Shown: one piece after another, positions 1-64,000 of the stretch
Numbering within the stretch: the first letter of the stretch is position 1
Layout of the letters: every line of letters begins with the position of its first letter
Origin: Olegusella massiliensis
GTDB lineage: Bacteria; Actinomycetota; Coriobacteriia; Coriobacteriales; Atopobiaceae
Direction: 5' to 3'
DNA: 64,000 nucleotides
Assembly (NCBI RefSeq): GCF_900078545.1
Contig: NZ_FLLS01000002.1
Coordinates: forward strand, 62,001-126,000
The notes under the pieces: model-generated
What the model saw: only the letters and a program-made list of their open reading frames with translations
Databases searched by the model: none
What the model was told of the DNA's origin: nothing
Program-made: the position numbers and the translations under genes

Positions 1-1097
1 TAAATACTTACACCCGAATCAGAACGCAAGCCAAGCAAGGGTGCTGCCAACAAAGTCGGTGCAAAAAAGGTCACAATACGCCAGACCAAGTATCCTGCAG
101 GGGCAGATTCTGCAAAAAGAGGTCCATAAAACAGTGCAAAACCACCCTCAGCACCACCTGTACCTCCCGGCAGAGGTACAGCCGAAGCCACCATTTGCAC
201 CATCGACCCCGCTGCCATACAGGCAAGAAAGTCTGCATTATGCCCAAAGGCTCGCAAGACAAACCAAGGAATCACATATAAAGATGCCAACTGCGCCATC
301 GTAACCACCAGCGTTAACAGCATAGAAGGCATATCTTGGGCAGCACGACGAAATGCATCAGCAAACTCTTGCACCTGCACATTAACCAACTCGCGTGCAT
401 GCTCGGGATTGCGCATCCACTTGTGACGCTCAGCAAAATTAATGCTCCAGTTGCCAATAGTGCGAACAAAAGAGGGGCAAAGGCAAATAACAAAAAGTGC
501 AACTAACTCAAGAAAATGTACCCCGAAAACAACGAGATTCAGAATAACGATGTCGCCGTAACTCTCAAGAAAAAAGCTAAACTTTGCAACCAGCATAATG
601 GCTGCAAAAAGTACCACACCCAACTGAAACATGATAAAGCGGGTAAACTGCGTTGCACTTGCTTCACCCGCATCAAGTCCCGTATGCGTAAGTCGCAAAA
701 TCTGAGACGGCACTGCGCCTGCCATCATGGGCGTGAGATTGCCAAAAAATACACCAGATGCCTCCACACTCATGAGATCACGAATACCTACAGGCGATTC
801 GTGATCAAGCACAACTGCTATCGCATAGGCGATAACACCAAAGAAGAAATAAAAGGCATAACAAAGAGCTGCCAACCAAACCCATCGCATATCAACTTCG
901 CGCAGAGCCTCGATAAAACTACTCATCTGCCCAGAAACTATCAGATAAATAATGTAGGCAATCACAGCTCCAACAAGAAAAAGTGCTCCTTTGCGCGCCT
1001 TTGCCTCATTTTCATTATTGGTATTAAGGCTCATTCGTGGCTTGGGCTTGTGCTCAGTAGCAACGCCCTTGTGTGCCTTATTGGCTGTACTTGTCAC
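1..1097 (-). CDS. Flippase-like LPG synthase TM-domain membrane protein (partial)
   Basis: This gene is cut by the window start; 365 codons are visible with no stop. The protein starts with about 40 polar residues, then has several hydrophobic segments. It carries the PLPGGTGGAEGGF segment typical of the lysylphosphatidylglycerol synthase transmembrane / UPF0104 family. That family includes the flippase half of MprF and many uncharacterised lipid-handling proteins of the membrane. The start is a GTG at 1097: a GGGAG ribosome site lies 8 bases upstream, and an in-frame stop lies five codons before it, so no longer start is possible. It is the next gene downstream of the D,D-carboxypeptidase on the same strand, about 75 bases away. 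No synthase domain is visible, so the substrate is unknown. Confidence 0.8.
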   Translation of the reverse strand, partial: MTSTANKAHKGVATEHKPKPRMSLNTNNENEAKARKGALFLVGAVIAYIIYLIVSGQMSSFIEALREVDMRWVWLAALCYAFYFFFGVIAYAIAVVLDHESPVGIRDLMSVEASGVFFGNLTPMMAGAVPSQILRLTHTGLDAGEASATQFTRFIMFQLGVVLFAAIMLVAKFSFFLESYGDIVILNLVVFGVHFLELVALFVICLCPSFVRTIGNWSINFAERHKWMRNPEHARELVNVQVQEFADAFRRAAQDMPSMLLTLVVTMAQLASLYVIPWFVLRAFGHNADFLACMAAGSMVQMVASAVPLPGGTGGAEGGFALFYGPLFAESAPAGYLVWRIVTFFAPTLLAAPLLGLRSDSGVSI

Positions 1098-1173
1098 GTT
1101 GCCTACTCCCTATACCGCTCACTCATGAGTACAGATATTTTACTGCAGACAGGAAAAACTGCACACATTACAA

Positions 1174-2625
1174 CTATTGCTTTGCCAAATCGTTTGCTTC
1201 TTTTGGACTTTGGCTTTCATCGTGCTTATTGCGTCCAACCATCATGCGTATACCTGAGATAACGAGCACAACAAGCAAAACACTTCCCGCAGCCACACCA
1301 GCCAACACAAGTTTGTCTTCATTGCTAAAGGGCATCATAGTCTGATCCACATACAACGGAGTTTCACTTATCAGTTTGCCCTCACAAAATACCTGCATAG
1401 TTGCAATCTGACTGCCTGCCTTGATAGGAGTTTGCAACTCACACGTATCTTCGGAGCCTTCTTTAACGCAATTCTTGTCCCAGTTAATTTTAGTTTTATA
1501 TTTCAGGGTGGCATCGATAGTTACCGTCTTTGGGGCATCTTTGCGCCGCACTCTCAGTGTGATGTTGTGGTTGAGAAAATCCTGTAAAGAGGGATTGTTG
1601 ATTGTCACCGTATAAGGCAGTACATCTGTACCCCAACTATGGCGTTCATACTCGTTGAGTGCGCTCTCAAGGGCGGCGCCTGTTGTTTTGTAAATAGTAG
1701 GCTTATCAGGTAGGTGCAAGACGACGCCAACAAAAGACATCTTTTTGTTTTTACCCGCAAAGGCAAGACAGCGACCTGCTTCTTCGGTATAGCCCGTCTT
1801 GATACCTTGGCATTCTGCTTTGTAATAAGGATTATCAACACCCGTCTCGCCCGCATCTACCAATGCGTTTTTCTCAATCTTGCCCGCTGTTTTATCTACG
1901 AGCCAGTTGGTGTTGTAAACCGTAACGTTAGCATCCTTTTTATTGACGCATTCATGGGATTGAGTCGAGACTACCTCGCTCAAAAAATTATTTGCGAGTA
2001 CCGCCTGTGCAATAGATGTGAGGTCATGCGCGCAACTGTAATGATTTTTGTCATGAAAGCCATGTACATTATTAAAGTGAGTTCCAGCTAGGCCCATCGT
2101 CTTGGCTTTTTCATTCATCAAACCAATGAATTTTGCAAGAGCGTCTTTAGGGTCAAGTTTAGAATCATTTGCTGATAGGCGACCTACATGGGTGCCCAAT
2201 ACCAATGCCGCATCGCTTCCTGAGGGAAGCATCATGCCATATATCAAATCACGCCAACTGTATACATCACCAGAATGACAGCCCATGATTGTACTATCCT
2301 CAGGCGTTAATTTGACCTCATCGCCAACGCTTACTTCTTCGTCTAATTTATCGCCTACATAATCCATTGCGACAAGCGCGGTCATCATCTTGGTAAGACT
2401 TGCAGGATACATCTTTTCATCTGCACGCTGCGTAGCAATAACGTCACCTGTTTGGTCATCTATGAGATAGATTGCTGCGTCTTTGGGTAGCTGTGGCATC
2501 GATGAGGCCCATACGACAGAGACTGGGGTCACCATTAAAAGACTCAGCACACAGGCAACTAACAGTCGCATAACACGGGTGTTCTTGCTACAAATAGACA
2601 TTGACATTCCTCGTCCCTGCTTCAT
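1174..2625 (-). CDS. Serine-type D-Ala-D-Ala carboxypeptidase (PBP5/DacA family)
   Basis: A 483-residue penicillin-binding protein of peptidase family S11, which removes the terminal D-alanine from peptidoglycan stem peptides outside the membrane. A signal-like hydrophobic segment covers residues 20-40. The catalytic SLTK (SxxK) is at residues 76-79 and KTG at 276-278. The second motif reads SGS at 135-137 where the family usually has SGN. A transmembrane helix near residues 435-460 anchors the C-terminus, followed by a short charged tail. The length fits the family. The first in-frame ATG is used; a start at M7 or M9 is also possible. A perfect 14-bp hairpin lies 46 bases upstream of the start. 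Confidence 0.9.
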   Translation of the reverse strand: MKQGRGMSMSICSKNTRVMRLLVACVLSLLMVTPVSVVWASSMPQLPKDAAIYLIDDQTGDVIATQRADEKMYPASLTKMMTALVAMDYVGDKLDEEVSVGDEVKLTPEDSTIMGCHSGDVYSWRDLIYGMMLPSGSDAALVLGTHVGRLSANDSKLDPKDALAKFIGLMNEKAKTMGLAGTHFNNVHGFHDKNHYSCAHDLTSIAQAVLANNFLSEVVSTQSHECVNKKDANVTVYNTNWLVDKTAGKIEKNALVDAGETGVDNPYYKAECQGIKTGYTEEAGRCLAFAGKNKKMSFVGVVLHLPDKPTIYKTTGAALESALNEYERHSWGTDVLPYTVTINNPSLQDFLNHNITLRVRRKDAPKTVTIDATLKYKTKINWDKNCVKEGSEDTCELQTPIKAGSQIATMQVFCEGKLISETPLYVDQTMMPFSNEDKLVLAGVAAGSVLLVVLVISGIRMMVGRNKHDESQSPKEANDLAKQ

Positions 2626-2670
2626 CTATCAAGATCTAGCCTTTTTAGCATAGCAGCCTCAGCGGACAGA

Positions 2671-2713
2671 AAAAGCACTTCGCACGATATCTCTTCGTTT
2701 GCGAAGTGCTTTT
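2671..2713 (-). terminator. Hairpin with T-run upstream of the D,D-carboxypeptidase gene
   Basis: A perfect 14-bp inverted repeat (AAAAGCACTTCGCA and its complement) has a 15-base loop. Read on the minus strand it ends in a run of Ts. It lies only 46 bases before the carboxypeptidase start, so it either ends transcription from the 78-residue gene upstream or acts as an attenuator for the carboxypeptidase. Confidence 0.7.
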
Positions 2714-2793
2714 GCAAAAAGCCCACAGCCATACACTTTTGTGAAAAGCGCCAACTTAAGCGAGCACATGGCATTACCACTCACCCTAAAAAG

Positions 2794-2823
2794 AAGGGCA
2801 AGAAGCTATCACCCCTCGCCCTT
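2794..2823 (-). terminator. Rho-independent terminator of the 78-residue gene
   Basis: A 9-bp stem (AAGGGCGAG pairing with CTTGCCCTT, one G-U pair) is followed on the minus strand by CTTTTT. It lies about 30 bases after the stop of the small gene at 2854-3090. Confidence 0.7.
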
Positions 2824-2853
2824 TTCCTTGCTAAATTGTAATTACAGAGGAAC

Positions 2854-3090
2854 TTACGCCTCGAAAGCCTCAGCATCCTTCTTGGAAATAGGCTTGAGAT
2901 CCTCGGTAGGATACGGGGAATCGGCTCCGCCTACGCCCACGACAAAGTAGAGACCCTGTTTAGTCTGATAGAGGGTTTCCTCATAACCAGCAGGATCACC
3001 AAAGCCGCCAGAGCTACGGTGTGCAACCTCAGTAGCCTTAGCAGTGTCATAGACATGACGCTTACCTTGAAACATCTTAGTCTTGCGCAT
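2854..3090 (-). CDS. Small hypothetical protein, 78 residues
   Basis: I do not recognise the family. The protein is soluble in character, with a basic start and an acidic end (KKDAEAFEA), a glycine-rich middle (GGFGDPAGYEE) and the segment GLYFVVGVGG, which looks like a beta hairpin. A GGGAG ribosome site lies just before the ATG, though closer than ideal; the second ATG (M6) is an alternative. Support that it is real comes from the terminator placed directly after it, codon use like the neighbours, and its position as the only open frame between the carboxypeptidase and the tRNA genes. No function can be assigned. Confidence 0.6.
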   Translation of the reverse strand: MRKTKMFQGKRHVYDTAKATEVAHRSSGGFGDPAGYEETLYQTKQGLYFVVGVGGADSPYPTEDLKPISKKDAEAFEA

Positions 3091-3405
3091 AATCTCCCAA
3101 TCATCGACAACATGGTCTCGTATAAACGAGCCCTTACTAATACTTTAGCGTTTTTTTACCTGCGAGAACAGCCTAGCAATAGAATCGTTACTATTTTGGG
3201 ATGCATACTCGAGGGATTAACATGTATATGCGGATGCTCGATAAGCTCGCTAAAGAGCCTAATGTGCATATGAATGTACATAAATTCTCAACTTTTTGCC
3301 TCCACGAAAAGATTTTTGAAAAGGAGGCTTGCATTGCATTGCGCCTTCCTATAAAGTGAATTCTCGCGTTGAGGAGCATGAGCTTAACGCAAGGACGAAA
3401 ATCAT
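3091..3405. other. Intergenic region upstream of the tRNA pair
   Basis: No convincing gene is seen on either strand. The region should hold the minus-strand promoter of the 78-residue gene and the plus-strand promoter of the tRNAs. A GCCTCC/GGAGGC pair with a long A-T rich loop lies at about 3297-3329 without a clear terminator T-run. Confidence 0.5.
3329..3355 (+). promoter_or_regulatory. Possible promoter of the tRNA-Gln/tRNA-Glu unit
   Basis: TTGCAT at 3329-3334 and TATAAA at 3350-3355 are 15 bases apart, slightly shorter than optimal, and lie about 50 bases before tRNA-Gln. The call rests on sequence resemblance alone. Confidence 0.4.
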
Positions 3406-3479
3406 TGGGATGTCGTCTAGTGGTAGGACAACGGATTCTGGTTCCGTCAGCGGGAGTTCGACTCTCTCCATCCCAGCCA
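3406..3479 (+). tRNA. tRNA-Gln (anticodon CTG)
   Basis: A complete cloverleaf can be drawn. The acceptor arm TGGGATG pairs with CATCCCA, the anticodon stem ACGGA/TCCGT encloses a loop with anticodon CTG, and the T arm is GGGAG-TTCGACT-CTCTC. The CCA end is encoded. Confidence 0.95.
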
Positions 3480-3501
3480 TTTTCCGTCCTACACAGTATA
3501 T

Positions 3502-3578
3502 GGCCCGTTCGTCTAGCGGTTTAGGACGCCGCCCTCTCAAGGCGGAGATCACCAGTTCGAATCTGGTACGGGCTACCA
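3502..3578 (+). tRNA. tRNA-Glu (anticodon CTC)
   Basis: The acceptor GGCCCGT pairs with ACGGGCT, with a G-U at the first pair. The anticodon stem CCGCC/GGCGG encloses CTCTCAA, giving anticodon CTC. The T loop is standard and the CCA end is encoded. It follows tRNA-Gln by 22 bases and is probably cotranscribed. Confidence 0.95.
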
Positions 3579-3586
3579 AATGTTCA

Positions 3587-3615
3587 AGGTCAGAGTTTCG
3601 GCTCTGACCTTTTTG
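3587..3615 (+). terminator. Terminator of the tRNA pair
   Basis: A 9-bp perfect stem (AGGTCAGAG and its complement) with a 6-base loop is followed by TTTTT, starting 8 bases after tRNA-Glu. Confidence 0.85.
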
Positions 3616-3689
3616 TTTTGACGCAAATGCAAACCTATGCTGTGTTGAAGGACAGTATTTCAGAAGATGGTTCGTTTCTCGAGCTAGGA

Positions 3690-3725
3690 GAAAATCTGAC
3701 CTGCGGTTTTATTGTTGCGCAGGTC
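3690..3725 (-). terminator. Terminator downstream of the CCA-adding enzyme gene
   Basis: A perfect 8-bp stem GACCTGCG/CGCAGGTC has a 12-base loop. Read on the minus strand it is followed by AGATTTTCT. It lies about 90 bases after the stop of the nucleotidyltransferase gene. Confidence 0.6.
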
Positions 3726-3735
3726 GACACGTGAA

Positions 3736-3822
3736 CCATTTGGCATTTGGCATATGCCATGTGCTATGCGCTATGTGGCATTTGGTATGTGCCATTCGCC
3801 ATGTGCTAATAGTGCTAATAGC
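3736..3822. repeat. Short imperfect repeats built on GGCAT/GCCAT
   Basis: About 85 bases consist of repeated words such as CATTTGGCAT, GGCATATGCCA (palindromic core), ATGTGCTATG and GTGCTAATA (twice in tandem). The array abuts the stop of the CCA-adding enzyme gene, which itself lies in the last GTGCTAATAG unit. No protein-coding sense is seen in it. Confidence 0.6.
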
Positions 3823-5209
3823 CTCGAATCTGGGCAAGCAAAACCTCGCGCTCATTGGGGATTTCATCATTAATAACAGCGGCCAGTAAGGTATCCAGTA
3901 CAAGGCCCACCGCTGGTCCTGGCTCGAGCTGCATCTCTGCTATGACATCCGCCCCACTGATTGCAAGCTGTTGTACTTTCAGTGGAGGCACTGCCGCCAC
4001 TTCTCGGCGCAAAGCATGCGCAATAACATCCAGCTCGATGGCATAGTTCGCCGCTCGAGGTACCTTTGCCACTGCATCGGAACGCTTCAGATCAATCAGC
4101 TGCCAAGTCAGTGCCACCGCACGGCCTGGGCAAGCAAGTTCAAACTTGCGCAACGTACGCCTAATAGAGCGCGTCGTAGGCACAACCACATGGTCATGCA
4201 TGCGCACCAACATGCGCGTAGCATTGACCAGCTCACTGGGCAACGCCATGCGACGCATAATGCTTTCTGCCATCTCAGCACCAAGCTTGGGATGCCCAAA
4301 GAAATGTCCACGTCCCGTGTCATCTTTGCTAAAAGTCGCTGGCTTAGCAATATCGTGAAGCAAAGCAGCCCAGCGTAGCTCTGGGGCAACCACTCCCCCT
4401 TCGAATTCTTCTACCGCACGACACACACGCGCCGTGTGCTCTAGCACGTCAAAGGCATGGTAGGGACTGCATTGGTCAAAGCCAACCATCGCTGCAAGCT
4501 CAGGAATTGCCTGCACCATAACATCGGTCTGGTGCATCAATGCCCAGTCAACATGACCTGACTCCACGATGCCACGCATTTCTTGTCCTATGCGCTCTTG
4601 AGCAACATGTGCTAACTGAGGTGCACAAGCAACTAAGGCAGCGTGCGTCTCTTCTTCCACCTCAAAGCCAAAACGACACGCAAAACGCACCGCACGCAAT
4701 ACGCGCAGGGCATCCTCTTCAAAGCGCTCTTTCGCCACTCCGACCGCGCGTATCAAGCCTCGCTCAAGGTCTGCTTGCCCGCCATAGGGGTCAAGCAGAC
4801 CACGGGTGGGATGATATGCCATGGCATTAATCGTAAAATCGCGGCGCCCAAGGTCATCACAAACATTGCGGACAAAGCGCACCTCATCGGGATGTCGATG
4901 ATCGCTGTAACTGCCCTCAACACGATAGGTTGTAACCTCAATAGGCATAAAATCGCAAACAGCTGTAATAGTGCCATGCGCCGTACCCGTCTCGTGCACT
5001 GCCATTCCCGCAGCCAAAAGTACCTGTTTTGACTCCTGCCAGCTAGCTGAAGTAGTTACATCAACATCATGACTTGTCCTTGCCAGCAAGGCATCTCGCA
5101 CCCAGCCACCAACCGCCCATGCCTCAAAGCCTGCAGATTCTAGCGCCTCAATTACACGCAGAGCAGGTCTCGGGAGCTCAAGAGAGATGTCTGATGTCGC
5201 GAGAGGCAT
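3815..5209 (-). CDS. cca: CCA tRNA nucleotidyltransferase / poly(A) polymerase family
   Basis: A 464-residue class II nucleotidyltransferase that adds or repairs the 3'-CCA end of tRNAs. The N-terminal head carries GGWVRD followed by DVDVTT, the metal-binding aspartate pair. The next motif includes RRDFTINAMAY, and the neck region RFEEDALRVLRAVRF is characteristic. A C-terminal HD domain (LLHDIAKP) is typical of bacterial CCA enzymes. Length fits the family. The neighbouring tRNA genes already encode CCA, so the likely role here is repair. The gene is divergent from pepC, leaving about 155 bases for two promoters. A poly(A) polymerase role cannot be excluded by sequence alone. Confidence 0.9.
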   Translation of the reverse strand: MPLATSDISLELPRPALRVIEALESAGFEAWAVGGWVRDALLARTSHDVDVTTSASWQESKQVLLAAGMAVHETGTAHGTITAVCDFMPIEVTTYRVEGSYSDHRHPDEVRFVRNVCDDLGRRDFTINAMAYHPTRGLLDPYGGQADLERGLIRAVGVAKERFEEDALRVLRAVRFACRFGFEVEEETHAALVACAPQLAHVAQERIGQEMRGIVESGHVDWALMHQTDVMVQAIPELAAMVGFDQCSPYHAFDVLEHTARVCRAVEEFEGGVVAPELRWAALLHDIAKPATFSKDDTGRGHFFGHPKLGAEMAESIMRRMALPSELVNATRMLVRMHDHVVVPTTRSIRRTLRKFELACPGRAVALTWQLIDLKRSDAVAKVPRAANYAIELDVIAHALRREVAAVPPLKVQQLAISGADVIAEMQLEPGPAVGLVLDTLLAAVINDEIPNEREVLLAQIRGY

Positions 5210-5365
5210 TCAACTTCCTTCCTCAGCAAAATTACGGGGTGCTGGCGCGTAAAAAGTCGTTGCATTTTCGGTAGAACCAGTATACCGCCGACTCGTTGTC
5301 AGTGTCTGGTGCTATCCTCATTGAGGATGTATTCACAACAGTTGTTATTGACTATTGGAGGTCAT

Positions 5366-6742
5366 ATGGCAAGTGAAAACGAAAGCGTGCGCGCCATTGG
5401 TACAGATGCCCTAAACGAAGCGCGAGAGGAGTTCGCTGCTGACCGCGCGGCTCAGATTGCAAAAAACGCCACCAGCTCTATGGGTCTGCGTGAGGCTGCC
5501 CGCGTACCTGAGGGTATTGCAGCAAACGCGCTCGGCTTTGATATTGAGGTCAAGCAGGGCGAGCGTTGCGACCAAATGCGTTCTGGTCGCTGCTGGATGT
5601 TTGCCAGCCTTAATACCATGCGCTTCCGCACTATCAAAAAATACAATCTCAAGACTTTTGAGCTTTCTCAGGCATACCCTCTGTTCTTTGACAAACTGGA
5701 GAAGTCCAACTGGTTTTTAGCCAATATCCTCGATACACTCAACGAGCCTTTGGATGGTCGCCTCGTATCCTACCTGCTCTCTGATCCTATCGGTGATGGT
5801 GGTCAGTGGGATATGTTCTCCGCACTGGTGGAAAAATATGGTGTTGTCCCCAAGGAGGCCATGCCCGAAACTGCGTGCTCCAAAAATACGAGCGACATGG
5901 ATGGCTATTTGACTCGTTTCCTGCGCAGCTGTGCCAAGCGACTGCGTGAAACTGCCGCTGCTGGCGCAAGCACAGATGACCTTGAAGCAATGCGTGCCGA
6001 GATGATTTCTGAGGTGTGGCACTTTCTTGCCATTTGCTTGGGTACACCTCCCGAGAGCTTTGAAGCCCGTATTCGCGACAAAGACGACCAGCTAGTCGAG
6101 GCCATCTCTGGTCATTTCACTCCGCAGGAGTTCTTTAAGGCGGCTGTGGGCATGGAGGTTTCCAACTACGTCTCGCTGATTTCTGCTCCTACTGCTGATA
6201 AGCCCTTTGGTCACACCTTCACCGTGTCACGTCTCGGAAATGTTATTGAAGCAGGCGGCGTGCGTTATCTCAACCTTCCCATCGATCGTCTTAAGGAACT
6301 TGCCATCGCTCAGATGCGCGACGATCTACCTGTATGGTTTGGCTGCGATGTCAACCAGTCCTATCTGCGTAATGAGGGCATCATGGATACCGCTGCTCTC
6401 GATATTGACGGGCTGCTGGGCATGACAGTGGAAGGTGGTCTTACCAAGGCCGAGCGCCTGGATTACGGTGAGTCCCTGATGACTCACGCAATGGTACTTG
6501 AAGGCGTTCGCCTAGATACTAACGGTAAACCTCAGTCTTGGAAGGTCGAAAATAGTTGGGGCAAAGATCATGGCCGCGATGGCTTTGATACCCTCTCGGA
6601 TAACTGGTTTAACGAGTATGTCTTCCAGGTTGTTGTGGACAAGAAGTACCTAAGCGATGAAGAGCGCGCCATCTATGAGACCGAGGAAGCAACTGTGCTT
6701 GCACCTTGGGATCCCATGGGTTCGCTGGCACTTTGCCACTAG
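5366..6742 (+). CDS. pepC: Aminopeptidase C / bleomycin hydrolase family (C1B), copy 1
   Basis: A 458-residue cytoplasmic cysteine aminopeptidase that degrades peptides. The catalytic cysteine lies in SGRCWMF, the histidine in THAMVLEGV and the asparagine in VENSWG, so the triad is intact. The start is the ATG at 5366, preceded by TTGGAGGTCAT; a longer frame opens 57 bases upstream but lacks a ribosome site. A strong terminator separates it from a second paralog 90 bases downstream. In peptide-using anaerobes such enzymes process imported oligopeptides. The last residues (LALCH) differ from the usual family C-terminus. Confidence 0.92.
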   Translation: MASENESVRAIGTDALNEAREEFAADRAAQIAKNATSSMGLREAARVPEGIAANALGFDIEVKQGERCDQMRSGRCWMFASLNTMRFRTIKKYNLKTFELSQAYPLFFDKLEKSNWFLANILDTLNEPLDGRLVSYLLSDPIGDGGQWDMFSALVEKYGVVPKEAMPETACSKNTSDMDGYLTRFLRSCAKRLRETAAAGASTDDLEAMRAEMISEVWHFLAICLGTPPESFEARIRDKDDQLVEAISGHFTPQEFFKAAVGMEVSNYVSLISAPTADKPFGHTFTVSRLGNVIEAGGVRYLNLPIDRLKELAIAQMRDDLPVWFGCDVNQSYLRNEGIMDTAALDIDGLLGMTVEGGLTKAERLDYGESLMTHAMVLEGVRLDTNGKPQSWKVENSWGKDHGRDGFDTLSDNWFNEYVFQVVVDKKYLSDEERAIYETEEATVLAPWDPMGSLALCH

Positions 6743-6760
6743 TAAATAAGTCCTGTCTTG

Positions 6761-6798
6761 AGGCACTGCTTATCTTTTGACAAGCAGTGCCTTTTTTT
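6761..6798 (+). terminator. Terminator between the two pepC genes
   Basis: An 11-bp perfect stem (AGGCACTGCTT and its complement) is followed by seven Ts. It suggests the second paralog has its own promoter or depends on readthrough. Confidence 0.9.
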
Positions 6799-6831
6799 GC
6801 TTGAAATATTTATTCCTAAAAGGAGTGTTGA

Positions 6832-8310
6832 ATGACCAAATCCGCAATCGAGACCAGCTGGTCTGATGAGCGTCGCGAGGAGTTTTTGGCCAATCGCGGC
6901 AATCGCGTCGCTCGCAATGCTGTTACCTCTGACAACATTATGAAAGCTGCACGCAATGCCTCTACCTTGCGTACCTATCACGACACATTCTCAGTCAGCC
7001 GTCCCAAAACAGGCGAGGTTACCAATCAACGCCACTCTGGTCGCTGCTGGATGTTTTCCTCGTTTAACGTGCTGCGTGCTGCCACGATGAAGCTCCTAGA
7101 TGTTGATACGTTTGAGTTTTCTCAAGCCTTTGGCATGTTTTATGACAAGCTTGAGAAGTCCAACACCATGCTTGAGAACGTCATCGCACTTATTGATAGA
7201 CCTATCGATGACCGTGCGCTCTGCTTTGTACTTGAGGAGGGTGTAGGCGATGGTGGCTACTATCCTTACGCAATGAATCTCGTGAGCAAGTGGGGCATTG
7301 TTCCTAAGGATGCTATGCCTGAGTCTGCTTGCTCTAAGGATTCCACCCAAATGAACGCCCAGCTTGAGCGCCTCCTGCACCGAGATGCAAGTATTCTGCG
7401 TGCGATGCATACCGAAGGTGCTGACGAGGCGACATTGCGTGTCGAGAAGAAAAAAATGCTTGAGGAAGTCTGGCGTCTGCTTGCGGTATGCCTCGGTGAG
7501 CCTCCCGTGCGCTTTGACTTTGTTCAGTCTGTAGGAAAAAACGCCACGGTAGACGAAACAAAGGTGTACGAGCAGACCGGCGATGACCGCAAGGATGCCT
7601 CAAAAGTTGCAGACGATGCCGCTAGCAAAGAGAAAGATGATGACAAGCCTCGCTGCGTTCTGTGCGACCGCGCTATTACCCCACGCGAGTTTGCCGAGCG
7701 CTATGTGCCGATAGATCCTCAGGACTACGTAGAGCTGGTTTCAATTCCAGGTAAGACGCGCCCCTTTGGCACTGCTTGGCATATTCGCTATATGGATAGC
7801 GTCCAAGACGGTCGCCAGCTTCGCATGCTCAACGTTGACCAACATACGCTTGAGCAAGCAGCCATTGCTTCACTCAAGGCGGGCGTGCCCTGCGAGATGG
7901 CCTGTGATGTTATGCAGGAGTTCCCCCGCGGCATTGAAGACTTCCCTGGTATTTTGGCGCTGGATACCATGGATTACGACGCACTCTTTGATGTGGATTT
8001 ATCAATGGAGCGCGCAGAGATGTATGACATGCGCGAAAGTTCTCTGACCCATGCTATGACCTTCCAGGGCGTTGAGTTGGATGAGCAGGGTGAGCCTGTA
8101 GCATGGCGTGTCGAAAATAGCTGGGGCAAGGATGCTTGTAAGGACGGATACTTGGTAGTTTCTGCTGAGTGGTTCCGTCTGTATGGTGGTGAGGTATCGG
8201 TTCGTCGAGAGTTTGTCGATGCCGAGACGCTACGTCAGTGGGATGAAACGCCTGCGACTGATGTTGATCCTTGGTCGGCTGTTGCTGCTGCAGTAGCTCC
8301 AAAAGTCTAA
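6832..8310 (+). CDS. pepC: Aminopeptidase C / bleomycin hydrolase family (C1B), copy 2
   Basis: A 492-residue paralog of the preceding gene. The triad is intact: Cys in SGRCWMF, His in LTHAMTFQG, Asn in VENSWG. Relative to copy 1 it has a charged insertion of about 35 residues near 235-275, rich in Asp and Lys, that ends in a CVLC (CxxC) pair just before the shared TPREF/TPQEF segment. The ATG at 6832 follows AAAAGGAGTGTTGA, a good ribosome site. Copy 2 has diverged clearly from copy 1, so this is not a recent duplication. A strong terminator follows. Different peptide preference is plausible but unproven. Confidence 0.9.
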   Translation: MTKSAIETSWSDERREEFLANRGNRVARNAVTSDNIMKAARNASTLRTYHDTFSVSRPKTGEVTNQRHSGRCWMFSSFNVLRAATMKLLDVDTFEFSQAFGMFYDKLEKSNTMLENVIALIDRPIDDRALCFVLEEGVGDGGYYPYAMNLVSKWGIVPKDAMPESACSKDSTQMNAQLERLLHRDASILRAMHTEGADEATLRVEKKKMLEEVWRLLAVCLGEPPVRFDFVQSVGKNATVDETKVYEQTGDDRKDASKVADDAASKEKDDDKPRCVLCDRAITPREFAERYVPIDPQDYVELVSIPGKTRPFGTAWHIRYMDSVQDGRQLRMLNVDQHTLEQAAIASLKAGVPCEMACDVMQEFPRGIEDFPGILALDTMDYDALFDVDLSMERAEMYDMRESSLTHAMTFQGVELDEQGEPVAWRVENSWGKDACKDGYLVVSAEWFRLYGGEVSVRREFVDAETLRQWDETPATDVDPWSAVAAAVAPKV

Positions 8311-8332
8311 GAGTAGCCTTAAAAAATCTTTG

Positions 8333-8369
8333 AATCCGCAGGTAATTAGTTTTCACCTGCGGATTTTTT
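8333..8369 (+). terminator. Terminator after the second pepC
   Basis: An 11-bp perfect stem (AATCCGCAGGT and its complement) is followed by TTTTTT. It lies between convergent genes and may also stop transcription from the minus strand. Confidence 0.88.
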
Positions 8370-8462
8370 ATTAATTATTATCCGAACTCTTTGGCGTATG
8401 CCCATTCTTATCAATCATGTATCCCCTATCCCCAATAAACTCATAAGAGTTGTAAAGGGCCT

Positions 8463-9104
8463 TTAGAACTCGGCAAAGCGAGACGTGCCAACGGTGCAAA
8501 GTTCATCCCCTGAGGCAAGCTCACGCATTGCTTCCACAAAGCCATGTTCATCTCCTGTATGAAAGACACAGGTAAGCTGCACATCTTCCATAAATATACT
8601 CTCATGAATCTTGCCTGCATAATCTTGAACGAGACGCTCAACCCGTCCGTAAGCAGCATAGGGGATGACACACATAACGGGAGTCACGAGCGTCATCTCA
8701 ACGAGCATATTTTTTTGATACGCAAGCTCTACGGCGCGGCGTGTTACATCAGAGTATGCTCGCACCAAACCTCCAGGACCTAGCAGTGTTCCACCAAAGT
8801 AACGAGTAACTACACAGCAAATATCTGCAAGCCCGGATCCTCGCAACACCTCAAGTACTGGCATACCACTTGTACCACGTGGCTCCCCATCATCTGAGCA
8901 TCTTTCTTTTCCATCTGCCAAAATCCACGCTGGCACATGATGGCGAGCATCGTGGTGACGCGCGCGCACTCTCTCGATAAACTCATCTGCTTCATCCTCA
9001 CGTGACACCCGTGTGAGATGGGCAATAAAGCGGCTACGTTTCTCAGTAAGCTCTGAATCCAGCTCTTGACCAAAAGAAAGTGTGCGATATGACATCTTGG
9101 CCAT
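8463..9104 (-). CDS. yigZ: YigZ/IMPACT family protein
   Basis: A 213-residue member of UPF0029 (YigZ in bacteria, IMPACT in eukaryotes). The conserved blocks KRSRFIAH, DGEPRGTSGMP and VTRYFGGTLLGPGGLVRAY are all present, as is a ferredoxin-like C-terminal domain. The biochemical role of bacterial YigZ is not settled; structural work points to RNA or translation-factor interaction. It lies just after the EIIA gene on the same strand with a 9-base gap, so the two are probably cotranscribed. M4 is an alternative start; no strong ribosome site distinguishes them. Confidence 0.9.
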   Translation of the reverse strand: MAKMSYRTLSFGQELDSELTEKRSRFIAHLTRVSREDEADEFIERVRARHHDARHHVPAWILADGKERCSDDGEPRGTSGMPVLEVLRGSGLADICCVVTRYFGGTLLGPGGLVRAYSDVTRRAVELAYQKNMLVEMTLVTPVMCVIPYAAYGRVERLVQDYAGKIHESIFMEDVQLTCVFHTGDEHGFVEAMRELASGDELCTVGTSRFAEF

Positions 9105-9113
9105 AGGTAATTA

Positions 9114-9647
9114 CTACACCTTAGCAAGTTCTACATCAATAATTTTTTGTCCTGCATGCACATCACGCGCATCGATAGCGCTGACCTGTTTGTAATCATA
9201 CGAGTTGGTGACCACCGTAATAACCGTGTCGGAAAAGCCTGCTGCCATAACCTTGGAACGATCAAAGAACATAAGAGGCTCACCTGCTACAACGGACTGA
9301 CCCTGCGAAACAAAACTCACAAAGCCGTCACCTTTCATGGTAACGGTATCCACACCAATATGAAGGAGCACTTCAACCCCATCGTTAGTTTCTAAACCAA
9401 GCGCATGGAGAGTAGGTGTCGTAGCTGTAACAACACCAGTAATAGGACAATAAAGCACACCGTCTATCGGCTCAATACCATACGCGATACCCATCGCCCC
9501 ACTTGCAAAAACAGGGTCGGGCAAATCAGCCATGACCACACCTTTGCCAGAACACGGCGCACAAATCATCCCAGGAACTGCCTGTACCTCAATAGAGACG
9601 GGCTTTTCTACAGAAGATACCTTACGAAATCTATCAAGGAGACCCAT
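9114..9647 (-). CDS. PTS glucose-type EIIA component
   Basis: A 177-residue stand-alone EIIA of the glucose family, a phosphocarrier that takes phosphate from HPr and passes it to a sugar-specific EIIB. The active-site histidine is H96 in LLHIGVDTV and the auxiliary histidine H81 in TLHALGL, at the spacing seen in E. coli Crr. The N-terminus MGLLDRFRKV matches the amphipathic start of Crr-like proteins, so I prefer this ATG to one seven codons upstream. No EIIB or EIIC is adjacent, so it must serve a permease encoded elsewhere or act in regulation. Confidence 0.88.
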   Translation of the reverse strand: MGLLDRFRKVSSVEKPVSIEVQAVPGMICAPCSGKGVVMADLPDPVFASGAMGIAYGIEPIDGVLYCPITGVVTATTPTLHALGLETNDGVEVLLHIGVDTVTMKGDGFVSFVSQGQSVVAGEPLMFFDRSKVMAAGFSDTVITVVTNSYDYKQVSAIDARDVHAGQKIIDVELAKV

Positions 9648-9763
9648 GAGCTCAAATCTCTTTTCCATCTAAGCAACTCATAAAACACTCTGTATGTCAC
9701 TAGTAATCATAACGTATGAAGTCTTCATATATTGTTCTTGCAAAAGCCCAGAATATCAAAGCG

Positions 9764-9772
9764 TGGTATTAT
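9764..9772 (+). promoter_or_regulatory. Extended -10 promoter of RNase P RNA
   Basis: TGGTATTAT is a full extended -10 element. It ends 11 bases before the first paired base of the RNA, as expected for a start site at about 9780. Confidence 0.6.
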
Positions 9773-9782
9773 CGCTAACGCG

Positions 9783-10146
9783 AAGTGGATCAGACAATCG
9801 CGGGACGTAGATATTATCTATGGTATCTACGTCATGAGGAAAGTCTGGGCTCCAAAGGGTAGAAAGCTGGCTAACAGCCAGGCGGGGCAACCCGACGGAA
9901 AGCGCCGCAGAAAAGAAAACTCCCACTGCTCGTCTTGGCGAGTAAGAGAAAAGCTGAAACGGTGGTGTAAGAGACCACCAGCGTCTAGGCAACTGGACGG
10001 CTTGGCAAGCCCCTTTCGGAGCAAGCGCATATAGGAGCGCTCAAGTGTGACCCGCACTGCGCTCGGGTAGCGTGCTAGAGGATGTCAGTAATGGCATTCG
10101 TAGATAAATGATTGTCCACGACAGAACCCGGCTTATCGATCCACTT
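9783..10146 (+). ncRNA. rnpB: RNase P RNA, class A
   Basis: The catalytic RNA of RNase P, which trims 5' ends of pre-tRNAs. The conserved GAGGAAAGTC block near 9837, the P15-loop region GGCAAGCCCC, and the ACAGAACCCGGCTTAT block near 10121 are all present. The ends are set by P1, where AAGTGGATC (9783-9791) pairs perfectly with GATCCACTT (10138-10146). Length of about 364 nucleotides fits bacterial type A RNA. No clear terminator follows; the next gene is on the opposite strand. Confidence 0.95.
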
Positions 10147-10167
10147 CGCATCCGATTTCTTCCACTT

Positions 10168-10329
10168 TTATTTTGGTTTTAAGAACTTGTCTACCGGTCT
10201 AAATATTTGGTTCTGCACAAATTTTGCAGTCGGTTGGATAACGTTCTTTTTGATGAACTTCGCTGCTGGTCGGATTAGCTTGTGATAGAGGGGCTTGATA
10301 ACTTCTCTATATACAGACTTTAGCGTCAT
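10168..10329 (-). CDS. Tiny amphipathic protein with 12-residue repeats
   Basis: A 53-codon frame not matching any family I know. From residue 19 on it consists of units about 12 residues long, each with Pro near the start then KF and hydrophobic residues: RPAAKFIKKNVI, QPTAKFVQNQIF, RPVDKFLKPK. It is strongly basic and amphipathic. The ATG follows the divIVA terminator directly, and the GAGG of the terminator stem could serve as its ribosome site. A longer reading from 10368 would run through the terminator hairpin and is rejected. It could be a membrane-surface peptide; it could also be a chance frame. Confidence 0.4.
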   Translation of the reverse strand: MTLKSVYREVIKPLYHKLIRPAAKFIKKNVIQPTAKFVQNQIFRPVDKFLKPK

Positions 10330-10333
10330 ACAA

Positions 10334-10356
10334 AAAGACCTCGCCGAAGCGAGGTC
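10334..10356 (-). terminator. Terminator of the divIVA end of the dcw cluster
   Basis: A perfect 8-bp stem GACCTCGC/GCGAGGTC with a TTCG tetraloop is followed by TTTTTG on the minus strand, 55 bases after the divIVA stop. Confidence 0.9.
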
Positions 10357-10410
10357 TAAATACTGCACCTATGAAGCTAAAAGTCTCAGTAGTTTACAGA
10401 GACTCGATAC

Positions 10411-11127
10411 TTAATCAAGGTCATTAAAGTCGTTAGCAGACATAACAGGAGTTGCAGCACCAATGCTGCTGGTGAGCACTGTCGCGCCCGCATCTTGGGG
10501 GGCGGAAGGAGCTTCAACAGGAGCGGCTACAGGAGCGGGTGCGGGAGCTGCGGGCTTGGCATTGGCGGGAAGCGCACGCGCAGGAAAGACAGAATCCGCA
10601 TCATCCATGAAGTGCTGCAGAAGTTTTTTATACTCGCCGCGGAAGTCCTCACGGGACTGCTTGAGACGATCAATCTCATCAAGTTCGGCCTGCTTTTCAG
10701 CAAGTGCCTGACGAATAACCTCACGAGCCTTTTGATCGGCCTCGTTGCGAATGGACTCAGCGTTTTCGCGAGCATCAGCAACCAGTTTGTCAGCACTTTG
10801 CTGAGCAACAATCAAAACCTTGGAAATCTGGCTCTCGGAAGCAGCGAGTGCACTGGCTGCAGGGGCGGGTGCAGGAACTGCAACCGCATTGGCAGCGGCA
10901 ACATTGGCGTTCTCGAGCTGAATTTGCAGCTCAGAAACCTGTGCCTGAGATGCGCCTAGCTGGGACTCAGCATTGTTGAGGCGAGTCTTGAGATCAGCAA
11001 TCTTTTGCAACATTGCGTCAATCTCAGTGGAAAGCGTATCGAGGAATGCGTCAACCTCCTCGGTGTCATAACCATTCTTAGACGGAGAGAAGGTCAGTTG
11101 ATCGATGTCGGCTGGTGTGATTGCCAT
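10411..11127 (-). CDS. divIVA: DivIVA-family polar/septal coiled-coil protein
   Basis: A 238-residue DivIVA/Wag31-type scaffold that binds curved membrane at poles and septa and guides cell wall growth. The N-terminal lipid-binding module (ITPADIDQLTFS then YDTEEVDAFLD) is followed by coiled coil, an Ala/Pro-rich linker at about 88-102, a second coiled coil to about 185, and an Ala/Pro tail. The ATG at 11127 is preceded by AAGGG at good spacing; the ATG five codons upstream has no such site. Its position at the end of the ftsZ-sepF-yggT series matches actinobacterial gene order. A terminator follows. Confidence 0.93.
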   Translation of the reverse strand: MAITPADIDQLTFSPSKNGYDTEEVDAFLDTLSTEIDAMLQKIADLKTRLNNAESQLGASQAQVSELQIQLENANVAAANAVAVPAPAPAASALAASESQISKVLIVAQQSADKLVADARENAESIRNEADQKAREVIRQALAEKQAELDEIDRLKQSREDFRGEYKKLLQHFMDDADSVFPARALPANAKPAAPAPAPVAAPVEAPSAPQDAGATVLTSSIGAATPVMSANDFNDLD

Positions 11128-11286
11128 CTCTATCCCTTTCATCTATACATGCCTTACAAGGCAAACTATCAGCAATTTTACTCGAACGCACCGTACCATG
11201 TACACGTGGGCATGCTCGGATTGAATACCGCACAAAGCAAGCAAAGCCCACATCTGCCCGCAAGCACAAAACTCATGCTCACAAGC

Positions 11287-11550
11287 TTATATGAGTATAC
11301 CCACAAGGCCGCGTTTGGCGACCTCGAGAATAACCATCGCAATAACGGGAGAAAAATCTAAGCCTCCCAAAGCTGGGATAAAACGCCTAAAGATATCTAC
11401 ATATGGACGAACAATCCTATCGAGCGCCCCTGCTACGTCACTGATAAGGCCATCACCTGACAGAGGAATCCAGCTCAAAATAACCCATACAACGATGAGC
11501 AGTTCATAAAAATCGAGCACTTTCATCAAAAAAGAAATAACTGCAAGCAT
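11287..11550 (-). CDS. yggT: YggT family membrane protein
   Basis: An 87-residue protein with two hydrophobic helices. The conserved YggT block between them includes LSWIPL, LDRIVRPYVDIFRRFIP and LDFSPVIAM. YggT proteins are integral membrane proteins linked to osmotic tolerance and, by gene neighbourhood, to division. The start follows AAGGAG with ideal spacing, and the stop of proC lies just upstream. The place between sepF/proC and divIVA is the usual one in actinobacteria and Firmicutes. Confidence 0.9.
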   Translation of the reverse strand: MLAVISFLMKVLDFYELLIVVWVILSWIPLSGDGLISDVAGALDRIVRPYVDIFRRFIPALGGLDFSPVIAMVILEVAKRGLVGILI

Positions 11551-11559
11551 GTGCGCTCC

Positions 11560-12366
11560 TTACTTAGCCAACTCTCGTGTGCGCGCAAGAGCTGCATCAA
11601 CGGCAGCATACGCGCCTTCAACCAATGCTGGCTCCAGAGCTCGCAAGCCTTCAGCGGTTGTACCACCAGGAGATGTCACTTTTTCCATGTATGCGCGGGG
11701 ATGCTCTCCCCCTTCGCTCAACTGGCGAGCGACACCTTCCATGGTAGAAATCAACATTTCCCGACAAGACGTCGCGGGAAGCCCTGCACGCACGCCCGCA
11801 CGCGTAAGTGCGTCAATCATCAAAGCAAAGAAAGCAGGACTACAACCCACGACAGCACCTTCAACATCAAGTTGTGCTTCGCTCATCTGTGCACAGGCAC
11901 CCAACGTCTCAAAAATAGCTGAGACGCGCGCAATGTCCGTAGAGGTCGCAGACGTACCCGCACAGAGTGCAGAGGCACCTGAGCGCACCTGGATGGGCAA
12001 ATTGGGCATCACGCGCAACACCCGCGCACCAGCTAGCGCTGTTTCTAGCGCAGCAAGAGGAATGCCTGCCACAATAGAAACTAACACGCGCCCTGCCACG
12101 CTATCAGCAATATCTGCCATAACGGCGGGTAACACTTGTGGCTTAACTGCAAGAATAACTACATCAGTATCAGCTGCCATAAGATCTGTGGCATCAGCAT
12201 ATACAGGGCAGCCAAGCTGGGCAAACGCTGCGCGCTTTGCTTCACCAGGGTTGCAGACGCAAATGCGCTCAGCAGGTAGCACCCCCGCTTCCAGCAGGCC
12301 ATGCACAATAGCGCCACCCATAGAGCCAGCGCCTATTACCCCAAGTGAAAAATCGAACTGAGACAT
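11560..12366 (-). CDS. proC: Pyrroline-5-carboxylate reductase
   Basis: A 268-residue enzyme for the last step of proline synthesis, NAD(P)H-dependent reduction of 1-pyrroline-5-carboxylate. The N-terminal Rossmann motif is GVIGAGSMGGAI. The C-terminal dimerisation/active-site signature SPGGTTAEGLRALE is intact. Length is normal. It starts two bases after the sepF stop, so translation is probably coupled. A proC gene inside the sepF-yggT stretch is also found in other Gram-positive genomes. Confidence 0.95.
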   Translation of the reverse strand: MSQFDFSLGVIGAGSMGGAIVHGLLEAGVLPAERICVCNPGEAKRAAFAQLGCPVYADATDLMAADTDVVILAVKPQVLPAVMADIADSVAGRVLVSIVAGIPLAALETALAGARVLRVMPNLPIQVRSGASALCAGTSATSTDIARVSAIFETLGACAQMSEAQLDVEGAVVGCSPAFFALMIDALTRAGVRAGLPATSCREMLISTMEGVARQLSEGGEHPRAYMEKVTSPGGTTAEGLRALEPALVEGAYAAVDAALARTRELAK

Positions 12367-12367
12367 A

Positions 12368-13054
12368 CTACTTCACCAAGTCACCATCGTTGACAAGTTT
12401 CTCGATATCAGAATCAGAGAGTTCAATACCAGCAGGCAGGACAACAAAAATACGATCGCCCAGTTCCTGAACGGCACCACCCAAACCGCAGGCCAAACCA
12501 AAGCAGAAGTCCAAGATACGCTTTGCGGCTTCAATGTTGGTATTGCGGAAAACCAGCACAACAGGCTGGTTGGTGCGGACACGACGCACAACCATCTGAA
12601 CATCGTCATACGCTGCAGGTTTGAGAACATAGGGAGGAAGCACGCTAGAGCTTGGACGAGCAATAGTCCTACCACCCAAATCGCCAGGAGTCACATTGCT
12701 CGTGGCAGCACTCGCATCCGTGCCATAGTCACGGCTAGCAGGAGCAGCATAGCTGTCCTCATCGTAGGAACGACGGGGACGAGGTGTCACGGCGCTACGC
12801 TCTTCGCTGCGATAGTCGCCATAGCCTGGTGCAGTCTGAGCGGGGGCTCCTCCTGCAACAGGACGACCAGAGCGCGTATAAACCGAGACGCTCTCGGGCT
12901 CAGGACGACGGGAGTTCCCAAGCAAACCTACGTGCTCAGAGCTATTCTCTTCGGGCTCATCGTCGTAGTAACCATCATCGTAATCCTGATCATCGTAATA
13001 TTCGTCACCACGGTTCTGCTGGAATCTATCCCTCAAGTTGTCTAGAAAACCCAT
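12368..13054 (-). CDS. sepF: Cell division protein SepF
   Basis: A 228-residue SepF, which anchors FtsZ filaments to the membrane. It has the amphipathic membrane-targeting start MGFLDNLRDRF, an acidic Asp/Tyr-rich linker (residues about 17-45), a Ser/Arg linker, and the C-terminal DUF552 core with VVLVFRNTN, GLACGLGGAVQELGDRIFVVLPAGIEL. The start is preceded by GGAGTAGGCG. No ftsA was found in this window, so SepF may be the main FtsZ anchor, as in actinobacteria. Confidence 0.94.
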   Translation of the reverse strand: MGFLDNLRDRFQQNRGDEYYDDQDYDDGYYDDEPEENSSEHVGLLGNSRRPEPESVSVYTRSGRPVAGGAPAQTAPGYGDYRSEERSAVTPRPRRSYDEDSYAAPASRDYGTDASAATSNVTPGDLGGRTIARPSSSVLPPYVLKPAAYDDVQMVVRRVRTNQPVVLVFRNTNIEAAKRILDFCFGLACGLGGAVQELGDRIFVVLPAGIELSDSDIEKLVNDGDLVK

Positions 13055-13140
13055 CGCCTACTCCTTCTTCCACGCGGCAAGCCGCAAATTTCACTCATAT
13101 AGCACGTCTTAAACAAGACGGTCGTACGTACTCTGCCCCG

Positions 13141-13893
13141 CTATTCCAAATGAAATTCGGGACTAAACACCACACGACCCAATCGCAACAAGGTCGCCCC
13201 TTCTTCTACGGCAATCTCAAAATCACCGCTCATACCACAAGAAAGTATCTCTAAAGGCAGTCCTGTCACCTTATGCAACTGATCGCGAAGCTCACGTAAG
13301 CCTGAGAAAGTCCGCCGCGCCTCATCTCTATTTCCTGCCGGTGCCATGGTCATCAAGCCTTCAAGTGAAAGCTTGGGCAGAGCTGCGATTTCATTGGCGC
13401 AAGTCAACGCCTCGACCATTGTCACCCCAGACTTGGATTGCTCTCCAGATACGTTCACTTCAAGCAAAATCGCAAGCTGCTTGTCTCGAACCTGTGCACG
13501 CTTAGAAATCGCGCGGGCCAGCTCAAGAGACGATATTGAATGCACCAGCTCAACATCACAGTCAAGCACCTGATTGATTTTGTTTTTTTGCAGGTTGCCA
13601 ATCATGTGAAAACGCTGACGCGGCAAACCAGGCACATCTGCGAGCAATCCCAATTTGCGCCTCAGCTCTTGTGGACGGTTTTCGCCAAAGCATTCATAAC
13701 CCACCATATATGCCGAGACAAGCTGAGGTACATCAACCGTTTTTGAGACAGCAATAGAAGAAATCTCAGCAACATCTCTCGTAGCGCGTTGAGCAGCTGC
13801 CTCAATACGCTCTAAGATTTCAGTACGGCGTGCAGCGAGGAAGGTTTCGTAATCCTCAGATGCACGGTAGCTCTGATCGATAAGCGGATTCAT
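13141..13893 (-). CDS. yggS: YggS family PLP homeostasis protein
   Basis: A 250-residue fold-type III PLP-binding protein (PLPBP) involved in vitamin B6 and amino acid homeostasis. The PLP lysine lies in AVSKTVDV near residue 51. Other family marks are YECFGENRPQEL, HMIGNLQKNK and SCGMSGDFEIAVEEGATLLRLG. Enzyme activity is not known for this family. The gene has a strong GAGGAGGG ribosome site and lies between pgeF and sepF, its usual place in Gram-positive division clusters. Confidence 0.93.
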   Translation of the reverse strand: MNPLIDQSYRASEDYETFLAARRTEILERIEAAAQRATRDVAEISSIAVSKTVDVPQLVSAYMVGYECFGENRPQELRRKLGLLADVPGLPRQRFHMIGNLQKNKINQVLDCDVELVHSISSLELARAISKRAQVRDKQLAILLEVNVSGEQSKSGVTMVEALTCANEIAALPKLSLEGLMTMAPAGNRDEARRTFSGLRELRDQLHKVTGLPLEILSCGMSGDFEIAVEEGATLLRLGRVVFSPEFHLE

Positions 13894-13916
13894 AACACTT
13901 CCCTCCTCTACGAAAA

Positions 13917-14723
13917 CTATTTTGCCGCCATAAACGCTAGGGCACCATGGCGACCACAGTGACCGTGCTCAGCGCGATACGAAAAGAAACGATCTGTCGT
14001 ACTCGCCGTTGATTCCTCAACACTCACGATGCGTTCAGGGGCAACTCCCCCATCAAGCAACGCCGCACGCACAGCAAAGCCCAAATCTACATGGCAGCCG
14101 TCAGCTGCTGCTGCCTCACCAAACTCAGCTATAAATCGATGTGCCAAATCAGCGGAAACCTCATAGTCCATCTGTCCAATATGCGGGCCCACGTACGCAT
14201 TGACTTCGCTGGGATGCACGCCCGTCTCTGCACACAGCAGAGACACCGCTTTTTGAGAGATACGCGCAATACTTCCTCGCCACCCAGAATGCACGACGGC
14301 AAAGCCACCTGAGCACGCAAGAATGACAGGTACACAGTCAGCAAAGCAAAGCAAAACAGGCACATTGGGGACGGTACAGATGACACCATCAGCACCAGCT
14401 CGCGCTTCGTCAAAAGCTGCTGACCAAGCTTCGTTACTCTGCTCACTCAAAACAACTAAATGGTCACCATGAACCTGATGAGGATTGATGAGTTTGTCTG
14501 CATAATCTTCACAGCCCAATGCCTCAAGAGCAAGCTTGCGATTAGCGTCTACCACCTTTGGCTCATCGCCACAGGCATCCCCCAAGTTGAGAGAAGTAAA
14601 GGGAGCCTGCGAGCGGCCACCCGTGCGTTCCGTAAAGCTAAGTGTGACCCCGCCAGGACGAGCAAAATCGCCAAGCAGGGTCACACCATACGACTCGTGA
14701 CGGGAAAGAGTCGGCGCTTGCAT
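13917..14723 (-). CDS. pgeF: Peptidoglycan editing factor PgeF (YlmD/laccase-domain)
   Basis: A 268-residue member of the former multicopper polyphenol oxidase/YfiH family. PgeF hydrolyses UDP-MurNAc-L-Ser to correct mis-loaded precursors. The metal-binding motifs are visible: NPHQVHG, CFADCVPV, VVHSGWRGS and YVGPHIGQMDYEV. A longer frame runs into ftsZ and is hydrophobic and Pro-rich, unlike the family; the ATG at 14723, directly after the ftsZ stop, gives a family-like start. The ribosome site is weak, so coupling to ftsZ translation is likely. Confidence 0.9.
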   Translation of the reverse strand: MQAPTLSRHESYGVTLLGDFARPGGVTLSFTERTGGRSQAPFTSLNLGDACGDEPKVVDANRKLALEALGCEDYADKLINPHQVHGDHLVVLSEQSNEAWSAAFDEARAGADGVICTVPNVPVLLCFADCVPVILACSGGFAVVHSGWRGSIARISQKAVSLLCAETGVHPSEVNAYVGPHIGQMDYEVSADLAHRFIAEFGEAAAADGCHVDLGFAVRAALLDGGVAPERIVSVEESTASTTDRFFSYRAEHGHCGRHGALAFMAAK

Positions 14724-14724
14724 A

Positions 14725-15858
14725 CTAGATGCGGCTATTCCTGAGGAAGTCGGGAATGTCAAAAGCCTTGTCATTGCCCGACGGCTGAGGAGTGGAGGTG
14801 CGGGTGGTGGTCTGAGTGCTGCGAGAGCTAGAAGCAGCAGGACGGCTGGGGCGAGAAGGCCTACGGTCAACGTTCATCTCGGGCAGCTTCTCTTGGACAT
14901 TACCGCCATCAAAACCGGTAGCGATAACGGTCACGCGAACCTGATCGCCAAGACTCTCGTCAACAACGGTACCAAAGATGATGTTGGCCTCAGGGTCAAC
15001 ATTTTTAGCGACAACGTCTGCAGCATCGTTAATCTCTTGGATGCCCAAGTCCTTGTTGCCAGCAATGGAAAGCAGAACACGAGTTGCGCCATCAATAGAG
15101 CTCTCAAGCAGGCGGCTAGAAATGGCTTCTTCGGCAGCATCGACTGCACGATTGTCACCAGAAGCAGTACCGATACCCATCATTGCGGTGCCAGCACCCT
15201 TCATGATGGTAGTGACATCTGCAAAGTCGAGGTTAATCAAACCAGGAACAGTAATGAGGTCGGTAATACCTTGGGTGCCCTGGCAGAGGACATCATCTGC
15301 CATGTGGAAGGCCTCGAGCATCGTGGTCTTTTTCTCAGAAAGATCAAGGAGACGATCGTTGGGGATAACGATGAGGGTATCAACGTTCTCAGAGAGACGC
15401 TCGATACCATCAACAGCATTAGCAGAACGCTTACGACCCTCAAAGGTAAAGGGGCGCGTAACAACACCAACAGTCAAAGCGCCGAGATCATTTTTTGCAA
15501 TATCGGCAACAACGGGTGCGGCTCCTGTGCCTGTGCCGCCACCCTCGCCAGCCGTAATAAAGACCATATCGGAGCCGGCAAGTGCAGCCTTGATCTCATC
15601 ATGCGAATCCTCAGCAGCCTCAGCACCAACCTCAGGACGAGCGCCAGCACCCAGACCCTTGGTCAAATCAGATCCAATGTGCACCTTAATGTCAGCATCG
15701 GAAATAGCAAGCTGCTGTGCGTCCGTGTTGATTGCCACGAACTCGACACCACGAATTCCCTCTTCAATCATACGGTTGACAGCGTTCGTGCCGCCGCCAC
15801 CAACGCCAACCACCTTGATGACTGCAAGGTAATTGTTGAGGTTATCGTCGTTCGTCAT
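14725..15858 (-). CDS. ftsZ: Cell division GTPase FtsZ
   Basis: A 377-residue tubulin-like GTPase that forms the Z ring. The signature [11 protein letters not shown], the N-terminal [15 protein letters not shown] and the T7 segment [10 protein letters not shown] are intact. The C-terminus has a Ser/Thr/Arg linker and ends FDIPDFLRN, the conserved tail that binds SepF or FtsA. The ATG at 15858 is preceded by GGAGGTCCTACC. The frame stays open for 32 more codons to an upstream ATG at 15954 and would add a very basic extension; the strong ribosome site favours the shorter form. The upstream leader holds large inverted repeats. Confidence 0.96.
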
Positions 15859-16225
15859 GGTAGGACCTCCTGTTGTTTGTTGTACGACTCTTTGGTGCAC
15901 CTGTGCCTGTATTGCATGTGTGTTGCGTTTACGTACATTCCTGTTTTTTGCCATGTAGTACTTCTTTCTGCCGCGCCTCCGTGCATCGCCGCTTACGCGG
16001 CAGAACGCGCTTTAGAAGATTCGAGAAACACTAAACCTCAAGTTGACCTCGATGTTTGTTCTAAAGCGCGTTATGTTTGCACATGCGCGGAGTCACGTCA
16101 AGCAAAATTTTTTAAATTGTGGAAATTGCAGGAAAAAGCAGCTTATTTGCTTATTTATCCCGTCTTACCGTGAGTTTTTTTAATTATTTGGCTGGAACTG
16201 TGCTAAATGTCTCAAGGCAGATACT
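15859..16225. other. ftsQ-ftsZ intergenic region with nested inverted repeats
   Basis: No gene is seen here apart from the possible N-terminal extension of ftsZ. The region holds a 10-bp perfect inverted repeat (15966-15975 with 15996-16005) and, overlapping its end, a 14-bp perfect repeat (16004-16017 with 16059-16072). A TTGACG sits at about 16092-16097 on the minus strand, so a separate ftsZ promoter is plausible. Confidence 0.7.
15966..16072 (-). repeat. Two abutting perfect inverted repeats upstream of ftsZ
   Basis: The first pair is TTCTGCCGCG/CGCGGCAGAA with a 20-base loop. The second is AACGCGCTTTAGAA/TTCTAAAGCGCGTT with a 41-base spacer, and a further AAACA/TGTTT pairing lies inside. 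Neither is followed by a T-run, so a plain terminator is unlikely. The position 110-215 bases before the ftsZ start suggests an operator or a structured 5' leader. Confidence 0.75.
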
Positions 16226-17515
16226 TTAGACTTCAGAGTTTGACTCATCTGGAGAGCTTGAATCTACTTGAGGGTTTTCATTGTCGCCTTCAAGGCTTTG
16301 TTCGCTCTCGTCAGACACAGCGCTACTACCATCATCAGAGCCCGTATTACCCTGACTCTTTGATCCACTGGAATTTGCTGCAATGACAGAATCATCGGTA
16401 CTGACGCCTTCACCTAAAGCGCCCGTTCCTTCTTGGACATTATCTGATTCAATCATGCGATATGACGGATTACTTGCTACGCGAACGTTGATATAGGTAA
16501 TCTTGCCCGGATGCTTTTTGAGCAAAGCCAAAATAACTGATTCTTTGGCAGTAATATCTGTTGCCTTACCCAAAGAAACGGTAACACCTGACTTGAGCGT
16601 ACAACTCACACTCGCAGCAGACGGTGCAGAATAACTCAAAATCTGTTTCGAAAGCTCTTTGGTAAAGTCTTCATCAAACTTGATAGCAGCTTGCAAACTC
16701 TCGGCTTTGGCCTGAGAGCCAGCATGCGGATTGAGTTTTGCCGGTGAGTCTGCAATAAGCAGGGCTCCCATACTCTGAGCTTTCTTGAGTACAGCGGCTT
16801 TGAAACTTTCACCGCTTTCGGCTTTGACCGAGATGGGCTCTAACCATACGTCGCCATCACCCAAACACCACACAACCTCACTGCCATTCATAATGACTAA
16901 AGCCCTTACCTTATGCTCGGTCACCGTAATTTTGAGGGTTGAAGGAAAGACACGTGATAGATGTACCTCAGCAACCCAGGGATTACGCTTGATGTTTTCC
17001 TCAATTTTGTCAGCGTCAAAATTGAGCAGCGTTGCTCCCTCTTCTACTTGAGCAAGACGCACAATACTGCTATCCGAGACATGCTCACTAGAGGTCGCCA
17101 CCACATTGTTAATAGTAAAGACGCTTGTATATGAAAGAGCAGTAAGCGCAATAACTCCAATAACAGCGAGTGTAGCCAATACAATGACCGCAATAGCAAT
17201 GCTCTTGAGGGTTGGGGTATGCCGCGCACCCTCATCAGACGGTGTTGTTGACTGACGCTGGCTACGGCGTGCGGCAGGAGATGGCGCAGCAAAGATTTGC
17301 TTCTTTTTAGGAGTCGCCGAAGCTGCTGGTACAGGGGTTTGCAGACGTCCTGTTTGAACAGAACGTTTGCCTATTTTAGGTAGACGTGAACCTGCACTGC
17401 TCGTAGCTGCTGAAAGCTTAGGCGTGCTCTTCTTGCTACCCCCAGTCACAGAAGCTTTGCTTCGTGGGGTGGGCTTACGGGGAGTTGGCTTTTTTGGTGT
17501 GTTGTCTTGAGCCAT
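16226..17515 (-). CDS. ftsQ: Cell division protein FtsQ/DivIB
   Basis: A 429-residue single-pass divisome protein. A basic Pro/Ser/Lys-rich cytoplasmic N-terminus of about 105 residues precedes one transmembrane helix (IAIAVIVLATLAVIGVIAL). Next come a POTRA domain (FTINNVVATSSEHVSDSSI, GATLLNFD, NPWVAEVHLSRVFPSTLKITVTEH) and the FtsQ beta domain. The last 60 or so residues are Ser/Glu/Asp-rich and probably disordered. Both tails make it longer than most relatives. It follows murB by 11 bases, so the two are likely cotranscribed. Confidence 0.88.
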   Translation of the reverse strand: MAQDNTPKKPTPRKPTPRSKASVTGGSKKSTPKLSAATSSAGSRLPKIGKRSVQTGRLQTPVPAASATPKKKQIFAAPSPAARRSQRQSTTPSDEGARHTPTLKSIAIAVIVLATLAVIGVIALTALSYTSVFTINNVVATSSEHVSDSSIVRLAQVEEGATLLNFDADKIEENIKRNPWVAEVHLSRVFPSTLKITVTEHKVRALVIMNGSEVVWCLGDGDVWLEPISVKAESGESFKAAVLKKAQSMGALLIADSPAKLNPHAGSQAKAESLQAAIKFDEDFTKELSKQILSYSAPSAASVSCTLKSGVTVSLGKATDITAKESVILALLKKHPGKITYINVRVASNPSYRMIESDNVQEGTGALGEGVSTDDSVIAANSSGSKSQGNTGSDDGSSAVSDESEQSLEGDNENPQVDSSSPDESNSEV

Positions 17516-17526
17516 ACGTAACTTTC

Positions 17527-18441
17527 CTATATCTCAAAACCGAGGAGCTTAAGCTCGGAATGTAAATCAACGGAACTATTTGCCAAGACTTCACTATGTA
17601 CACGATTCATCAAGGCAAGCACATCAGCTGCGCAGGCTCCACCACGATTGACCACATAATTTGCTTGGCTAGGATGCAATTGTGCGCCACCTTCACGAGC
17701 TCCGCGCAAACCACAACGTCTCACCAATTCATTCACCGACGCAGCACGTGGTTCTACAAAAAGCGCCCCACAACTCTGAGCACCTAAAGGCAAAATACTA
17801 CGCTCACCAAGATGCGTTTCCATCTTCTGAGCAATTGCCTCTACCTGAGCTGGCTGCAAAGAAAAAGTAACTTCGAGGATAATCTCGTCTGTTGGCAAAG
17901 AACACCACCGACGATCCCAATCAATCTCTGCAGCTGGACGCCGAACGAGTCCTACACCAGGTTTAAGGCTTACTACATCGTGCACGATACTACTCAGCCA
18001 GCGACGTTCAGTACCAGCATTCATTAAGAGTGCCCCGCCTACGCTACCTGGAATACCTGCGAGAAACTCCATACCAGAAAGTCCTGCTGTAAGAGCAGTT
18101 GAGCAGGCCTTAGCCAGACGAGTCGCAGCACCAGCAGTTACCATGCCTGTTGGGCCGTCTACACTGAGCTTTTCAAACTCCCCTGTCAGGACAATAACGC
18201 AACCACGGTAACCCTCATCAGAAGCAAGTATTGATGACCCACGGCCTAAAATAACCCAAGGCAGTTTCTGCATACTCAGCACTTCTAACGTACGCGAAAG
18301 TGCTGCATAGTCATGCGGAGCAACATAAAGCGCCGCGGCGCCACCAATGCGCACAGACGTCAAGCGAGACAGAGCTACGTCCCGTTTTACCTCAGCATGT
18401 ATCTTCCCCGAAAGGGCTATGTAGGCATTAAATACGCTCAC
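17527..18441 (-). CDS. murB: UDP-N-acetylenolpyruvoylglucosamine reductase MurB, divergent
   Basis: A 304-residue FAD enzyme that reduces UDP-GlcNAc-enolpyruvate to UDP-MurNAc. The FAD domain is clear: TSVRIGGAA, ILGRGSSIL, GLSGMEFLAGIPGSVGGALLMNAG. The C-terminal part has GLRGAREGGA and VDLHSELKLLGF, which keeps the late glutamate. The segment that normally reads CGSVF, with the serine (sometimes cysteine) that protonates the substrate, reads CGALF here: residue 226 is alanine, encoded by GCG. The YRxS segment is also altered. The start overlaps the murC stop (ATGA), and the gene is complete without frameshift. Confidence 0.85.
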   Translation of the reverse strand: MSVFNAYIALSGKIHAEVKRDVALSRLTSVRIGGAAALYVAPHDYAALSRTLEVLSMQKLPWVILGRGSSILASDEGYRGCVIVLTGEFEKLSVDGPTGMVTAGAATRLAKACSTALTAGLSGMEFLAGIPGSVGGALLMNAGTERRWLSSIVHDVVSLKPGVGLVRRPAAEIDWDRRWCSLPTDEIILEVTFSLQPAQVEAIAQKMETHLGERSILPLGAQSCGALFVEPRAASVNELVRRCGLRGAREGGAQLHPSQANYVVNRGGACAADVLALMNRVHSEVLANSSVDLHSELKLLGFEI

Positions 18442-19868
18442 AAGCTCTCGCTTGTCCCTTCCGCGTCACGCTCTCGTAGAGCATCAAGCAAAGCTGGCCC
18501 AACCTGAGTAACATCGCCCGCACCCTGAGTAATCACCAAATCACCTGGACGGCATAATTGGACAAGCTGGGAGATAAGCTTACGACGATTAGGCTGATAT
18601 TCCACCTGTTGAACATGCCCGTTGTCTTTGACCGAATTTGCAACCGTTTTACCCGAAACGCCAGGAATCGGCATTTCCCCAGCAGAAAAAACGTCCATCA
18701 CTACAAGCACATCAGCATTATCAAAAGCAGCGCCAAATTCACTCGCCAGCGCCTGAGTTCTGCTGTAGCGATGCGGTTGAAAAACGCAGACTACGCGTTC
18801 AAAGCCTAGTTTGGAAGCCGCAGTAAGGGTAGCCTCAATCTCAGTGGGATGGTGTCCATAATCATCAACCACAGTGATTCCTGCTACATCACCGACATGC
18901 GTAAAACGACGGTGGGCACCCTTGAACTCGGCTACAGCTGCAGCTGCCTTTTCAAGGTCAAGATTCAAAACGCCCGCTACCGCAAGAGCAGCTGTTGCAT
19001 TTGCCATATTGTGCTCACCTGGATTGGCGTGTAAACCAGAATGCACCGTCACACCACAAGGGCAGACCACATCAAAGTAACTCTGCAGGCCCCGCTGCGT
19101 CTCACTAGGCACACAGCGATAATCGACATTTTCACCAAAACCATAGGTCACGACCTTGCAACCTGTAGACTTGGCAAGTTCAACATAGTGGGGATTGTCA
19201 CCAAAGATAACAATGGTGCCCTCTTCGCCTACCAGCTCCATGAACTGACAAAAGGTCTTCTCGATATTCTCCAGCGTGCCGTAGTGATCGAGGTGATCGG
19301 CCTCAATGTTGGTTACAACAACCACATTGGGATTGAGAAAGAGAAAAGAGCCATCAGACTCATCTGCTTCGCAGACAAAGTAGCCACCAGAACCATTGCG
19401 ACCATTGGTGCCATATTCCTCAACGATGCCACCAATGAGGAAAGAAGGGTCACAACCTAGATGGTCAAGCATGGTGGCCACCAGAGAGCTTGTTGTAGTT
19501 TTTCCATGGGTGCCAGCAACGGCAATCGTCTTTGCACCCTCTCCCAGCGCAGAAAGCATCTGAGCACGACGCCAGACGGTAATACCCAGCTCACGCGCAC
19601 GAACAAGCTCGGGGTTAGTCTCGGGAATTGCGGTAGAAATAACAACCACATCGGGCTTGAGCTCGTCAATAGTTGCTGCTTGATGACCAATGCGGACATC
19701 AATGCCCGCATGCTCTAGGTCACGCACGTAACTCGAGTTCTTCAGATCAGAACCTGTGACCTTGCAACCCCGCTGAAAAAGAACAAGCGCAATACCACTC
19801 ATGCCTGCGCCACCGATACCAATAAAATGTGCACTCGAGAACTTAGGAGCCTGGGTAGTTTGAGTCAT
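18438..19868 (-). CDS. murC: UDP-N-acetylmuramate-L-alanine ligase
   Basis: A 476-residue Mur ligase that adds L-alanine to UDP-MurNAc using ATP. It has the N-terminal HFIGIGGAGMSGIA, the P-loop VAGTHGKTTTSS, the central EADESDGSF and DHLDHYG, and the C-terminal DDYGHHPTEIEAT. The ATG at 19868 follows GAAGAGGCTTAC; a frame open 28 codons further upstream lacks family similarity. In other genomes murC follows murG directly. Here 7 kb of opposite-strand genes lie between, so murC must have its own promoter in the roughly 280 bases before tetR. Confidence 0.95.
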   Translation of the reverse strand: MTQTTQAPKFSSAHFIGIGGAGMSGIALVLFQRGCKVTGSDLKNSSYVRDLEHAGIDVRIGHQAATIDELKPDVVVISTAIPETNPELVRARELGITVWRRAQMLSALGEGAKTIAVAGTHGKTTTSSLVATMLDHLGCDPSFLIGGIVEEYGTNGRNGSGGYFVCEADESDGSFLFLNPNVVVVTNIEADHLDHYGTLENIEKTFCQFMELVGEEGTIVIFGDNPHYVELAKSTGCKVVTYGFGENVDYRCVPSETQRGLQSYFDVVCPCGVTVHSGLHANPGEHNMANATAALAVAGVLNLDLEKAAAAVAEFKGAHRRFTHVGDVAGITVVDDYGHHPTEIEATLTAASKLGFERVVCVFQPHRYSRTQALASEFGAAFDNADVLVVMDVFSAGEMPIPGVSGKTVANSVKDNGHVQQVEYQPNRRKLISQLVQLCRPGDLVITQGAGDVTQVGPALLDALRERDAEGTSESL

Positions 19869-20075
19869 GTAAGCCTCTTCTCTTGCAAATACATTTTTAA
19901 ATACTTTAACGGATAGAGAAGTACTTGGTCGCCTACAGCAAACAGTTGCCATGAAAAGACCCTCTTATCTTGCCTCGTCACCTACTCAGCAGCGCGTCAT
20001 GACTTCATTTCGAAAGAGATTGTGTGCCGTCCAACGCACAAACAGTCCCAACGTAATGCCGCAAGAAAATCATGG

Positions 20076-20104
20076 TTGACATCTAAGTTAGCAAGCATTA
20101 ACTT
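20076..20104 (+). promoter_or_regulatory. tetR promoter
   Basis: TTGACA (20076-20081) is followed after 17 bases by TAACTT (20099-20104). An inverted repeat overlaps the spacer and the -10, as expected for autorepression. Confidence 0.6.
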
Positions 20105-20105
20105 A
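20084..20105. promoter_or_regulatory. Candidate TetR operator 1
   Basis: TAAGTTA and TAACTTA form a perfect 7-bp inverted repeat with an 8-base spacer over the -10 region of tetR. The half-site AGTTAG recurs in the palindrome in front of the transporter genes at 20805-20822. Confidence 0.6.
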
Positions 20106-20107
20106 CT

Positions 20108-20126
20108 GTGATAACAACGTTATCAC
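20108..20126. promoter_or_regulatory. Second palindrome in the tetR leader
   Basis: GTGATAAC and GTTATCAC form a perfect 8-bp inverted repeat around a 3-base centre, just downstream of the tetR promoter. It differs from the AGTTAG-type sites, so it may bind another regulator or be a variant operator. Confidence 0.5.
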
Positions 20127-20152
20127 CCTTGAAATCTGCACATAGGAGCAGT

Positions 20153-20776
20153 ATGGCAACCTTCGATAAAGCAATTGATCCAATGATTAAGGAGAGTGCA
20201 AAAGAAGAATTTCTAGAAAAGGGTTTCCTTAACGCATCTCTGCGTAAAATTTGCGCGAAGGCTGGCGTCACAACGGGAGCGTTGTACAAGCGTTACGGTG
20301 GAAAAGAAGACCTTTTCCAAGCACTGGTGCAGCCTACCGTGGACGATATCGACGCGGTCATTGCATCCAAGAGCATCAATTACTCCACAATGACAGATGG
20401 TCAGCTCTACGACATGTGGACGCTAACCGAAGGCTATATGGACTGGTGGTTCGAATTCATGATCGCCCGAAAAGATGGCTTCACACTGCTCGTCAAGTGC
20501 TCGGAGGGAACGCGCTATCAGGACTTCCAACACGAACTTGTCGAAAAAGTATGCGCGGAAACCTACAAGTGTTATCAAGCAGCAGCGGATCGCAGCCTTG
20601 CCAGAGTCGGCATCACTCCGCGGGAACTTCACGTGCTGACAACCGCATTCTGGAGCACGATGTTCGAACCTTTCATACATGATTTCACCGACGAGGAAAT
20701 CCGGCTCCACTGTCAGCTGACCATCCAATTCATCGATTGGCATCGCGCCCTTGGCTTTTCGGAGCCGAAGGCCTGA
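20153..20776 (+). CDS. TetR/AcrR family regulator
   Basis: A 207-residue DNA-binding repressor. The N-terminal helix-turn-helix (ASLRKICAKAGVTTGALYKRYGGKEDLFQAL) is typical of the family; the ligand-binding remainder is Trp/Tyr-rich and unassigned. The ATG at 20153 is preceded by AGGAG. It is the first gene of the plus-strand insertion in the dcw cluster. Palindromes lie both at its own promoter and before the ABC genes 60 bases downstream, which suggests it controls itself and the transport operon. The inducing ligand is probably the transported compound or a related metal complex, but this is inference. Confidence 0.85.
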   Translation: MATFDKAIDPMIKESAKEEFLEKGFLNASLRKICAKAGVTTGALYKRYGGKEDLFQALVQPTVDDIDAVIASKSINYSTMTDGQLYDMWTLTEGYMDWWFEFMIARKDGFTLLVKCSEGTRYQDFQHELVEKVCAETYKCYQAAADRSLARVGITPRELHVLTTAFWSTMFEPFIHDFTDEEIRLHCQLTIQFIDWHRALGFSEPKA

Positions 20777-20804
20777 TAAAGAAGAGTTTATTTTTTAGCT
20801 ATCG

Positions 20805-20822
20805 AGTTAGATAAATCTAACT
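20805..20822. promoter_or_regulatory. Candidate TetR operator 2, before the ABC/ECF operon
   Basis: AGTTAGAT and ATCTAACT form a perfect 8-bp inverted repeat with a 2-base centre, 15 bases before the GTG start of the first ABC gene. It shares the AGTTAG core with the repeat at the tetR promoter. Confidence 0.65.
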
Positions 20823-20837
20823 AAGAGAGGTGATTCA

Positions 20838-22568
20838 GTGTTTAAAAAAGTCCGACCATACATGGAAGGATACATGGGCTACACATACAAGGCAGTGGCG
20901 TGCGTCTGCATCGCCATCGTGTTGGGCGTCGTCCCATACTTCTTCCTGTATCAAATCCTTGTTCCACTAATCGCAGGACAATCGCTGGAAATGGGATACG
21001 TGCTGCTAATAGTGACGTGTACAGCGGTGTGTCTGGCGGGCAACGCGGTACTGTATGTGAAAGGCCTTGAATATTCCCATATCTGTGCCTATAACACGTT
21101 GAAGAATATCCGCACCATCCTGCAGCAAAAGCTGGAGATGCAGCCGCTTGGCACCATTCGTGAACTAGGCAACGGACGCATCAAAAAGATGTTCACCGAT
21201 GACATCGAAACCATCGAGATCTTGCTTGCGCACGCCATTCCCGAAGGCATCGGAAACTTGCTCGTACCAGTTATTGTGATTTTAGCCATGTTCTTCGTGG
21301 ACTGGAAACTTGCCCTGCTATGCATCGCCTCCCTGCCGTTGGGCCTGCTGGCCATGGGCATGATGTACAAGGCGGGCATGAGTCGCATGGACGCCTACTA
21401 CGGCTCAGCAGCAAAGATGAACAACACCATCATCGAGTACATCAACGGCATGGAGGTCGTAAAGATCTTCAACCGCGACGGCGAAAGCTATAAGCGCTTT
21501 AAGACCGACATCACGAGCTACCGCGACTTCACGCTGGCGTGGTACAAGGTCTGCTGGCCCTGGATGGCGCTCTATTCCAGCATCATCCCTTGTGTGGCAC
21601 TGTTCACGATTCCCGTCGGTGCTTGGTTTGTGTTACAGGGCTGGAGCACGCTGGCCAACCTCATCCTAGTTGTGTGCATGTCGTTTGCAGTGGGGTCACC
21701 ACTGCTGAAGGCCATGAGCTTCGGCGGTAAGTTCCCGCAACTCAACTACAAGATCGACGAGCTGGAGAAGCTCATTGAGCATCCTGCGCTCAAGCAATCC
21801 GAGCGCAGCTTTGAGGGCGCAAACCACGATATCCGTTTCGAGAATGTGCACTTCACCTACAAGGATACCGAGGTCATCCATGGCATCAACCTGGAACTGA
21901 ATGAAGGCACCATGACAGCACTTGTAGGCGAGAGCGGCAGCGGGAAATCCACCCTGGCAAAGCTGCTGGTACACTTCTACGACCTTGACAGCGGACGCAT
22001 CACACTGGGCGAGCAGGACCTAACCGACATGCGCATCGAGGCACTGAACGATCAGATCTCCTACGTTTCTCAGGAGCAGTTCCTGTTCAACACCAGTCTG
22101 TACGAGAACATCCTCATTGGCCGACCTGAGGCCAGCCGTGAGGAGGTGTTAGAAGCTGCCCGCCGTGCACAATGCGATGAGTTCCTTGCGCGTCTTTCCC
22201 AAGGAATCGACACGCCCGCAGGCGATGGTGGAAAGATGTTATCCGGCGGCGAGCGACAGCGCATCTCTCTCGCGCGGGCATTACTGAAGGATTCTCCGGT
22301 CATCGTGCTGGACGAGGCAACTGCATTCATCGACCCGGAAAACGAGGAGAAGATGAACGCCGCCATCTCCGAGATTATAAAGGGCAAGACAGTGTTGGTC
22401 ATCGCCCACCGGTTGCACACCATTACAGGGGCAAACAAGATAGTTGTGCTAAAAGGCGGCACCATAGATGCGCAAGGCACGCACGAAGAGCTGCTGGACG
22501 CTTCGGAGGAATACCGACGCCTGTGGGCGGCTGCGCAGGAGAGCGCCGCATGGGAGGTAAGGGCATGA
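20838..22568 (+). CDS. ABC half-transporter, exporter fold, first of a pair
   Basis: A 576-residue protein with a six-helix type IV (exporter-fold) membrane domain followed by an ATPase domain. Walker A is GESGSGKST at about residue 364, the signature is LSGGERQRISLARALL and Walker B is VIVLDEAT followed by AFIDPE; the H-loop is VIAHRLH. It starts at GTG with GAGAGGTGATTCA before it. The neighbouring half-transporter overlaps it by four bases, so a heterodimer is likely. Exporter-fold pairs of this kind (IrtAB, YbtPQ) can import metallophores; next to an ECF S/T/A set, import is as plausible as export. Codon use is richer in G and C than in the flanks. Confidence 0.85.
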   Translation: MFKKVRPYMEGYMGYTYKAVACVCIAIVLGVVPYFFLYQILVPLIAGQSLEMGYVLLIVTCTAVCLAGNAVLYVKGLEYSHICAYNTLKNIRTILQQKLEMQPLGTIRELGNGRIKKMFTDDIETIEILLAHAIPEGIGNLLVPVIVILAMFFVDWKLALLCIASLPLGLLAMGMMYKAGMSRMDAYYGSAAKMNNTIIEYINGMEVVKIFNRDGESYKRFKTDITSYRDFTLAWYKVCWPWMALYSSIIPCVALFTIPVGAWFVLQGWSTLANLILVVCMSFAVGSPLLKAMSFGGKFPQLNYKIDELEKLIEHPALKQSERSFEGANHDIRFENVHFTYKDTEVIHGINLELNEGTMTALVGESGSGKSTLAKLLVHFYDLDSGRITLGEQDLTDMRIEALNDQISYVSQEQFLFNTSLYENILIGRPEASREEVLEAARRAQCDEFLARLSQGIDTPAGDGGKMLSGGERQRISLARALLKDSPVIVLDEATAFIDPENEEKMNAAISEIIKGKTVLVIAHRLHTITGANKIVVLKGGTIDAQGTHEELLDASEEYRRLWAAAQESAAWEVRA

Positions 22569-24304
22569 TCGCATTCATCAGCAGAATCCTGAAGGTTGCG
22601 CAGGACTTGCGCAGGAGGATCTACGGGGCCGCCGTGTGCTCTTTCTTGAAGGCACTTCTGGGCAAAGCGCCCATCGTGGTTATGTTCTTCCTGATCATGG
22701 GCTTTTTAAATAACACCGTCACGAACATGAGCTGCCTCTGGGCGGGCATCGCGATCGTAACCTGCATCGCATTGCAGTGCATGTTCCAGAACATCGCTGA
22801 CCGACTCCAATCCGCAGCTGGCTTCGAGATTTTCGCGGATATGCGCCTAAAGCTAGGTGAACACCTACGGAAGATGCCTATGGGCTTCTTCACGGAGGGC
22901 AACATCGGACGTATAAGCTCCGTTCTTTCCACTGATATGAACTTTATCGAAGAGAACCTGATGATGGTACTGGCCGACTTGATGAGTTACATCTTTTCCG
23001 CTGTCATTTTCATCCTGTTCCTGTTCGTCTTCGATTGGCGGCTAGGGTTGCTTGGCCTGCTCATCAGCAGCATCGTGTTTTGCATCGGTGAGGCTATGAA
23101 GAAGAATACGCTGATGCACTCCAACGAGCGCCAAGAAACAAGTCAGCAGCTCACCGAGGCTGTCATCGACTTCACTGAGGGCATGGGCATCATCAAGACC
23201 TACAACATGCTGGGTGAGAAGTCTAAGGAGTTAACGGAAAGCTTCCAAGCATCATGCGACAAGAACTTGAGCTTCGAATTCGATTTCGCGCCTTGGGCGA
23301 AAGCACTCAACCTTACCTGCGGGATTGGCAGCGCCACAATGCTCGGCGCCATGTGGCTGCTATACCAAAGAGAATCTCTATCGCTTGCTTTCTTCATCGG
23401 TATGCTGCTGTTTGTGTTCGAGCTGTTCAGGCCGCTCAAAGCCTTTTACGGGCAGGTAGCTCGGCTCACCGTGATGGACGCCTGCTTAGATCGCATTGAG
23501 GCAATATTTGCTGAACCAGAGCTTTCGGACAGCGGCAACAAGGCAATCCCAGCTAACGGCTCACCAGAAATCGAGTTTGAGGACGTCAGCTTTGCCTACG
23601 ACAACAAAGATGTCCTTCACAAAATCAGTTTTGTAGCGCAACGTAACACCATGACGGCACTCGTCGGACCCTCTGGCGGCGGAAAATCAACCATCGCCAG
23701 CCTTCTCGCCCGCTTCTGGGACGTGCGAGAAGGCAGTATACGACTTCGCGGTAAGAACATCCGCGAGGTACCGCTTGCCCAGGTAATGGACAATATCAGC
23801 ATGGTATTCCAGCGGGTCTACTTGTTCCAAGACACGATATATAACAACATCGCCATGGGTCGCACGGACGCCTCAAAAGAAGAAGTGTACACAGCTGCAA
23901 AGAAGGCTCGATGCTACGACTTTATCATGGCACTGCCACAAGGCTTCGACACAATGGTCGGCGAGGGCGGCATGTCACTTTCTGGCGGTGAGCAGCAGCG
24001 CATCTCCATTGCGCGTTGCATTCTCAAGGACGCCCCCATCATCGTCTTGGACGAGGCCACAGCCAGCGTAGACGCGGATAACGAGAGGTGCATCCAGGAT
24101 GCAATATCTGAGCTCGTGAATAACAAGACTGTGCTGGTCATCGCTCACCGCCTACACACAATCGCTGGTGCTGACCAGATTCTGGTGGTGAACGACGGAC
24201 AAATCGTCGAGCGCGGGGATCACGAGACGCTCATAACGCAAGGCGGCATCTACGCGGACATGGTCCAAAAAAGAGCTTCCATGCGTAGTTTCATGGACAA
24301 ATAG
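22565..24304 (+). CDS. ABC half-transporter, exporter fold, second of a pair
   Basis: A 579-residue partner of the preceding gene: an N-terminal membrane domain of about 300 residues, then an ATPase with Walker A GPSGGGKST near residue 368, signature LSGGEQQRISIARCIL, Walker B IIVLDEAT followed by ASVDAD, and H-loop VIAHRLH. Both nucleotide-binding domains of the pair keep their motifs, so neither looks degenerate. The start ATG overlaps the upstream TGA (ATGA) and is preceded by GGGAGG; a longer frame inside the upstream gene is rejected. Ten bases separate it from the ECF S-component gene. Confidence 0.85.
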   Translation: MIAFISRILKVAQDLRRRIYGAAVCSFLKALLGKAPIVVMFFLIMGFLNNTVTNMSCLWAGIAIVTCIALQCMFQNIADRLQSAAGFEIFADMRLKLGEHLRKMPMGFFTEGNIGRISSVLSTDMNFIEENLMMVLADLMSYIFSAVIFILFLFVFDWRLGLLGLLISSIVFCIGEAMKKNTLMHSNERQETSQQLTEAVIDFTEGMGIIKTYNMLGEKSKELTESFQASCDKNLSFEFDFAPWAKALNLTCGIGSATMLGAMWLLYQRESLSLAFFIGMLLFVFELFRPLKAFYGQVARLTVMDACLDRIEAIFAEPELSDSGNKAIPANGSPEIEFEDVSFAYDNKDVLHKISFVAQRNTMTALVGPSGGGKSTIASLLARFWDVREGSIRLRGKNIREVPLAQVMDNISMVFQRVYLFQDTIYNNIAMGRTDASKEEVYTAAKKARCYDFIMALPQGFDTMVGEGGMSLSGGEQQRISIARCILKDAPIIVLDEATASVDADNERCIQDAISELVNNKTVLVIAHRLHTIAGADQILVVNDGQIVERGDHETLITQGGIYADMVQKRASMRSFMDK

Positions 24305-24314
24305 GAGGAAAAAC

Positions 24315-24905
24315 ATGGAAGAAAACAACAAACTTGCCGTAAAGGACCTCATCAATATTGGCGTGTTCACCTCACTCTACTTCATGGTGTTTTTCGTCGT
24401 CAGCTTCATCGGGTATATCCCAATCCTGTTGGTTCTTCTTCCTGCCATCTGCCCCATCGTTGCGGGAATCCCGTATATGCTCTTCCTCACAAGGGCGAAG
24501 AAATTTGGCATGGTAACCATCATGGCACTTATCCTAGGCCTGCTGGAGCTGGTGATGGGACGACCTTGGCCGGTACTCTTCATCGCAATTGCTGCTGGAT
24601 TGTGCGCCGACCTGATCCTTAAGGCTGGCCAATACAAGAGTGTGAAATCCTGTGTACTCTCTTCTGGCATTCTTTCCTTGTGGATGATAGGCATGGCGCT
24701 ACCCTTGTTCTTCAGCTATCGCGACAACTACCTTGCCGGCCTTGTCAGTAGCTACGGTCAAGCCTACGTAGACACCCTTGCTAGCCTCACACCAGATTGG
24801 GCGTTGTTCGTATTGATCGCGCTGTGCTTTGTGGGCGGCATTATCGGCGGTCTTATGGGCTCAGCAGTACTGAAGAAGCACTTCAGGAAGGCGGGTATGG
24901 CCTGA
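24315..24905 (+). CDS. MptD/Trep_Strep family ECF transporter S component
   Basis: A 196-residue integral membrane protein with about six hydrophobic helices. Its pattern (DLINIGVFTSLYFMVFF, GIPYMLFL, ADLILKAGQYKS, SLWMIGMALPLFF) matches the family called MptD or Trep_Strep, as I recall it from genome annotation. S components bind the substrate and pair with a T component and two ATPases. The substrate of this family has not, to my knowledge, been established. It starts after AGGAGG and overlaps the T-component start (TGATG). Confidence 0.75.
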   Translation: MEENNKLAVKDLINIGVFTSLYFMVFFVVSFIGYIPILLVLLPAICPIVAGIPYMLFLTRAKKFGMVTIMALILGLLELVMGRPWPVLFIAIAAGLCADLILKAGQYKSVKSCVLSSGILSLWMIGMALPLFFSYRDNYLAGLVSSYGQAYVDTLASLTPDWALFVLIALCFVGGIIGGLMGSAVLKKHFRKAGMA

Positions 24906-25627
24906 TGCAGGCTGAGTTAAGTACATTCCAAATCACTGGCGAGCGTTCGCTTCTGGATCCCAGGGTTGGACTGCTCGCCATTCTGACCGTAAGTTCCGTG
25001 ATGATTGATGGCAGCATCGTCGGTATCGACTTCTGGCTGCGTCTAGTCTGTTGCATCCTGCCGCTGCTCGGGCTCTTGGCACTCCAACGTTGGCAGTTCG
25101 CTGCAGTTTACACAGCGCTCTATGTCTTCGCATTATTAATGGAGGGTGCAGCCTTCCGACTAACCAGCGGTGCACTCAACATGATTGTCATGATATTAGG
25201 TGGGCTTATCTCACGATTCCTTGCACCCATCGTGATGGGGTACTGTGTGATGCAGAGCACCACTGTTGCCGAGTTCATCGCCGCTATGGAACGTATGCGC
25301 ATACCGTCTACAGTGACGATTCCCTTATCAGTGATGTTCCGTTTCTTTCCAACAATCGCCGAAGAGAATAGCGCCATCACCGATGCTATGCGGATGCGGC
25401 AGGTTACCGGTATGCATTCAGGTTTCGTGAAGCGCATAGAGTACGAACTAGTCCCCGTCATGATGAGTACCGTGCGTATCGCCGACGAGCTCTCGCAGGC
25501 AGCATTGACTAAGGGGCTCGGCGGCAGCGTGAGACGCACACACATCTGCGAGGTCGGCTTCCGCGCACGCGACTATATCCTGCTGACACTGCTCATAGCA
25601 GTACTAGTTCTGTTTGTGGTGACTTGA
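24905..25627 (+). CDS. ECF transporter T component (EcfT/CbiQ-like)
   Basis: A 240-residue transmembrane coupling protein. It has four to five hydrophobic helices and, near the C-terminus, the segments MRMRQVT and ADELSQAALTKGLGG, matching the two coupling helices with Ala-Arg-Gly-type motifs that dock on the ATPases. The ATG overlaps the S-component stop; an upstream extension seen in the same frame lies inside that gene and is rejected. Because the S, T and A genes are contiguous, this is a group I (dedicated) ECF system rather than one sharing a common energy module. Confidence 0.85.
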   Translation: MQAELSTFQITGERSLLDPRVGLLAILTVSSVMIDGSIVGIDFWLRLVCCILPLLGLLALQRWQFAAVYTALYVFALLMEGAAFRLTSGALNMIVMILGGLISRFLAPIVMGYCVMQSTTVAEFIAAMERMRIPSTVTIPLSVMFRFFPTIAEENSAITDAMRMRQVTGMHSGFVKRIEYELVPVMMSTVRIADELSQAALTKGLGGSVRRTHICEVGFRARDYILLTLLIAVLVLFVVT

Positions 25628-25628
25628 C

Positions 25629-27116
25629 ATGATCGAGTTCAAAGACGTCTATTATGCCTATCGTGTAACGGACTCGGACGGAAGCGTTCGGATGCGTTCG
25701 GCCCTGAAAGACGTGAGCCTGTCCATCCAAACTGGTGAGTTCGTTGTCCTCACTGGCAACTCGGGCTGTGGGAAAACAACTGCCTGTCGACTAGTCAACG
25801 GGCTCATTCCCCATTACTTCGAGGGAAATCTGAAAGGCGAGGTTCTGCTGGCGGGCAAAAACGTTACCGCACAGCCCCTCTACGAGACGGCCAAACGCGT
25901 GGGCAGCGTCTTCCAAAACCCTCGCAACCAGTTCTTCAATGTAGATACCACGAGTGAATTGGCCTTCGCCGCAGAAAACCAGGGACGAGACCCAAAGCAA
26001 ATTAAACATAACATTGCTAATACAGCCGAGCTACTCGACCTAAAACCGCTGTTGAGACGGAATATGTTCGCACTGTCTGGCGGCGAGAAGCAGAAGATTG
26101 CCTGCGGTAGCGTAGCTGTAGCAGGCAGCGACGTAATTGTGCTGGACGAGCCGTCGTCCAACTTGGATATGGAGAGCATCAAGGCACTGCGAAAGACGCT
26201 CGCCCTATGGAAGGAGCAGGGCAAGACGGTCATCATTGCAGAGCACCGACTCTTCTTTTTGAAAGGACTTGCCGATCGTGTGCTAGTCTTCCGCGATGGA
26301 GAGATTATCCAGTCGCTGGACGCGGATGTATTCGCCGCGATGACCACTAGGGAATGTGCGGGGATGGGTCTTCGGACGACAGATCTAGGCTCTGTTTCCT
26401 TCCCCACCCGAAGCACGAGTAGAGCCCCCATGATAAGGCTCGAGGATGTCTGTTTCCATTACTCAGGCACACTCGGTATAGATATTCCGGACTTAGCATT
26501 CCCCCAAAGCCACATCACAGCCATAGTTGGACGGAACGGTGCCGGCAAGAGCACGCTGGCACGAACGCTTTGCGGGTTGAACAGACGAGCAAAAGGCACA
26601 GTGTTCCTAGACGGAAAAGAAATTCCCATTGGCAAGATGCTGTCTTTCTGCTACATGGTCATGCAAGACGTGAACCACCAGCTATTCACTGACAGTGTGC
26701 TGGAAGAAGTGTTAATCAGTGTGCCAGGGGCAATCCCAAAAGATCTGCGCGAGAAAAAGGCACACAAGGCGCTTCAACTCATGGATATGGAAGACCTTTC
26801 GGAGCAACATCCAATGGCACTCTCAGGTGGCCAGAAACAGCGCGTGGCCATTGCCAGCGCACTAGCCGCAGATGAGGAGATACTAATTTTCGACGAGCCT
26901 ACAAGTGGATTCGACTACCGCCACATGCGCCAGACCGCTCAAGCACTGAAGATGCTTTGCAATCTTGGGAAGACAACTCTCATCATTACCCATGACCTGG
27001 AACTCATCGCATTGTGCGCTGACTATGTTGTGCAGATGGATGGAGGATACGCCACTGAAAGCTATTTCATAAACAACGAGACTGCCTCGCGAATAGCCTC
27101 GTTTTTTCTGAACTAG
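25629..27116 (+). CDS. ECF double ATPase (fused EcfA1-EcfA2)
   Basis: A 495-residue protein with two ABC ATPase domains. Domain 1 has Walker A GNSGCGKT at residues 43-50, signature LSGGEKQK and Walker B VIVLDEPSSNLD. Domain 2 has Walker A GRNGAGKST at about residue 301, signature LSGGQKQR and Walker B ILIFDEPTSGFD. Fusion of both ATPases in one chain is common for dedicated ECF systems. It starts one base after the T-component stop. It is the last gene of the insertion and runs convergent to murG. Confidence 0.9.
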   Translation: MIEFKDVYYAYRVTDSDGSVRMRSALKDVSLSIQTGEFVVLTGNSGCGKTTACRLVNGLIPHYFEGNLKGEVLLAGKNVTAQPLYETAKRVGSVFQNPRNQFFNVDTTSELAFAAENQGRDPKQIKHNIANTAELLDLKPLLRRNMFALSGGEKQKIACGSVAVAGSDVIVLDEPSSNLDMESIKALRKTLALWKEQGKTVIIAEHRLFFLKGLADRVLVFRDGEIIQSLDADVFAAMTTRECAGMGLRTTDLGSVSFPTRSTSRAPMIRLEDVCFHYSGTLGIDIPDLAFPQSHITAIVGRNGAGKSTLARTLCGLNRRAKGTVFLDGKEIPIGKMLSFCYMVMQDVNHQLFTDSVLEEVLISVPGAIPKDLREKKAHKALQLMDMEDLSEQHPMALSGGQKQRVAIASALAADEEILIFDEPTSGFDYRHMRQTAQALKMLCNLGKTTLIITHDLELIALCADYVVQMDGGYATESYFINNETASRIASFFLN

Positions 27117-27146
27117 CTTGGAACATGGGGTTCGGAGTATACCTCA

Positions 27147-27168
27147 AGGTCAGAAGTGCATCTGACCT
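27147..27168. terminator. Hairpin between the ECF ATPase gene and murG
   Basis: AGGTCAGA and TCTGACCT form a perfect 8-bp stem with a 6-base loop between convergent genes. There is no T-run on either side, so termination is only possible, not shown. Confidence 0.4.
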
Positions 27169-27201
27169 GTGTCAATCTATGCATCCGTGTGTCCAACGAC
27201 C

Positions 27202-28326
27202 TTAACGACGAGCGGTGGCTACCACTTGGTCTGCCAAAGCTGCAGCAGCAGTGGCACCGCCAAGGCCTTGGGCAGCGTGGCGCATCTGGGCGCGAGCATC
27301 GGCATCCGCAAGTAACCCGATGAGCTCATCAGCAAAGCTCTGCTCATCAATAGCTTTGTCGGTATACATACGAGCTGCCCCCGCATCCACCAACAAATGC
27401 GCGTTGGTCTCCTGATGATTTTCTGTTGCAAAAGGATAAGGGACTAATACCGAAGGCACTGCAAGCGCTGCAATTTCTGCAATAGATGAAGCACCTGCGC
27501 GGGATACCACAAGATCGGCAGCTGCTAGTGCCCCTCCCATATCTTCTATGTACGGCAACAGTTGCCAGCGAGCCTTCTCCTCTGCTGTCAAATCCAAAGC
27601 AGCAAGTGTCTCGTCAAAGTCCTTAGCACCTGTCGAGTGGATGATGTAGAGCTTATCCTGTGCCAGTAGCTGTTTTTTAAGCTCGACAATACGATGATTG
27701 AGATGGCGAGCACCAAGACTACCGCCAAAGACTAAAAGCACGGTGGCATCCTCAGGGACACCAAACGTAGCACGGCCTGCAGCTCTACTCGCCTGAACCA
27801 CGGCGCGACGCACAGGATTTCCCGTCAGTACCACTTGGGTCTGCTCGCCTGTTTTACCCGTAAAGGCAGAGCGCGCTGCAGAAAATGACAAGCAAAGACA
27901 AGACGCGTGTTTGGCACAGAGTTTATTGGCGAGCCCTGGCACAGAATTTTGCTCGTGAAGCACATATGGCACGCCCCGTGATGCGCACCAACGCAGCAAG
28001 GGCATTTCAACGTAAGCACCAAAGCCAACAGCAACATCAGGCATACCTTTGTCAGCCATAATCTTGCCTACTGCGCCCTGAGCCTTGTGCATATGCCAAA
28101 CTGCACTCAAGGCAGTCCAAGGACGACTGCGATTAAAACCCGTTACACGAATGGGCACAAAATCAAAACCTGCAGCTGGTACCAGCTGGGCCTCCAGACG
28201 AGTTGATTGTCCAAAGAAAAGCACCTCATGACCGCGAGAAGCAAGTTCATCAGCAAGCGCTAGTGCAGGATTGATGTGACCTGCAGTACCGCCCGCAGCA
28301 ATAGCAATCTTGAGCTTATCTCCCAC
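27202..28326 (-). CDS. murG: UDP-GlcNAc:lipid I transferase MurG
   Basis: A 374-residue GT28 glycosyltransferase that makes lipid II from lipid I at the inner face of the membrane. Conserved features: IAAGGTAGHINPALALA, HEQNSVPGLANKL, GGSLGAR, and SRAGASSIAEIAALAVPSVLVPYP with ATENHQ. The GTG at 28326 is preceded by GGAG at 8 bases and overlaps the ftsW stop; the longer frame to 28389 lies inside ftsW. In the usual dcw order murC would follow; here the next gene downstream is on the other strand. Confidence 0.94.
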   Translation of the reverse strand: MGDKLKIAIAAGGTAGHINPALALADELASRGHEVLFFGQSTRLEAQLVPAAGFDFVPIRVTGFNRSRPWTALSAVWHMHKAQGAVGKIMADKGMPDVAVGFGAYVEMPLLRWCASRGVPYVLHEQNSVPGLANKLCAKHASCLCLSFSAARSAFTGKTGEQTQVVLTGNPVRRAVVQASRAAGRATFGVPEDATVLLVFGGSLGARHLNHRIVELKKQLLAQDKLYIIHSTGAKDFDETLAALDLTAEEKARWQLLPYIEDMGGALAAADLVVSRAGASSIAEIAALAVPSVLVPYPFATENHQETNAHLLVDAGAARMYTDKAIDEQSFADELIGLLADADARAQMRHAAQGLGGATAAAALADQVVATARR

Positions 28327-29875
28327 GTCGATCACTCCTTCTCTCACGAGTCGAATTGTTACGTTTGGGACGGAGGCGATCTGCCGCATCTGGTCCCAAG
28401 TCTATTCTTCTGCGTCCATAGGCATCTTCGCTCATGCGAGCACGATTTAGCAAATCTGTACGATTAGCGCGTGGCTGAGTAGCTGAATTACTACTTCCAC
28501 CTTCGTATACTTGAAACCGTGGACGAGCAGAGCTGGACGTGAGCGGCGTACTTTGTGTGAGCGGTGTACTTAACTGACGAGCCGAACGCGGTCGTGCTTC
28601 TCCAACCATGCCACTATCTTCATAGCTGTAAGCTGCGCGACCACGAGAGGCAAGCGAGAAATCTTCACGACGACGGTCAGACTCTGTCTCTTCTAAGCGT
28701 GAATGCAGAGCTACTGAGCTAACCACACCTACGGTCATCAATGTTGAAATAATTGAAGATCCACCGTAAGACAAAAAAGGCACGGGCTTGCCTGTCATGG
28801 GCATAATTGCTAAGACGCCACAGATATTAACAAAGAGCTGAATGACCATCATCGATACGCTACCTGCAGCAATAAGCCTGCCAGCAAGGTCAGGCGCATT
28901 GCGAGATATGCGCATACCTGCCCAAAAGATGACCGCAAACCCTGCAACCACACCCAAGGTGCCTACAAGACCACATTCTTCTCCTACTACAGCAAAAATA
29001 AAGTCGTTGTGAGCAAAGGGAAGATAGGAGTATTTTTGTCTACTTGCTCCAATGCCGACGCCAAAAATACCGCCAGCCGCAAAGGCATAAAAACCTTGGA
29101 TAATCTGATATCCCGTATCCAGAGGATCGGACCAGGGATTCAAGACCGTAAGAATACGCTGACGCGAATAAGCATCTTTCATGGAATATGCAAAGAAAGC
29201 TACAAGGAGAGCGCCCGCAAGCATAACAAGGAACTTGCCTGGTACACCGCTTAGATAGGCCATAACCAAAAGCGTTGCTACACAAATCATCGTTGTACCC
29301 TTATCAGGCTGAATAAGGATGAGTGCCAAGGGTAGACCAATACCAACCACAGAGAGCCAAACAAATTTTTTAAAGGAAATAGAGTCGTCTTCAAAGTATG
29401 CGTGCGCAAGATTGGCCCCTGTGAGCACGATGACAATTTTTGCAAACTCGGACGGTTGAAATCTAAAACCAGCAATTGCAATCCAACGAGTAGCACCATA
29501 GGCATCAGAACCAGATGAGGTGAATTTCACAATAAGCAACAGTACTACGGTAATGACCCAAAGTGCTGACAGCAGCTTAACACCCCAAATATGGTAATCA
29601 ACCTTTGCGAGAAAGACCAAAATCACCAGTCCAATAGCAGCATACTTAAGCTGGCGTGAAACAAAAAAAGTCGAATCATTATTAAAGTTTTTACTCGTGA
29701 GCGCCATAATGGACGAGGCAGAATAAATCATCACCAAGCCAAAAAGAAAAAGCGCCAAGGATGCTACCAAAAACAGCGTCAGAGGTCGTGCAAAACGCTC
29801 GGGACGTCCACTAATAGCACGCTCGATTCTTCCTCTTTGGCGCGAAGACACCTCACGCGCGGTGCTTCTATTCAT
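28316..29875 (-). CDS. ftsW: Septal peptidoglycan polymerase FtsW
   Basis: A 519-residue SEDS-family lipid II polymerase with about ten transmembrane helices. Family marks include YSASS near the first helix, FQPSEFAK, the loop PFAHNDFIFAVVGEE and VPFLSYGGSS. The C-terminal cytoplasmic tail of about 120 residues is rich in Arg, Ser and Thr and is longer than in many homologs. The ATG at 29875 follows GGAGGTCTGCAGC and overlaps the murD stop. It works with the transpeptidase encoded by ftsI further upstream in the same cluster. Confidence 0.95.
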   Translation of the reverse strand: MNRSTAREVSSRQRGRIERAISGRPERFARPLTLFLVASLALFLFGLVMIYSASSIMALTSKNFNNDSTFFVSRQLKYAAIGLVILVFLAKVDYHIWGVKLLSALWVITVVLLLIVKFTSSGSDAYGATRWIAIAGFRFQPSEFAKIVIVLTGANLAHAYFEDDSISFKKFVWLSVVGIGLPLALILIQPDKGTTMICVATLLVMAYLSGVPGKFLVMLAGALLVAFFAYSMKDAYSRQRILTVLNPWSDPLDTGYQIIQGFYAFAAGGIFGVGIGASRQKYSYLPFAHNDFIFAVVGEECGLVGTLGVVAGFAVIFWAGMRISRNAPDLAGRLIAAGSVSMMVIQLFVNICGVLAIMPMTGKPVPFLSYGGSSIISTLMTVGVVSSVALHSRLEETESDRRREDFSLASRGRAAYSYEDSGMVGEARPRSARQLSTPLTQSTPLTSSSARPRFQVYEGGSSNSATQPRANRTDLLNRARMSEDAYGRRRIDLGPDAADRLRPKRNNSTRERRSDRRGR

Positions 29876-31289
29876 GCTGCAGACCTCCTGCGGCAATGAG
29901 ACGGGCTACAAGGTCTTTGAAGGCGCGCCCACGCTCTTCAAAACCAGAAAATTCATCAAAACTAGAGCAGGCAGGAGAGAGCAAGATGTACTGACCGTTA
30001 TGAGCAAGTTCCCAAGCGGCATCCACAGCATCAGCAAGGTGTGCCACAGTCCTCAGGCTTAGCGCAGAGTTATTGCGCAGCTGCGCACCGATCGCCTTTG
30101 CAAAACGAGGCCCTGCTTCGCCAAAACAAACAACACCCGCACAGGTTTTGACTACAAGATGGCTCAGCTCATCAAGATCAGTGCCCTTGTCATGGCCACC
30201 AAGTAACAACACCAACGAGCCCGGCGCAAACGCTGCCAGCGCTTTTTCGGTAGCATCAACATTGGTGGCCTTGGAATCATTCACAAAGTGAATGCCCTTA
30301 AGTTCACCACAGGGTTCAATACGATGCTCAAGCGGATGGAAGCTTTTTAAGCAACGATTAACCGCTTCAACATCAATACCCAACTCAAGGGCTGCAGCCG
30401 CAGCCGCAAGTGCATCAGCAAGGTTGTGTTCACCTTTTATCTGCAATTCGTTGGCATGTACCAAGAGGTGCTCCGTACCGTCTAGGCGTACCACCAACTG
30501 CCCTGCTCGCACAAAAGCAGCACAGGGACTACCTGCATCATGTGCAGGATCAAGCAGACAAACCCGCAAATTGCGCGCCTGGAGACGCTCTGCAATAGCA
30601 CAGCACCACATATCAGAATCAGAGATAAGAGCGAGATCTCCCGCCTCAAGGTTGGCAAAAATACGCTCTTTAGCAGCGGCGTAGTTTTCGATTGACTTAT
30701 GCCAAGCGATATGATCAGGCGTCACATTCAGCAGCATTGCAACACGCGGATGCAACGTCTTGCAGCAGGCCAACTGAAAACTCGAAAGCTCTGCCACAAA
30801 CCATTCATCGTCGGCGCGCCCCGTAAGTGCTTTGGTCGCAAGAAAGCCAATATTGCCAACCGACGTTGCCTTACGCTGACCTTCGTGCAAAATCGCAGTC
30901 GTCAAGCTCGTTGTGGTGGTCTTGCCATTGGTACCTGTAATAGCAATCCAATTACGTGGCGATTCACGCCAGGCAAACTCGGGCTCAGAAATTATCTCCT
31001 TGCTGCAGTTTTTTGCCGCCACAAAGAAAGGTGAGAATTCAGAAATACCAGGAGAAGCAATGCAGAGATCATAGCTGCCCTCCACAGCTTCGGAACCCAA
31101 CACGCAATGAACACCTTGCGCCGTCAAAGCCTCACTTGTATCACCTTGAGTAGACCTTGCCCCACCATAGAGTGTGACGGACAAGACACGGCTGCCCAAC
31201 AAAGCCGCACAATAACGCGCGACATACTCGCCAGTCATCCCCATTCCAAGGACGAGCACATGACCCAGAACAGTTTGGCTTTCTGTCAT
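29868..31289 (-). CDS. murD: UDP-N-acetylmuramoyl-L-alanine:D-glutamate ligase
   Basis: A 473-residue Mur ligase that adds D-glutamate to UDP-MurNAc-L-Ala. Visible are the N-terminal LVLGMGMTGEYVARY, the P-loop ITGTNGKTTTTSL, AELSSFQL, NVTPDHIAWH and the C-terminal HRIEPCGELKGIHFVNDSKATN. The ATG follows GGGGAGTCTTGCAAG. It lies between mraY (75-base gap) and ftsW (overlapping stop and start), which is standard dcw order. Confidence 0.95.
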   Translation of the reverse strand: MTESQTVLGHVLVLGMGMTGEYVARYCAALLGSRVLSVTLYGGARSTQGDTSEALTAQGVHCVLGSEAVEGSYDLCIASPGISEFSPFFVAAKNCSKEIISEPEFAWRESPRNWIAITGTNGKTTTTSLTTAILHEGQRKATSVGNIGFLATKALTGRADDEWFVAELSSFQLACCKTLHPRVAMLLNVTPDHIAWHKSIENYAAAKERIFANLEAGDLALISDSDMWCCAIAERLQARNLRVCLLDPAHDAGSPCAAFVRAGQLVVRLDGTEHLLVHANELQIKGEHNLADALAAAAAALELGIDVEAVNRCLKSFHPLEHRIEPCGELKGIHFVNDSKATNVDATEKALAAFAPGSLVLLLGGHDKGTDLDELSHLVVKTCAGVVCFGEAGPRFAKAIGAQLRNNSALSLRTVAHLADAVDAAWELAHNGQYILLSPACSSFDEFSGFEERGRAFKDLVARLIAAGGLQHE

Positions 31290-31364
31290 CTTGCAAGACT
31301 CCCCAGCAATTAGCAGACGCTTATAAGCGCGTCTCTTATAAGTTCATTTTGACTCTACTCTGCC

Positions 31365-32396
31365 CTAGCGAAGCTGGAAGTACAGAGCAAAGCCAAGAGC
31401 TGCAAAAGCAGCAGACACAATCCAAAAACGAATAACTACCTTAGTCTCCGACCAGCCCTTCTTTTCAAAATGGTGATGAAGAGGAGCCATCAAAAAGACA
31501 CGCTTTCCCGTCAACTTAAAGGACGCAACCTGAATCATGACTGAAAGTGCCTCAACGATAAAAAGGCCTCCCATGACCAGCGAGCTCAATTCAGTCTTAG
31601 TAAGTACCGCAAGAGCTGCAAAAGCAGCGCCGAGACCTAAAGAACCGGTATCACCCATAAAAATCTGAGCAGGATAACAGTTATACCAAAGAAAACCAAC
31701 GATAGCGCCAGCAAGAGACCCCGCAAAGACGGCCAGATTTGCTTCGTTATATGAAAAAGCAACCATCGCCATAATCAAAAAGACAACCATCGAACAGCCG
31801 CCAGCCAGACCATCCAGCCCATCGGTAAGGTTAACCGCATTGGATAGACCAGCCATAAGCAAAAATACAAAGATAAGGTAGAGCCAAGGGAAATGAATCC
31901 ATTTCCCGAAAATCAAAAAATGAGACGTCACTACCCCTAAATCAACGGTAAAACCACCCGGAAATTCCACGGTAGGACGCACATAACAAAAATTCGTCGC
32001 AATGGTACAAAAACTTAGCGAAATCAGCGCTAACCCCAGCATCTTTTGACCCGGAGTCAAACCGAGGGAGCGTTTATGAGCCACAGACTCAATATCATCA
32101 AGCAGGCCCAAAGAGCCTGTAAGCAACGTTGCAATTACCGCAAGCCTAAGACCAGGCGTCCACTGTGCCTGGATAGCTGTCGCAACTAAGGCAGCAAGCA
32201 AAATAATAATACCGCCCATCGTTGGAGTACCCTGCTTGACAAGATGGGTGCCCGGACCGTCAGCACGAATTTGCTGTCCTAGTTGTTCGTGATGCATCAG
32301 CTTGATAAAGAACGGCATGAGCACTATAGAAACTGCTGCAGCAATAGCAGTCGCTAAAAAGATTCGATAGCTAGGATATGCAGGACTGCCAAACAT
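31365..32396 (-). CDS. mraY: Phospho-MurNAc-pentapeptide translocase MraY
   Basis: A 343-residue polytopic enzyme that makes lipid I from UDP-MurNAc-pentapeptide and undecaprenyl phosphate. Signature segments are GTPTMGG, LGLLDD, NAVNLTDGLDGLAGG, FMGDTGSL and the histidine-rich loop APLHHHFEKKGWSE. The start overlaps the murF stop as TAATG. Ten hydrophobic helices can be counted, normal for the family. Confidence 0.96.
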   Translation of the reverse strand: MFGSPAYPSYRIFLATAIAAAVSIVLMPFFIKLMHHEQLGQQIRADGPGTHLVKQGTPTMGGIIILLAALVATAIQAQWTPGLRLAVIATLLTGSLGLLDDIESVAHKRSLGLTPGQKMLGLALISLSFCTIATNFCYVRPTVEFPGGFTVDLGVVTSHFLIFGKWIHFPWLYLIFVFLLMAGLSNAVNLTDGLDGLAGGCSMVVFLIMAMVAFSYNEANLAVFAGSLAGAIVGFLWYNCYPAQIFMGDTGSLGLGAAFAALAVLTKTELSSLVMGGLFIVEALSVMIQVASFKLTGKRVFLMAPLHHHFEKKGWSETKVVIRFWIVSAAFAALGFALYFQLR

Positions 32397-33862
32397 TAGG
32401 CAAGTACTCCTTTCACAAACGCATCAAGGCCTGCCGAACGCGAGGCTTTCACCAAGACAAGGTCTTTGGCATTAAGGATAGGCTTGATAGTAGCAAGCGC
32501 GGATGCTGCATCAGCAAAAGACTCCATATGGTCATCAGAAAACCCCATAACGAGAGCCGCTTCGCGCATAAGGGCCGCATCTTTTGTACCAACCCACACA
32601 ATCAGGTCAGGTTTTTTTGCCGCTGCATAACAGCCCACGTATTCATGAAGACGGGCAGATTCGTCGCCCATCTCCCCCATCTCACCTAATACTGCGATAC
32701 GCCTGCCTGTGCAAGGAAGAGATGCAAGCACATCGAGGGCGGCTGCCATTGATGTTGGACTCGCATTGTAAGAGTCATCAATAAGACGGGGCTGCTCGCC
32801 ACCGCCAACCACCTCAAGACGCATATGGGAGGCAGGCATATGCTCCATGGCAGAGCAGACCATATCTCTTTTGGCACCTAAGCGCTCGGCAATGGCCAAG
32901 GCAAGTAGATAATCAGAAACAACCGCAGCGCCAGGAAGTTCTAACTTGCTGTGGCGCATAGTGCCATCAGAAAAGCTCACATCAAACTCAGGACGCCCGA
33001 GCTCATCAAGGGCAATGGAGCCACAGCTCAAGCTGGTCTTCTCGCCTTCGCCAACATAACTCGTCTCAACTGCTGCCGGACGACAAAACTCTTTTTCGAT
33101 GAAAGGAGCAAAATCATTGTCACTGGTCATAACCAAGCAAGAGTGAACCTCACCAATTGACAGCTGCTGCGGCACTGCGCTGAGCTGAAGGCCTTCGATA
33201 ATTTCAGCTTTGGCGCGCGCAATATTTTCGCGGCTACCCAACAGGCCAATGTGACTCGTACCAACATTGGTAATCAATGCAACGCTTGGACGCGCTGCTT
33301 TGGTAAGACGCGAAAGCTCACCTTTGTGATTCATGCCCATCTCACAGATCACAACTTCATCGCTAGGATCAGCTGAAAGCAAGGTGAGAGGCAGGCCAAT
33401 CAGATTATTAAAGTTACCTGCAGTAGCATGCGTCTTCCAACAAGCACCAAGACCAGCTGCAAGTAAGTCTTTGGTAGTAGTTTTACCTACCGAGCCTGTT
33501 ACGCCTACGACCGCCCATTGGGGGTTGCGAAGGCGCCATGCCTCAGCTAGACGTAGCATAAATTCAGTAGGATCATCATCTGCAACACGCAGTAGAGCAC
33601 AGGAGCTCCTCTGAGCTGCAGACACAAGCTCACAGCTCGGCTCACGGGTCAAAGCAATAGCAGCGGCTCCTGCTTTCACGGCAGACGCAGCAAAATCATT
33701 GCCATCGACACGCTCACCCGGAAAGCAAACAAAAAGCGTCCCCGCCGCTACGCGGCGCGAATCGGTTTCTACTGTTGTGACCTGCTTGTCCGTATCTCCA
33801 CACACTATAGTTGCAGCAGTTGCAGCCGCAATATCTGCAACAGGTAAATCTAGCATCGGCAC
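32396..33862 (-). CDS. murF: UDP-MurNAc-tripeptide:D-Ala-D-Ala ligase
   Basis: A 488-residue Mur ligase that adds D-Ala-D-Ala. It has the P-loop VGVTGSVGKTTTKDL, CEMGMNHKGELSRLT, TNVGTSHIGLLGS, and the C-terminal DDSYNASPTSMAAAL with AVLGEMGEMG. The start follows AAGGAGTGCCG. murE, which usually precedes murF, is absent; ftsI lies directly upstream instead. The ligase adding the third residue must be encoded elsewhere. Confidence 0.95.
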   Translation of the reverse strand: MPMLDLPVADIAAATAATIVCGDTDKQVTTVETDSRRVAAGTLFVCFPGERVDGNDFAASAVKAGAAAIALTREPSCELVSAAQRSSCALLRVADDDPTEFMLRLAEAWRLRNPQWAVVGVTGSVGKTTTKDLLAAGLGACWKTHATAGNFNNLIGLPLTLLSADPSDEVVICEMGMNHKGELSRLTKAARPSVALITNVGTSHIGLLGSRENIARAKAEIIEGLQLSAVPQQLSIGEVHSCLVMTSDNDFAPFIEKEFCRPAAVETSYVGEGEKTSLSCGSIALDELGRPEFDVSFSDGTMRHSKLELPGAAVVSDYLLALAIAERLGAKRDMVCSAMEHMPASHMRLEVVGGGEQPRLIDDSYNASPTSMAAALDVLASLPCTGRRIAVLGEMGEMGDESARLHEYVGCYAAAKKPDLIVWVGTKDAALMREAALVMGFSDDHMESFADAASALATIKPILNAKDLVLVKASRSAGLDAFVKGVLA

Positions 33863-33870
33863 TCCTTGTG

Positions 33871-35658
33871 CTACGTATCACTCGCTGGTCTGACTCCCAT
33901 GTCAGAAAGTGCTTCACTCATGATAGCCGAGAAAGCAGGTCCTGCTGCAGAGCCATGATATCCCGTTCCGTTCAGACCTACATAGACCAAAACTCGAGGG
34001 TCGCTCGCATTGGCAAAACCGATAAGAGAAGACACAAAGCTATCAGGCTTGTAGCCAGATCCGTCTTCGGTTACCTGCTGACCTGTACCCGTTTTTGCTG
34101 CAACATCATAACCCTCAACATCACCATTCATTGCCGTACCTTCATCGACAACGGTACGCATAATATCGCTCACCATGGCACAGGTCTTGGATGAGATAGA
34201 TTTGCCACGACTCTTCCACTCCACCTCTTTGCCATCTTTAGTCTTGAGAAAATGAGGAGTATAGAGTGTACCGCCGTTGGCAACAGAGCCCACCGCTTCC
34301 ACCATTTGCACCATCGGAATGGCAAGACCTTGGCCAAAGGCCATATTGCCTAAAGTAGAGCCATCGTATTGCTTCATGGTTTTAACAATGCCTTCGGTTT
34401 CACCAGGATAGTCAATACCAGTTTTATGACCAATATGGAAATCATCAACACCTTGCGAGAAGCGCTTGGGACCGATAACTTGCTGACCTATGAGAGCCAT
34501 ACCCGTATTGGATGAGCGACGCATTATCTCGCGAAGACTCATTGTCATGGTGTAGTCACGGCTATCGACATCGGTGACATAATTATCGCCTACTTTGACC
34601 TCAGCAGGTACCGTCCAAGTACTGGTGTCTTCCATTAACTTATTATCAATGCCAATAGCAGCGGTAAGAACTTTAAAAATCGAACCCGGCTCATATGAGC
34701 TCGTGACGGGACGCAAGGTATAGGCGGCAGATTCTGCTTCGGAAAGGTCCGTCAAATCTAGAAGGGGCGTCGAGCACGCAGCAAGTATTTCCCCCGTTGT
34801 CGGATCCGTCACCATGACCGAGCCAGAGTCTGCGGTATAAGTCTTTACTGCCTCGCTAATTTGTTCTTCGGCAACTCGCTGAATATTGATATCAAGACTA
34901 AGCATGATGTCGGCACCGTTTTTGGCAGGTGTAATCTCGGCAGTGGCACCCGCAATGGGCTCGCCATGCAGGCCGCGTTCCATAATCATCTCGCCATCGC
35001 TGCCGTGCAGAATGTCTTCATAGTAAAGTTCAAGGCCTGAAAGACCTTCCCCATCTACACCGACAACACCAAGCACCTGTCCCGCCACCCCTTTGTAGGG
35101 ATAAACTCTTTTGGTGTCATCGAGAAAGTAAATACCGGTGATCTTGTTTTTTTCAAGTTCACTCTGAAGCTGTTTTGCAAGCTTGGTATCAACCTGACGA
35201 TGCACATAAACAAAACTCGCATCTTGGCGCAGTTTGGGAATATAGTCCGACGACATGCCACCAAACACCTTTGCGAGAACACGAGCTGCTTTGCGTACAT
35301 CAGATATTTCTTTAGGGTTAGCGTAGATAGTTTTGCAGTCTTCACTCACCGCAAGCACATTACCATTGCGATCATAGACAGTGCCGCGCTTGGCATGTAA
35401 CGCAATGACATTGGTACGCTGCGCTTTGCCTGTGGCTGCAAGCTTGGGAGCATCAATCACTTGCAAAATAAGTAGACGCGCCGCAACAACAATGGCCACT
35501 GCTAAAAACCAGCGAAAGATAATGGCAAAGCCATAATCAGTCGCACCCTGACCTTGCGATCCATAGTGCTGGCGGCGCATTTCTTCACGATGGCGGCGAG
35601 CTTCATCATAAGAGGCTCCGGGTACATCCCCGAAGCCTCGACCCCTTGTGCGGGTCAT
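33871..35658 (-). CDS. ftsI: Division-specific penicillin-binding transpeptidase FtsI/PBP2 type
   Basis: A 595-residue class B PBP that crosslinks septal peptidoglycan. An N-terminal Arg-rich tail of about 45 residues precedes one transmembrane helix (FRWFLAVAIVVAARLLIL). The dimerisation module includes RGTVYDRNGNVLA. The transpeptidase domain has SIFK within YEPGSIFK as SxxK, SSN as SxN and KTGTG as KTG. No PASTA domains are present. The ATG at 35658 directly follows the ftsL stop; a 42-codon longer frame lies inside ftsL. Confidence 0.94.
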   Translation of the reverse strand: MTRTRGRGFGDVPGASYDEARRHREEMRRQHYGSQGQGATDYGFAIIFRWFLAVAIVVAARLLILQVIDAPKLAATGKAQRTNVIALHAKRGTVYDRNGNVLAVSEDCKTIYANPKEISDVRKAARVLAKVFGGMSSDYIPKLRQDASFVYVHRQVDTKLAKQLQSELEKNKITGIYFLDDTKRVYPYKGVAGQVLGVVGVDGEGLSGLELYYEDILHGSDGEMIMERGLHGEPIAGATAEITPAKNGADIMLSLDINIQRVAEEQISEAVKTYTADSGSVMVTDPTTGEILAACSTPLLDLTDLSEAESAAYTLRPVTSSYEPGSIFKVLTAAIGIDNKLMEDTSTWTVPAEVKVGDNYVTDVDSRDYTMTMSLREIMRRSSNTGMALIGQQVIGPKRFSQGVDDFHIGHKTGIDYPGETEGIVKTMKQYDGSTLGNMAFGQGLAIPMVQMVEAVGSVANGGTLYTPHFLKTKDGKEVEWKSRGKSISSKTCAMVSDIMRTVVDEGTAMNGDVEGYDVAAKTGTGQQVTEDGSGYKPDSFVSSLIGFANASDPRVLVYVGLNGTGYHGSAAGPAFSAIMSEALSDMGVRPASDT

Positions 35659-35659
35659 C

Positions 35660-36133
35660 TTAAGACTCGACTTTGCTCGAGGCTTCAGAGACTGCACTAC
35701 TTGTATCTGCGCTCTTGTGATCAAGCTTGATGGTATCCACATCACTGGCGTATACCATGCCGTAATTCTGAGTTGCAATCGCAATAATACGTTGGGAAGA
35801 AGACTCTACTGAACGTTCAATCTCAAGTTCAGCGTTTATGTTTTGCAAACTCTCAACCTTACTCCGCAAGCCTGAACTAGCCTGAAGTTCATGTACTGTT
35901 GCCACCGATAGAGCAACGCGAAATGCTCCAACGATAACAACGGCAAACACTACAAGGGCAACCATACGCACACGAGAGATGAAGGTAGAATCGACTCCCT
36001 GACGGGCACGAGCGTCGAGACCACCACCTTCGTAAACCTCGAAGGAGGGGGCAGCAACTGGAGAGCTGTAGGGACGCGCACTACGTGCTTGTGCGCCTTC
36101 GAGACGAAGTGCCTCGGCCCCCTCATAAATCAT
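35660..36133 (-). CDS. ftsL: FtsL-like division protein
   Basis: A 157-residue single-pass protein. A cytoplasmic segment of about 55 residues precedes the helix MVALVVFAVVIVGAFRVAL, then a coiled coil (LRSKVESLQNINAELEIERSVES) and a Ser-rich acidic tail. Size, topology and position between rsmH and ftsI identify it as FtsL even though sequence conservation in this family is low. Its predicted role is to form a complex with FtsQ and a DivIC-like protein that activates FtsW and FtsI. Confidence 0.8.
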   Translation of the reverse strand: MIYEGAEALRLEGAQARSARPYSSPVAAPSFEVYEGGGLDARARQGVDSTFISRVRMVALVVFAVVIVGAFRVALSVATVHELQASSGLRSKVESLQNINAELEIERSVESSSQRIIAIATQNYGMVYASDVDTIKLDHKSADTSSAVSEASSKVES

Positions 36134-36312
36134 TGTTCTGCTTCCTATCTGAGAGCTTTAGCTCTCCCTCGTTTGTGTTGCGGTAGTACTTCATTGGTGC
36201 TGCGTTGGTGGTGCGTTTAAACTTCGTTTTGCGTCGTACTGTTGCGTCGTGCTCCATATATGCTGCGGTAGTGCAAATAACACTTTGCAAGACGACCCGA
36301 GGGTCGGAATTG

Positions 36313-37272
36313 CTATTTCGTGCCCTTCTCGTCGAGCTTGAGAGCGGCTCTAAGAAGCGCGCTTCTTGCTCGCGCGTTCTGGGCAACCTCCTCATCAGTA
36401 GCAATGAGGGGCTTGCGGGTCGTGACTTTGAGTATCGGCACGTAAGTCGAAATTGGAATGTCAGGCGGGGTGTTATCGTGTGAGTACTCAGCAAACACGT
36501 GCTTGACAATACGGTCCTCAAGTGAGTGATATGAAATCACACAAATGCGGCCACCAGGATTAGCCCAACGAACTGCCGCGCGCAGGCCCTGTTCGAGTGC
36601 ATCCAGTTCATGATTCACCTCGATGCGTAGTGCTTGGAAGGTCTTACGCGCAGGATGTCCGCCACTGCGGCGCGCTGCTGCGGGAATTGCTGACTTGATA
36701 ACATCTACCAGCTGAAGCGTCGTCTCAATGGGTGTCTGCTGTCTCCGTCTGCAAATCTCGTGAGCAATGCGTTTGGCAAAGCGTTCGTCCCCATATACGC
36801 GGAGGATCCGGGCGAGGTCGGATTCGTTTGTAGTGTTGATGACCTCTGCTGCGTTTTTTGGATTGTTTTCCGGATCCATGCGCATATCAAGTGGTGCGTC
36901 CTCGTGGTAGCTAAAGCCACGCTCGGGAACATCAAGTTGCGGAGAAGAAACTCCCAAGTCAAAAAGGAAACAATCTACTCCGGGAACTCCAGCTTTAAGC
37001 AGCAAACTATCCATCTCGTCAAAGTTACCCTTGAGAAAGATATGCTCAGCACCTGGCACCTCAGTATCAAAGCGCTCAGTTGCTGCAGCAAGTGCTGCAT
37101 CATCCTGATCGATGCCAATTGAAAGTCCATCAGGTGCAATACGCTCGGCAAGCTTAACGCTATGCCCTGCTCCCCCAAGCGTACAATCACAAACCACATC
37201 CCCTGCTTTGGGGTCAAGCACAGCGAGGACTTCGTTTAGCATCACGGGTACGTGTCGATATTCTTCTGTCAA
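36313..37272 (-). CDS. rsmH: 16S rRNA m4C1402 methyltransferase RsmH
   Basis: A 319-residue SAM-dependent enzyme that methylates C1402 of 16S rRNA. Conserved blocks: YRHVPVMLNEVL, DCTLGGAGHS, FLFDLGVSSPQLD, ERGFSYHEDAPLDMRMD, TFQALRIEVN and ISYHSLEDRIVK. I prefer the TTG at 37272, because GGAG lies 8 bases upstream and the protein then begins as usual for the family; an ATG at 37305 would add 11 residues. About 180 bases separate its end from ftsL. Confidence 0.92.
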   Translation of the reverse strand: MTEEYRHVPVMLNEVLAVLDPKAGDVVCDCTLGGAGHSVKLAERIAPDGLSIGIDQDDAALAAATERFDTEVPGAEHIFLKGNFDEMDSLLLKAGVPGVDCFLFDLGVSSPQLDVPERGFSYHEDAPLDMRMDPENNPKNAAEVINTTNESDLARILRVYGDERFAKRIAHEICRRRQQTPIETTLQLVDVIKSAIPAAARRSGGHPARKTFQALRIEVNHELDALEQGLRAAVRWANPGGRICVISYHSLEDRIVKHVFAEYSHDNTPPDIPISTYVPILKVTTRKPLIATDEEVAQNARARSALLRAALKLDEKGTK

Positions 37273-37311
37273 AACCTTCACTCCCTCAACGGCAAAACAT
37301 AACACCTTGGA

Positions 37312-37743
37312 TTAGCCAAAGAGATATGCTTCAAATTCCTCGTCCTCTGCATCCGCCTGCAACTGATCCCAACGTGTTGCATCCCAAATCTCGAAGTGAT
37401 CGCCGTTACCAGCAATTACAACCTCGCGCTTTAGACCAAGGCGCTCGCGGTCCTGCTCGCTCGACTTACCCACGCTAATGCGGCCAGCAGCATCAATGTC
37501 AACCTCAACAGCATGGGAATTGAGCGCACGGGCACGACGGGCGTCAGCGCTTTTGGGATCGCTCGCATTGGGGCAGACACCGGTAACCCAGTTGACATAG
37601 CCCTCAGGAGTGAATCCGTACAATGCGCCCTGAACGGGAACGAGTTTGATTTTGCCATCAGGAAAATCGCGACGATAGTCAGCCTGGAGAGTCAGACGGC
37701 ACTTGGAATCAAGGTTTGCACGCTTGGAACCAGTGAGATACAT
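37312..37743 (-). CDS. mraZ: Transcriptional regulator MraZ
   Basis: A 143-residue protein with two SpoVT/AbrB-like repeats: the first includes DSKCRLTLQADYR, the second DAAGRISVGKSSEQDRERLGLKREVVIAG. MraZ binds phased repeats in its own promoter and controls the dcw cluster. The start follows GGGAGGCTCAG. It is the first gene of the cluster on the minus strand. A matching 10-bp-phased repeat lies about 90-115 bases upstream of its start. Confidence 0.95.
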   Translation of the reverse strand: MYLTGSKRANLDSKCRLTLQADYRRDFPDGKIKLVPVQGALYGFTPEGYVNWVTGVCPNASDPKSADARRARALNSHAVEVDIDAAGRISVGKSSEQDRERLGLKREVVIAGNGDHFEIWDATRWDQLQADAEDEEFEAYLFG

Positions 37744-37815
37744 CTGAGCCTCCCTTCTAACTCGACGCCATTCTTCTCAACAACAAACACTCGTCCCAAA
37801 AAGGGCCGTGGCAAT

Positions 37816-37857
37816 ACTATAGAGGGAATATCCGACACTTTTTGACACAATTCGACA
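37816..37857 (-). promoter_or_regulatory. mraZ promoter -10 and candidate MraZ operator
   Basis: On the minus strand TATAGT (37816-37821) is a good -10. Upstream of it, TGTCG, TGTCA and TGTCG (37853-37857, 37843-37847, 37833-37837) repeat every 10 bases over the -35 region. MraZ in other bacteria binds short repeats phased by 10 bp, so this is the likely autoregulatory site. Confidence 0.6.
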
Positions 37858-37976
37858 TTTTTATGCCGAAAGCTAAAAAAGGACGCCGAACGGCAAAAAT
37901 GTCGTCAAGAAATTGAGAATGAGCGTCGGTCACATCCTGCACTTTCTTAAAAAGAAAATACTTTCATTTTTTTAAA

Positions 37977-37992
37977 CCACTATATGTAGTGG
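37977..37992. promoter_or_regulatory. Palindrome CCACTATATGTAGTGG
   Basis: A 16-base palindrome with 6-bp perfect arms and a 4-base centre. It resembles NrdR boxes (consensus near ACACWATATATWGTGT), but no ribonucleotide reductase gene is near and no clear second box is seen at the usual spacing. Confidence 0.35.
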
Positions 37993-38052
37993 AAAGGGAT
38001 TCTAATAACCACAAGAAATTCAATACAAAATTTATTTTTCTTAATGTGGAGA

Positions 38053-38116
38053 TTTGATGGTGAACCGGTAATCGTTCTCACATTTAGTGCCCGGACACGA
38101 ACTTCACACCATCAAA
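38053..38116. repeat. Long-spaced inverted repeat downstream of xerD
   Basis: TTTGATGGTG and CACCATCAAA form a perfect 10-bp inverted repeat 44 bases apart, with a smaller GTG/CAC hairpin around CCGG inside. It lies 16 bases after the recombinase stop; no T-run adjoins it. It may be a structured 3' end. Confidence 0.55.
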
Positions 38117-38131
38117 CCTACCGCTCTAAAA

Positions 38132-39112
38132 CTAGCGAACGTGCGCTCGAGGATGAGCCTCAAGATACACTTCACGCAGGTGAGTACGATCGACATGGGT
38201 ATACAGCTGCGTCGTCGAAACCGACGCATGTCCTAATAACTCCTGCACAACGCGCAAGTCTGCACCGCCTTCCAACAAATGCGTTGCAAAGCTGTGACGC
38301 AAGGTATGCGGATGTAAACCATGCCGCTTGCCATCAGCACCTTCGGGAGTTGGAATGCCTGCGCGCTCCCCCGCCTGCGCTACTATCGAAAACACCGCCT
38401 GGCGCGTAATGCGTGTTCCTCTTGTAGAAAGAAAAAGGGCATCTCCACTACGACTACCTTCCAGCACGGGACGTCCGTCCTGCAAATAGCGCACAAGCGC
38501 ACGTGCAGCTGCTCCCATAATGGGTACAACGCGTTCCTTTGAACCCTTGCCAAAGACGCGCAGCAGCTCCTCTTCGAGAAAGACGGTCCGCCGATTAAGT
38601 CCGCAGAGCTCGGATACACGCAAACCACAGCCATACAACAGCTCAATCATTGCTTTGTCACGCAGACCGCAGGCAACTCGTTTGCGGAAACGCAACGACT
38701 CTTCCTTCTCGCCCGGGCGTGGTGTTACCTCAAAGTTTTGCTCATCCAAAAGATGCGCCATGCGCGCGCGCGACACCACATCGGGGAGGTGAAGCGGGGA
38801 CTTAGGCGCAGGTAGATCTGCTGTCGGCAAAGTTTCACAAATCTGATCAGCCACCATAAAGCGGTGAAAGCTACGGATGGCCGATACCGCTCGATCGATA
38901 GAACGTGCCGCATAGCCTTCATCTGAAAGCGTCGCAATATAGGTCGTTACATCTGCACGTTTAACAGCATCCGGAGCTGTGATGTTTTGCTTGGCAAGAT
39001 AGTCAACATAACGCTGTAGGTCGCGGGCGTAGGAGTCGGTCGTATTAGACGAACTGCCGCGCTCGATAGTGAGATAACCCAAAAAATCCTCTCGCGCTTG
39101 ATCAAGATTCAT
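38132..39112 (-). CDS. xerD: Tyrosine site-specific recombinase, XerC/XerD family
   Basis: A 326-residue recombinase expected to resolve chromosome dimers at dif. The N-terminal SAM-like domain spans about residues 1-95. In the catalytic domain are the first arginine in GCGLRVSEL, the HTLRH box (HxxR), GHASVSTTQLYTH with the second histidine and the tyrosine nucleophile. Size and motifs fit XerC/XerD rather than a phage integrase, and no phage genes are near. Whether it is XerC or XerD is not decided by sequence here. The ribosome site GGGAGG is about 13 bases from the ATG. Confidence 0.88.
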   Translation of the reverse strand: MNLDQAREDFLGYLTIERGSSSNTTDSYARDLQRYVDYLAKQNITAPDAVKRADVTTYIATLSDEGYAARSIDRAVSAIRSFHRFMVADQICETLPTADLPAPKSPLHLPDVVSRARMAHLLDEQNFEVTPRPGEKEESLRFRKRVACGLRDKAMIELLYGCGLRVSELCGLNRRTVFLEEELLRVFGKGSKERVVPIMGAAARALVRYLQDGRPVLEGSRSGDALFLSTRGTRITRQAVFSIVAQAGERAGIPTPEGADGKRHGLHPHTLRHSFATHLLEGGADLRVVQELLGHASVSTTQLYTHVDRTHLREVYLEAHPRAHVR

Positions 39113-39293
39113 TGCTGGATTACTACCTCCCTACAAAGATCGTGGTTGCTTCTCGTATTTTTATGACAGCAAAATCTATCCGTTTGATACTGAGTATCCC
39201 GCTAAAGTATATATATTTATAGATAGCAGGTTGGTATTTCCTATTAAATGGTAGACGGCCTGCACCTGTCCAAATAGCGTATCGAGGATATAC

Positions 39294-40109
39294 ATGACCG
39301 CCATACCCACCAGCAAGCTTCTTAGCTCACAAAATAATAGTTCAGCACAAGACCGTCTGCTGCCTGTCTTTGGTGCAGAAGGCCTCGCAAAACTTAGCGG
39401 TGCCTGCGTCATGGTCATAGGACTCGGCGGCGTGGGCTCAAGCTGTGTGGAAGCGCTTGCACGCGGAGGAATTGGCCATCTTATTTTGGTAGACCGCGAT
39501 GTCGTTGAACCCAGCAATATCAACCGTCAAGCACTTGCGTTTCATTCCACAATCGGCATGGCAAAAACCGATGCTATGCGCCGAATGGTGGCAGATATCA
39601 ATCCTGACTGTGTCATTGAGACGCACCATCTTTTTGTCACGCGAGACAATTTAGCTGAACTTTTTGCACCCTATCTCGGCAAGCTTGATTATGTGATTGA
39701 TGCAATTGATACCATTTCGCAAAAACTTGAACTGGCGCGCTTTGCACAGGAACTCGAACGTAAAGGGCGCAGTTTTCCTTTAGTAGCTTCGGCGGGTGCT
39801 GCCCATAAAGTCCGCCCTGAACTGCTGAAATTTGCTGATATTAGCAAAACACACACCTGCCCTCTGTGCAAAGACCTCCGCAAGCTCTGTCGAAAGCGCG
39901 GAGTGAAAAAACTTGAAGTACTCTTCTCCACCGAGCTACCGCTCAACCGTGTACAAGGTACAGCGACAGGTGAGCGAGGACCACTAGGCACAGCTTCCTT
40001 TATGCCACCTATCATGGGTCAGATGATTGCAGGACGGGTGATTTGTCGTATTGCTGGCATCAAGGGCGGACCTGATGCTGGAATCGGCGGCGCAGGTGCG
40101 GGTAAGTAG
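39294..40109 (+). CDS. tcdA: tRNA threonylcarbamoyladenosine dehydratase TcdA
   Basis: A 271-residue E1-like (ThiF/MoeB family) enzyme that cyclises t6A in tRNA to ct6A using ATP. It has the nucleotide-binding VIGLGGVGSSCVEALARGG, the following DRDVVEPSNINRQ, and DAIDTI. A cysteine pair in CPLCKDL lies near residue 190. TcdA differs from ThiF and MoeB by this pattern and by stand-alone context. The ATG follows GAGGATATAC. It is divergent from xerD with about 180 bases between. Confidence 0.88.
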   Translation: MTAIPTSKLLSSQNNSSAQDRLLPVFGAEGLAKLSGACVMVIGLGGVGSSCVEALARGGIGHLILVDRDVVEPSNINRQALAFHSTIGMAKTDAMRRMVADINPDCVIETHHLFVTRDNLAELFAPYLGKLDYVIDAIDTISQKLELARFAQELERKGRSFPLVASAGAAHKVRPELLKFADISKTHTCPLCKDLRKLCRKRGVKKLEVLFSTELPLNRVQGTATGERGPLGTASFMPPIMGQMIAGRVICRIAGIKGGPDAGIGGAGAGK

Positions 40110-40164
40110 GCAGCATAGATACAGGTAATCAAGCAGAGCGTGCGAATGTTCCAACGCCACACAA

Positions 40165-40197
40165 GAGACCCACATCTATAGTTGAGATGTGGGTCTC
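40165..40197. terminator. Hairpin after tcdA
   Basis: A 13-bp perfect stem (GAGACCCACATCT and its complement) with a 7-base loop between convergent genes. The T-run is lacking on both sides, so it may act in both directions or only stabilise ends. Confidence 0.55.
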
Positions 40198-40241
40198 ATA
40201 AGTAATCTTAGATCTGAAGCATCTTCTGTGTGACACAAAAA

Positions 40242-40529
40242 CTACTTACCGGAAAACATCAGGTAGATAAAAATATCAGCAAGTAGAATTAATATTCCTA
40301 ACGCGAACAAGAGCTTTGCTGAACTAGAATCCCCGGTAGCGCTCTTTGCCCATGCATCCTCAAAAACAGAAACAACAAACAATACTCCCGCAACGAGTCC
40401 AAACATATTTGAACTCACAATGCCTCTCCATACCAATAGTCCTACTACGAAGAGAATAATGCTTGCTACAACAATGAATGTAGTCCCAGAGAAAAAAGGT
40501 CTCTTTTCGCTTGTAATCTTTGTACCCAT
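40242..40529 (-). CDS. Small hypothetical membrane protein
   Basis: A 95-residue protein with three hydrophobic segments: FIVVASIILFVVGLLVW, FGLVAGVLFVVSVF and LLFALGILILLADIFIYLMF. No family is recognised. The ATG at 40529 is preceded by AAGGATTAAAGCC; an ATG 33 bases upstream is an alternative. It lies downstream of a thioredoxin-like lipoprotein gene on the same strand, about 80 bases away. The stretch is more A-T rich than its surroundings, which suggests accessory DNA. Confidence 0.6.
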   Translation of the reverse strand: MGTKITSEKRPFFSGTTFIVVASIILFVVGLLVWRGIVSSNMFGLVAGVLFVVSVFEDAWAKSATGDSSSAKLLFALGILILLADIFIYLMFSGK

Positions 40530-40612
40530 GGCTTTAATCCTTACATCTTGGAGCATACCCATAGGGTGTATGCAGCACTTGCTGTGGCTGAATAAATCCC
40601 CGTAGGAGCTTC

Positions 40613-41194
40613 CTATTGGTTATTCTTCACATATTCGTCTAGTAGATGACCACAATCCTCCTCTCCTTGCGCAGAAGCAAGCAGATTTCCCTTATCATCA
40701 AGAACAATAAGAGCGGGTATATATTCCAGACCAATTTTATTGAAGCAATCCCCTTCCAAGTCAAGGTGAGTCGGGAATTTGGGTTTAGCTTTTTGTAATG
40801 ACTCTAAAGACTCATCTTCTGAAATGCTGAAAAGATTCTTCTCAATAATTTTTTGATTACTAACCCATCGTTTTGATTTGACAAGGTTTTCACAATATGA
40901 ACACCATGATGCCCAAAAGAACAGGAGATTCTCTTCACCTTTTTTCAAGTGGGAGTAATATGTATCGCTTCCTGTTAGTCTGAAATCTGGCATTTGTTTT
41001 ATCGATAGGGCTTGGCTTTCATATCTATGATTATTTCCACCGCTCGAACCTGAACCTAAGTCATCTTTCTGCGCTGCATTATGTACAGCGCATCCGCTCT
41101 GGAAAAATATAAAAATACAAACGGTAAACACAATAAATAACAAGGACGGCATGCGAATTTTCATTTGCTTCGAATCGCGTTTAGAAAATTGCAC
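40613..41194 (-). CDS. Thioredoxin-like (TlpA type) lipoprotein
   Basis: A 193-residue predicted lipoprotein. A signal peptide (MPSLLFIVFTVCIFIFF) ends in a lipobox QSGC with the cysteine at about residue 35. The thioredoxin fold has the active site WCSYC and the cis-proline in YIPALIVLDDKG. It probably works as an extracytoplasmic thiol oxidoreductase. It starts with GTG directly after AGGAGGTTATT, a near-perfect ribosome site. Codons are A-T rich compared with the neighbours. The redox partner is not in view; a CcdA-like membrane protein is missing, though the small membrane protein downstream could be associated. Confidence 0.82.
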   Translation of the reverse strand: MQFSKRDSKQMKIRMPSLLFIVFTVCIFIFFQSGCAVHNAAQKDDLGSGSSGGNNHRYESQALSIKQMPDFRLTGSDTYYSHLKKGEENLLFFWASWCSYCENLVKSKRWVSNQKIIEKNLFSISEDESLESLQKAKPKFPTHLDLEGDCFNKIGLEYIPALIVLDDKGNLLASAQGEEDCGHLLDEYVKNNQ

Positions 41195-41403
41195 AATAAC
41201 CTCCTAATAAATAACTAAAAAATATTCAAAGTAAATCTAAATCCGCTTGTAAGAAAAGTATCTTGAGGGTAATACATATCCACATTTTCACTTAACTATT
41301 TCTTAGATAAACTACTCCCGTACTCCTCTTTTTTTCAAAGCAAAACAGGTTTAAGTTACGTGCTAGATTTAATTATATGCAGCCTAAGGGTGAAAGAGAG
41401 CAT

Positions 41404-42201
41404 ATGGATACACGTGGTCAAGCAGAACTCACGGATATGCCAGCGTTATATGACATGCACTGTCACCTAGATTTTTGTCGCGACGTTACGGGCACAGCAC
41501 GTGAACTGGCAAAACGACAGGTTGCAGGCGGACTTTGCTGCATGGTAACGCCCGAGGTTTATGATGAGGTCGCAGCGGAGCTTGCTGGAGACCAGTGGCT
41601 CGTCGGCGTTGGTTTGCATCCCTGGTGGATTGAACGCGCAGGCGAAGCTGGAGTTGCCACCACCTGTGATCTGCTTGCCCAAGGGCCCTGTCTTGTAGGA
41701 GAAATAGGGCTTGACTTTGGAACGGCGCACCTCCCGAGCAAAGATGCGCAGCTTGCAGCTCTCAGACGCATTGCAAACACTATCCAGCCCGGATCAATCC
41801 TGTCGCTGCATGGCATAAAATCCGTGGATGCAATTTTGAATATCTTGGACGATGCTGGAGTGCTTGCAAGCTGCATATGTATCATGCACTGGTTTTCTGC
41901 AAGCAGTCCTGAGCTCACACGAGCCGTACGCACAGGTTGCCTTTTTTCTATAGGCAAACTTATGCTCGCATCCAAACGCGGACGCGAATATGCACGCCAG
42001 TTACCCGCCGAGCGCCTGTTACTTGAAACTGATTTTCCCCCTCAAAACAATGCGACAGATGCAATAGTTGTCGCGCAGAGCATGTCTGATGCGCTACATC
42101 AAGCGCTCGTGCAGCTGGCACATATTCGTAAGGTGGAACCTACTCTTTTGGCAGAGCACATTTCCAAGCGTAGCCAGCAGCTCATCGCTACGCTGCGCTA
42201 G
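41404..42201 (+). CDS. tatD: TatD family metal-dependent hydrolase
   Basis: A 265-residue TIM-barrel hydrolase of the TatD DNase family. Metal ligands are seen in MHCHLD (HxH), GEIGLDFG (Glu), LHG and MHWFS (His), and ETDFPP (Asp). The ATG at 41404 is preceded by AAAGAGAG at good spacing; an ATG nine codons earlier is possible. Activity in the family ranges over 3'-5' DNase and quality control; the substrate here is not known. Its TAG stop shares the CTAG tetranucleotide with the stop of the convergent recN. Confidence 0.85.
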   Translation: MDTRGQAELTDMPALYDMHCHLDFCRDVTGTARELAKRQVAGGLCCMVTPEVYDEVAAELAGDQWLVGVGLHPWWIERAGEAGVATTCDLLAQGPCLVGEIGLDFGTAHLPSKDAQLAALRRIANTIQPGSILSLHGIKSVDAILNILDDAGVLASCICIMHWFSASSPELTRAVRTGCLFSIGKLMLASKRGREYARQLPAERLLLETDFPPQNNATDAIVVAQSMSDALHQALVQLAHIRKVEPTLLAEHISKRSQQLIATLR

Positions 42202-43829
42202 CACACTGCTTCCTCAAGCATTTCGCGGGCATGCGCAAGGGATGCTGCTGTTTCATCGCCCGAAAGCATACGAGCAATTTCATGAACGCGCGCTTCGCCC
42301 GTGATGTGTTCGATGGTTGTCTCGGGCAGCGAACCGTCGGATTTGGACACCAAATAATGACGTGTCGCAAGGACTGCCACTTGTGGGAGGTGAGTTACAA
42401 CAATTACCTGATGGCTTTTACCCAAGCGTCCAAGCATCTGCGCCAACGCTACAGCGGTAGTACCGCCAACACCAGCATCCACCTCATCAAAGACGAGTGT
42501 ATCGCTCGCGTCTGTCTCACCTTGTACCACCTTGATGGCAAGCATTACGCGGCTTACCTCACCACCCGAGGCAATACGCCTAAGGGGTCGCGCACTAAGA
42601 CCTGCAGCAGGACGATACATCAATGTCACTCGGCTAGGTCCCTCGCTACTCCACTGCGAACGCGGCAAGCGTTCTACGGCCAACTCTATTGAGGCACTGC
42701 CCATCTGTAAAAAGGCCATCTGCTCGCTCACTTCTCGAGCAAAGCGAGGCGCTGCTTCCTGGCGCAAGGCATCAAGCGTGTCTGCCTTTTGGACAAGGGT
42801 GGCCTCAGCTGCTGCCAACGCCGCCTCCGCTCTGCGTAAAGTTTCTCCCTCATCAGCTGCTGCCGCCACAATACGTGACGCACGCGCGCGACGTTCAAGC
42901 ACGTCTTGTATACCAGGACCATAACTGCGCATGAGTCCACGCAGATTTGCCATGCGACTTTGCATTTGATCAAGCTCGCCAGGATTAAAGTCCACCGAAT
43001 CGCGATAATCACGCAGCTCGCGCGACACATCCTCAATTTCGATAAGCGCGCTTTCAAGCGTGTCTGCGAGCTGGGCGAGTTGCTTGTCATAGCGCGCAGC
43101 TTCACGCAGATTTGCTATGGCATCAGAAAGCTGATCTTCTGCAGCATTATCGCCCGTCAGCACACGATGAGCCGTCAAAGCGGCACCCATCAATGCTTCA
43201 GCATGCTCAAAGCGCGGCAACTGTTCTTCAAGCTCTTCGTATTCACCCTCGTGAGGATCAACTGCATTAATGCGATTCAGAGTAAACTGCGCTTCATCTA
43301 AGCGCTCAGCTGCATTGCGCCCATCTTCACGCACGCGCTCAAGCTCGCGCGATGCTGCACGTGCAGATGCTAAGGCCTCACCATATGCATCCCGAGCTTC
43401 TTGTGCTGTGTTTCCAATCCAGCCATCAAGCATTGCAGCGTGACTTGCCTGACTAATCAGCCGTTGATGCTCATGCTGGCCACACAAATCAATCGAACTG
43501 CCCACTTGCTCGGCAAGCTCACGCACCGAAGCCATCTGCCCATCGATATCTACACGGCCCCGGCCTCCAGCCTCAACGCGCCGGCGCACAATCATGCCAT
43601 CAGGATCGCCTCCGGCAAGAAAAAGACGTGCTTCTACAACAAGAGCATCTGAACCTTCACGTACTGCTCCCGCATCGGCACGCTCACCCATCAGCAACTT
43701 TATTGAAGAAAGCAGAGCAGACTTGCCGGTACCCGTCTCACCAGTCAGTACTGTCAGACCTGTTGCAGCAGGGCTGATTGTTGCATCTTTTATTAGCGCT
43801 ACATTTTGTGCACGCAGCTCATCAATCAT
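42198..43829 (-). CDS. recN: DNA repair ATPase RecN
   Basis: A 543-residue SMC-like protein for double-strand break repair. The N-terminal Walker A is TGETGTGKSALL, a coiled-coil middle follows, and the C-terminal half has the signature RIASGGEVSRVMLA, Walker B TLVFDEVDAGVGG and VTHLPQVA. The length is normal. It starts two bases after the nadK stop and is the last gene of the tlyA-nadK-recN series, an order common in Gram-positive bacteria. Confidence 0.94.
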   Translation of the reverse strand: MIDELRAQNVALIKDATISPAATGLTVLTGETGTGKSALLSSIKLLMGERADAGAVREGSDALVVEARLFLAGGDPDGMIVRRRVEAGGRGRVDIDGQMASVRELAEQVGSSIDLCGQHEHQRLISQASHAAMLDGWIGNTAQEARDAYGEALASARAASRELERVREDGRNAAERLDEAQFTLNRINAVDPHEGEYEELEEQLPRFEHAEALMGAALTAHRVLTGDNAAEDQLSDAIANLREAARYDKQLAQLADTLESALIEIEDVSRELRDYRDSVDFNPGELDQMQSRMANLRGLMRSYGPGIQDVLERRARASRIVAAAADEGETLRRAEAALAAAEATLVQKADTLDALRQEAAPRFAREVSEQMAFLQMGSASIELAVERLPRSQWSSEGPSRVTLMYRPAAGLSARPLRRIASGGEVSRVMLAIKVVQGETDASDTLVFDEVDAGVGGTTAVALAQMLGRLGKSHQVIVVTHLPQVAVLATRHYLVSKSDGSLPETTIEHITGEARVHEIARMLSGDETAASLAHAREMLEEAVC

Positions 43830-43831
43830 GT

Positions 43832-44686
43832 TTATTGCCCTGCTTTGCCATAAAAGACGCGTGAAACCGACTCGTAAAAACTCCTTAAACTATGGTCAAG
43901 AAGAATGATATCCGAAGGACCGCGCCGCACGGTTGCTTTGATGCCACGATGTTTACCATCACCAATGGGCTGACCATCGGCATAAAAGAGGCGGTCTGCG
44001 TTGCGTTCGTCACTGATAGCAATCTCAACAACATCAGACGGCGAGGTAAGAAATGCACGTGCCATCAACGTATGAGGAGCCACTGGTACACAAACCATGC
44101 CTTTGAACTCGGGCGTTACGATGGGACCACCCGCCGCAAGCGCGTAACCTGTTGAACCCGTCGCTGTTGAAACGACAAAGCCATCGCCACGTAGGCGATC
44201 AATATGATGACCAGAAACTGATACATCAAAGACAATCATGTCACCATGTGCGCCATGCGTGAGCGACATATCATTAAGCGCAAAGTGATGTTCCACGTAT
44301 GCCGAGCCATTCTCCTGCTCAAACTCGACTTCAATATCGAGCGTTGCACGTTTGGAAGCGTGCAGTTCTCCTGCTAGGGCTGCTTCCACCAACTGCAACA
44401 TCTCACCTGGTTCACCACACGTAAGAAAACCCAGATGACCATAGGAAATACCCATGATAGGAATCTCCTGGTAGCCTACAAGACGCGCCGCACGCAAAAG
44501 CGTGCCATCACCCCCCAACGAAACGACAAGGTTTACATCTTCTGTATCAGCTGGCGCATTGGGAAAGAGTTTTTTGTCAGGAGCCCATGCGACCTCAACG
44601 TTTTGCTCTTCCAGCCACTCAGCGAGTTGACGAGCACCCTGCACTGCGGCTTCCCGTGAGTAATTGGGGACAAAAAGAACTTTCAC
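43832..44686 (-). CDS. nadK: NAD kinase
   Basis: A 284-residue ATP/polyphosphate-NAD kinase that makes NADP. The signature SLGGDGTLLRAAR, GHLGFLT, NDMSLTHG and STATGSTGYALAAGGPIV are present. The GTG at 44686 is preceded by GGAG; a frame extending 26 codons upstream is not family-like. It lies between tlyA and recN as in many Gram-positive genomes. Confidence 0.92.
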   Translation of the reverse strand: MKVLFVPNYSREAAVQGARQLAEWLEEQNVEVAWAPDKKLFPNAPADTEDVNLVVSLGGDGTLLRAARLVGYQEIPIMGISYGHLGFLTCGEPGEMLQLVEAALAGELHASKRATLDIEVEFEQENGSAYVEHHFALNDMSLTHGAHGDMIVFDVSVSGHHIDRLRGDGFVVSTATGSTGYALAAGGPIVTPEFKGMVCVPVAPHTLMARAFLTSPSDVVEIAISDERNADRLFYADGQPIGDGKHRGIKATVRRGPSDIILLDHSLRSFYESVSRVFYGKAGQ

Positions 44687-44858
44687 ATTGGCTCCATTCA
44701 ACGCAGCATTGGCAACAAGCAAGTAGTGCGCTCTCGCCTTTACCGTTCTGCGAAAACATTTCAACGTATCTGCAGTGTATCACCCTCCGGCTCTTCCGCA
44801 TCCCGCGCCTGACCCTCTTTCGCAAAAGTGTCTTTTGATCTACTTGTCATGCGAGATG

Positions 44859-45593
44859 CTAGCAGCCACAGGTGCCGTAAAGAAGATATTCGATATTGCC
44901 TTTACGCCCCGTAATGGGACTTTCACAGCTTCCCTGTACACAAAGGCCCGCTTGGCTAAAGGCGTCAGAAATTTTTTGCACAGCAGCGAGACGAACGGTG
45001 GAGTCCCGGACAATGCCACCTTCGCCTACGTCCTCACGCGGCGCCTCAAACTGTGGCTTTACCAAGGTCAAAAAAGCAGCAGTAGGCTTAAGCAGCGCCA
45101 TCACGGCAGGCAAAATTGTCTCGACAGAGGTAAAGGACACATCACATACAGCAAGGTCAATGGTGGAGCAACGCTCAGGAGTCGCCACATCCACGATATT
45201 GGTACCCTCAAGCAGAATCACACGCGGATCATTGCGCAAGGCCCAAGAAAACTCAGCGCGGCCTACATCCACCGCAAGCACCGTTTTTGCACCATGCTGC
45301 AATAAACAATCAGTAAAACCACCTGTAGAACAGCCCACATCAAGACAAGCAAGCCCGGTAGGGTCAACACCAAAATAAGCCAGACCATGTTCCAGCTTGA
45401 GACCACCGCGTGACACATAAGAAAGCGCTCCGCGTACATGCAAATAAATACCTGGTTTAACTTGGTCTCCAGGGTGCTCTAGACGTTTATGAGAAGTAGA
45501 GACACGTCCCTCAAGTACCGCTGCAGCAGCTTCGACTTGACTTGAAAAAAAGCCCTGTTCTACCAATTCAAGATCGAGACGCCTATGTGCCAT
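44859..45593 (-). CDS. tlyA: TlyA family rRNA 2'-O-methyltransferase
   Basis: A 244-residue protein with an N-terminal S4 RNA-binding domain (residues about 3-60) and an FtsJ-like methyltransferase domain. The SAM site is LDVGCSTGGFTDCLL; YVSRGGLKLEHGL precedes it and VKPQFEA lies late in the fold. TlyA methylates cytidines in 16S and 23S rRNA in mycobacteria, and its loss gives capreomycin resistance there; hemolysin annotations of the family are doubtful. It is part of the xseB-tlyA-nadK-recN run. Confidence 0.92.
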   Translation of the reverse strand: MAHRRLDLELVEQGFFSSQVEAAAAVLEGRVSTSHKRLEHPGDQVKPGIYLHVRGALSYVSRGGLKLEHGLAYFGVDPTGLACLDVGCSTGGFTDCLLQHGAKTVLAVDVGRAEFSWALRNDPRVILLEGTNIVDVATPERCSTIDLAVCDVSFTSVETILPAVMALLKPTAAFLTLVKPQFEAPREDVGEGGIVRDSTVRLAAVQKISDAFSQAGLCVQGSCESPITGRKGNIEYLLYGTCGC

Positions 45594-45598
45594 GAGCG

Positions 45599-45883
45599 CT
45601 AATCCTGCAAAGAAGAGCTCTGCTCAACTGAGGCGTCAACAGGAGAAGAACTGTCTTCTGTAGCCTGAGCCGCCTCTTCCTGGAGTCGCGCTTCTTCTGT
45701 AGGAGATAACTCAGTCACATCAACCATCTCGACTGCTGCCGAACCCAAGGCAATTGCCTCATCAAATAAGTCAAGCGAACGCTCGAGGGAAGTATCCTTA
45801 TCGCGCACAGATCCAATAATTCCATCAAGACGATCGCAAATCTGGTCAAAACTACGGTACTGGGAAATATCGGGGTTGGCCAT
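45599..45883 (-). CDS. xseB: Exodeoxyribonuclease VII small subunit
   Basis: A 94-residue protein with the XseB helical core SFDQICDRLDGIIGSVRDKDTSLERSL and DEAIAL. The C-terminal 35 residues are acidic and Ser-rich, longer than usual. XseB forms a complex with XseA, but no xseA is found in the window. The start overlaps the nusB stop as TAATG. Confidence 0.82.
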   Translation of the reverse strand: MANPDISQYRSFDQICDRLDGIIGSVRDKDTSLERSLDLFDEAIALGSAAVEMVDVTELSPTEEARLQEEAAQATEDSSSPVDASVEQSSSLQD

Positions 45884-46491
45884 TAAAGCTCTCCTCCGCT
45901 GGTAACTACATCCCTATCGGTACCCTCACAGCCCTCAACGTCCGTCTGAGCATCCATAGCATCTGCATCCCCGACTTCATTAGCTGAAACTTCACTCTCC
46001 CAGCCAAAGCCCGATGCAGACGAGGCTTTACGCGACGTGAGCTCTGCACGTGACAACTCAACAGGATCTTCTCCTGCTTCAAGCTGGTCGGCAACACGGC
46101 CCAAAATACCATTTACAAAACGCGGAGTCTCATCGGTGCCATATGCTTTTGCCAGCTCAACGCATTCGTCAATGGCAACAGCAATATCGACTTCCTTAAC
46201 GTAGAGCATTTCATAGATAGCAATACGCAGCAAGTTACGGTCAACGAGCGGCATGCGCTCAACAGGCCAAGCTGCAGAACGCGCAGAAATAATGGTATCA
46301 AGCTCGCGCAGAGAATCCTCAACGCCCAAAGCTAGCTCACGACCAAAATCATCCAAGGGCCCCTTCTCAAGACAAGGTCCCTGAGTGAGGACATCCTCAA
46401 CACTACGATCACGCAACTCAGCTTGGAAAAGCAACTGCAGCGCTTGAGAGCGGGCGAGGCTTCGTCCGACAAAAGATCTATCTTTTAGCAC
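45883..46491 (-). CDS. nusB: Transcription antitermination factor NusB
   Basis: A 202-residue NusB, which binds boxA RNA with NusE in rRNA antitermination. The NusB fold covers about residues 8-140, with GRSLARSQALQLLFQAEL, ERMPLVDRNLLRIAIYEML, AIDECVELAKAYGTDETPRFVNGILG. A further tail of about 60 acidic residues has no counterpart in most homologs. It starts with GTG after AAGGAGTAGCC, just behind the Asp23 gene. Confidence 0.92.
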   Translation of the reverse strand: MLKDRSFVGRSLARSQALQLLFQAELRDRSVEDVLTQGPCLEKGPLDDFGRELALGVEDSLRELDTIISARSAAWPVERMPLVDRNLLRIAIYEMLYVKEVDIAVAIDECVELAKAYGTDETPRFVNGILGRVADQLEAGEDPVELSRAELTSRKASSASGFGWESEVSANEVGDADAMDAQTDVEGCEGTDRDVVTSGGEL

Positions 46492-46497
46492 GAGAGG

Positions 46498-46866
46498 CTA
46501 CTCCTTGGGAAAGACAATGCTATCAATGCACACATCCACAGCGTCAACCTGAACGCCCATCTGCTCTTGGACTGCCAGCTCAACAGCCTCACGTACAGAA
46601 GCAGCCAGCTGGGTGAACGGATAGCCATACAAAACCGTGAGATGCACCGTGGCATGCAGCTTTCCATCAACAACCTCAGCATCCACTGGGTCATTTTCAG
46701 GCATAGCAGAACCCGTAGCAAAGAAGGACGACACCAAATTGGAAGCGGTGGCCTTCTGACCCACAGAAGCAACGCCTTCGACCTTCTCGGCCGCAGCTGC
46801 CACAATGGATGACACGACCGTGCGCGAGATGCCGATACCTTCGATGTTCAGCTCTGAGCTAGACAT
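46498..46866 (-). CDS. Asp23/Gls24 family envelope stress protein
   Basis: A 122-residue cytoplasmic protein of the Asp23/YqhY family. The N-terminal block IGISRTVVSSIVAAAAEKVEGVASV and the C-terminal VREAVELAVQEQMGVQVDAVDVCIDSIVF are characteristic. The ATG at 46866 follows AAAGGGTCTCAC; a longer frame is not family-like. YqhY-type genes lie near efp and nusB in Firmicutes too, linked by neighbourhood to lipid metabolism and envelope stress. Confidence 0.88.
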   Translation of the reverse strand: MSSSELNIEGIGISRTVVSSIVAAAAEKVEGVASVGQKATASNLVSSFFATGSAMPENDPVDAEVVDGKLHATVHLTVLYGYPFTQLAASVREAVELAVQEQMGVQVDAVDVCIDSIVFPKE

Positions 46867-46995
46867 GTGAGACCCTTTCGGACGCGCCGCGGACAAGCCG
46901 CCTACGGCTGTGAACAAACAATCTACATGTGCGCCAACGTCTATGCCAACGTGTCACATCAACAACAAACGTCAGCGCACAATCAAACGCAAAAA

Positions 46996-47568
46996 CTAAA
47001 CGCGCTGAACAAACTTACCCGTACGTGTATCAACCTTAATACGCTCGCCTTGGTTGATATACATAGGCACCTGAATAGTGGCACCTGTCTCGATAGTAGC
47101 AGGCTTGGTACCACCCTGAACAGTGTCACCCTTAAAACCAGGATCCGTCTGGGTAATCTCAGTCTCAATAAACATAGGAGGCTGGACGCCAAGAAGCTCG
47201 GTATCAGCATAGAGCAGCTGACACGTATCATTTTCCTTGAGCCACTGAGCGTTATCGCCAATGTAGCTAGGATCAACCGTTACCTGATCGTAGGTCTCGT
47301 TGTCCATAAAGACATAGTTGATGCCATCATTGTAGAGATACTGCATCTCATGGGTAATAAGCTGGACACTCTCAAACTTGCTGCCTGCATTGCACGTCTG
47401 GTTGTTTAGAGTCTTGCCAGATTGCAAATCCTTGAGGGTGTAGCGCACAAATGCACCGCCCTTACCAGGCTTGACATGCTGAAACTCAACAAGAGTGTAG
47501 TAGTGATTGTTGAGATAAATACCCATGCCATTGCGGAAATCTGCGGTGCTAATAGTTGTTGTAGCCAC
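46996..47568 (-). CDS. efp: Translation elongation factor EF-P
   Basis: A 190-residue EF-P, which relieves ribosome stalling at polyproline. It has three beta-barrel domains; the modification loop is KPGKGGA with lysine 36 at the tip. The tip is lysine-type rather than arginine-type. No EpmA/EpmB genes are visible nearby. The end TGKFVQRV and the MFIETEITQTDPG segment are typical. The Asp23-nusB genes follow. Confidence 0.95.
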   Translation of the reverse strand: MATTTISTADFRNGMGIYLNNHYYTLVEFQHVKPGKGGAFVRYTLKDLQSGKTLNNQTCNAGSKFESVQLITHEMQYLYNDGINYVFMDNETYDQVTVDPSYIGDNAQWLKENDTCQLLYADTELLGVQPPMFIETEITQTDPGFKGDTVQGGTKPATIETGATIQVPMYINQGERIKVDTRTGKFVQRV

Positions 47569-47712
47569 TGGTGCTGCCCTTCTTTATTACAGCCTGCCTA
47601 CCTGCGACAGGCAACTCGCATACGTGTTAACTATACGCCAAGAAACGCAGCGCAAAAAGCCTAAGTCATGGTTTTACACATCTTGACTAGTTTGCTGGCG
47701 CGCTCGATAAAG

Positions 47713-48579
47713 CTAATGACGTTTGCGCCTTGCAGCTTTCTCTGCTTTTTCTTTGGCACGAGCTTCACGCGAAGCTTTAATAAATGCTTCGCCACGACGG
47801 CGATCAAACTCTTGCTTGCGCTCTTCAGCCTTCTCAGCCTCAATGCTCTCAAATGCGCCACTAAAGTAGCTCTCTCGCTCCCCTACTAAAAGACCAGCAA
47901 GTCGTGCGCATTCAGCAGCTTCAGCAGAATCATTATTGCGTGCCGCCATCCCCAGACGGTCAAGCAAAGATCCAATCTGGGACTCAATCTTAAGTGTTCC
48001 TTCGTAGGACTGTTTAGTAGCCTTTTCCAGTGCAGCAACCAAATCAACAATATAGCCACGAGCCTCATCGCCAAGACAAGCCATTTCAGCCTTTGCCAAA
48101 CGAGCTTGGTGCTTAAGCTGCTCTACTCTATCGGTGCCCATAGCAGCCCCTAAACGAGCAGACAGGGGATCTTCTTCTCCCGCCTTACGAGAATCACGTG
48201 CCATCGCAAAAGAAATTGTTGACGCAAAAACGATGAGCAATGCCAACTGTATAAAAAAGCAGAGAAATATACGGTCAAAGCCATAGTGAATAAAAAATGC
48301 ACCGACTAATAATTCGATTGAAAAATAGGTGGTGCACATACGGGTTACCAAGTTACCAAGAATGGATGAGGTAGTTGGCGTATTAAGGTCATAGGTCATT
48401 CGCCGCGGAGATACGCGTGGAACTAAAATCATCAGCACAAGCGCTACAGCAATCATGGTGATAGAGACGGTCTTTGCATTGGCAAGACCAAATCGTGCTG
48501 CAACAATATAGGCAATAACGCTAGCCACAATAAAGCTCAAAATGAGTCGTACGGGCTTGTAATACACATTGCGAGCCAT
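47713..48579 (-). CDS. Hypothetical membrane protein with charged helical tail
   Basis: A 288-residue protein of no family I recognise. Four hydrophobic helices occupy residues about 10-130, arranged as two pairs. The remaining 160 residues are hydrophilic and predicted helical, ending in a strongly basic stretch (REARAKEKAEKAARRKRH). It lies three bases after the manO gene and is probably translated with it. A coupled role with the PTS accessory protein is possible, but nothing in the sequence shows it. Confidence 0.7.
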   Translation of the reverse strand: MARNVYYKPVRLILSFIVASVIAYIVAARFGLANAKTVSITMIAVALVLMILVPRVSPRRMTYDLNTPTTSSILGNLVTRMCTTYFSIELLVGAFFIHYGFDRIFLCFFIQLALLIVFASTISFAMARDSRKAGEEDPLSARLGAAMGTDRVEQLKHQARLAKAEMACLGDEARGYIVDLVAALEKATKQSYEGTLKIESQIGSLLDRLGMAARNNDSAEAAECARLAGLLVGERESYFSGAFESIEAEKAEERKQEFDRRRGEAFIKASREARAKEKAEKAARRKRH

Positions 48580-48582
48580 AAT

Positions 48583-48987
48583 CTAGCCTCTATCCTTGTT
48601 GCCGCTAAAAAAGCCTTTAATATCACGACCTACCTTGGTGGCCCCCAGCTTTAAAACTTTAAAAAATCCCAGGCCACTCCTCATTGCATCTTCAGGCAAA
48701 TACTTACGCATCGCACGCAGTGTTGCAATGTTATCGCGGGTAGAAAAAGCAAATTTACCGTCTTTTTTTGTATATATCAAAAAGCGCGAGATTTTTTTCT
48801 TACCTAAAACCTCGGCTTCAATATGGTCAATTTCAATCCAGGGAATCTGGACATAGTCTTCAACGTTTTTTTCGTTGTAATACTCAAATGCGCGATCGCC
48901 TACCATAACGTTGCCATAGGTGCTGATAGCTCGCAGCGAGGTAGCTTTTATCGTCAAATCAACACTGCTATTAAGTGACTGTGCCAT
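48583..48987 (-). CDS. manO: DUF956 family protein (ManO-like)
   Basis: A 134-residue protein with the DUF956 pattern: VDLTIKATSLR, YGNVMVGDRAFEYYNEKNV, IQIPWxEIDHIEA-like core and RFLIYTKKDGKFAFSTRD. DUF956 proteins accompany mannose-family PTS operons in Firmicutes; a regulatory role is suspected. Here it follows manXYZ with about 200 bases and a large hairpin between, so it may be expressed at a different level. Confidence 0.85.
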   Translation of the reverse strand: MAQSLNSSVDLTIKATSLRAISTYGNVMVGDRAFEYYNEKNVEDYVQIPWIEIDHIEAEVLGKKKISRFLIYTKKDGKFAFSTRDNIATLRAMRKYLPEDAMRSGLGFFKVLKLGATKVGRDIKGFFSGNKDRG

Positions 48988-49087
48988 GCCAATCCCATCG
49001 AACTGCGTAGATTCTAAACAGATATCTCGACTGCTTCTTAAGTAGCGTATATCTTAGCCAAAACACTCAAACAAACCTAACAAAGAA

Positions 49088-49148
49088 GGGCCGTACCCTC
49101 GACTCCTTGTGCCAAAAGGCGCGTCGTGAGTCTTGCAGGGTACGACCC
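49088..49148 (-). terminator. Long hairpin between manZ and manO
   Basis: GGGTCGTACCCT pairs with AGGGTACGGCCC (one G-U), with GACTC/GAGTC further in. On the minus strand TTCTTTGTT follows. It could end the man operon or let a fraction of transcripts run into manO. Confidence 0.65.
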
Positions 49149-49186
49149 CGTCTAACACAAAGTGACGAAGCTAATCGTCAGAAGAC

Positions 49187-50164
49187 TTACATCAGGCCAA
49201 TTACGTGGAACACGATGCCGACCACAAAGAGGGCAAGGATGATTACGATGGGCGAAACACCCTTCTTGAGGAGCTTCGCGCAGCCCAAGGTAAGAAGCAC
49301 TGCAACAAGACCAGGAATCAGGGAGTTAAGCTGATCTTGCAGGGTTGCGGTAGCAACGACATGATAGCCACCATCAACAGCCTGGACGCTACCAACGCTT
49401 AGAGCGGAGTTTGCATCAGCAACACCAGCAGCAAACTGATCGGGGGTTACTTGACCACCAGCGAGGCCCTGAGAAAGAGCCATCAGGTTGGGATAGGAAG
49501 CCTCAAACTTGTCGGGAGCAACTTTCTCAAGCGTGGAAACCGTCGGGGTAAAGGTAATGGAAACCCAGCGCTCGACGAGGGCGCCGATAACGAACATACC
49601 CAAAATAGAAGCGATGTTGGTGATTCTACCCAGCACGCCACCAGAAAGGTCCTTCGTAATCTCGGTACCGAGGTTATAGCCAAGCTCCTGGCTGTACCAC
49701 AGGAAGGCAAGACGAATTACATTCCACGCCACAAAGAAGAGTAGAGGTCCAACAGGGTTACCAGAAACGGCCATCGAGGCACCAAGAGCACCAAGGATGG
49801 GGCGTACGGTGAACCAGAAGACAGGGTCGCCGACACCGGCCAGAGGACCCATCATACCGACCTTGACACCCTGAATGGTTGCGTCATCAATCGGTGTACC
49901 GTTTGCACGGTCCTGCTCAAGAGCAAGCGTAACACCAATAACAGGTGCAGATACGTAGGGGTGAGTGTTATAGAACTCCATGTGACGCTTCAGGGCAGCA
50001 GACTGCTCCTCCTTAGAGGAGTACAGGCGCTTGATTGCGGGAACCATGGAAAAGCACCAGCCGCCGTTCTGCATACGCTCGTAGTTCCAAGAGCCCTGCA
50101 AGAACTGGTGACGCCACATGACGTCGAGGCGGTCCTTCTTGCTCAGAATAATCTTTTCAGCCAT
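49187..50164 (-). CDS. manZ: Mannose-family PTS EIID
   Basis: A 325-residue membrane subunit of the sugar permease. Family marks include the N-terminal RLDVMWRHQFLQGSWNYERMQNGGW, NTHPYVSAPVIG and VGMMGPLAGVGDPVFWFTVRPI. A hydrophilic insertion of about 60 residues sits near residues 210-270 before the last two helices. The ATG follows GAGAGGAGACGAAA. It works with EIIC (manY) and EIIAB (manX) in the same operon; family substrates are mannose, glucose, fructose or amino sugars. Confidence 0.93.
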   Translation of the reverse strand: MAEKIILSKKDRLDVMWRHQFLQGSWNYERMQNGGWCFSMVPAIKRLYSSKEEQSAALKRHMEFYNTHPYVSAPVIGVTLALEQDRANGTPIDDATIQGVKVGMMGPLAGVGDPVFWFTVRPILGALGASMAVSGNPVGPLLFFVAWNVIRLAFLWYSQELGYNLGTEITKDLSGGVLGRITNIASILGMFVIGALVERWVSITFTPTVSTLEKVAPDKFEASYPNLMALSQGLAGGQVTPDQFAAGVADANSALSVGSVQAVDGGYHVVATATLQDQLNSLIPGLVAVLLTLGCAKLLKKGVSPIVIILALFVVGIVFHVIGLM

Positions 50165-50184
50165 TTTCGTCTCCTCTCTTAAAA

Positions 50185-50994
50185 TCAGTAGTTGTCCAGA
50201 ATGTCACCGAGGGGATCGGTAGATCCACCACCGCCACCACCGTGAGCAGCAGCCTCCTTGAGGCCAACATACAGCAGGGCAATGCAAACACCGATGACAC
50301 CAAGAGCGATAAGGGTGAGCTGAGAGATAGCTGCAACGACGAAGCCAAGGGCAAAGAAGGGCCAGACCTCGGGAGTAGCAATCATGTTGAGAACCATTGC
50401 GTAACCGACTGCAGCAATCATGCCGCCGCCGATTGCCATGCCGCTAGCAAGCCATGAAGGCATTGCAGACAGAGCAGCCTGAACAGCCTCAGCAGGAACG
50501 AAGCACAGAGCAGCTGCAGGGACGGCGATACGAACGCCCTGCATTGCGATAGCCGTCATCTGCCAACGGTCGATTGCTGCAAAGTCGCCGCGATCAGCAG
50601 CTGAATCCATGGCGTGAACAACAGGAATAGCAATGGTACGAACGACCATGGTAAGGAAGAGGCCAGCAACAGACAGAGGAACTGCTGCTGCAATGGAGGT
50701 TGTAATAACATTGGCAACGTTAGCGGCACCAGTCAGACCCTTGACCATGATGATGGCCGAGGCAATGGAGGCCAGAGCTGCATCAGGAGCGACAGCTGCG
50801 CCAATGTTTGCCCAACCAAGAGCAATAAGCTGGAGCGAGCCGCCCAGCATGATGCCCTCTGCGGGGTGACCAGTTACCAAGCCAACGAGAGTACAAGCCA
50901 CCAGAGGCTGGTGGAACTGCCACTCGTCGAGAATGCCCTCCATACCAGCGAAGAACGCCACGATAATGACGAGCACGATGCTAATAAAGCTCAC
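50185..50994 (-). CDS. manY: Mannose-family PTS EIIC
   Basis: A 269-residue multi-helix permease subunit. Segments such as FFAGMEGILDEWQFHQPLVACTLVGLVTGH and GGSLQLIALGWANIGAAVAPDAALASI are typical of ManY. The C-terminus is Gly/His-rich (AAHGGGGGGSTDPLG). The start is GTG after AAGGAGGTCGAAA. It lies 12 bases after manX and 20 bases before manZ. Confidence 0.94.
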   Translation of the reverse strand: MSFISIVLVIIVAFFAGMEGILDEWQFHQPLVACTLVGLVTGHPAEGIMLGGSLQLIALGWANIGAAVAPDAALASIASAIIMVKGLTGAANVANVITTSIAAAVPLSVAGLFLTMVVRTIAIPVVHAMDSAADRGDFAAIDRWQMTAIAMQGVRIAVPAAALCFVPAEAVQAALSAMPSWLASGMAIGGGMIAAVGYAMVLNMIATPEVWPFFALGFVVAAISQLTLIALGVIGVCIALLYVGLKEAAAHGGGGGGSTDPLGDILDNY

Positions 50995-51006
50995 TTTCGA
51001 CCTCCT

Positions 51007-51996
51007 TTACTTGCCCTGAGCAGCGAGCTCGGACTTTGCTTTCTTGAGCATGGCTTCGAAGTTCTCGGGTGCATCAGTCGGGACCTTGCGAACGTCAAAC
51101 TCAACGCCCTTTGCCTTGAGCTCCTCGAGGCACTTAACATCCTCAGGACCCATAGCAATAGCGTTGGTGCAAACAACCTTACCCACGGAGTGGGCCATGG
51201 AACCAAGGTTGACCTTCTTGATGTCAACGCCATCGTTGATGGCCTCGAGCACCTCTTGAGGAGTCTCAAAGAGGAGGAAGGCCTTGGTGTTGCCAAAGCG
51301 GACGTCCTTGGAAACCTCAATCAGCTTGCTCATAGGAATAACATGGACGTGAACTCCAGGAGGTGCAGCCTGAACAATCATGGTCTTGCGCAGCTCATCT
51401 TTGGAGACGCTGTCAGACACGACGATGATACGATTGGGCTGAATGGTCTTGGTCCATGCAGTTGCAACCTGACCATGAAGCAGACGAGTGTCCACGCGCA
51501 CGTGGGCAAGCTTGATGTGGCCATCACCAAGTACCGTTCCCGGAGGAATAGCACCTTGCGTGGCAACAGGAGCGGCGGCAGCTGCTTTCTCGGCAGGCAC
51601 AATGGAGTCAGGCTTGCCGTTGATGCCCTCGCGGCCAACCTCAATGAGCTTGCCTGCAAGCTCAAGGGCAGTCTCGCAATCATCGCGATCAGAGACAGCC
51701 TCCATAAGCAGAGGTAGGTTCAAGCCAGTAATCAAAGCCCAAGTGGGGTGATCATTGAGGAGCAAAGAAGCCTGGTTGAAAGGCGTGCCTCCCCACAGGT
51801 CAGCCAGAATTACGAGCTGCTCTGGATCGTCCATTTTCTTGGACGCCGCAACAAGCTTGTCGCGGTAGTCATCCGGACCCATATCGGGTGTCAGGACACA
51901 GGCCTCAAGATTCTTCTCGCCAGGCATAAACATGCCAAGCGTGTCGAGAATCCCTTCGGCCAACTGGCCGTGAGAGGCGACAATAATGCCGATCAT
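51007..51996 (-). CDS. manX: Mannose-family PTS EIIAB
   Basis: A 329-residue fused EIIA-EIIB phosphotransfer protein. Domain IIA (residues about 1-130) has the phosphorylated H9 in ASHGQLAEG and the segment DLWGGTPFN. An Ala/Pro linker (138-152) leads to domain IIB with H174 in VDTRLLHGQVATAW. The ATG at 51996 is preceded by GGAAGGAG; a longer frame upstream is not family-like. It is the first gene of the operon and has a promoter about 150 bases upstream. Confidence 0.95.
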   Translation of the reverse strand: MIGIIVASHGQLAEGILDTLGMFMPGEKNLEACVLTPDMGPDDYRDKLVAASKKMDDPEQLVILADLWGGTPFNQASLLLNDHPTWALITGLNLPLLMEAVSDRDDCETALELAGKLIEVGREGINGKPDSIVPAEKAAAAAPVATQGAIPPGTVLGDGHIKLAHVRVDTRLLHGQVATAWTKTIQPNRIIVVSDSVSKDELRKTMIVQAAPPGVHVHVIPMSKLIEVSKDVRFGNTKAFLLFETPQEVLEAINDGVDIKKVNLGSMAHSVGKVVCTNAIAMGPEDVKCLEELKAKGVEFDVRKVPTDAPENFEAMLKKAKSELAAQGK

Positions 51997-52076
51997 CGTT
52001 CTCCTTCCTTCAGGACGTGGGCATCGCTGCCAATGTTTACAGGTGCAGAAAGCGGCATACGCATTCCCCCTTTCCC

Positions 52077-52143
52077 GTACATGTACAAGTTTCTTTTGCA
52101 CGTGCTCGGTGCTATCTAGCTGTTTTTTGCGTACTTGTACATC
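52077..52143. promoter_or_regulatory. Paired GTACWTGTACA repeats at the man operon
   Basis: GTACATGTACA (from 52077) and GTACTTGTACA (from 52131) are near-identical and 54 bases apart. Their flanks also make a perfect inverted repeat: ATGTACAAGT (52081-52090) and ACTTGTACAT (52133-52142). One copy sits at the predicted transcription start, the other about 55 bases into the leader. This looks like a repressor pair. Confidence 0.6.
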
Positions 52144-52148
52144 AACTA

Positions 52149-52177
52149 ATCATACTTCATACAAATAGTCTTCACAA
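52149..52177 (-). promoter_or_regulatory. man operon promoter
   Basis: On the minus strand TTGTGA and TATGAT are separated by exactly 17 bases, about 150 bases before the manX start. No sigma-54 type GG-N10-GC element was noticed, unlike in some Firmicutes man operons. Confidence 0.7.
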
Positions 52178-52457
52178 GTAAGAGCTTCCAATTTTGGAAA
52201 TGAGTGAGAGATATTTTTTGAGAATATATAAAAGTTTAGTATATATTTTATCTATAGAAATAGCTGTTTTAATGCTAATTTATAGAGTATGGGTACAATA
52301 TTTATGTTCTAATTTTTTCTTTTATCGTCGGCTAACTTAGTCCTTTTTTCCAATCAGATAAAAATTAACCGTAAAAACACTTGACTCTTTTAAACATTAA
52401 TGAACAAAACTATTCAAAATAGCACATCAAACAGTTGTTTTGGTTTTTGATATCAAC

Positions 52458-52471
52458 ATGTGTGCACACAT
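52458..52471. promoter_or_regulatory. Perfect palindrome ATGTGTGCACACAT
   Basis: A 14-base perfect palindrome in the A-T rich part of the pepQ-man intergenic region, about 300 bases upstream of the man promoter. The binding protein is unknown. Confidence 0.4.
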
Positions 52472-52528
52472 TAGTTTGTTTACCTCCTATTTTTATATCA
52501 AAAAGAAGACTGCGCAGGTGATACCTCA

Positions 52529-52559
52529 TAAAAAAGCCGCGCAGTAAAGCGCGGCTTTA
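52529..52559 (-). terminator. Terminator of the alaS-pepQ gene series
   Basis: A perfect 10-bp stem AAAGCCGCGC/GCGCGGCTTT is followed on the minus strand by TTTTTTAT, 30 bases after the pepQ stop. Confidence 0.9.
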
Positions 52560-52588
52560 AATACAGTATTGATTGCGGCAAAGTAAAC

Positions 52589-53707
52589 CTAGCCGACACA
52601 CATCAACTCATGGCTGATACGACTAAAGGGATGGTAGCCCTGCTCGTCTACCAAACCACAATCCTCAATTCGTACGCCAAACTTACCAGGCAAATAGATA
52701 CCTGGCTCAACTGTAATAACCGAACCAGCGCCAATCACATCAAGGCTACGACGGTTGAAGTTGGGCTTCTCGTGAATCTGAATTCCAACGCCATGACCCA
52801 AACCATGACCAAAATACTCGCCATAACCAGCATCACTAATGAGCTTGACTGCAAGTTCATGGATATCGCGACCTATAACGCCTGCATGGATGGCACGAGC
52901 GCAACTTTCGTTTGTCTGACGTACGATATCGTAAACCTTACGAGCCTCATCGCTGGGCTTGCCTACACAAACCGTACGAGTCATATCAGCATGATAATCG
53001 TGGTAGGCCGCACCATAATCCAGCACAACCATGTCACCATCCTTGAGCACATAGTCAGAAGGTTGCGCATGAGGATTGGCACCATTAGGACCTGCAGCAA
53101 CAATACTCGCAAAAGACAGAGCCTCAGCACCATGAGTAAGCATGTATCCCTCAAGCTCTGCTCGCAGCTCAAGCTCGGTCATACCCGCATGGATATACGT
53201 GCAAATATGCTCAAAAGCATCATCAGTAATACGCTGAGCCTCACGAAGTAGCGCCAGCTCCTCATCATCTTTGACAACACGCAATTTGGCAGCAATATCA
53301 TCGTGCATGCGAGGCAGCGTACAATCAACGCCGCTATGCTTCAGCTCCTCTTGGAGCTCGTCAAAAAACCCTAAAGAGATTGAATCTTCAATACCTACGG
53401 CGAAAACGCCCGACTCAATAATATGGCGGACCACCCACTCTGCAGGACTTATGACATCCTGATCAAGTTGCCAAGGGCCACCTGTGCCCAAACGATTCAC
53501 AAAGGTACCAAAGTAACGCGAGTCTGTATGTAGCCATAATCCTTCAAGAGTAACAAAAGCTACATGGGCAATCTCGTCATCAAAAACACGTTCAGCACCC
53601 GTCAACCAACGCAGATCTGGATTATTGCGTAATACCAAGGCATCAAAACTTGATTCACGCATCCACTCCCGCAGGGCAGCAACCCTCTTGGCATACCTGT
53701 ATTCCAT
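52589..53707 (-). CDS. pepQ: Xaa-Pro peptidase, M24 family
   Basis: A 372-residue metallopeptidase that cleaves peptides with proline at position 2 (aminopeptidase P) or Xaa-Pro dipeptides (prolidase). The N-terminal creatinase domain covers about 1-130. The metal ligands are seen in LDYGAAYHDYHADMTR (two Asp), GHGLGHGVG (His), TVEPGIY (Glu) and VRIED (Glu). The ATG follows GAGGAGTAAAG. It ends a run of genes from yqgF to pepQ; the order pepQ-efp seen elsewhere is not kept here. Confidence 0.93.
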   Translation of the reverse strand: MEYRYAKRVAALREWMRESSFDALVLRNNPDLRWLTGAERVFDDEIAHVAFVTLEGLWLHTDSRYFGTFVNRLGTGGPWQLDQDVISPAEWVVRHIIESGVFAVGIEDSISLGFFDELQEELKHSGVDCTLPRMHDDIAAKLRVVKDDEELALLREAQRITDDAFEHICTYIHAGMTELELRAELEGYMLTHGAEALSFASIVAAGPNGANPHAQPSDYVLKDGDMVVLDYGAAYHDYHADMTRTVCVGKPSDEARKVYDIVRQTNESCARAIHAGVIGRDIHELAVKLISDAGYGEYFGHGLGHGVGIQIHEKPNFNRRSLDVIGAGSVITVEPGIYLPGKFGVRIEDCGLVDEQGYHPFSRISHELMCVG

Positions 53708-53709
53708 CT

Positions 53710-54933
53710 TTACTCCTCAACCCTATGCACCGCACACCAGGCACTCACATGTTCTTTTAATAGATCCTCATCAACATTTGCGAGACGTACACGACCCAAA
53801 GAGCGTGGAAGGCCGAGCAGAAAACGCGAACTACGTTCAAATGAGATTGCCTTGAGCGCAGCAATCATCTGATCGGGGTCAACTGTCGCCTGCAACAGGG
53901 GAAGTTCAAGTTTTTCAAGCAGCTCATCAACGGCGAGCACATCATCAATAGCAAAGTCTGATTGCGCTGCAGCAAGACGTGAAGCAAAGCGCATGGATTC
54001 AGCCAGCAGCGTAGATTCAGGAACATTCGCAGGCAGCAAAGTTTTAAGGGCGCGAACAAAAATACTGCCATGATCTACGGACTGGCGTACTGCAGCCGAG
54101 GTAGCAGCCACTAGATTGCCACGCGACTTGAGCGTATCAACGATCTGCAACGAAAGTGTTGGCAAATCACCTGTAACGATATCGTCAGCTCGATCCCAGA
54201 GCGTCGAAAAACTTCGCTCGGAATCAGCAAGCGCTGACTGAACCATCAAGGCACGCATATGCATGGCAGACTCACAGCTCAGATCTGCAGTGAGAAAGTC
54301 AAAGTCAATAAAGGCATGTTTGGCCTTGCCAGCAAAGCGAATAAGCTCTTCTTTGCCAGCAACATCCAAACCAAGAGGTGTGATAAGGCCGCTTGTGGCG
54401 GCAAAAAGATTACAAGGTACACAGCACAGCTCAGTTGCGCCACACCAGTTTGTGCTCACATAGGCAGCAAGACTCATCAAGGTGGAACTGCCTACCGCAC
54501 AGATCAAATCATCAGAAGTAATACAGGCCTGGGCAAGGGCTTCTACCAATAAATTTACTGATGCTATAGAACGCTTGGTATTGGTGGGCAAATCGTAGCG
54601 CGCAACAACAAAGCCAGCATCGGTCAGCTCACGACGCGTTTCCTCAACAAGTTCGGCAGGGCTCCCCTCTTCTACAAGCAAAAGGCTCCTACGCGTAGTG
54701 GTAACTGAACCACGCATAACATCACCCATCGAGACGATGGCAGCTGAGCCTACACGCACATCGCAGGAGCCTTTAATCAACGAAATCCATTGGCGAATAA
54801 TCTCGGCTTGAGAAGAAAAAGATTCTTCTGAGGTAGAAGAGCCACCAGACTCAGATATCTCCTCAACCACACTATCCTGCTTGATTGCATCTTGGGTCTT
54901 GAGTTCAGAAGTTTCGTTGCTTATCTCACTCAC
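53710..54933 (-). CDS. AroB-like (3-dehydroquinate synthase fold) protein lacking key residues
   Basis: A 407-residue protein. The first 45 residues are Ser/Glu-rich and probably disordered. From about residue 60 the order of segments follows 3-dehydroquinate synthase: AVGSSTLMSLAAYVSTNWCGATELCCVPCNLFAATSG lies where AroB has its glycine-rich NAD site and PTTLLAQ. The AroB metal ligands (Glu in AEVIK, His in LNFGHT, His in HGEAV) have no counterparts. It starts at GTG overlapping the aroK stop (GTGA), after AGAGGGG. Position next to aroK supports a shikimate link. It may be a pseudoenzyme, a degenerate AroB, or an enzyme with a new activity. Confidence 0.6.
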   Translation of the reverse strand: MSEISNETSELKTQDAIKQDSVVEEISESGGSSTSEESFSSQAEIIRQWISLIKGSCDVRVGSAAIVSMGDVMRGSVTTTRRSLLLVEEGSPAELVEETRRELTDAGFVVARYDLPTNTKRSIASVNLLVEALAQACITSDDLICAVGSSTLMSLAAYVSTNWCGATELCCVPCNLFAATSGLITPLGLDVAGKEELIRFAGKAKHAFIDFDFLTADLSCESAMHMRALMVQSALADSERSFSTLWDRADDIVTGDLPTLSLQIVDTLKSRGNLVAATSAAVRQSVDHGSIFVRALKTLLPANVPESTLLAESMRFASRLAAAQSDFAIDDVLAVDELLEKLELPLLQATVDPDQMIAALKAISFERSSRFLLGLPRSLGRVRLANVDEDLLKEHVSAWCAVHRVEE

Positions 54934-55484
54934 AATAGCCCCTCTTCCCACAAAAGACTTGCCGCCTCACTCGCAACAGCATCAAAAGACTTGCCCCGAA
55001 TATCCACTACATAATCGGCAATCGCTTCGTAGAGCGGTCGGCGTCGCCAATACAGAGTCTCTGCTTCTTGAGCTGTTCTAAAATCAGGCCGCCTCTCGGG
55101 ATGCTGAATCTGGCGCAATGAATCATCAAAGTCGCCATCCAGAAAAACGATTGAACCCATTTCTTTCATCAACTGACAACAAACTGGTCTCTCGATAATG
55201 CCACCGCCACAACTCACTAACAGAGACTTTCTGTGCTTTAGATTTTTTAGCACAGCTTCCTCAGCACGGCGAAAACTTGCTTCACCATCTTGTTCAAAGA
55301 TTTCGCAAACCGACTTGCAAAGTTTTCGCTCAATTAAACGGTCGGTATCAACATAGGGACGGTGAAACATTTGCCCGAGATTGCGCGCAATGGTTGACTT
55401 TCCCGCACCGAGAAAACCGATGAAAAAGATATGGTCGCAGCCCTCATGGACAATATAGCCTGCAGCTTGTGATGAGCAACTCAC
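54930..55484 (-). CDS. aroK: Shikimate kinase
   Basis: A 184-residue P-loop kinase that phosphorylates shikimate on the way to chorismate. Walker A is GFLGAGKST, the shikimate-binding segment is DTDRLIERK with SFRRAEE, the CGGGII glycine loop follows, and the lid has ERRPDF with RRRPLY. It starts at GTG overlapping the yqeG stop, with GAGGAG close by. The downstream partner is an unusual AroB-like gene. Confidence 0.92.
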   Translation of the reverse strand: MSCSSQAAGYIVHEGCDHIFFIGFLGAGKSTIARNLGQMFHRPYVDTDRLIERKLCKSVCEIFEQDGEASFRRAEEAVLKNLKHRKSLLVSCGGGIIERPVCCQLMKEMGSIVFLDGDFDDSLRQIQHPERRPDFRTAQEAETLYWRRRPLYEAIADYVVDIRGKSFDAVASEAASLLWEEGLL

Positions 55485-55993
55485 AGCTCCTCGGCCTCAC
55501 CCTCGAATTCTTTACCATGCAAAATCAGCGCCTCGAAAAGACGAAAGATGTGAGTGTACCAAAGGTCAGTACGGCACTGAGGACGCACAAGAATAGTGCG
55601 CACACCAGCAAGATTACCTGCAATGACATCGGTCATAACTTGATCACCAATCATTACGGCTTGCTGCGCCTCTACACCTCCCCTACGAAGAGCTGCCTTA
55701 ATGGAGCAGGGAAAAGGCTTCATAGCATGATGAATAACATCGCTTTTTAGTTTTGCCGCAGAAGCTTCAACAGCGGCGCTATGAATATTATTCGATACCA
55801 TGCAGATATGCATACCAAGGCCACGTGCATGGTCAAACCACGCCATGATTTCGGGAGGTGCTACCTTGGAATCACGTGGAACCACGGTATTATCTCGATC
55901 AAACAGAATGCAGCGAATGCCTTGGCTATAGAGCTCATCAAGGTCAATGTAGTCTATGCGCGCGACATAACGATACGGATGAATGACTGCCAT
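55481..55993 (-). CDS. yqeG: YqeG family HAD phosphatase
   Basis: A 170-residue HAD-superfamily hydrolase related to YqeG and to phosphatidylglycerophosphatase GEP4. Motif I is FDRDNTVVP, motif II is VSNN and motif III/IV is GDQVMTDVIAGNLAG. The first residues (HPYRYVARI) are typical of YqeG. Members dephosphorylate phosphatidylglycerophosphate in some organisms; here this remains a prediction. It starts after GGGAATCAAG. Confidence 0.88.
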   Translation of the reverse strand: MAVIHPYRYVARIDYIDLDELYSQGIRCILFDRDNTVVPRDSKVAPPEIMAWFDHARGLGMHICMVSNNIHSAAVEASAAKLKSDVIHHAMKPFPCSIKAALRRGGVEAQQAVMIGDQVMTDVIAGNLAGVRTILVRPQCRTDLWYTHIFRLFEALILHGKEFEGEAEEL

Positions 55994-56006
55994 CTTGATT
56001 CCCGTC

Positions 56007-57320
56007 CTAGGAGCTCAGATGCTCGTTGTAAGTTTTGGTATGTTCAGCCTCTGTCTTGGAGAAGTGCTCAGCCTTTTGAGTAATCCAGAAGTACAGATAA
56101 TCTGTTGACGCAGGTTCTAGTGCTGCTTGAATTGAAGCAAGTGAAGGCGAGCAGATAGGTGTCGCAATAGAAACCCCTTGGTGATCATAAGAGTTGTAGG
56201 GACTATCTTGGTGGTTTTCCTCGGGCTTCTTTATCTCGTGACCCAACGCATACGCCATCGTGGTATCGCTTTGCAGCGCCATGCCAGCCTTTAGGCGATT
56301 ATAAAAAACCGAAGAAATATTGGCACGTTGGTCGTCCTTAATGGCTTCCTTCTCAATAATGGAAGCAAGTTTTAAAAGCTGATAATCAGATAATTCAACG
56401 TTGTAGTTACTCTTAAGTTTCTTTTTTGCAGCATCAAAGTCCTGCTTGGAAAGTTCAGATACATATTGGTCGAGCATAGTGCGGATAACGGCATCTGCAG
56501 ATGTATCTTTGCCATCAAAATTATATGTTTTGGGATAGAGATATCCTTCAAGCGAGTCTTGCTCAGTTGCAGCAGCCTCCTTAAGGAAGGCATAATCACC
56601 TGCATATTTGGAAGCCTTTGCCTGAGACATAAAATCCTTGGCAGGAATCTTAAGCGTAGCTTCAACATAGGCGGCAGTTTGAGCCACAGTCGAGCCTTCT
56701 GGAATGGTTACGGTATTGGCAGAAGCATTAGGCCCAGCGATCAATAGATCAATGACATTTTGATCTTTACTGCCTGTAAAGAAGTTATAGGTACCAGGCT
56801 TAAGCTTGGAATCGGCACCCTGTTGTTTTAAGGCATTGGCAAAACTCGCCTGATCGCTGATAACACCGGCATCAAGGAGCTGCTGAATAATCGAAGCCGC
56901 ACCAGAACCTTCGGGAATGGTAATGGTAACCTGTTTTCCCGTCTCAACCTGGGGAGTCTCGGGCTTAGTGAGGTCTTTTACCATGGGCAACACAAAGATA
57001 TAAGCCGCACCAAGAATAAGCGCAACCAACAAAAGACTTATGAGTATGCGTGGCCAATGAGCTTTGTTTGGCTGCTGTCTGCCATGAGTACCATTGCCCA
57101 GGTGCGCCTGAGCAGCACGAGTGCGCATACCATGATGCCTACGCTTACTGCCTTTTGCAACATGACGTGTAGCTGCGACACTACGCGATGAAATGGTACC
57201 CGTACCCATTATCTTGGCATCAGAATCATCTAAGGTAGGCAGTTTTGACGACACTTTGGGGTTTTGCTTTGTTGCGAAATGAGAGCCCCTGCGCCGGGCC
57301 TCGGAGCTACGATCTGCCAT
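56007..57320 (-). CDS. mltG: Endolytic transglycosylase MltG
   Basis: A 437-residue membrane-anchored enzyme that cuts nascent glycan strands. A basic cytoplasmic tail of about 88 residues precedes the helix ILISLLLVALILGAAYIFVL. A LysM-like subdomain follows, with VTIPEGSGAASIIQQLLDAG and TVTIPEGSTVAQTA. The catalytic glutamate lies in ASIIEKEA, and YNTY-like substrate residues in DSPYNSYDHQG. It begins after AAGGGCGAGTCG. Neighbouring yqgF is its usual partner in Gram-positive genomes. Confidence 0.94.
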   Translation of the reverse strand: MADRSSEARRRGSHFATKQNPKVSSKLPTLDDSDAKIMGTGTISSRSVAATRHVAKGSKRRHHGMRTRAAQAHLGNGTHGRQQPNKAHWPRILISLLLVALILGAAYIFVLPMVKDLTKPETPQVETGKQVTITIPEGSGAASIIQQLLDAGVISDQASFANALKQQGADSKLKPGTYNFFTGSKDQNVIDLLIAGPNASANTVTIPEGSTVAQTAAYVEATLKIPAKDFMSQAKASKYAGDYAFLKEAAATEQDSLEGYLYPKTYNFDGKDTSADAVIRTMLDQYVSELSKQDFDAAKKKLKSNYNVELSDYQLLKLASIIEKEAIKDDQRANISSVFYNRLKAGMALQSDTTMAYALGHEIKKPEENHQDSPYNSYDHQGVSIATPICSPSLASIQAALEPASTDYLYFWITQKAEHFSKTEAEHTKTYNEHLSS

Positions 57321-57332
57321 CGACTCGCCCTT

Positions 57333-57746
57333 TCAGTCCTTCCTGGCATCCAGCCAGGTTTGGAGAAATACTGATGCGGCAACCATATCAACCATTCCCC
57401 GCATCTCTTTCTCACTTCTCCCCTCCTCACGGAGGATACGCCTTGCTTCCTTAGAGGAGAGTCTTTCATCAGCAAATTCCAAGGGAAGACCGCAGCTTTT
57501 GGCAATACATTCTGCTTGAGCAGTCAGACGAGCGGCTTGCATGCCATCCTCTCCTGCCAAGGTAAGAGGTCGGCCACAGACCAATACCTCGGGCTCATAA
57601 TCTTCCAATACGCACCGAAATGTCTTTGCATGACCCAGCACTTCTTGTGTTGGCAGAACTTTGACAGGAAAGGCGAGAGTGCCGCTCGCATCGCTTGATG
57701 CAATACCTACACGCACCTCTCCAATATCCAGTGCCAAAGCTCTCAT
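57333..57746 (-). CDS. yqgF: YqgF/RuvX family putative Holliday junction resolvase
   Basis: A 137-residue RNase H-fold nuclease. The acidic residues appear in ALDIGEVRVGIA, DERLSSKEA and DMVAASVFLQTWLD. Members process 16S rRNA ends or branched DNA. It begins after AAAGGTCGCTTAC and ends 12 bases before mltG. alaS is 60 bases upstream on the same strand, a widely conserved neighbourhood. Confidence 0.92.
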   Translation of the reverse strand: MRALALDIGEVRVGIASSDASGTLAFPVKVLPTQEVLGHAKTFRCVLEDYEPEVLVCGRPLTLAGEDGMQAARLTAQAECIAKSCGLPLEFADERLSSKEARRILREEGRSEKEMRGMVDMVAASVFLQTWLDARKD

Positions 57747-57807
57747 GTAAGCGACCTTTCAGACAAGTCCAACAGCACGATGCTGCGAGGCTTGTAAATA
57801 CGTATAT

Positions 57808-60447
57808 TTATGACCTAAGCAACTGCTGGGCTTTAGCAAGTGCTGCATCAATACCAGCAATATCTGCACCACCAGCTTGAGCCATGGCAGCCTTGCCACC
57901 ACCACGACCACCGACCAGACCTGCAATCTCACGGATTAGCTTGCCAGAATCAAAACCAGCATTCACAGCAGAATCACTTGCTGCCGCAAGAAGCGCAACT
58001 TTGCCCTCGGGAGTAGCCGAGATAAGCACGCAGGCAATTTCAGGCTTGTGAGCGCCGTCACGAATGCTATCCCAAACGGATCTCAAATCACGACCACCCA
58101 CACCATTAAGCTTGGCAAAAACGCAACTATAGCCCTCAAGTTCAACGGTTATCCGATCAGCATCAGACACCGTAGCCTTTGCCTCACGTGCCTTCTTACG
58201 AGCATCAGCCAACTCTGCGGTCAGCGCTGCAATTCGAGCAGGAACATCGCTTGCCTTGCACTTCAGCGCCGCAGCTGCTTCATCAAGTACTAACAAACGC
58301 TCGTCAACATAAGAAATTGCGCCCGCAGAGGTCACAGCTTCGATACGGCGGACATTCGCACCTGAAGAACTCTCAGAAATAATCTTGAAGAAGCCTAGAT
58401 CGGCAGAATTATGAGCGTGAATACCACCGCAAAGTTCACGACTGAAGGGCTGATCTTCTTTACCAACAGATACCACACGAACAACATCACCATATTTTTC
58501 GCCAAACAAGGCAATAGCGCCTGCTGCCTTTGCCTCAGTGATGCTCATAAGCTGTGTCACAACAGGCTTTGCAGCAAAGATTTCGGCATTGATAATGCCT
58601 TCAACGCGACTAAGCTGATCTGCGGTCAAAGCTTCAAAGTGAGTAAAGTCAAAACGCAGTTTATCGGGAGCCACCAGCGAACCAGCTTGGCTCACGTGCT
58701 CGCCCAATACCTCACGCAAAGCAGAATCCAATAGGTGGGTTGCGGTATGGTTGCGGCGAATAAGCTCGCGACGGCCGTGATCGACCGTGGCCGTTACTGT
58801 AGAGCCTAAATCAAGCGTGCCTTCCTCAACCATGCAGGTATGAGCAACGATGCCACCTTCATGATGCTTGGTGTCATTAACACGCAAAACAGTGCCATCA
58901 GCGGTTTCGAGATAGCCAGTATCACCGACTTCGCCACCCATCTCGCCATAAAAAGGCGTAGAGTCGAGTACAACTTCAACCTCACTACCAGCAACAGCTT
59001 GCTCAATCTCTGTGCCCTCAGCAATCAAAGCAATCACCTTGGCACCCTCAAGGCACTCGTGGTCATACCCCACAAACTCGGTTTCGGGCAAACGGTCTGA
59101 GAGACTCACCCAGATGCTCGCAGCTGTAGACCAAGCATCGCGATTGGCTGCAGCACGCGCACGCTCACGCTGATTGGCCATGCACGCGTCAAAACCATCC
59201 ATATCAATGCTTCGACCCTGAGACTCACAAATCTCACGCGTCAGATCAATGGGGAAACCGTACGTATCATGCAGACGGAAGGCTACAGAGCCAGGTAAAA
59301 CCTCATCAGTAGCAAGCTTGTCAAGCTCAGCGACAAGAATTGCTTCACCAGCATCCAGCGTAGCCGAGAAATGCTCTTCTTCGGCACCAACAATGCCATC
59401 AATAAGTGCTTGCTGCTCAGTCAATGCGGTATACACATCACCCAAAAGACGAGCCACTTCGTGGGTATAGGAAGTCAAGAAAGAGCCATTGATACCCAAC
59501 AGGCGACCATGGTAGACAGCACGACGAAGCAAGCGACGCAAGACATACCCACGGCCATCGTTACCTGGCAAGATGCCGTCACCAATCATAAAAGCTACCG
59601 CACGACTATGGTCAGCCACAATGCGCAGACTGCGATCAACCGCATCATCTTCGCCGTAACTCTTACCCGAAAGCTGCTCGCCTACGCCAATGAGCGTACG
59701 CAAAACATCGCCTTCATAGTTGGTGTGTTGATGCTGCATGATGGCAGCAATACGCTCGAGACCCATGCCTGTATCGATATTACGGTGAGGTAGGTCGGGC
59801 ATCGAACCGTCTTCTTGACGGTCATATTGGGTAAACACAAGATTCCAAAACTCAAGGTAACGATCTCCGTCGTCCCCTGGCGTCTCACCATCAAACTCGG
59901 GACCTTGATCAAAATAAATCTCAGAACAAGGACCGCAGGGGCCCGTAGGACCAGCCGCCCAGAAATTATCTTCCTCGCCTAAGCGCGAGATATGATCGTA
60001 TGCCACGCCCTGTTTGTGCCACAGTTCGATGGCCTCGTCATCGTTCTCAAAAACCGTCATATAGAGGCGATCGGCAGGAAGGCCCAGATGTTCAGGTGAG
60101 GTAATAAACTCCCAAGCCCAAGCAATAGCATCGGCTTTGGAATAGCCACCAAAAGAAAAATTGCCCAACATTTCAAAGAAGGACAGGTGGCGGGAATCGC
60201 CGATATTATCGATATCATTGGTACGTAGACACTTTTGGCAAGATGTCGCACCAATCTCATGCATAGTCTTTATGCCTTGGTAGTACTCCTTGAACTGATT
60301 CATGCCCGCATTAGCAAGAAGCAACGAGGGATCCTCAGGAACAAGGGAAGACGAGGGATAAAGTTTGCAGCCCTTGCCTTCAAAAAAACGTAGGAAGTCC
60401 TCGCGGATTTCTGCAGTGGTCATATACTTTCGGTCAGACGTGCTCAT
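57808..60447 (-). CDS. alaS: Alanyl-tRNA synthetase
   Basis: An 879-residue class II synthetase that charges tRNA-Ala. The catalytic core includes FFEGKGCKLYPSSSLVPEDPSLLLANAGMNQFK. The editing domain has HTATHLL (HxxxH) and CGGIHAHNSADLG (Cys and His of the zinc site). A C-terminal coiled coil and DHHA1 domain end with GGRGGGKAAMAQAGG. The ATG at 60447 follows GGAAGACAATCC; M9 of this protein is an alternative. No T-box leader is evident upstream. Confidence 0.96.
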   Translation of the reverse strand: MSTSDRKYMTTAEIREDFLRFFEGKGCKLYPSSSLVPEDPSLLLANAGMNQFKEYYQGIKTMHEIGATSCQKCLRTNDIDNIGDSRHLSFFEMLGNFSFGGYSKADAIAWAWEFITSPEHLGLPADRLYMTVFENDDEAIELWHKQGVAYDHISRLGEEDNFWAAGPTGPCGPCSEIYFDQGPEFDGETPGDDGDRYLEFWNLVFTQYDRQEDGSMPDLPHRNIDTGMGLERIAAIMQHQHTNYEGDVLRTLIGVGEQLSGKSYGEDDAVDRSLRIVADHSRAVAFMIGDGILPGNDGRGYVLRRLLRRAVYHGRLLGINGSFLTSYTHEVARLLGDVYTALTEQQALIDGIVGAEEEHFSATLDAGEAILVAELDKLATDEVLPGSVAFRLHDTYGFPIDLTREICESQGRSIDMDGFDACMANQRERARAAANRDAWSTAASIWVSLSDRLPETEFVGYDHECLEGAKVIALIAEGTEIEQAVAGSEVEVVLDSTPFYGEMGGEVGDTGYLETADGTVLRVNDTKHHEGGIVAHTCMVEEGTLDLGSTVTATVDHGRRELIRRNHTATHLLDSALREVLGEHVSQAGSLVAPDKLRFDFTHFEALTADQLSRVEGIINAEIFAAKPVVTQLMSITEAKAAGAIALFGEKYGDVVRVVSVGKEDQPFSRELCGGIHAHNSADLGFFKIISESSSGANVRRIEAVTSAGAISYVDERLLVLDEAAAALKCKASDVPARIAALTAELADARKKAREAKATVSDADRITVELEGYSCVFAKLNGVGGRDLRSVWDSIRDGAHKPEIACVLISATPEGKVALLAAASDSAVNAGFDSGKLIREIAGLVGGRGGGKAAMAQAGGADIAGIDAALAKAQQLLRS

Positions 60448-60562
60448 GGATTGTCTTCCATTCATCAATCGGATGCCTGTGCAACCCTCACAGTATATGC
60501 TGTATCAGCGCTTCTGCAAAGAAGAGTGCTAAACCTACAAGGGTCACAAAACCCACCATTTA

Positions 60563-61507
60563 CTATTTTTTGGTCTTTTCTTCTGATGTACCTTTAGGTT
60601 TGGCTTCGATGCGCTCCTGCATTTTGCTCAAAGTGCGGCGAAGCAAACGTGAAACCTGTACCTGAGAGATGCCGAGCTTTTCGGCAATTTCTACTTGCGT
60701 GAGACCTTCAACAAAACGCATGCGCACAATATCGCGCTCGCGAGGCGAGAAGTCTGTCATCACTTGCTCAAGCAACATACGATCGTCGGAACCCTCAAGG
60801 TCTTGGTCAATCGTGACATAGCGATCGATAACAGCTGCCGACTCATCATCTTCATTCTTGCCTGACTCCAGCGGCACTGAGTTATAAGCGCTCGAAGACT
60901 CCATAGCTTCCAGTACTTCATCCACCGTAGCGCCCACATGCTCAGCAAGTTCTTCTACCGAAGGAGAATGCTGCAGTTCGCGAGTTAAGGTCTCGGTAGC
61001 TACAGAAACCTTTTGGGAAAGCTCTTGTAGACGGCGAGGCACCCTCACTGACCAGCCCTTATCGCGGAAGTGACGCTTAATCTCTCCCATGATGGTAGGT
61101 GTGGCATACGTCGTAAACTCAAGACCACGATCGGGCTCAAAACGGTCAATCGCCTTGATAAGACCAATGGTGCCCACCTGAATGAGGTCTTCCAATGGTT
61201 CTCCGCGGTTCTTAAATTTGGAAGCCAAAAAACGTACCAAGTTGAGATGATTGACGATAAGCTGCTGACGAGCGTCTTCATTGCCCGCACGATACTGAGC
61301 AAAGAGTGCTCTTGTGCGGTCGCGATCCCAAACGGGGCGTCCACTCACACGAGCACGCGCACGAGCACGACGACGAGCAGAGCGTGCCTCATCTGTCGAA
61401 CTAAGCTCCGACAAGGGCACATGAGAGCTGTCAGGCTTGTCTGCGCCCGCGCCCAAAGCCAATTTTGACTCACTGTTCGCAGTAGAAAAAGTTTCGTTAC
61501 TCGACAT
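60563..61507 (-). CDS. SigB/SigF/SigG-type RNA polymerase sigma factor
   Basis: A 314-residue sigma-70 family factor without region 1.1. Region 2 has NLVRFLASKFKNRGEPLEDLIQVGTIGLIKAIDRFEP and FTTYATPTIMGEIKRHFRD; region 3 has RVPRRLQELS; region 4 has MRFVEGLTQVEIAEKLGISQVQVSRLL. This matches stress or sporulation-type sigma B/F/G factors; no sporulation genes are seen. It overlaps the upstream anti-sigma-like gene by 11 bases, the usual order rsbW-sigB. Confidence 0.92.
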   Translation of the reverse strand: MSSNETFSTANSESKLALGAGADKPDSSHVPLSELSSTDEARSARRRARARARVSGRPVWDRDRTRALFAQYRAGNEDARQQLIVNHLNLVRFLASKFKNRGEPLEDLIQVGTIGLIKAIDRFEPDRGLEFTTYATPTIMGEIKRHFRDKGWSVRVPRRLQELSQKVSVATETLTRELQHSPSVEELAEHVGATVDEVLEAMESSSAYNSVPLESGKNEDDESAAVIDRYVTIDQDLEGSDDRMLLEQVMTDFSPRERDIVRMRFVEGLTQVEIAEKLGISQVQVSRLLRRTLSKMQERIEAKPKGTSEEKTKK

Positions 61508-61889
61508 GTGCCGTCCTCTTCACGAGGTGTAGATATGAGCCTTCATCACTGTCTATCAGAGAAAACTCATCACACACCGCCTCAAGAAGAAGAGCTACCA
61601 AATAAAGGTCTCCTACAAGTTCAGCATCGCCCTCTTGGTCAAGAGGTGCTTCCTGAAGACCAAGGTCAAAGTCGATGGTGACCTCATTGGGTGCCAGCCC
61701 AAAATTGATGCCACAAGTCTTAGGCGCAGTTGAGCAAGCATACACAAAGCCTTCCTCGGCAGCCATGCGCACATCTTCGATATCATCTACCGACATACCA
61801 CACGAAACTGCAAGAGTTGCTGCCAGCATGCGAACAGAACGCGCATAGTGGGGCTCTGCGGGGACATTCAAACGTACTAAATCCTGCAT
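61497..61889 (-). CDS. RsbW/SpoIIAB-like anti-sigma protein with altered ATP site
   Basis: A 130-residue protein whose place and pattern match GHKL-type anti-sigma factors. DIEDVRMAAEEGFVYA aligns with the SpoIIAB N-box EIKTVVSEAVTNA; Glu46 is kept but the metal-binding asparagine is tyrosine (Y50). The later DxGxG box reads DLGLQ and the second glycine box is not recognisable. It may bind sigma without kinase activity. The start after GGAGCAGGAATA overlaps the upstream stop as TAATG. The sigma factor gene follows directly. No RsbV-like antagonist is in view. Confidence 0.7.
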   Translation of the reverse strand: MQDLVRLNVPAEPHYARSVRMLAATLAVSCGMSVDDIEDVRMAAEEGFVYACSTAPKTCGINFGLAPNEVTIDFDLGLQEAPLDQEGDAELVGDLYLVALLLEAVCDEFSLIDSDEGSYLHLVKRTAHVE

Positions 61890-62470
61890 TATTCCTGCTC
61901 CTCACAAGTAGATTTAGCTGCTGTGTCATAGGTCACATACCCACTAGCTGCCTGTGTTGGCACAGACTCAGAAGCAGTCTCGTTTGAATTGGTAGCAGAC
62001 GGTTCGGATTCAGTGGTATCAGTCAAGCGTGCGGGTTCGTGGGCAGCATGCAGAGCGTCTGGAGCAGTCTTGTTCTTTTTACCAGTAATTTTGTTGACTA
62101 ATCCTGCAGCAGCAGAAGCAGCATGATCAACGACCTCACCAGCAGCAAGGGTTGCATTAGAAGCAGCGCCTGAGACATTGGACATATCACTCAAAATACC
62201 ATCAAGCTCTGCCAAATTGGCATTCAGTAAATCCACTGATGTCGTGGCCTTGAGCAACATAGGATTGACATGCTTCATAGAAGGCTGTAAATCGTCAACC
62301 ATACCATCAGCCTTAGCGATAATAGGCTGGACTTGCTCGATAGCCTCATGTGCAGAATGTGTAACTTCCTCAACAGCGCTGCGAGTTTTGCGCAGCGTAA
62401 GAGCAAGTTCAACAATGGCCCAGATGCCTGCGACAACCAAGACGATGAGGGCAATCTGTAGCGGTTCCAT
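61889..62470 (-). CDS. DUF948-like membrane protein
   Basis: A 193-residue protein with one N-terminal transmembrane helix (LQIALIVLVVAGIWAIVELAL) followed by a long amphipathic helical part, with regularly spaced hydrophobic residues, up to about residue 135. The last 60 residues are Ser/Thr/Glu-rich and probably disordered. This matches DUF948-type proteins of Gram-positive bacteria, whose role is unknown. The stop overlaps the start of the anti-sigma-like gene, so it may belong to the stress-response operon. The start follows TTGGAGGCTTAA. Confidence 0.7.
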   Translation of the reverse strand: MEPLQIALIVLVVAGIWAIVELALTLRKTRSAVEEVTHSAHEAIEQVQPIIAKADGMVDDLQPSMKHVNPMLLKATTSVDLLNANLAELDGILSDMSNVSGAASNATLAAGEVVDHAASAAAGLVNKITGKKNKTAPDALHAAHEPARLTDTTESEPSATNSNETASESVPTQAASGYVTYDTAAKSTCEEQE

Positions 62471-62528
62471 TTAAGCCTCCAAATACGGTGACTGCCATAT
62501 TGAGCACATTCTACCCAACTTGGCCGTA

Positions 62529-63851
62529 CTACTTGTCTGACTGTTCTATACGGTCACGTCCTGTTGCCTCTATACGCCATGCCTCCCAGCCACGTGTGCT
62601 TGGCGTATAAAAATCACCTTTTTTCAAACCGTCAGGCAGATATTGCTGTTTGACCCAGCCTGCAGGGTAGTCATGTGGATAGAGATAGCTGCCATATTCA
62701 TCGGAGCCAGGACGATGACGGTCACGCAAATGACTGGGTACTTCGCGGCGGGGACCCTGCCGTACTTCGGCTAAGGCGGCATCAATACCTGCTTCAGCAG
62801 CATTAGATTTGGGAGCTAAGGCGTTATAGATGGCTGCCTGTGCAAGATTAATACGACATTCAGGATAGCCAATCACTTCTGCTGCCTTAAATGCAGCTTC
62901 TGCCACAAGCAAAGCTTGCGGATCAGCGTTGCCAATATCTTCAGATGCAGCAATCATAATGCGACGGGCAATAAATTTGGGATCTTCTCCCCCATCAATC
63001 ATCCGAGCCAACCAGTAGAGTGCCGCATCAGGATCCGACCCACGCATAGACTTGATAAAAGCCGAAATAATGTCGTAGTGCATGTCGCCAGATTTGTCAT
63101 AGGTCAAGCCTCGTCGAGGGTTGGCATCCCGTACATGCTCAAGGGTAATAGTAGAGGGCACTTCGTGAGTACCTGGATTGCTCATCTGACTTGCAAGCTC
63201 TAAGCTGGTCAGCGCAGCGCGGGCATCGCCACCCGCAAGTGTAACAATCTCTGTGAGCGCCTGAGGTGCCAAAACATACTTTCCCGCAAGGCCATTTTGA
63301 CTCGTTAATGCGCGAGTTACGAGCTCACGAATATCTTCGTCACCCAAAGGATGTAGCTCGATAACTCTTGAGCGACTAATCAGGGCAGAATTCACTTCAA
63401 AAAAAGGATTTTCAGTAGTAGCACCGATAAGCACTACTGTCCTGTCTTCCACAGCGTGAAGCAGAGCATCTTGCTGTGAACGATTAAAGCGATGGATTTC
63501 ATCAACAAACAAAATCGTGCGGCGTCCAGAACTTAACAGACGACTACTTGCAAGCTCAATCTCGCGACGCAAATCTTTGACCGTGCCCGTGATTGCTGAG
63601 ACTTCAACAAATTCAGCATGAGTGGTATGAGCAATGATGTGTGCCAAAGTTGTTTTGCCCGTACCTGCAGGACCATAAAAAAGCACCGAAGAGAGGGCGT
63701 CGTGTTCAATGGCGCGGCGTAGCCAACTCCCCTCGCCTACCGCTTCTGTTTGTCCCACATACTCAGCAAGAGTTTGCGGACGCATACGAACAGCAAGCGG
63801 CGCATTGAGATTGCGCTTATAACGTTCTATGTCAGAAAAAAGAGTATCCAT
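62529..63851 (-). CDS. rarA: Replication-associated recombination protein A
   Basis: A 440-residue AAA+ ATPase (MgsA/WRNIP1 family) acting at stalled forks. It starts with LNAPLAVRMRPQTLAEYVGQ; Walker A is GPAGTGKTTL, Walker B is ILFVDEIHRFNRSQQDALL, sensor 1 is IGATTENP. The C-terminal tetramerisation domain has DPDAALYWLARMIDGGEDPKFIARR and the end YLYPHDYPAGWVKQQYLPD, diagnostic for RarA. Length is normal. Confidence 0.95.
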   Translation of the reverse strand: MDTLFSDIERYKRNLNAPLAVRMRPQTLAEYVGQTEAVGEGSWLRRAIEHDALSSVLFYGPAGTGKTTLAHIIAHTTHAEFVEVSAITGTVKDLRREIELASSRLLSSGRRTILFVDEIHRFNRSQQDALLHAVEDRTVVLIGATTENPFFEVNSALISRSRVIELHPLGDEDIRELVTRALTSQNGLAGKYVLAPQALTEIVTLAGGDARAALTSLELASQMSNPGTHEVPSTITLEHVRDANPRRGLTYDKSGDMHYDIISAFIKSMRGSDPDAALYWLARMIDGGEDPKFIARRIMIAASEDIGNADPQALLVAEAAFKAAEVIGYPECRINLAQAAIYNALAPKSNAAEAGIDAALAEVRQGPRREVPSHLRDRHRPGSDEYGSYLYPHDYPAGWVKQQYLPDGLKKGDFYTPSTRGWEAWRIEATGRDRIEQSDK

Positions 63852-63876
63852 ATCTTTAATAGTAACGCACTACGCG

Positions 63877-64000
63877 CTAGGGTAAGGCGTTCTCAAAATA
63901 AGTACGACGGGGAAAGATTTCGGCAGCCTCGGGAAAAAGTGCCTCACAGCTGGCCATAAAGTACTCATCTGTCATGGAAGAAATAAAATCCATCACCGTT
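63877..64000 (-). CDS. C-terminus of a dGTPase-like HD protein (partial)
   Basis: The last 40 codons of a gene that runs out of the window. The visible end has VMDFISSMTDEYFM, which resembles the terminal DYIAGMTDRYA-type segment of deoxyguanosinetriphosphate triphosphohydrolases, followed by a short Pro/Arg-rich tail. The HD motif itself lies outside the window, so the assignment rests on this segment alone. rarA lies 25 bases downstream on the same strand. Confidence 0.55.
   Translation of the reverse strand, partial: TVMDFISSMTDEYFMASCEALFPEAAEIFPRRTYFENALP

Follow-up and report, generated by a model that had tools for sequence, protein, structure and literature searches.

The dcw-encoded MurB of Olegusella massiliensis, an oral, Atopobium-type bacterium, is probably a pseudoenzyme that has been kept by selection for a second, non-catalytic role. 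MurB is usually treated as a plain soluble enzyme and antibacterial target. The gene lies at 17527-18441 on the minus strand of the window, the whole stretch of 64,000 nucleotides that was analysed, and its 304-residue product carries alanine at the position of the general-acid serine. Judged from its residues, the protein is very probably catalytically dead; from what is known of the family, it would lack useful reductase activity and would still bind FAD. The properties expected of a pseudoenzyme, namely loss of a catalytic residue, purifying selection and the presence of an active paralog, were all found for this copy.

The frame of the window gene is intact over 304 codons, and its GTG start overlaps the stop codon of murC by 4 bases (GTGA). 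The murC gene (18438-19952, minus strand) lies upstream in the same operon, and an ftsQ-like gene (16226-17515, minus strand), assigned by its conserved position and by homology among relatives, follows directly downstream after a gap of 11 bases. With ftsZ at 14725-15954 (minus strand), the gene order is murC-murB-ftsQ-ftsZ, that of a dcw cluster. The coordinates and the intact frame given in the preliminary description were borne out, the strand being minus. Directly after ftsZ, at 13917-14870 on the minus strand, lies a PgeF/YfiH-like (laccase-domain) gene, recognised by its translation only. On the other side, a TetR-like regulator gene and an ABC exporter gene occupy 20108-22568 on the plus strand; because these opposite-strand genes part murC from murG (about 27265-27741, minus strand), the dcw cluster is interrupted in the window. 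The TetR-like gene adjoining murC is common to the window and Atopobium sp. oral taxon 810.

The window protein is a MurB by both sequence and fold family. The Pfam models MurB_C (75 bits) and FAD_binding_4 both scored over their cut-offs, as did TIGR00179 (149.3 bits against a cut-off of 144.5), and the score with NF010480 was 11 bits under the cut-off of that model. An AlphaFold2 model built from 24 sequences had a pLDDT of 93.5 and was superposed on solved MurB structures with Z values of 32-38, the best structural matches all being MurB.

The alignment to solved MurB structures is ungapped across the catalytic motif, with SCGALF in the window protein and SCGSVF in those of Staphylococcus aureus and Listeria. 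The residue at the position of the catalytic serine (Ser229 in Escherichia coli, Ser239 in Pseudomonas aeruginosa) is Ala226, encoded by GCG at 17764-17766 (minus strand), as the preliminary description had read it. In none of the alignments made does another Ser or Cys of the window protein fall in the catalytic column, which holds Ser or Cys in all 22 aligned MurB proteins of other phyla. The window copy thus departs from the general-acid motif CGS[VTI]F of the MurB enzyme. In E. coli, the same serine-to-alanine change reportedly brings a very large loss of rate. Sequencing error was considered as the source of Ala226 and was ruled out: the independently sequenced genome of Atopobium sp. oral taxon 810 F0209, whose copy is 86% identical to that of the window, has SCGALFVEP with the same GCG codon. 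Since F0209 shares this codon, while TCC (Ser) stands at the site in three other members of the same GTDB genus, the alanine is a fixed change rather than an error.

Further residues differ, including two that had already been pointed out, the change of YR to RR (R177-R178) and that of GSN to GSS (S70). Codon 177 (17911-17913, minus strand) is CGT, giving Arg where the YRxS segment has an invariant Tyr, and the next residue, the flavin-side Arg178, is retained. Codon 230 (17752-17754, minus strand) is GAA, giving Glu where live dcw copies have Asn, and codon 259 (17665-17667, minus strand) is CAA, giving Gln where His is invariant across the live copies of both paralogs. Codon 296 (17554-17556, minus strand) is GAG, so that the C-terminal active-site Glu (E. 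coli Glu325, P. aeruginosa Glu335) is retained as Glu296. These residues were placed in the pocket by aligning them with residues published for P. aeruginosa. In the P. aeruginosa enzyme, the nicotinamide and the enolpyruvyl group of the two substrates are held in place by Ser239 and Glu335, the adenosine of NADP has Asn243 as its binding residue, and the flavin is contacted by Arg166 and Arg224 (PMC3689657). These two arginines have counterparts in the window copy, Arg178 and Arg214. Asn243 sits four residues past the serine, the same spacing as that of residue 230, where a carboxylate would plausibly disfavour nucleotide binding.

The window protein had been described as the only MurB of the window, which is correct for the window itself, but the genome (1.81 Mb, 98.7% complete) encodes a second MurB away from the dcw cluster, at C2:523157-523456, 443 kb from the window copy. 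A second MurB had been put forward as one of two possible explanations of the alanine, and this copy was found to have every catalytic motif intact: GSD, YRTS, SAGSTFKRP, the His of SxxHAGF and the C-terminal Glu. With the murB model it scored 257 bits, against 149 for the window copy. Because a MurB with an intact active site is present, the cell is not short of MurB activity. Relatives were searched in two rounds, sixty genomes and then 140 species of the family, many of them metagenome-assembled. Most of the 140 species have both paralogs, a stand-alone MurB and a dcw MurB between murC and ftsQ, and other families of the order show the same arrangement, both copies having Ser. All 52 stand-alone copies of the family type that were read have Ser, including those from genomes with a dead dcw copy. 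The dcw murB is absent from several genera, in which murC runs directly into ftsQ. An apparent MurC-MurB fusion at the G025 locus was an artefact, murC and murB being in different frames.

Ser is present in the dcw copy of about 100 species; 13 of the copies read are without it, all with intact frames. The serine is replaced by Ala in G000, G001, G112, G161, G075, G046 and G054, by Pro in G146, by Glu in G006, G016 and G025, and by Gly in G027 and G074. On a quick tree of murC and ftsZ, the serine was lost in seven independent lineages; parsimony gave eight changes, of which seven were real after removal of G029, whose apparent Arg at the site falls in a stretch of Ns in the assembly. The copies of G046 and G054 belong to genus g43 of another family, outside the tree, whose other sampled genus has Ser. 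With these, the number of independent losses is at least eight. G006, G025, G027 and G074, which represent three genera, form one fully supported, wholly serine-less clade; the dead state can thus persist for a long time.

Several individual copies are worth recording in their own right. In the three-genus clade (L074, L104, L108, L193), all four copies have Gln for the C-terminal catalytic Glu, and Glu or Gly for the serine, which points to a conserved alternative pocket. In g43 (L260 and L261 from G046; L262 from G054), the serine-less dcw copies read SVDAIFADP and ACDAIFMDP. The second MurB found in G046 is divergent (363 amino acids read, SSGSFFTNP); it exceeds the usual stand-alone paralog in length and does not resemble it, so that replacement of the stand-alone copy is suggested. 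The dcw MurB of G028 (L110) has Ser and yet Asp at position 230 (SCGSVFRDP); it is possibly an intermediate towards the dead state, or a sign that Asp230 alone is tolerated.

Of the positions conserved in live dcw copies, those lost among the 13 serine-less copies appear from the alignment to be pocket residues, with the flavin side retained. Ser226 and Asn230 are kept in none, residue 230 being Asp or Glu in every copy, and His259 is kept in one. Phe262 and Met140 are each kept in 5 of 13, and Tyr177, Ser256 and Glu296 each in 7 of 13, so that Glu296 is lost in six. By comparison, none of the 13 has lost the flavin-side Arg178 or Arg214, or any of the FAD-site positions G33, G34, G66, G68, G129, P131, G132, G135 and G136. 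Across the dead copies, forty other positions common to both paralogs are 95% kept, and fourteen dcw-specific positions outside the pocket about 90% (163 of 182 cells). In all seven independent pairs, serine loss is accompanied by an acidic residue at 230 (p 0.016), and in six of the seven by loss of His259.

Selection on the dead copies was estimated with a pairwise codon model. For the window pair (G000-G001, both serine-less), dN/dS of the dcw murB was 0.205 (95% CI 0.142-0.296), as compared with 0.062 for the stand-alone murB, 0.084 for murC, 0.216 for ftsQ and 0.059 for ftsZ; the rate for this murB is therefore above that of murC and of the stand-alone murB, and level with that of ftsQ. 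For G027-G074, both with Gly, the value was 0.052 (0.025-0.098), against 0.107 (0.056-0.203) for the stand-alone murB. Likelihood ratios against dN/dS = 1 were 58 (G000-G001) and 103 in the two dead pairs. Values between genera are saturated and were used only as "far below 1", and the murC comparison of G021-G088, a mis-framed alignment, was left out of the selection data. Because dN/dS in the dead pairs is far below 1, amino acids, and not just the reading frame, are constrained. The signs of a decaying gene (dN/dS near 1, stop codons, frameshifts) were not found in these two pairs, for which dN/dS was 0.205 and 0.052 and the frames are intact. In the three-genus clade, no indel was found over 305 residues at 52-61% identity.

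These selection data bear most directly on the view that the dcw copy, made unneeded by the stand-alone MurB, is drifting towards eventual deletion, with the alanine as an early step. Repeated clean losses of the dcw murB are consistent with decay, as is a dN/dS of the window pair above that of the same pair's stand-alone copy. Nevertheless, we regard decay as unlikely, since constraint is strong in both dead pairs, the G027-G074 dead copy is not above its live stand-alone counterpart, the dead clade covers three genera without an indel, and the changes are selective for the pocket, residue 230 always being acidic. Decay accounts for the genera that have lost the gene outright, but it leaves the constraint on the dead copies unexplained. 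A spacer role, in which the translated frame serves only to couple translation of murC and ftsQ, would suit the short junctions on either side of the gene. Such a role would select for an open frame rather than for amino acids, however, and the dN/dS values of 0.05-0.2 largely refute it; moreover, murC is joined straight to ftsQ in other species. Its probability is close to negligible.

Two further explanations leave the pocket in use. A still-working MurB might draw its proton from another donor, such as Cys224, Glu296, water or, in some species, Glu226; the retained FAD-side residues and Glu296 of the window copy, and the Glu in place of Ser in three dead species, are in keeping with this. 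Takeover by the neighbouring Cys224 had been proposed in the preliminary description, but this Cys is ancestral: active dcw copies have it together with Ser (SCGSVF, CCGSVF), and several serine-less ones are without it (SAGAVF, SGGAVF, CAGETF, STGEVF). Because active copies also carry it, Cys224 is not a replacement donor. His259, Tyr177 and residue 230 have changed besides, and the genome has no need of a second active MurB. Furthermore, it was with S229A, the same change, that Ser229 was established as the E. coli general acid (Benson 1997, as cited in PMC3689657 and PMC4408115). A working enzyme is accordingly very improbable. The remodelled pocket, with its acidic residue 230 and its changes at 226 and 259, might alternatively bind another ligand, making the protein a neofunctionalised flavoprotein, either a sensor or a different oxidoreductase. 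Flavin-binding residues are indeed kept, and the change at 230 is convergent and directed. However, residue 226 has become four different amino acids and residue 259 five or more, so that the pattern looks like loss rather than one new chemistry, and no genomic link to another pathway was seen. We hold a new flavoprotein function to be improbable, if slightly less so than another proton donor.

A pseudoenzyme maintained for a non-catalytic role would have arisen as follows. An old duplication in the order would have given two MurB paralogs, with UDP-N-acetylenolpyruvoylglucosamine reductase activity supplied by the stand-alone one. The dcw copy in the window's lineage lost the general-acid serine and several substrate-side residues, while retaining the FAD-binding fold and its own dcw-specific residues under selection for the protein. 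It would most likely have been retained for a non-catalytic role that it already held while active. The recurrence of serine loss in relatives also points towards such a role, and in several lineages the dcw copy would keep nothing else. As a guess, candidate roles are partner binding in a cytoplasmic Mur/division complex, with the translationally coupled neighbour MurC as one possible partner, or regulation of flux. Membership of the Mur/division complex can reasonably be guessed at, and a place in a Mur complex is the most economical guess, because Mur enzymes are reported to co-localise and to form MurG-organised complexes, and because MurB-MurC fusions are known. Such a role would not be universal and would be dispensable in some genera, since the dcw copy is absent there and murC stands directly before ftsQ. 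This absence, the retention of Glu296 and the faster evolution of the window pair relative to murC and the stand-alone murB count against the pseudoenzyme reading. A broader proposal is that, ever since the duplication, the dcw MurB of Coriobacteriales has served the Mur/division complex in a structural or regulatory role that does not depend on its chemistry, and that at least eight lineages have arrived convergently at an acidified pocket which excludes substrate, so that this role alone is left; we advance this tentatively, as a possibility somewhat short of even chances.

A non-catalytic organising role of Mur enzymes is an idea that has long been discussed. If the pseudoenzyme reading is true, a MurB repeatedly stripped of its chemistry and yet kept would be natural evidence for a non-catalytic function in organising division peptidoglycan synthesis, and the serine-less dcw copies would be ready-made natural separation-of-function variants. 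Three aspects go beyond what the preliminary description had in view: serine loss is recurrent, it comes with specific pocket changes, and the dead copies are under purifying selection. There is also a practical consequence. Automatic annotation labels the serine-less copies as the enzyme, TIGR00179 being over its cut-off, and essentiality or drug-target calls made from the dcw copy alone would therefore be wrong in these genomes.

How does the window protein compare with known systems? With the canonical MurB of the S. aureus-like type (TIGR00179; Pfam MurB_C and FAD_binding_4), it shares the fold, length, FAD-binding motifs and flavin-side arginines, as well as a place in the dcw cluster with murC on one side and ftsQ on the other. 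It differs in the Ser-to-Ala change, in the changes at Asn230, His259, Tyr177 and the Asn of GSN, and in that a second, complete MurB would do the reaction in its genome. No MurB pseudoenzyme, and no pair of MurB proteins in Atopobium, was found described in the open-access literature searched. Cytoplasmic Mur enzymes, MurB included, are reported to co-localise, MurB-MurC fusions are known, and MurG/Mur ligase complexes or Mur fusions are described from Bordetella pertussis, Thermotoga maritima and Caulobacter crescentus; the Mur enzymes of these systems are active, and no catalytically dead MurB is described among them (PMC6420597). The nearest laboratory counterpart is the S229A mutant of E. 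coli MurB (PDB 1uxy), which has the same Ser-to-Ala change and whose structure is matched by the predicted fold (Z 32.2), whereas the window copy carries it as a natural change, fixed in two species, with further substitutions in the pocket. As a class, pseudoenzymes kept as scaffolds or regulators share with the window copy a retained fold, lost catalytic residues, purifying selection and an active paralog in the same genome.

Follow-up and report, generated by a model that had tools for sequence, protein, structure and literature searches.

What does a packed set of five transporter genes lodged between murC and murG carry, and why should it comprise two transport machines rather than one? 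The locus lies in a 64-kb stretch of the Olegusella massiliensis genome (here, the window). We consider that the five genes probably constitute one functional unit for a metal-loaded chelator, i.e., a metallophore made by other organisms, with the thiazoline/phenolate type of yersiniabactin and equibactin as the most likely kind.

The genes and the TetR gene preceding them occupy positions 20153 to 27116. All five are open, lie on the plus strand, and follow the order given in the first-pass annotation: an exporter-fold half-transporter resembling YbtP (ABC-A, 20838 to 22568, GTG start, 576 aa), a second one resembling YbtQ (ABC-B, 22565 to 24304, ATG start), an S component of the energy-coupling factor (ECF) type belonging to the MptD/Trep_Strep family (24315 to 24905), an ECF T component of the CbiQ/EcfT family (24902 to 25627), and a double ECF ATPase with A and A′ in one polypeptide (25629 to 27116). 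Reading frames and profile matches bear out the description of these genes as overlapping or tightly spaced. ABC-B overlaps ABC-A by 4 nt, the start listed for it at 22523 being an upstream GTG. A second genome of the genus (locus L042) has the module in identical order and place, with 96 to 100% identity.

The S component was identified by PF09605 (E = 2.4e-60) and TIGR02185 (146 bits against a cut-off of 76), both matches being over cut-off; annotation of the MptD family itself goes no further than a putative ECF S component and assigns it no ligand. Structure prediction, proposed in the first-pass annotation as a check, gave a model (pLDDT 85, pTM 0.79) with the S-component fold, whose nearest neighbors by VIA-align were ECF S components. 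These filled the top six rows (Z 11.0 to 8.3), followed by two methane monooxygenase chains (8.2) and then by further S components down to Z 5.4; one unrelated chain (Z 6.0) stood amid the lower S-component rows. Most S components of solved structure among these rows are for vitamins (thiamin, riboflavin, biotin, folate, and pantothenate among those named). Foldseek alone returned nothing for the model at E ≤ 0.001 (the highest-ranking S component had E = 0.81 and prob 0.84), and the S profile had no match among PDB sequences at E ≤ 1. The T component matched PF02361 (E = 4e-14) and EcfT chains in the PDB (E = 6e-7), and the double ATPase contained two ABC_tran stretches, with Walker A, Q loop, signature, and Walker B readable in both halves.

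The ABC pair was placed by profile, PDB ranking, and phylogeny. The best bacterial rows were 6p6i (YbtPQ) and IrtA for ABC-A, and YbtQ for ABC-B. In a tree with MsbA, MdlA, MdlB, CydC, CydD, YbtP, and YbtQ as references (Sav1866, TmrAB, BmrCD, and IrtAB were left out), the module proteins grouped with YbtP and YbtQ and were split from MsbA, MdlAB, and CydCD with an SH-aLRT support of 99. Both half-transporters are thus nearer YbtPQ than the exporter references of that tree, and the likeness to YbtPQ or IrtAB proposed in the first-pass annotation stands. ABC-A is 32% identical to a plasmid-borne YbtQ. IrtA carries a FAD/siderophore-interaction domain; no such domain was among the Pfam matches of ABC-A. 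As read by eye, all four nucleotide-binding domains of the module (4/4) are canonical.

Do the two machines belong together? A scan of named genomes with generic ABC motifs yielded an MptD gene at only three of 80 loci (L079, L080, and L081), so the wide survey was moved to other genomes. There, at least two ABC half-transporters lay within 8 kb of the MptD gene in 71 of 91 cases (36/45 in the family of the window bacterium, 35/46 in Clostridia), compared to none of 53 control loci, these being the ones of at least 19 kb among 77 ABC-ATPase loci and representing generic importers rather than matched S-component loci. Faint S-profile matches (E 2e-4 and 3e-4) occurred in L085 and L086, which are among the 77. 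PF09605 was found in none of 14 well-known control genomes. Chance neighborhood is ruled out by the 71/91 versus 0/53 count; because L042 keeps the order and place, and because most MptD genes examined have it around them, the gene set, which clusters S, T, and double ATPase with a pair of YbtPQ-like half-transporters, is more than a coincidence.

A protein fusion points the same way. In a second copy of the module in the same genome (L037), the ECF double ATPase is fused to the YbtP-like half-transporter (ABC-A) in one polypeptide, and five further fusions of this kind were found outside that genome, in relatives (L065, L069, L071, L072, and L074), five of the six being documented by Pfam. 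Since the double ATPase and the YbtP-like protein are joined in paralogues, albeit not in the window copy, both machines appear tied to one task. We found no description of an ECF double ATPase/exporter-fold half-transporter fusion in the open-access literature and regard it as new. One more candidate, L068, was set apart: a start codon with a Shine-Dalgarno-like stretch is present at the junction, and its S component is distant.

What the task may be is suggested by the genes for thiazoline siderophore synthesis. Among 391 Clostridia genomes, a thiazolinyl imide reductase, as used in yersiniabactin/equibactin-type synthesis, was over cut-off in eight; PF09605 was over cut-off in 49, including all eight reductase genomes (8/8) but only 41 of the 383 others (Fisher p = 4e-8), and in seven of the eight the MptD gene lay within about 21 kb of the reductase on the same contig. 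In Bacilli the reductase was present in 14 of 398 genomes, and six of the seven fetched had an MptD gene near a nonribosomal peptide synthetase (NRPS). The window S protein is 44% and 45% identical to the NRPS-linked ones of G335 and G670, respectively. Several genomes depart from this pattern, which tells against the link being general: in G554, S-T-AA (AA, double ATPase) lies near the NRPS but no ABC pair was seen; in G226 the NRPS adjoins a YbtPQ-like pair, with the MptD genes elsewhere; and for three of the six Bacilli (G911, G778, and G709) neither a T component nor a double ATPase was observed adjacent to S. NRPS-linked proteins are a scattered minority of the S tree (17/110 rows; the L274 label reflects an NRPS for which no reductase was seen, and the L006 row is a fragment of a broken gene), so that different ligands are possible for the remaining MptD proteins. 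This tree omits a short S protein, L038, and three duplicates of retained sequences, namely two rows of L268 and L280; the last is an S gene of G534 that lacks the NRPS-linked label and is identical to the NRPS-linked one of L232. The synthesis link provides the MptD family with a definite ligand class that can be tested, and offers a rationale for its usual association with a YbtPQ-like pair.

The window bacterium itself does not appear to be a producer. Queries for NRPS, reductase, thioesterase, and dehydrogenase had no match anywhere in the window, so that the synthesis genes that characterize the equibactin-type cluster are lacking at this locus, and no reductase was over cut-off in 140 genomes of the family, its own included (0/140). 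Weak reductase matches occurred in 13 of the 140, with 31.5 bits in its own genome against a cut-off of 188.8. Because the module comes without synthesis genes and the family without a reductase over cut-off, we infer that the bacterium is a scavenger, as had been surmised from the lack of biosynthetic genes beside the transporters. If this holds, many anaerobes that have no synthesis genes would use foreign metallophores via the MptD module.

The closest parallel in print is the equibactin locus of Streptococcus equi ICESe2, in which a three-gene importer of permeases and ATPase, eqbHIJ, adjoins the YbtPQ-like half-transporters eqbK and eqbL; eqbHIJ was needed for equibactin-dependent siderophore-iron import, whereas the equibactin phenotype persisted in an eqbKL deletion mutant, the supernatant of which was twofold less active, a result that the authors took as possible export (PMC3672683). 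The printed order of gene functions fits that of G670, which has S-T-AA-ABC-A-ABC-B at that point. Equating eqbHIJ with S-T-AA by gene order and by the labels in the paper, eqbH-L appear to be the same module as that of the window, of the same make-up and tested by deletion. Metallophore uptake is therefore the most likely function, given this correspondence and the link of MptD to synthesis in Clostridia. The window differs in its order (ABC-ABC-S-T-AA), in lacking synthesis genes, and in having a TetR regulator instead of the DtxR-like EqbA; the likeness to EqbH-L is by published description. Rather than being a producing locus, the window module may work like the transport part of an equibactin-type module, and its ligand would be a thiazoline-type chelate. 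Single purpose, YbtPQ/IrtAB likeness, and scavenging thus survive from the first-pass annotation; its view of the system as wholly uncharacterized does not, nor does that of a separate, vitamin- or cofactor-like cargo for the ECF set, as it was eqbHIJ that carried the siderophore-import phenotype in S. equi and eqbKL deletion did not block it (PMC3672683). The statement that no cargo could be inferred from the sequence also has to be revised, since these relatives narrow the cargo class.

In the mechanism that we propose, the chelate would be captured on the outer side by the S component and released into the cell by the action of the T component and double ATPase, and the YbtP/YbtQ-like pair would handle the same chelator, inward as a second import route or outward by returning the emptied molecule. 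The outward option defines a narrower form of the metallophore reading, possible although tentative, in which chelate import falls to the ECF set and the ABC pair serves as an efflux device for emptied chelator. It would explain the twofold weaker supernatant and unaffected phenotype of the eqbKL mutant (PMC3672683), a second importer for one ligand in one operon would be redundant, and the fusion ties both machines. Against it, the nearest characterized relatives, YbtPQ and IrtAB, are importers (PMC8386196), and the pair is kept in copies without synthesis genes, where no self-made chelator needs export. YbtPQ, the yersiniabactin importer, has like the window two exporter-fold half-transporters, on a common side of the tree; unlike the window, no ECF genes were found in the 7.3-kb stretch read around ybtPQ in Escherichia coli. 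IrtAB, the mycobactin importer, combines siderophore import with the exporter fold that it has in common with the window pair (PMC8386196). More speculatively, and rather doubtfully, the two machines could form one composite, coupled transporter, with ECF import and the tethered pair alternating on the same chelator (metal-loaded in, emptied out) and the fusion being the covalent counterpart of a noncovalent complex in the window copy; a nonproducer could then use a few scavenged chelator molecules catalytically. The fusion makes the role of eqbKL beside eqbHIJ directly testable.

A heme cargo, or one of a different metal complex such as cobalamin, is unlikely. An ECF heme importer exists in Staphylococcus lugdunensis, LhaSTA, which is a stand-alone S-T-A system for an iron source and resembles the window set in that respect, with a different ligand (PMC7299338). 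DtxR-family genes, present in 10 of 101 module loci and none of 77 controls, support the metallophore reading but would suit any iron source. The MptD family is, however, linked to thiazoline siderophore synthesis, and no heme gene was recognized among the neighbor clusters found in at least three of the 87 NRPS-free loci (Pfam was used for five representatives, inspection by eye for the others). Most improbable is a drug or peptide exporter merely coregulated with an unrelated ECF vitamin importer: the exporter fold, the TetR control common among drug pumps, and the mostly vitamin-type S components in the structural comparison would fit, but the pairing counts, the grouping with YbtP and YbtQ (in a tree whose references include no Gram-positive heterodimeric exporters), two canonical ATP sites (one of the two is often degenerate in heterodimeric drug exporters), and the thiazoline link of MptD all speak against it, the fusion and the ABC tree in particular weakening it.

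For the preferred metallophore reading, control would be exerted by the TetR-family protein (20153 to 20776, plus strand; PF00440, E = 1e-12), whose gene lies outside the 20838-to-27116 segment and ends 61 nt upstream of ABC-A on the same strand, consistent with the single TetR regulator attributed to the module. Upstream of it are two short inverted repeats (20084 to 20126), TAAGTTA-8-TAACTTA, also present in L042, and GTGATAAC-3-GTTATCAC; between TetR and ABC-A, a sequence search found a perfect palindrome, AGTTAGAT-AA-ATCTAACT (20805 to 20822), also present in L042, the 16-nt core of which has one exact match in the 64-kb window. These are possible operators, and TetR may sense the ligand or a related compound and repress via the palindrome. 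In the window, where the module is under TetR, a search for DtxR-family genes found none, which counts against the metallophore reading.

Other neighbors of the module were recorded. PF14196 (aminothiazoline carboxylate hydrolase) occurred near it in 8 of 121 stretches, one of them marginal (L077), and in none of 77 controls, using a profile built from the module matches themselves; as the family is present in 51 of 140 family genomes and absent from the window bacterium's own, we downgraded it from ligand clue to lead. A methyltransferase cluster lay near the module in 9 of 101 loci versus 1 of 77 controls, and a ZIP cluster in 3 of 101 versus 1 of 77.

A TetR gene (20153-20776) and five tightly spaced genes were read on the plus strand at 20153-27116, bearing out the arrangement described in the first-pass annotation. 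The five encode two exporter-fold ABC half-transporters, ABC-A (20838-22568) and ABC-B (22565-24304), an MptD/Trep_Strep ECF S component (24315-24905; PF09605 and TIGR02185 over their cut-offs), a T component matching EcfT chains (24902-25627), and a double ECF ATPase (25629-27116). Because these packed genes overlap or are separated by short gaps, the module suggests a single operon. All four of its nucleotide-binding domains are canonical as read by eye. A perfect palindrome, AGTTAGAT-AA-ATCTAACT, whose core has one exact match within the 64-kb window, sits between the TetR gene and ABC-A, and two further inverted repeats lie upstream of the TetR gene.

The TetR gene and module are inserted between murC and murG, in reverse orientation to the cell-wall genes of the mur/fts cluster (17527-28389). 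Searches with murG gave the locus in 12 of 13 genomes; the insertion was present only in the window's own genome and a close relative, G031, the five module proteins of the two being 96 to 100% identical. In all 10 others, murG is followed by murC with gaps of at most about 390 nt. Elsewhere in the window, two tandem genes (5309-8310) resemble, by eye only, papain-like aminopeptidases of the PepC/bleomycin hydrolase type.

PF09605 was found over cut-off in 24 of the 140 genomes surveyed from the window's family and in 49 of 391 Clostridia (the class of G151, the genome of Lachnotalea locus L117). The 40 stretches fetched per list, mostly the best-scoring matches, contained 45 and 46 S genes, respectively, with T and double ATPase genes near 43/45 and 46/46; two or more ABC half-transporters lay no more than 8 kb from 36/45 and 35/46. 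These are not counts of independent events because some stretches are near-copies of one another. Among the 20 S genes without such a pair, five are no more than 7 kb from the end of a stretch and one (L061) has both half-transporters in a single ORF. This frame (L061 9339-13403; about 1350 residues) joins them head to tail beside the ECF set. No half-transporter pair occurred in the 53 control ABC-ATPase loci of at least 19 kb. Regulators at module loci are of TetR or AraC types, and the complete five-gene set is also carried by two plasmids, one of Corynebacterium (20.7 kb) and one of Subdoligranulum. An MptD gene was also seen at 8001-8579 of L301, an IMG/VR contig catalogued as viral.

At six loci (L037, L065, L069, L071, L072, and L074, with L071 and L072 being near-copies), a single open frame of about 1080 to 1110 residues encodes both the double ATPase and ABC-A; a seventh fusion, L068, is doubtful. 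Pfam identified three ABC_tran stretches and one ABC_membrane in each of five fusions (all but L072). The junctions examined contained no start codon with a Shine-Dalgarno-like stretch, except in L065, where a GTG is preceded by GAGG and lies 21 residues ahead of the start of the half-transporter match. The S components of the six loci form one clade (100/99) from three genera (g1, g15, and g35). The shared polypeptide sets both machines at 1:1 and is strong evidence of a common task.

The likening of the ABC pair to YbtPQ and IrtAB in the first-pass annotation agrees with both PDB ranking and phylogeny. Among the bacterial PDB matches listed, ABC-A was closest to YbtPQ (6p6i chain A) and IrtA (294 bits each) and ABC-B to YbtQ (292 bits; MsbA, 272), these being outranked by eukaryotic double-length proteins, each with two matched stretches. 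A tree of 69 proteins separated Escherichia coli MsbA, MdlA, MdlB, CydC, and CydD from YbtP, YbtQ, and nearly all module proteins (99 SH-aLRT); two proteins from an additional pair next to one module (L270) group with the exporters. ABC-A falls in a group with YbtP (93, under the starred level) and ABC-B in a 17-member group that includes six NRPS-linked proteins (99). The reference proteins sit on long branches, and the placement of YbtQ itself is unsure.

Structure prediction of the S component, as the first-pass annotation had suggested, gave a model built from five sequences (pLDDT 85, pTM 0.79). A Foldseek search with it returned nothing significant, the top S component having E 0.81. Upon structural re-alignment, ranks 1 to 6 were all ECF S components (5edl, Z 11.0, 4.1 Å over 167 residues; ThiT, Z 10.1; PanT, Z 9.2), followed by two methane monooxygenase chains (Z 8.2) and then mostly S components down to 5.4. 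Helical bundles commonly reach Z values under about 13, according to the tool's own warning, and the predicted S-component fold is argued from the succession of S components that heads the ranking, not from the Z value.

Assembly of the yersiniabactin/pyochelin/equibactin type is marked by thiazolinyl imide reductase (TIGR01761). This enzyme was over cut-off in 8 of 391 Clostridia, all of which had PF09605 over cut-off, versus 41 of the 383 others (Fisher p 4e-8). Taken from the two match lists, reductase-to-MptD distances were 3 kb (G335), 1 and 6 kb (G514), 8 and 8 kb at two loci (G431), 9 kb (G399, G313, and G284), and 21 kb (G554), the two genes being on different contigs in G226. Near the NRPS, six of the eight (G335, G313, G284, G514, G431, and G399) had S, double ATPase, and one or more ABC half-transporters (in G313 the pair falls on the following stretch; the sequence fetched for G284 does not include the second half-transporter). 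For G554, the fetched stretches contained S-T-ATPase and no ABC pair; in G226 a YbtPQ-like pair adjoins the NRPS, without S there. Among 398 Bacilli (the class of G162, the genome of Enterococcus locus L151), 14 had the reductase over cut-off, and six of the seven fetched had an MptD gene near the NRPS (G770 being the exception), followed by T and double ATPase in three (G670, G698, and G621), with neither seen next to S in the other three. A Salmonella plasmid carries, in a row, NRPS, reductase, thioesterase, YbtP/YbtQ-like, S, T, and double ATPase genes, with S and the YbtQ-like gene broken.

NRPS-linked S proteins make up 17 of the 110 rows of the S tree and are scattered over it, with 12 changes, of which at least 7 are required by starred branches; the window S belongs to a 36-row group holding six of them (91/97, under the starred level). 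Of 101 module loci, 10 (L226 alone among them being NRPS-linked) had DtxR-family genes, of the iron-dependent repressor type, versus 0 of 77 controls, which fits a metal-related cargo; the 64-kb window has none. ZIP-family metal transporter genes were seen near MptD modules in L261, L262, and L296. In L265 to L268, L050, L051, and L079, the module has a PF14196 aminothiazoline-carboxylate hydrolase gene nearby, directly 3′ of ABC-B in all but L079; this may hint at thiazoline ligands or at their degradation.

In the Streptococcus equi equibactin report (Heather et al. 2008; PMC3672683), eqbH-J are presented as a siderophore importer and eqbK and eqbL as YbtPQ-like. Deletion of eqbHIJ abolished the iron-overload phenotype and reduced 55Fe accumulation; deletion of eqbKL did not prevent that phenotype, and the supernatant was twofold weaker. 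In G670, the order is thioesterase, 233-aa ORF, adenylation enzyme, NRPS, reductase, a further ORF, and NRPS, then S, T, double ATPase, ABC-A, ABC-B, and, by eye, a dehydrogenase-like ORF, in agreement with the functions in the eqb figure legend (Te, ppt, A, NRPS, Red, P, ATP, ABC, Re), so that eqbH-I-J would be S, T, and double ATPase. Other papers describe a Clostridioides difficile element with two ABC transporters, AraC, ATPase, ECF protein, and membrane protein, then thiazolinyl imide reductase (PMC6814731), and an equibactin-like NRPS with an ECF importer in Staphylococcus lugdunensis (PMC12709192). From these three reports, the ABC/ECF pairing and siderophore link are already known in pieces; our search of the open-access literature found no paper that assigns MptD the S-component role in such a system or unites the pieces.

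In the window, NRPS, reductase, thioesterase, and dehydrogenase queries had no match, in keeping with the earlier remark that no biosynthetic gene is present. The reductase was over cut-off in none of the 140 family genomes, the window's own included; 13, among them that genome, gave weak matches far under it. Since no maker of this kind was found in the family, the module is likely used for scavenging. The ECF part would most likely import a metal chelate of foreign origin. Evidence on the direction of the ABC pair is split: its relatives YbtPQ and IrtAB import, whereas the eqbKL data fit export. A putative cycle in which the chelate is imported and the emptied chelator then sent back out would account for the retention of both machines, even without synthesis genes, and for their ability to be fused.

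The window's genome has further copies. The second (L037, G000:C2:1104000-1123900, about 8883-15900) comprises TetR, S, T, fused double-ATPase/ABC-A, and ABC-B genes. The third, on a 50.8-kb contig (L038, G000:C1:13000-32900, 5690-10284), has TetR, ABC-A, ABC-B, and a shortened S gene; T and ATPase genes were not found in L038, and this copy is apparently decayed. ABC-A and ABC-B of this third copy share about 60% identity with the NRPS-linked pair from the clostridial genome G431.
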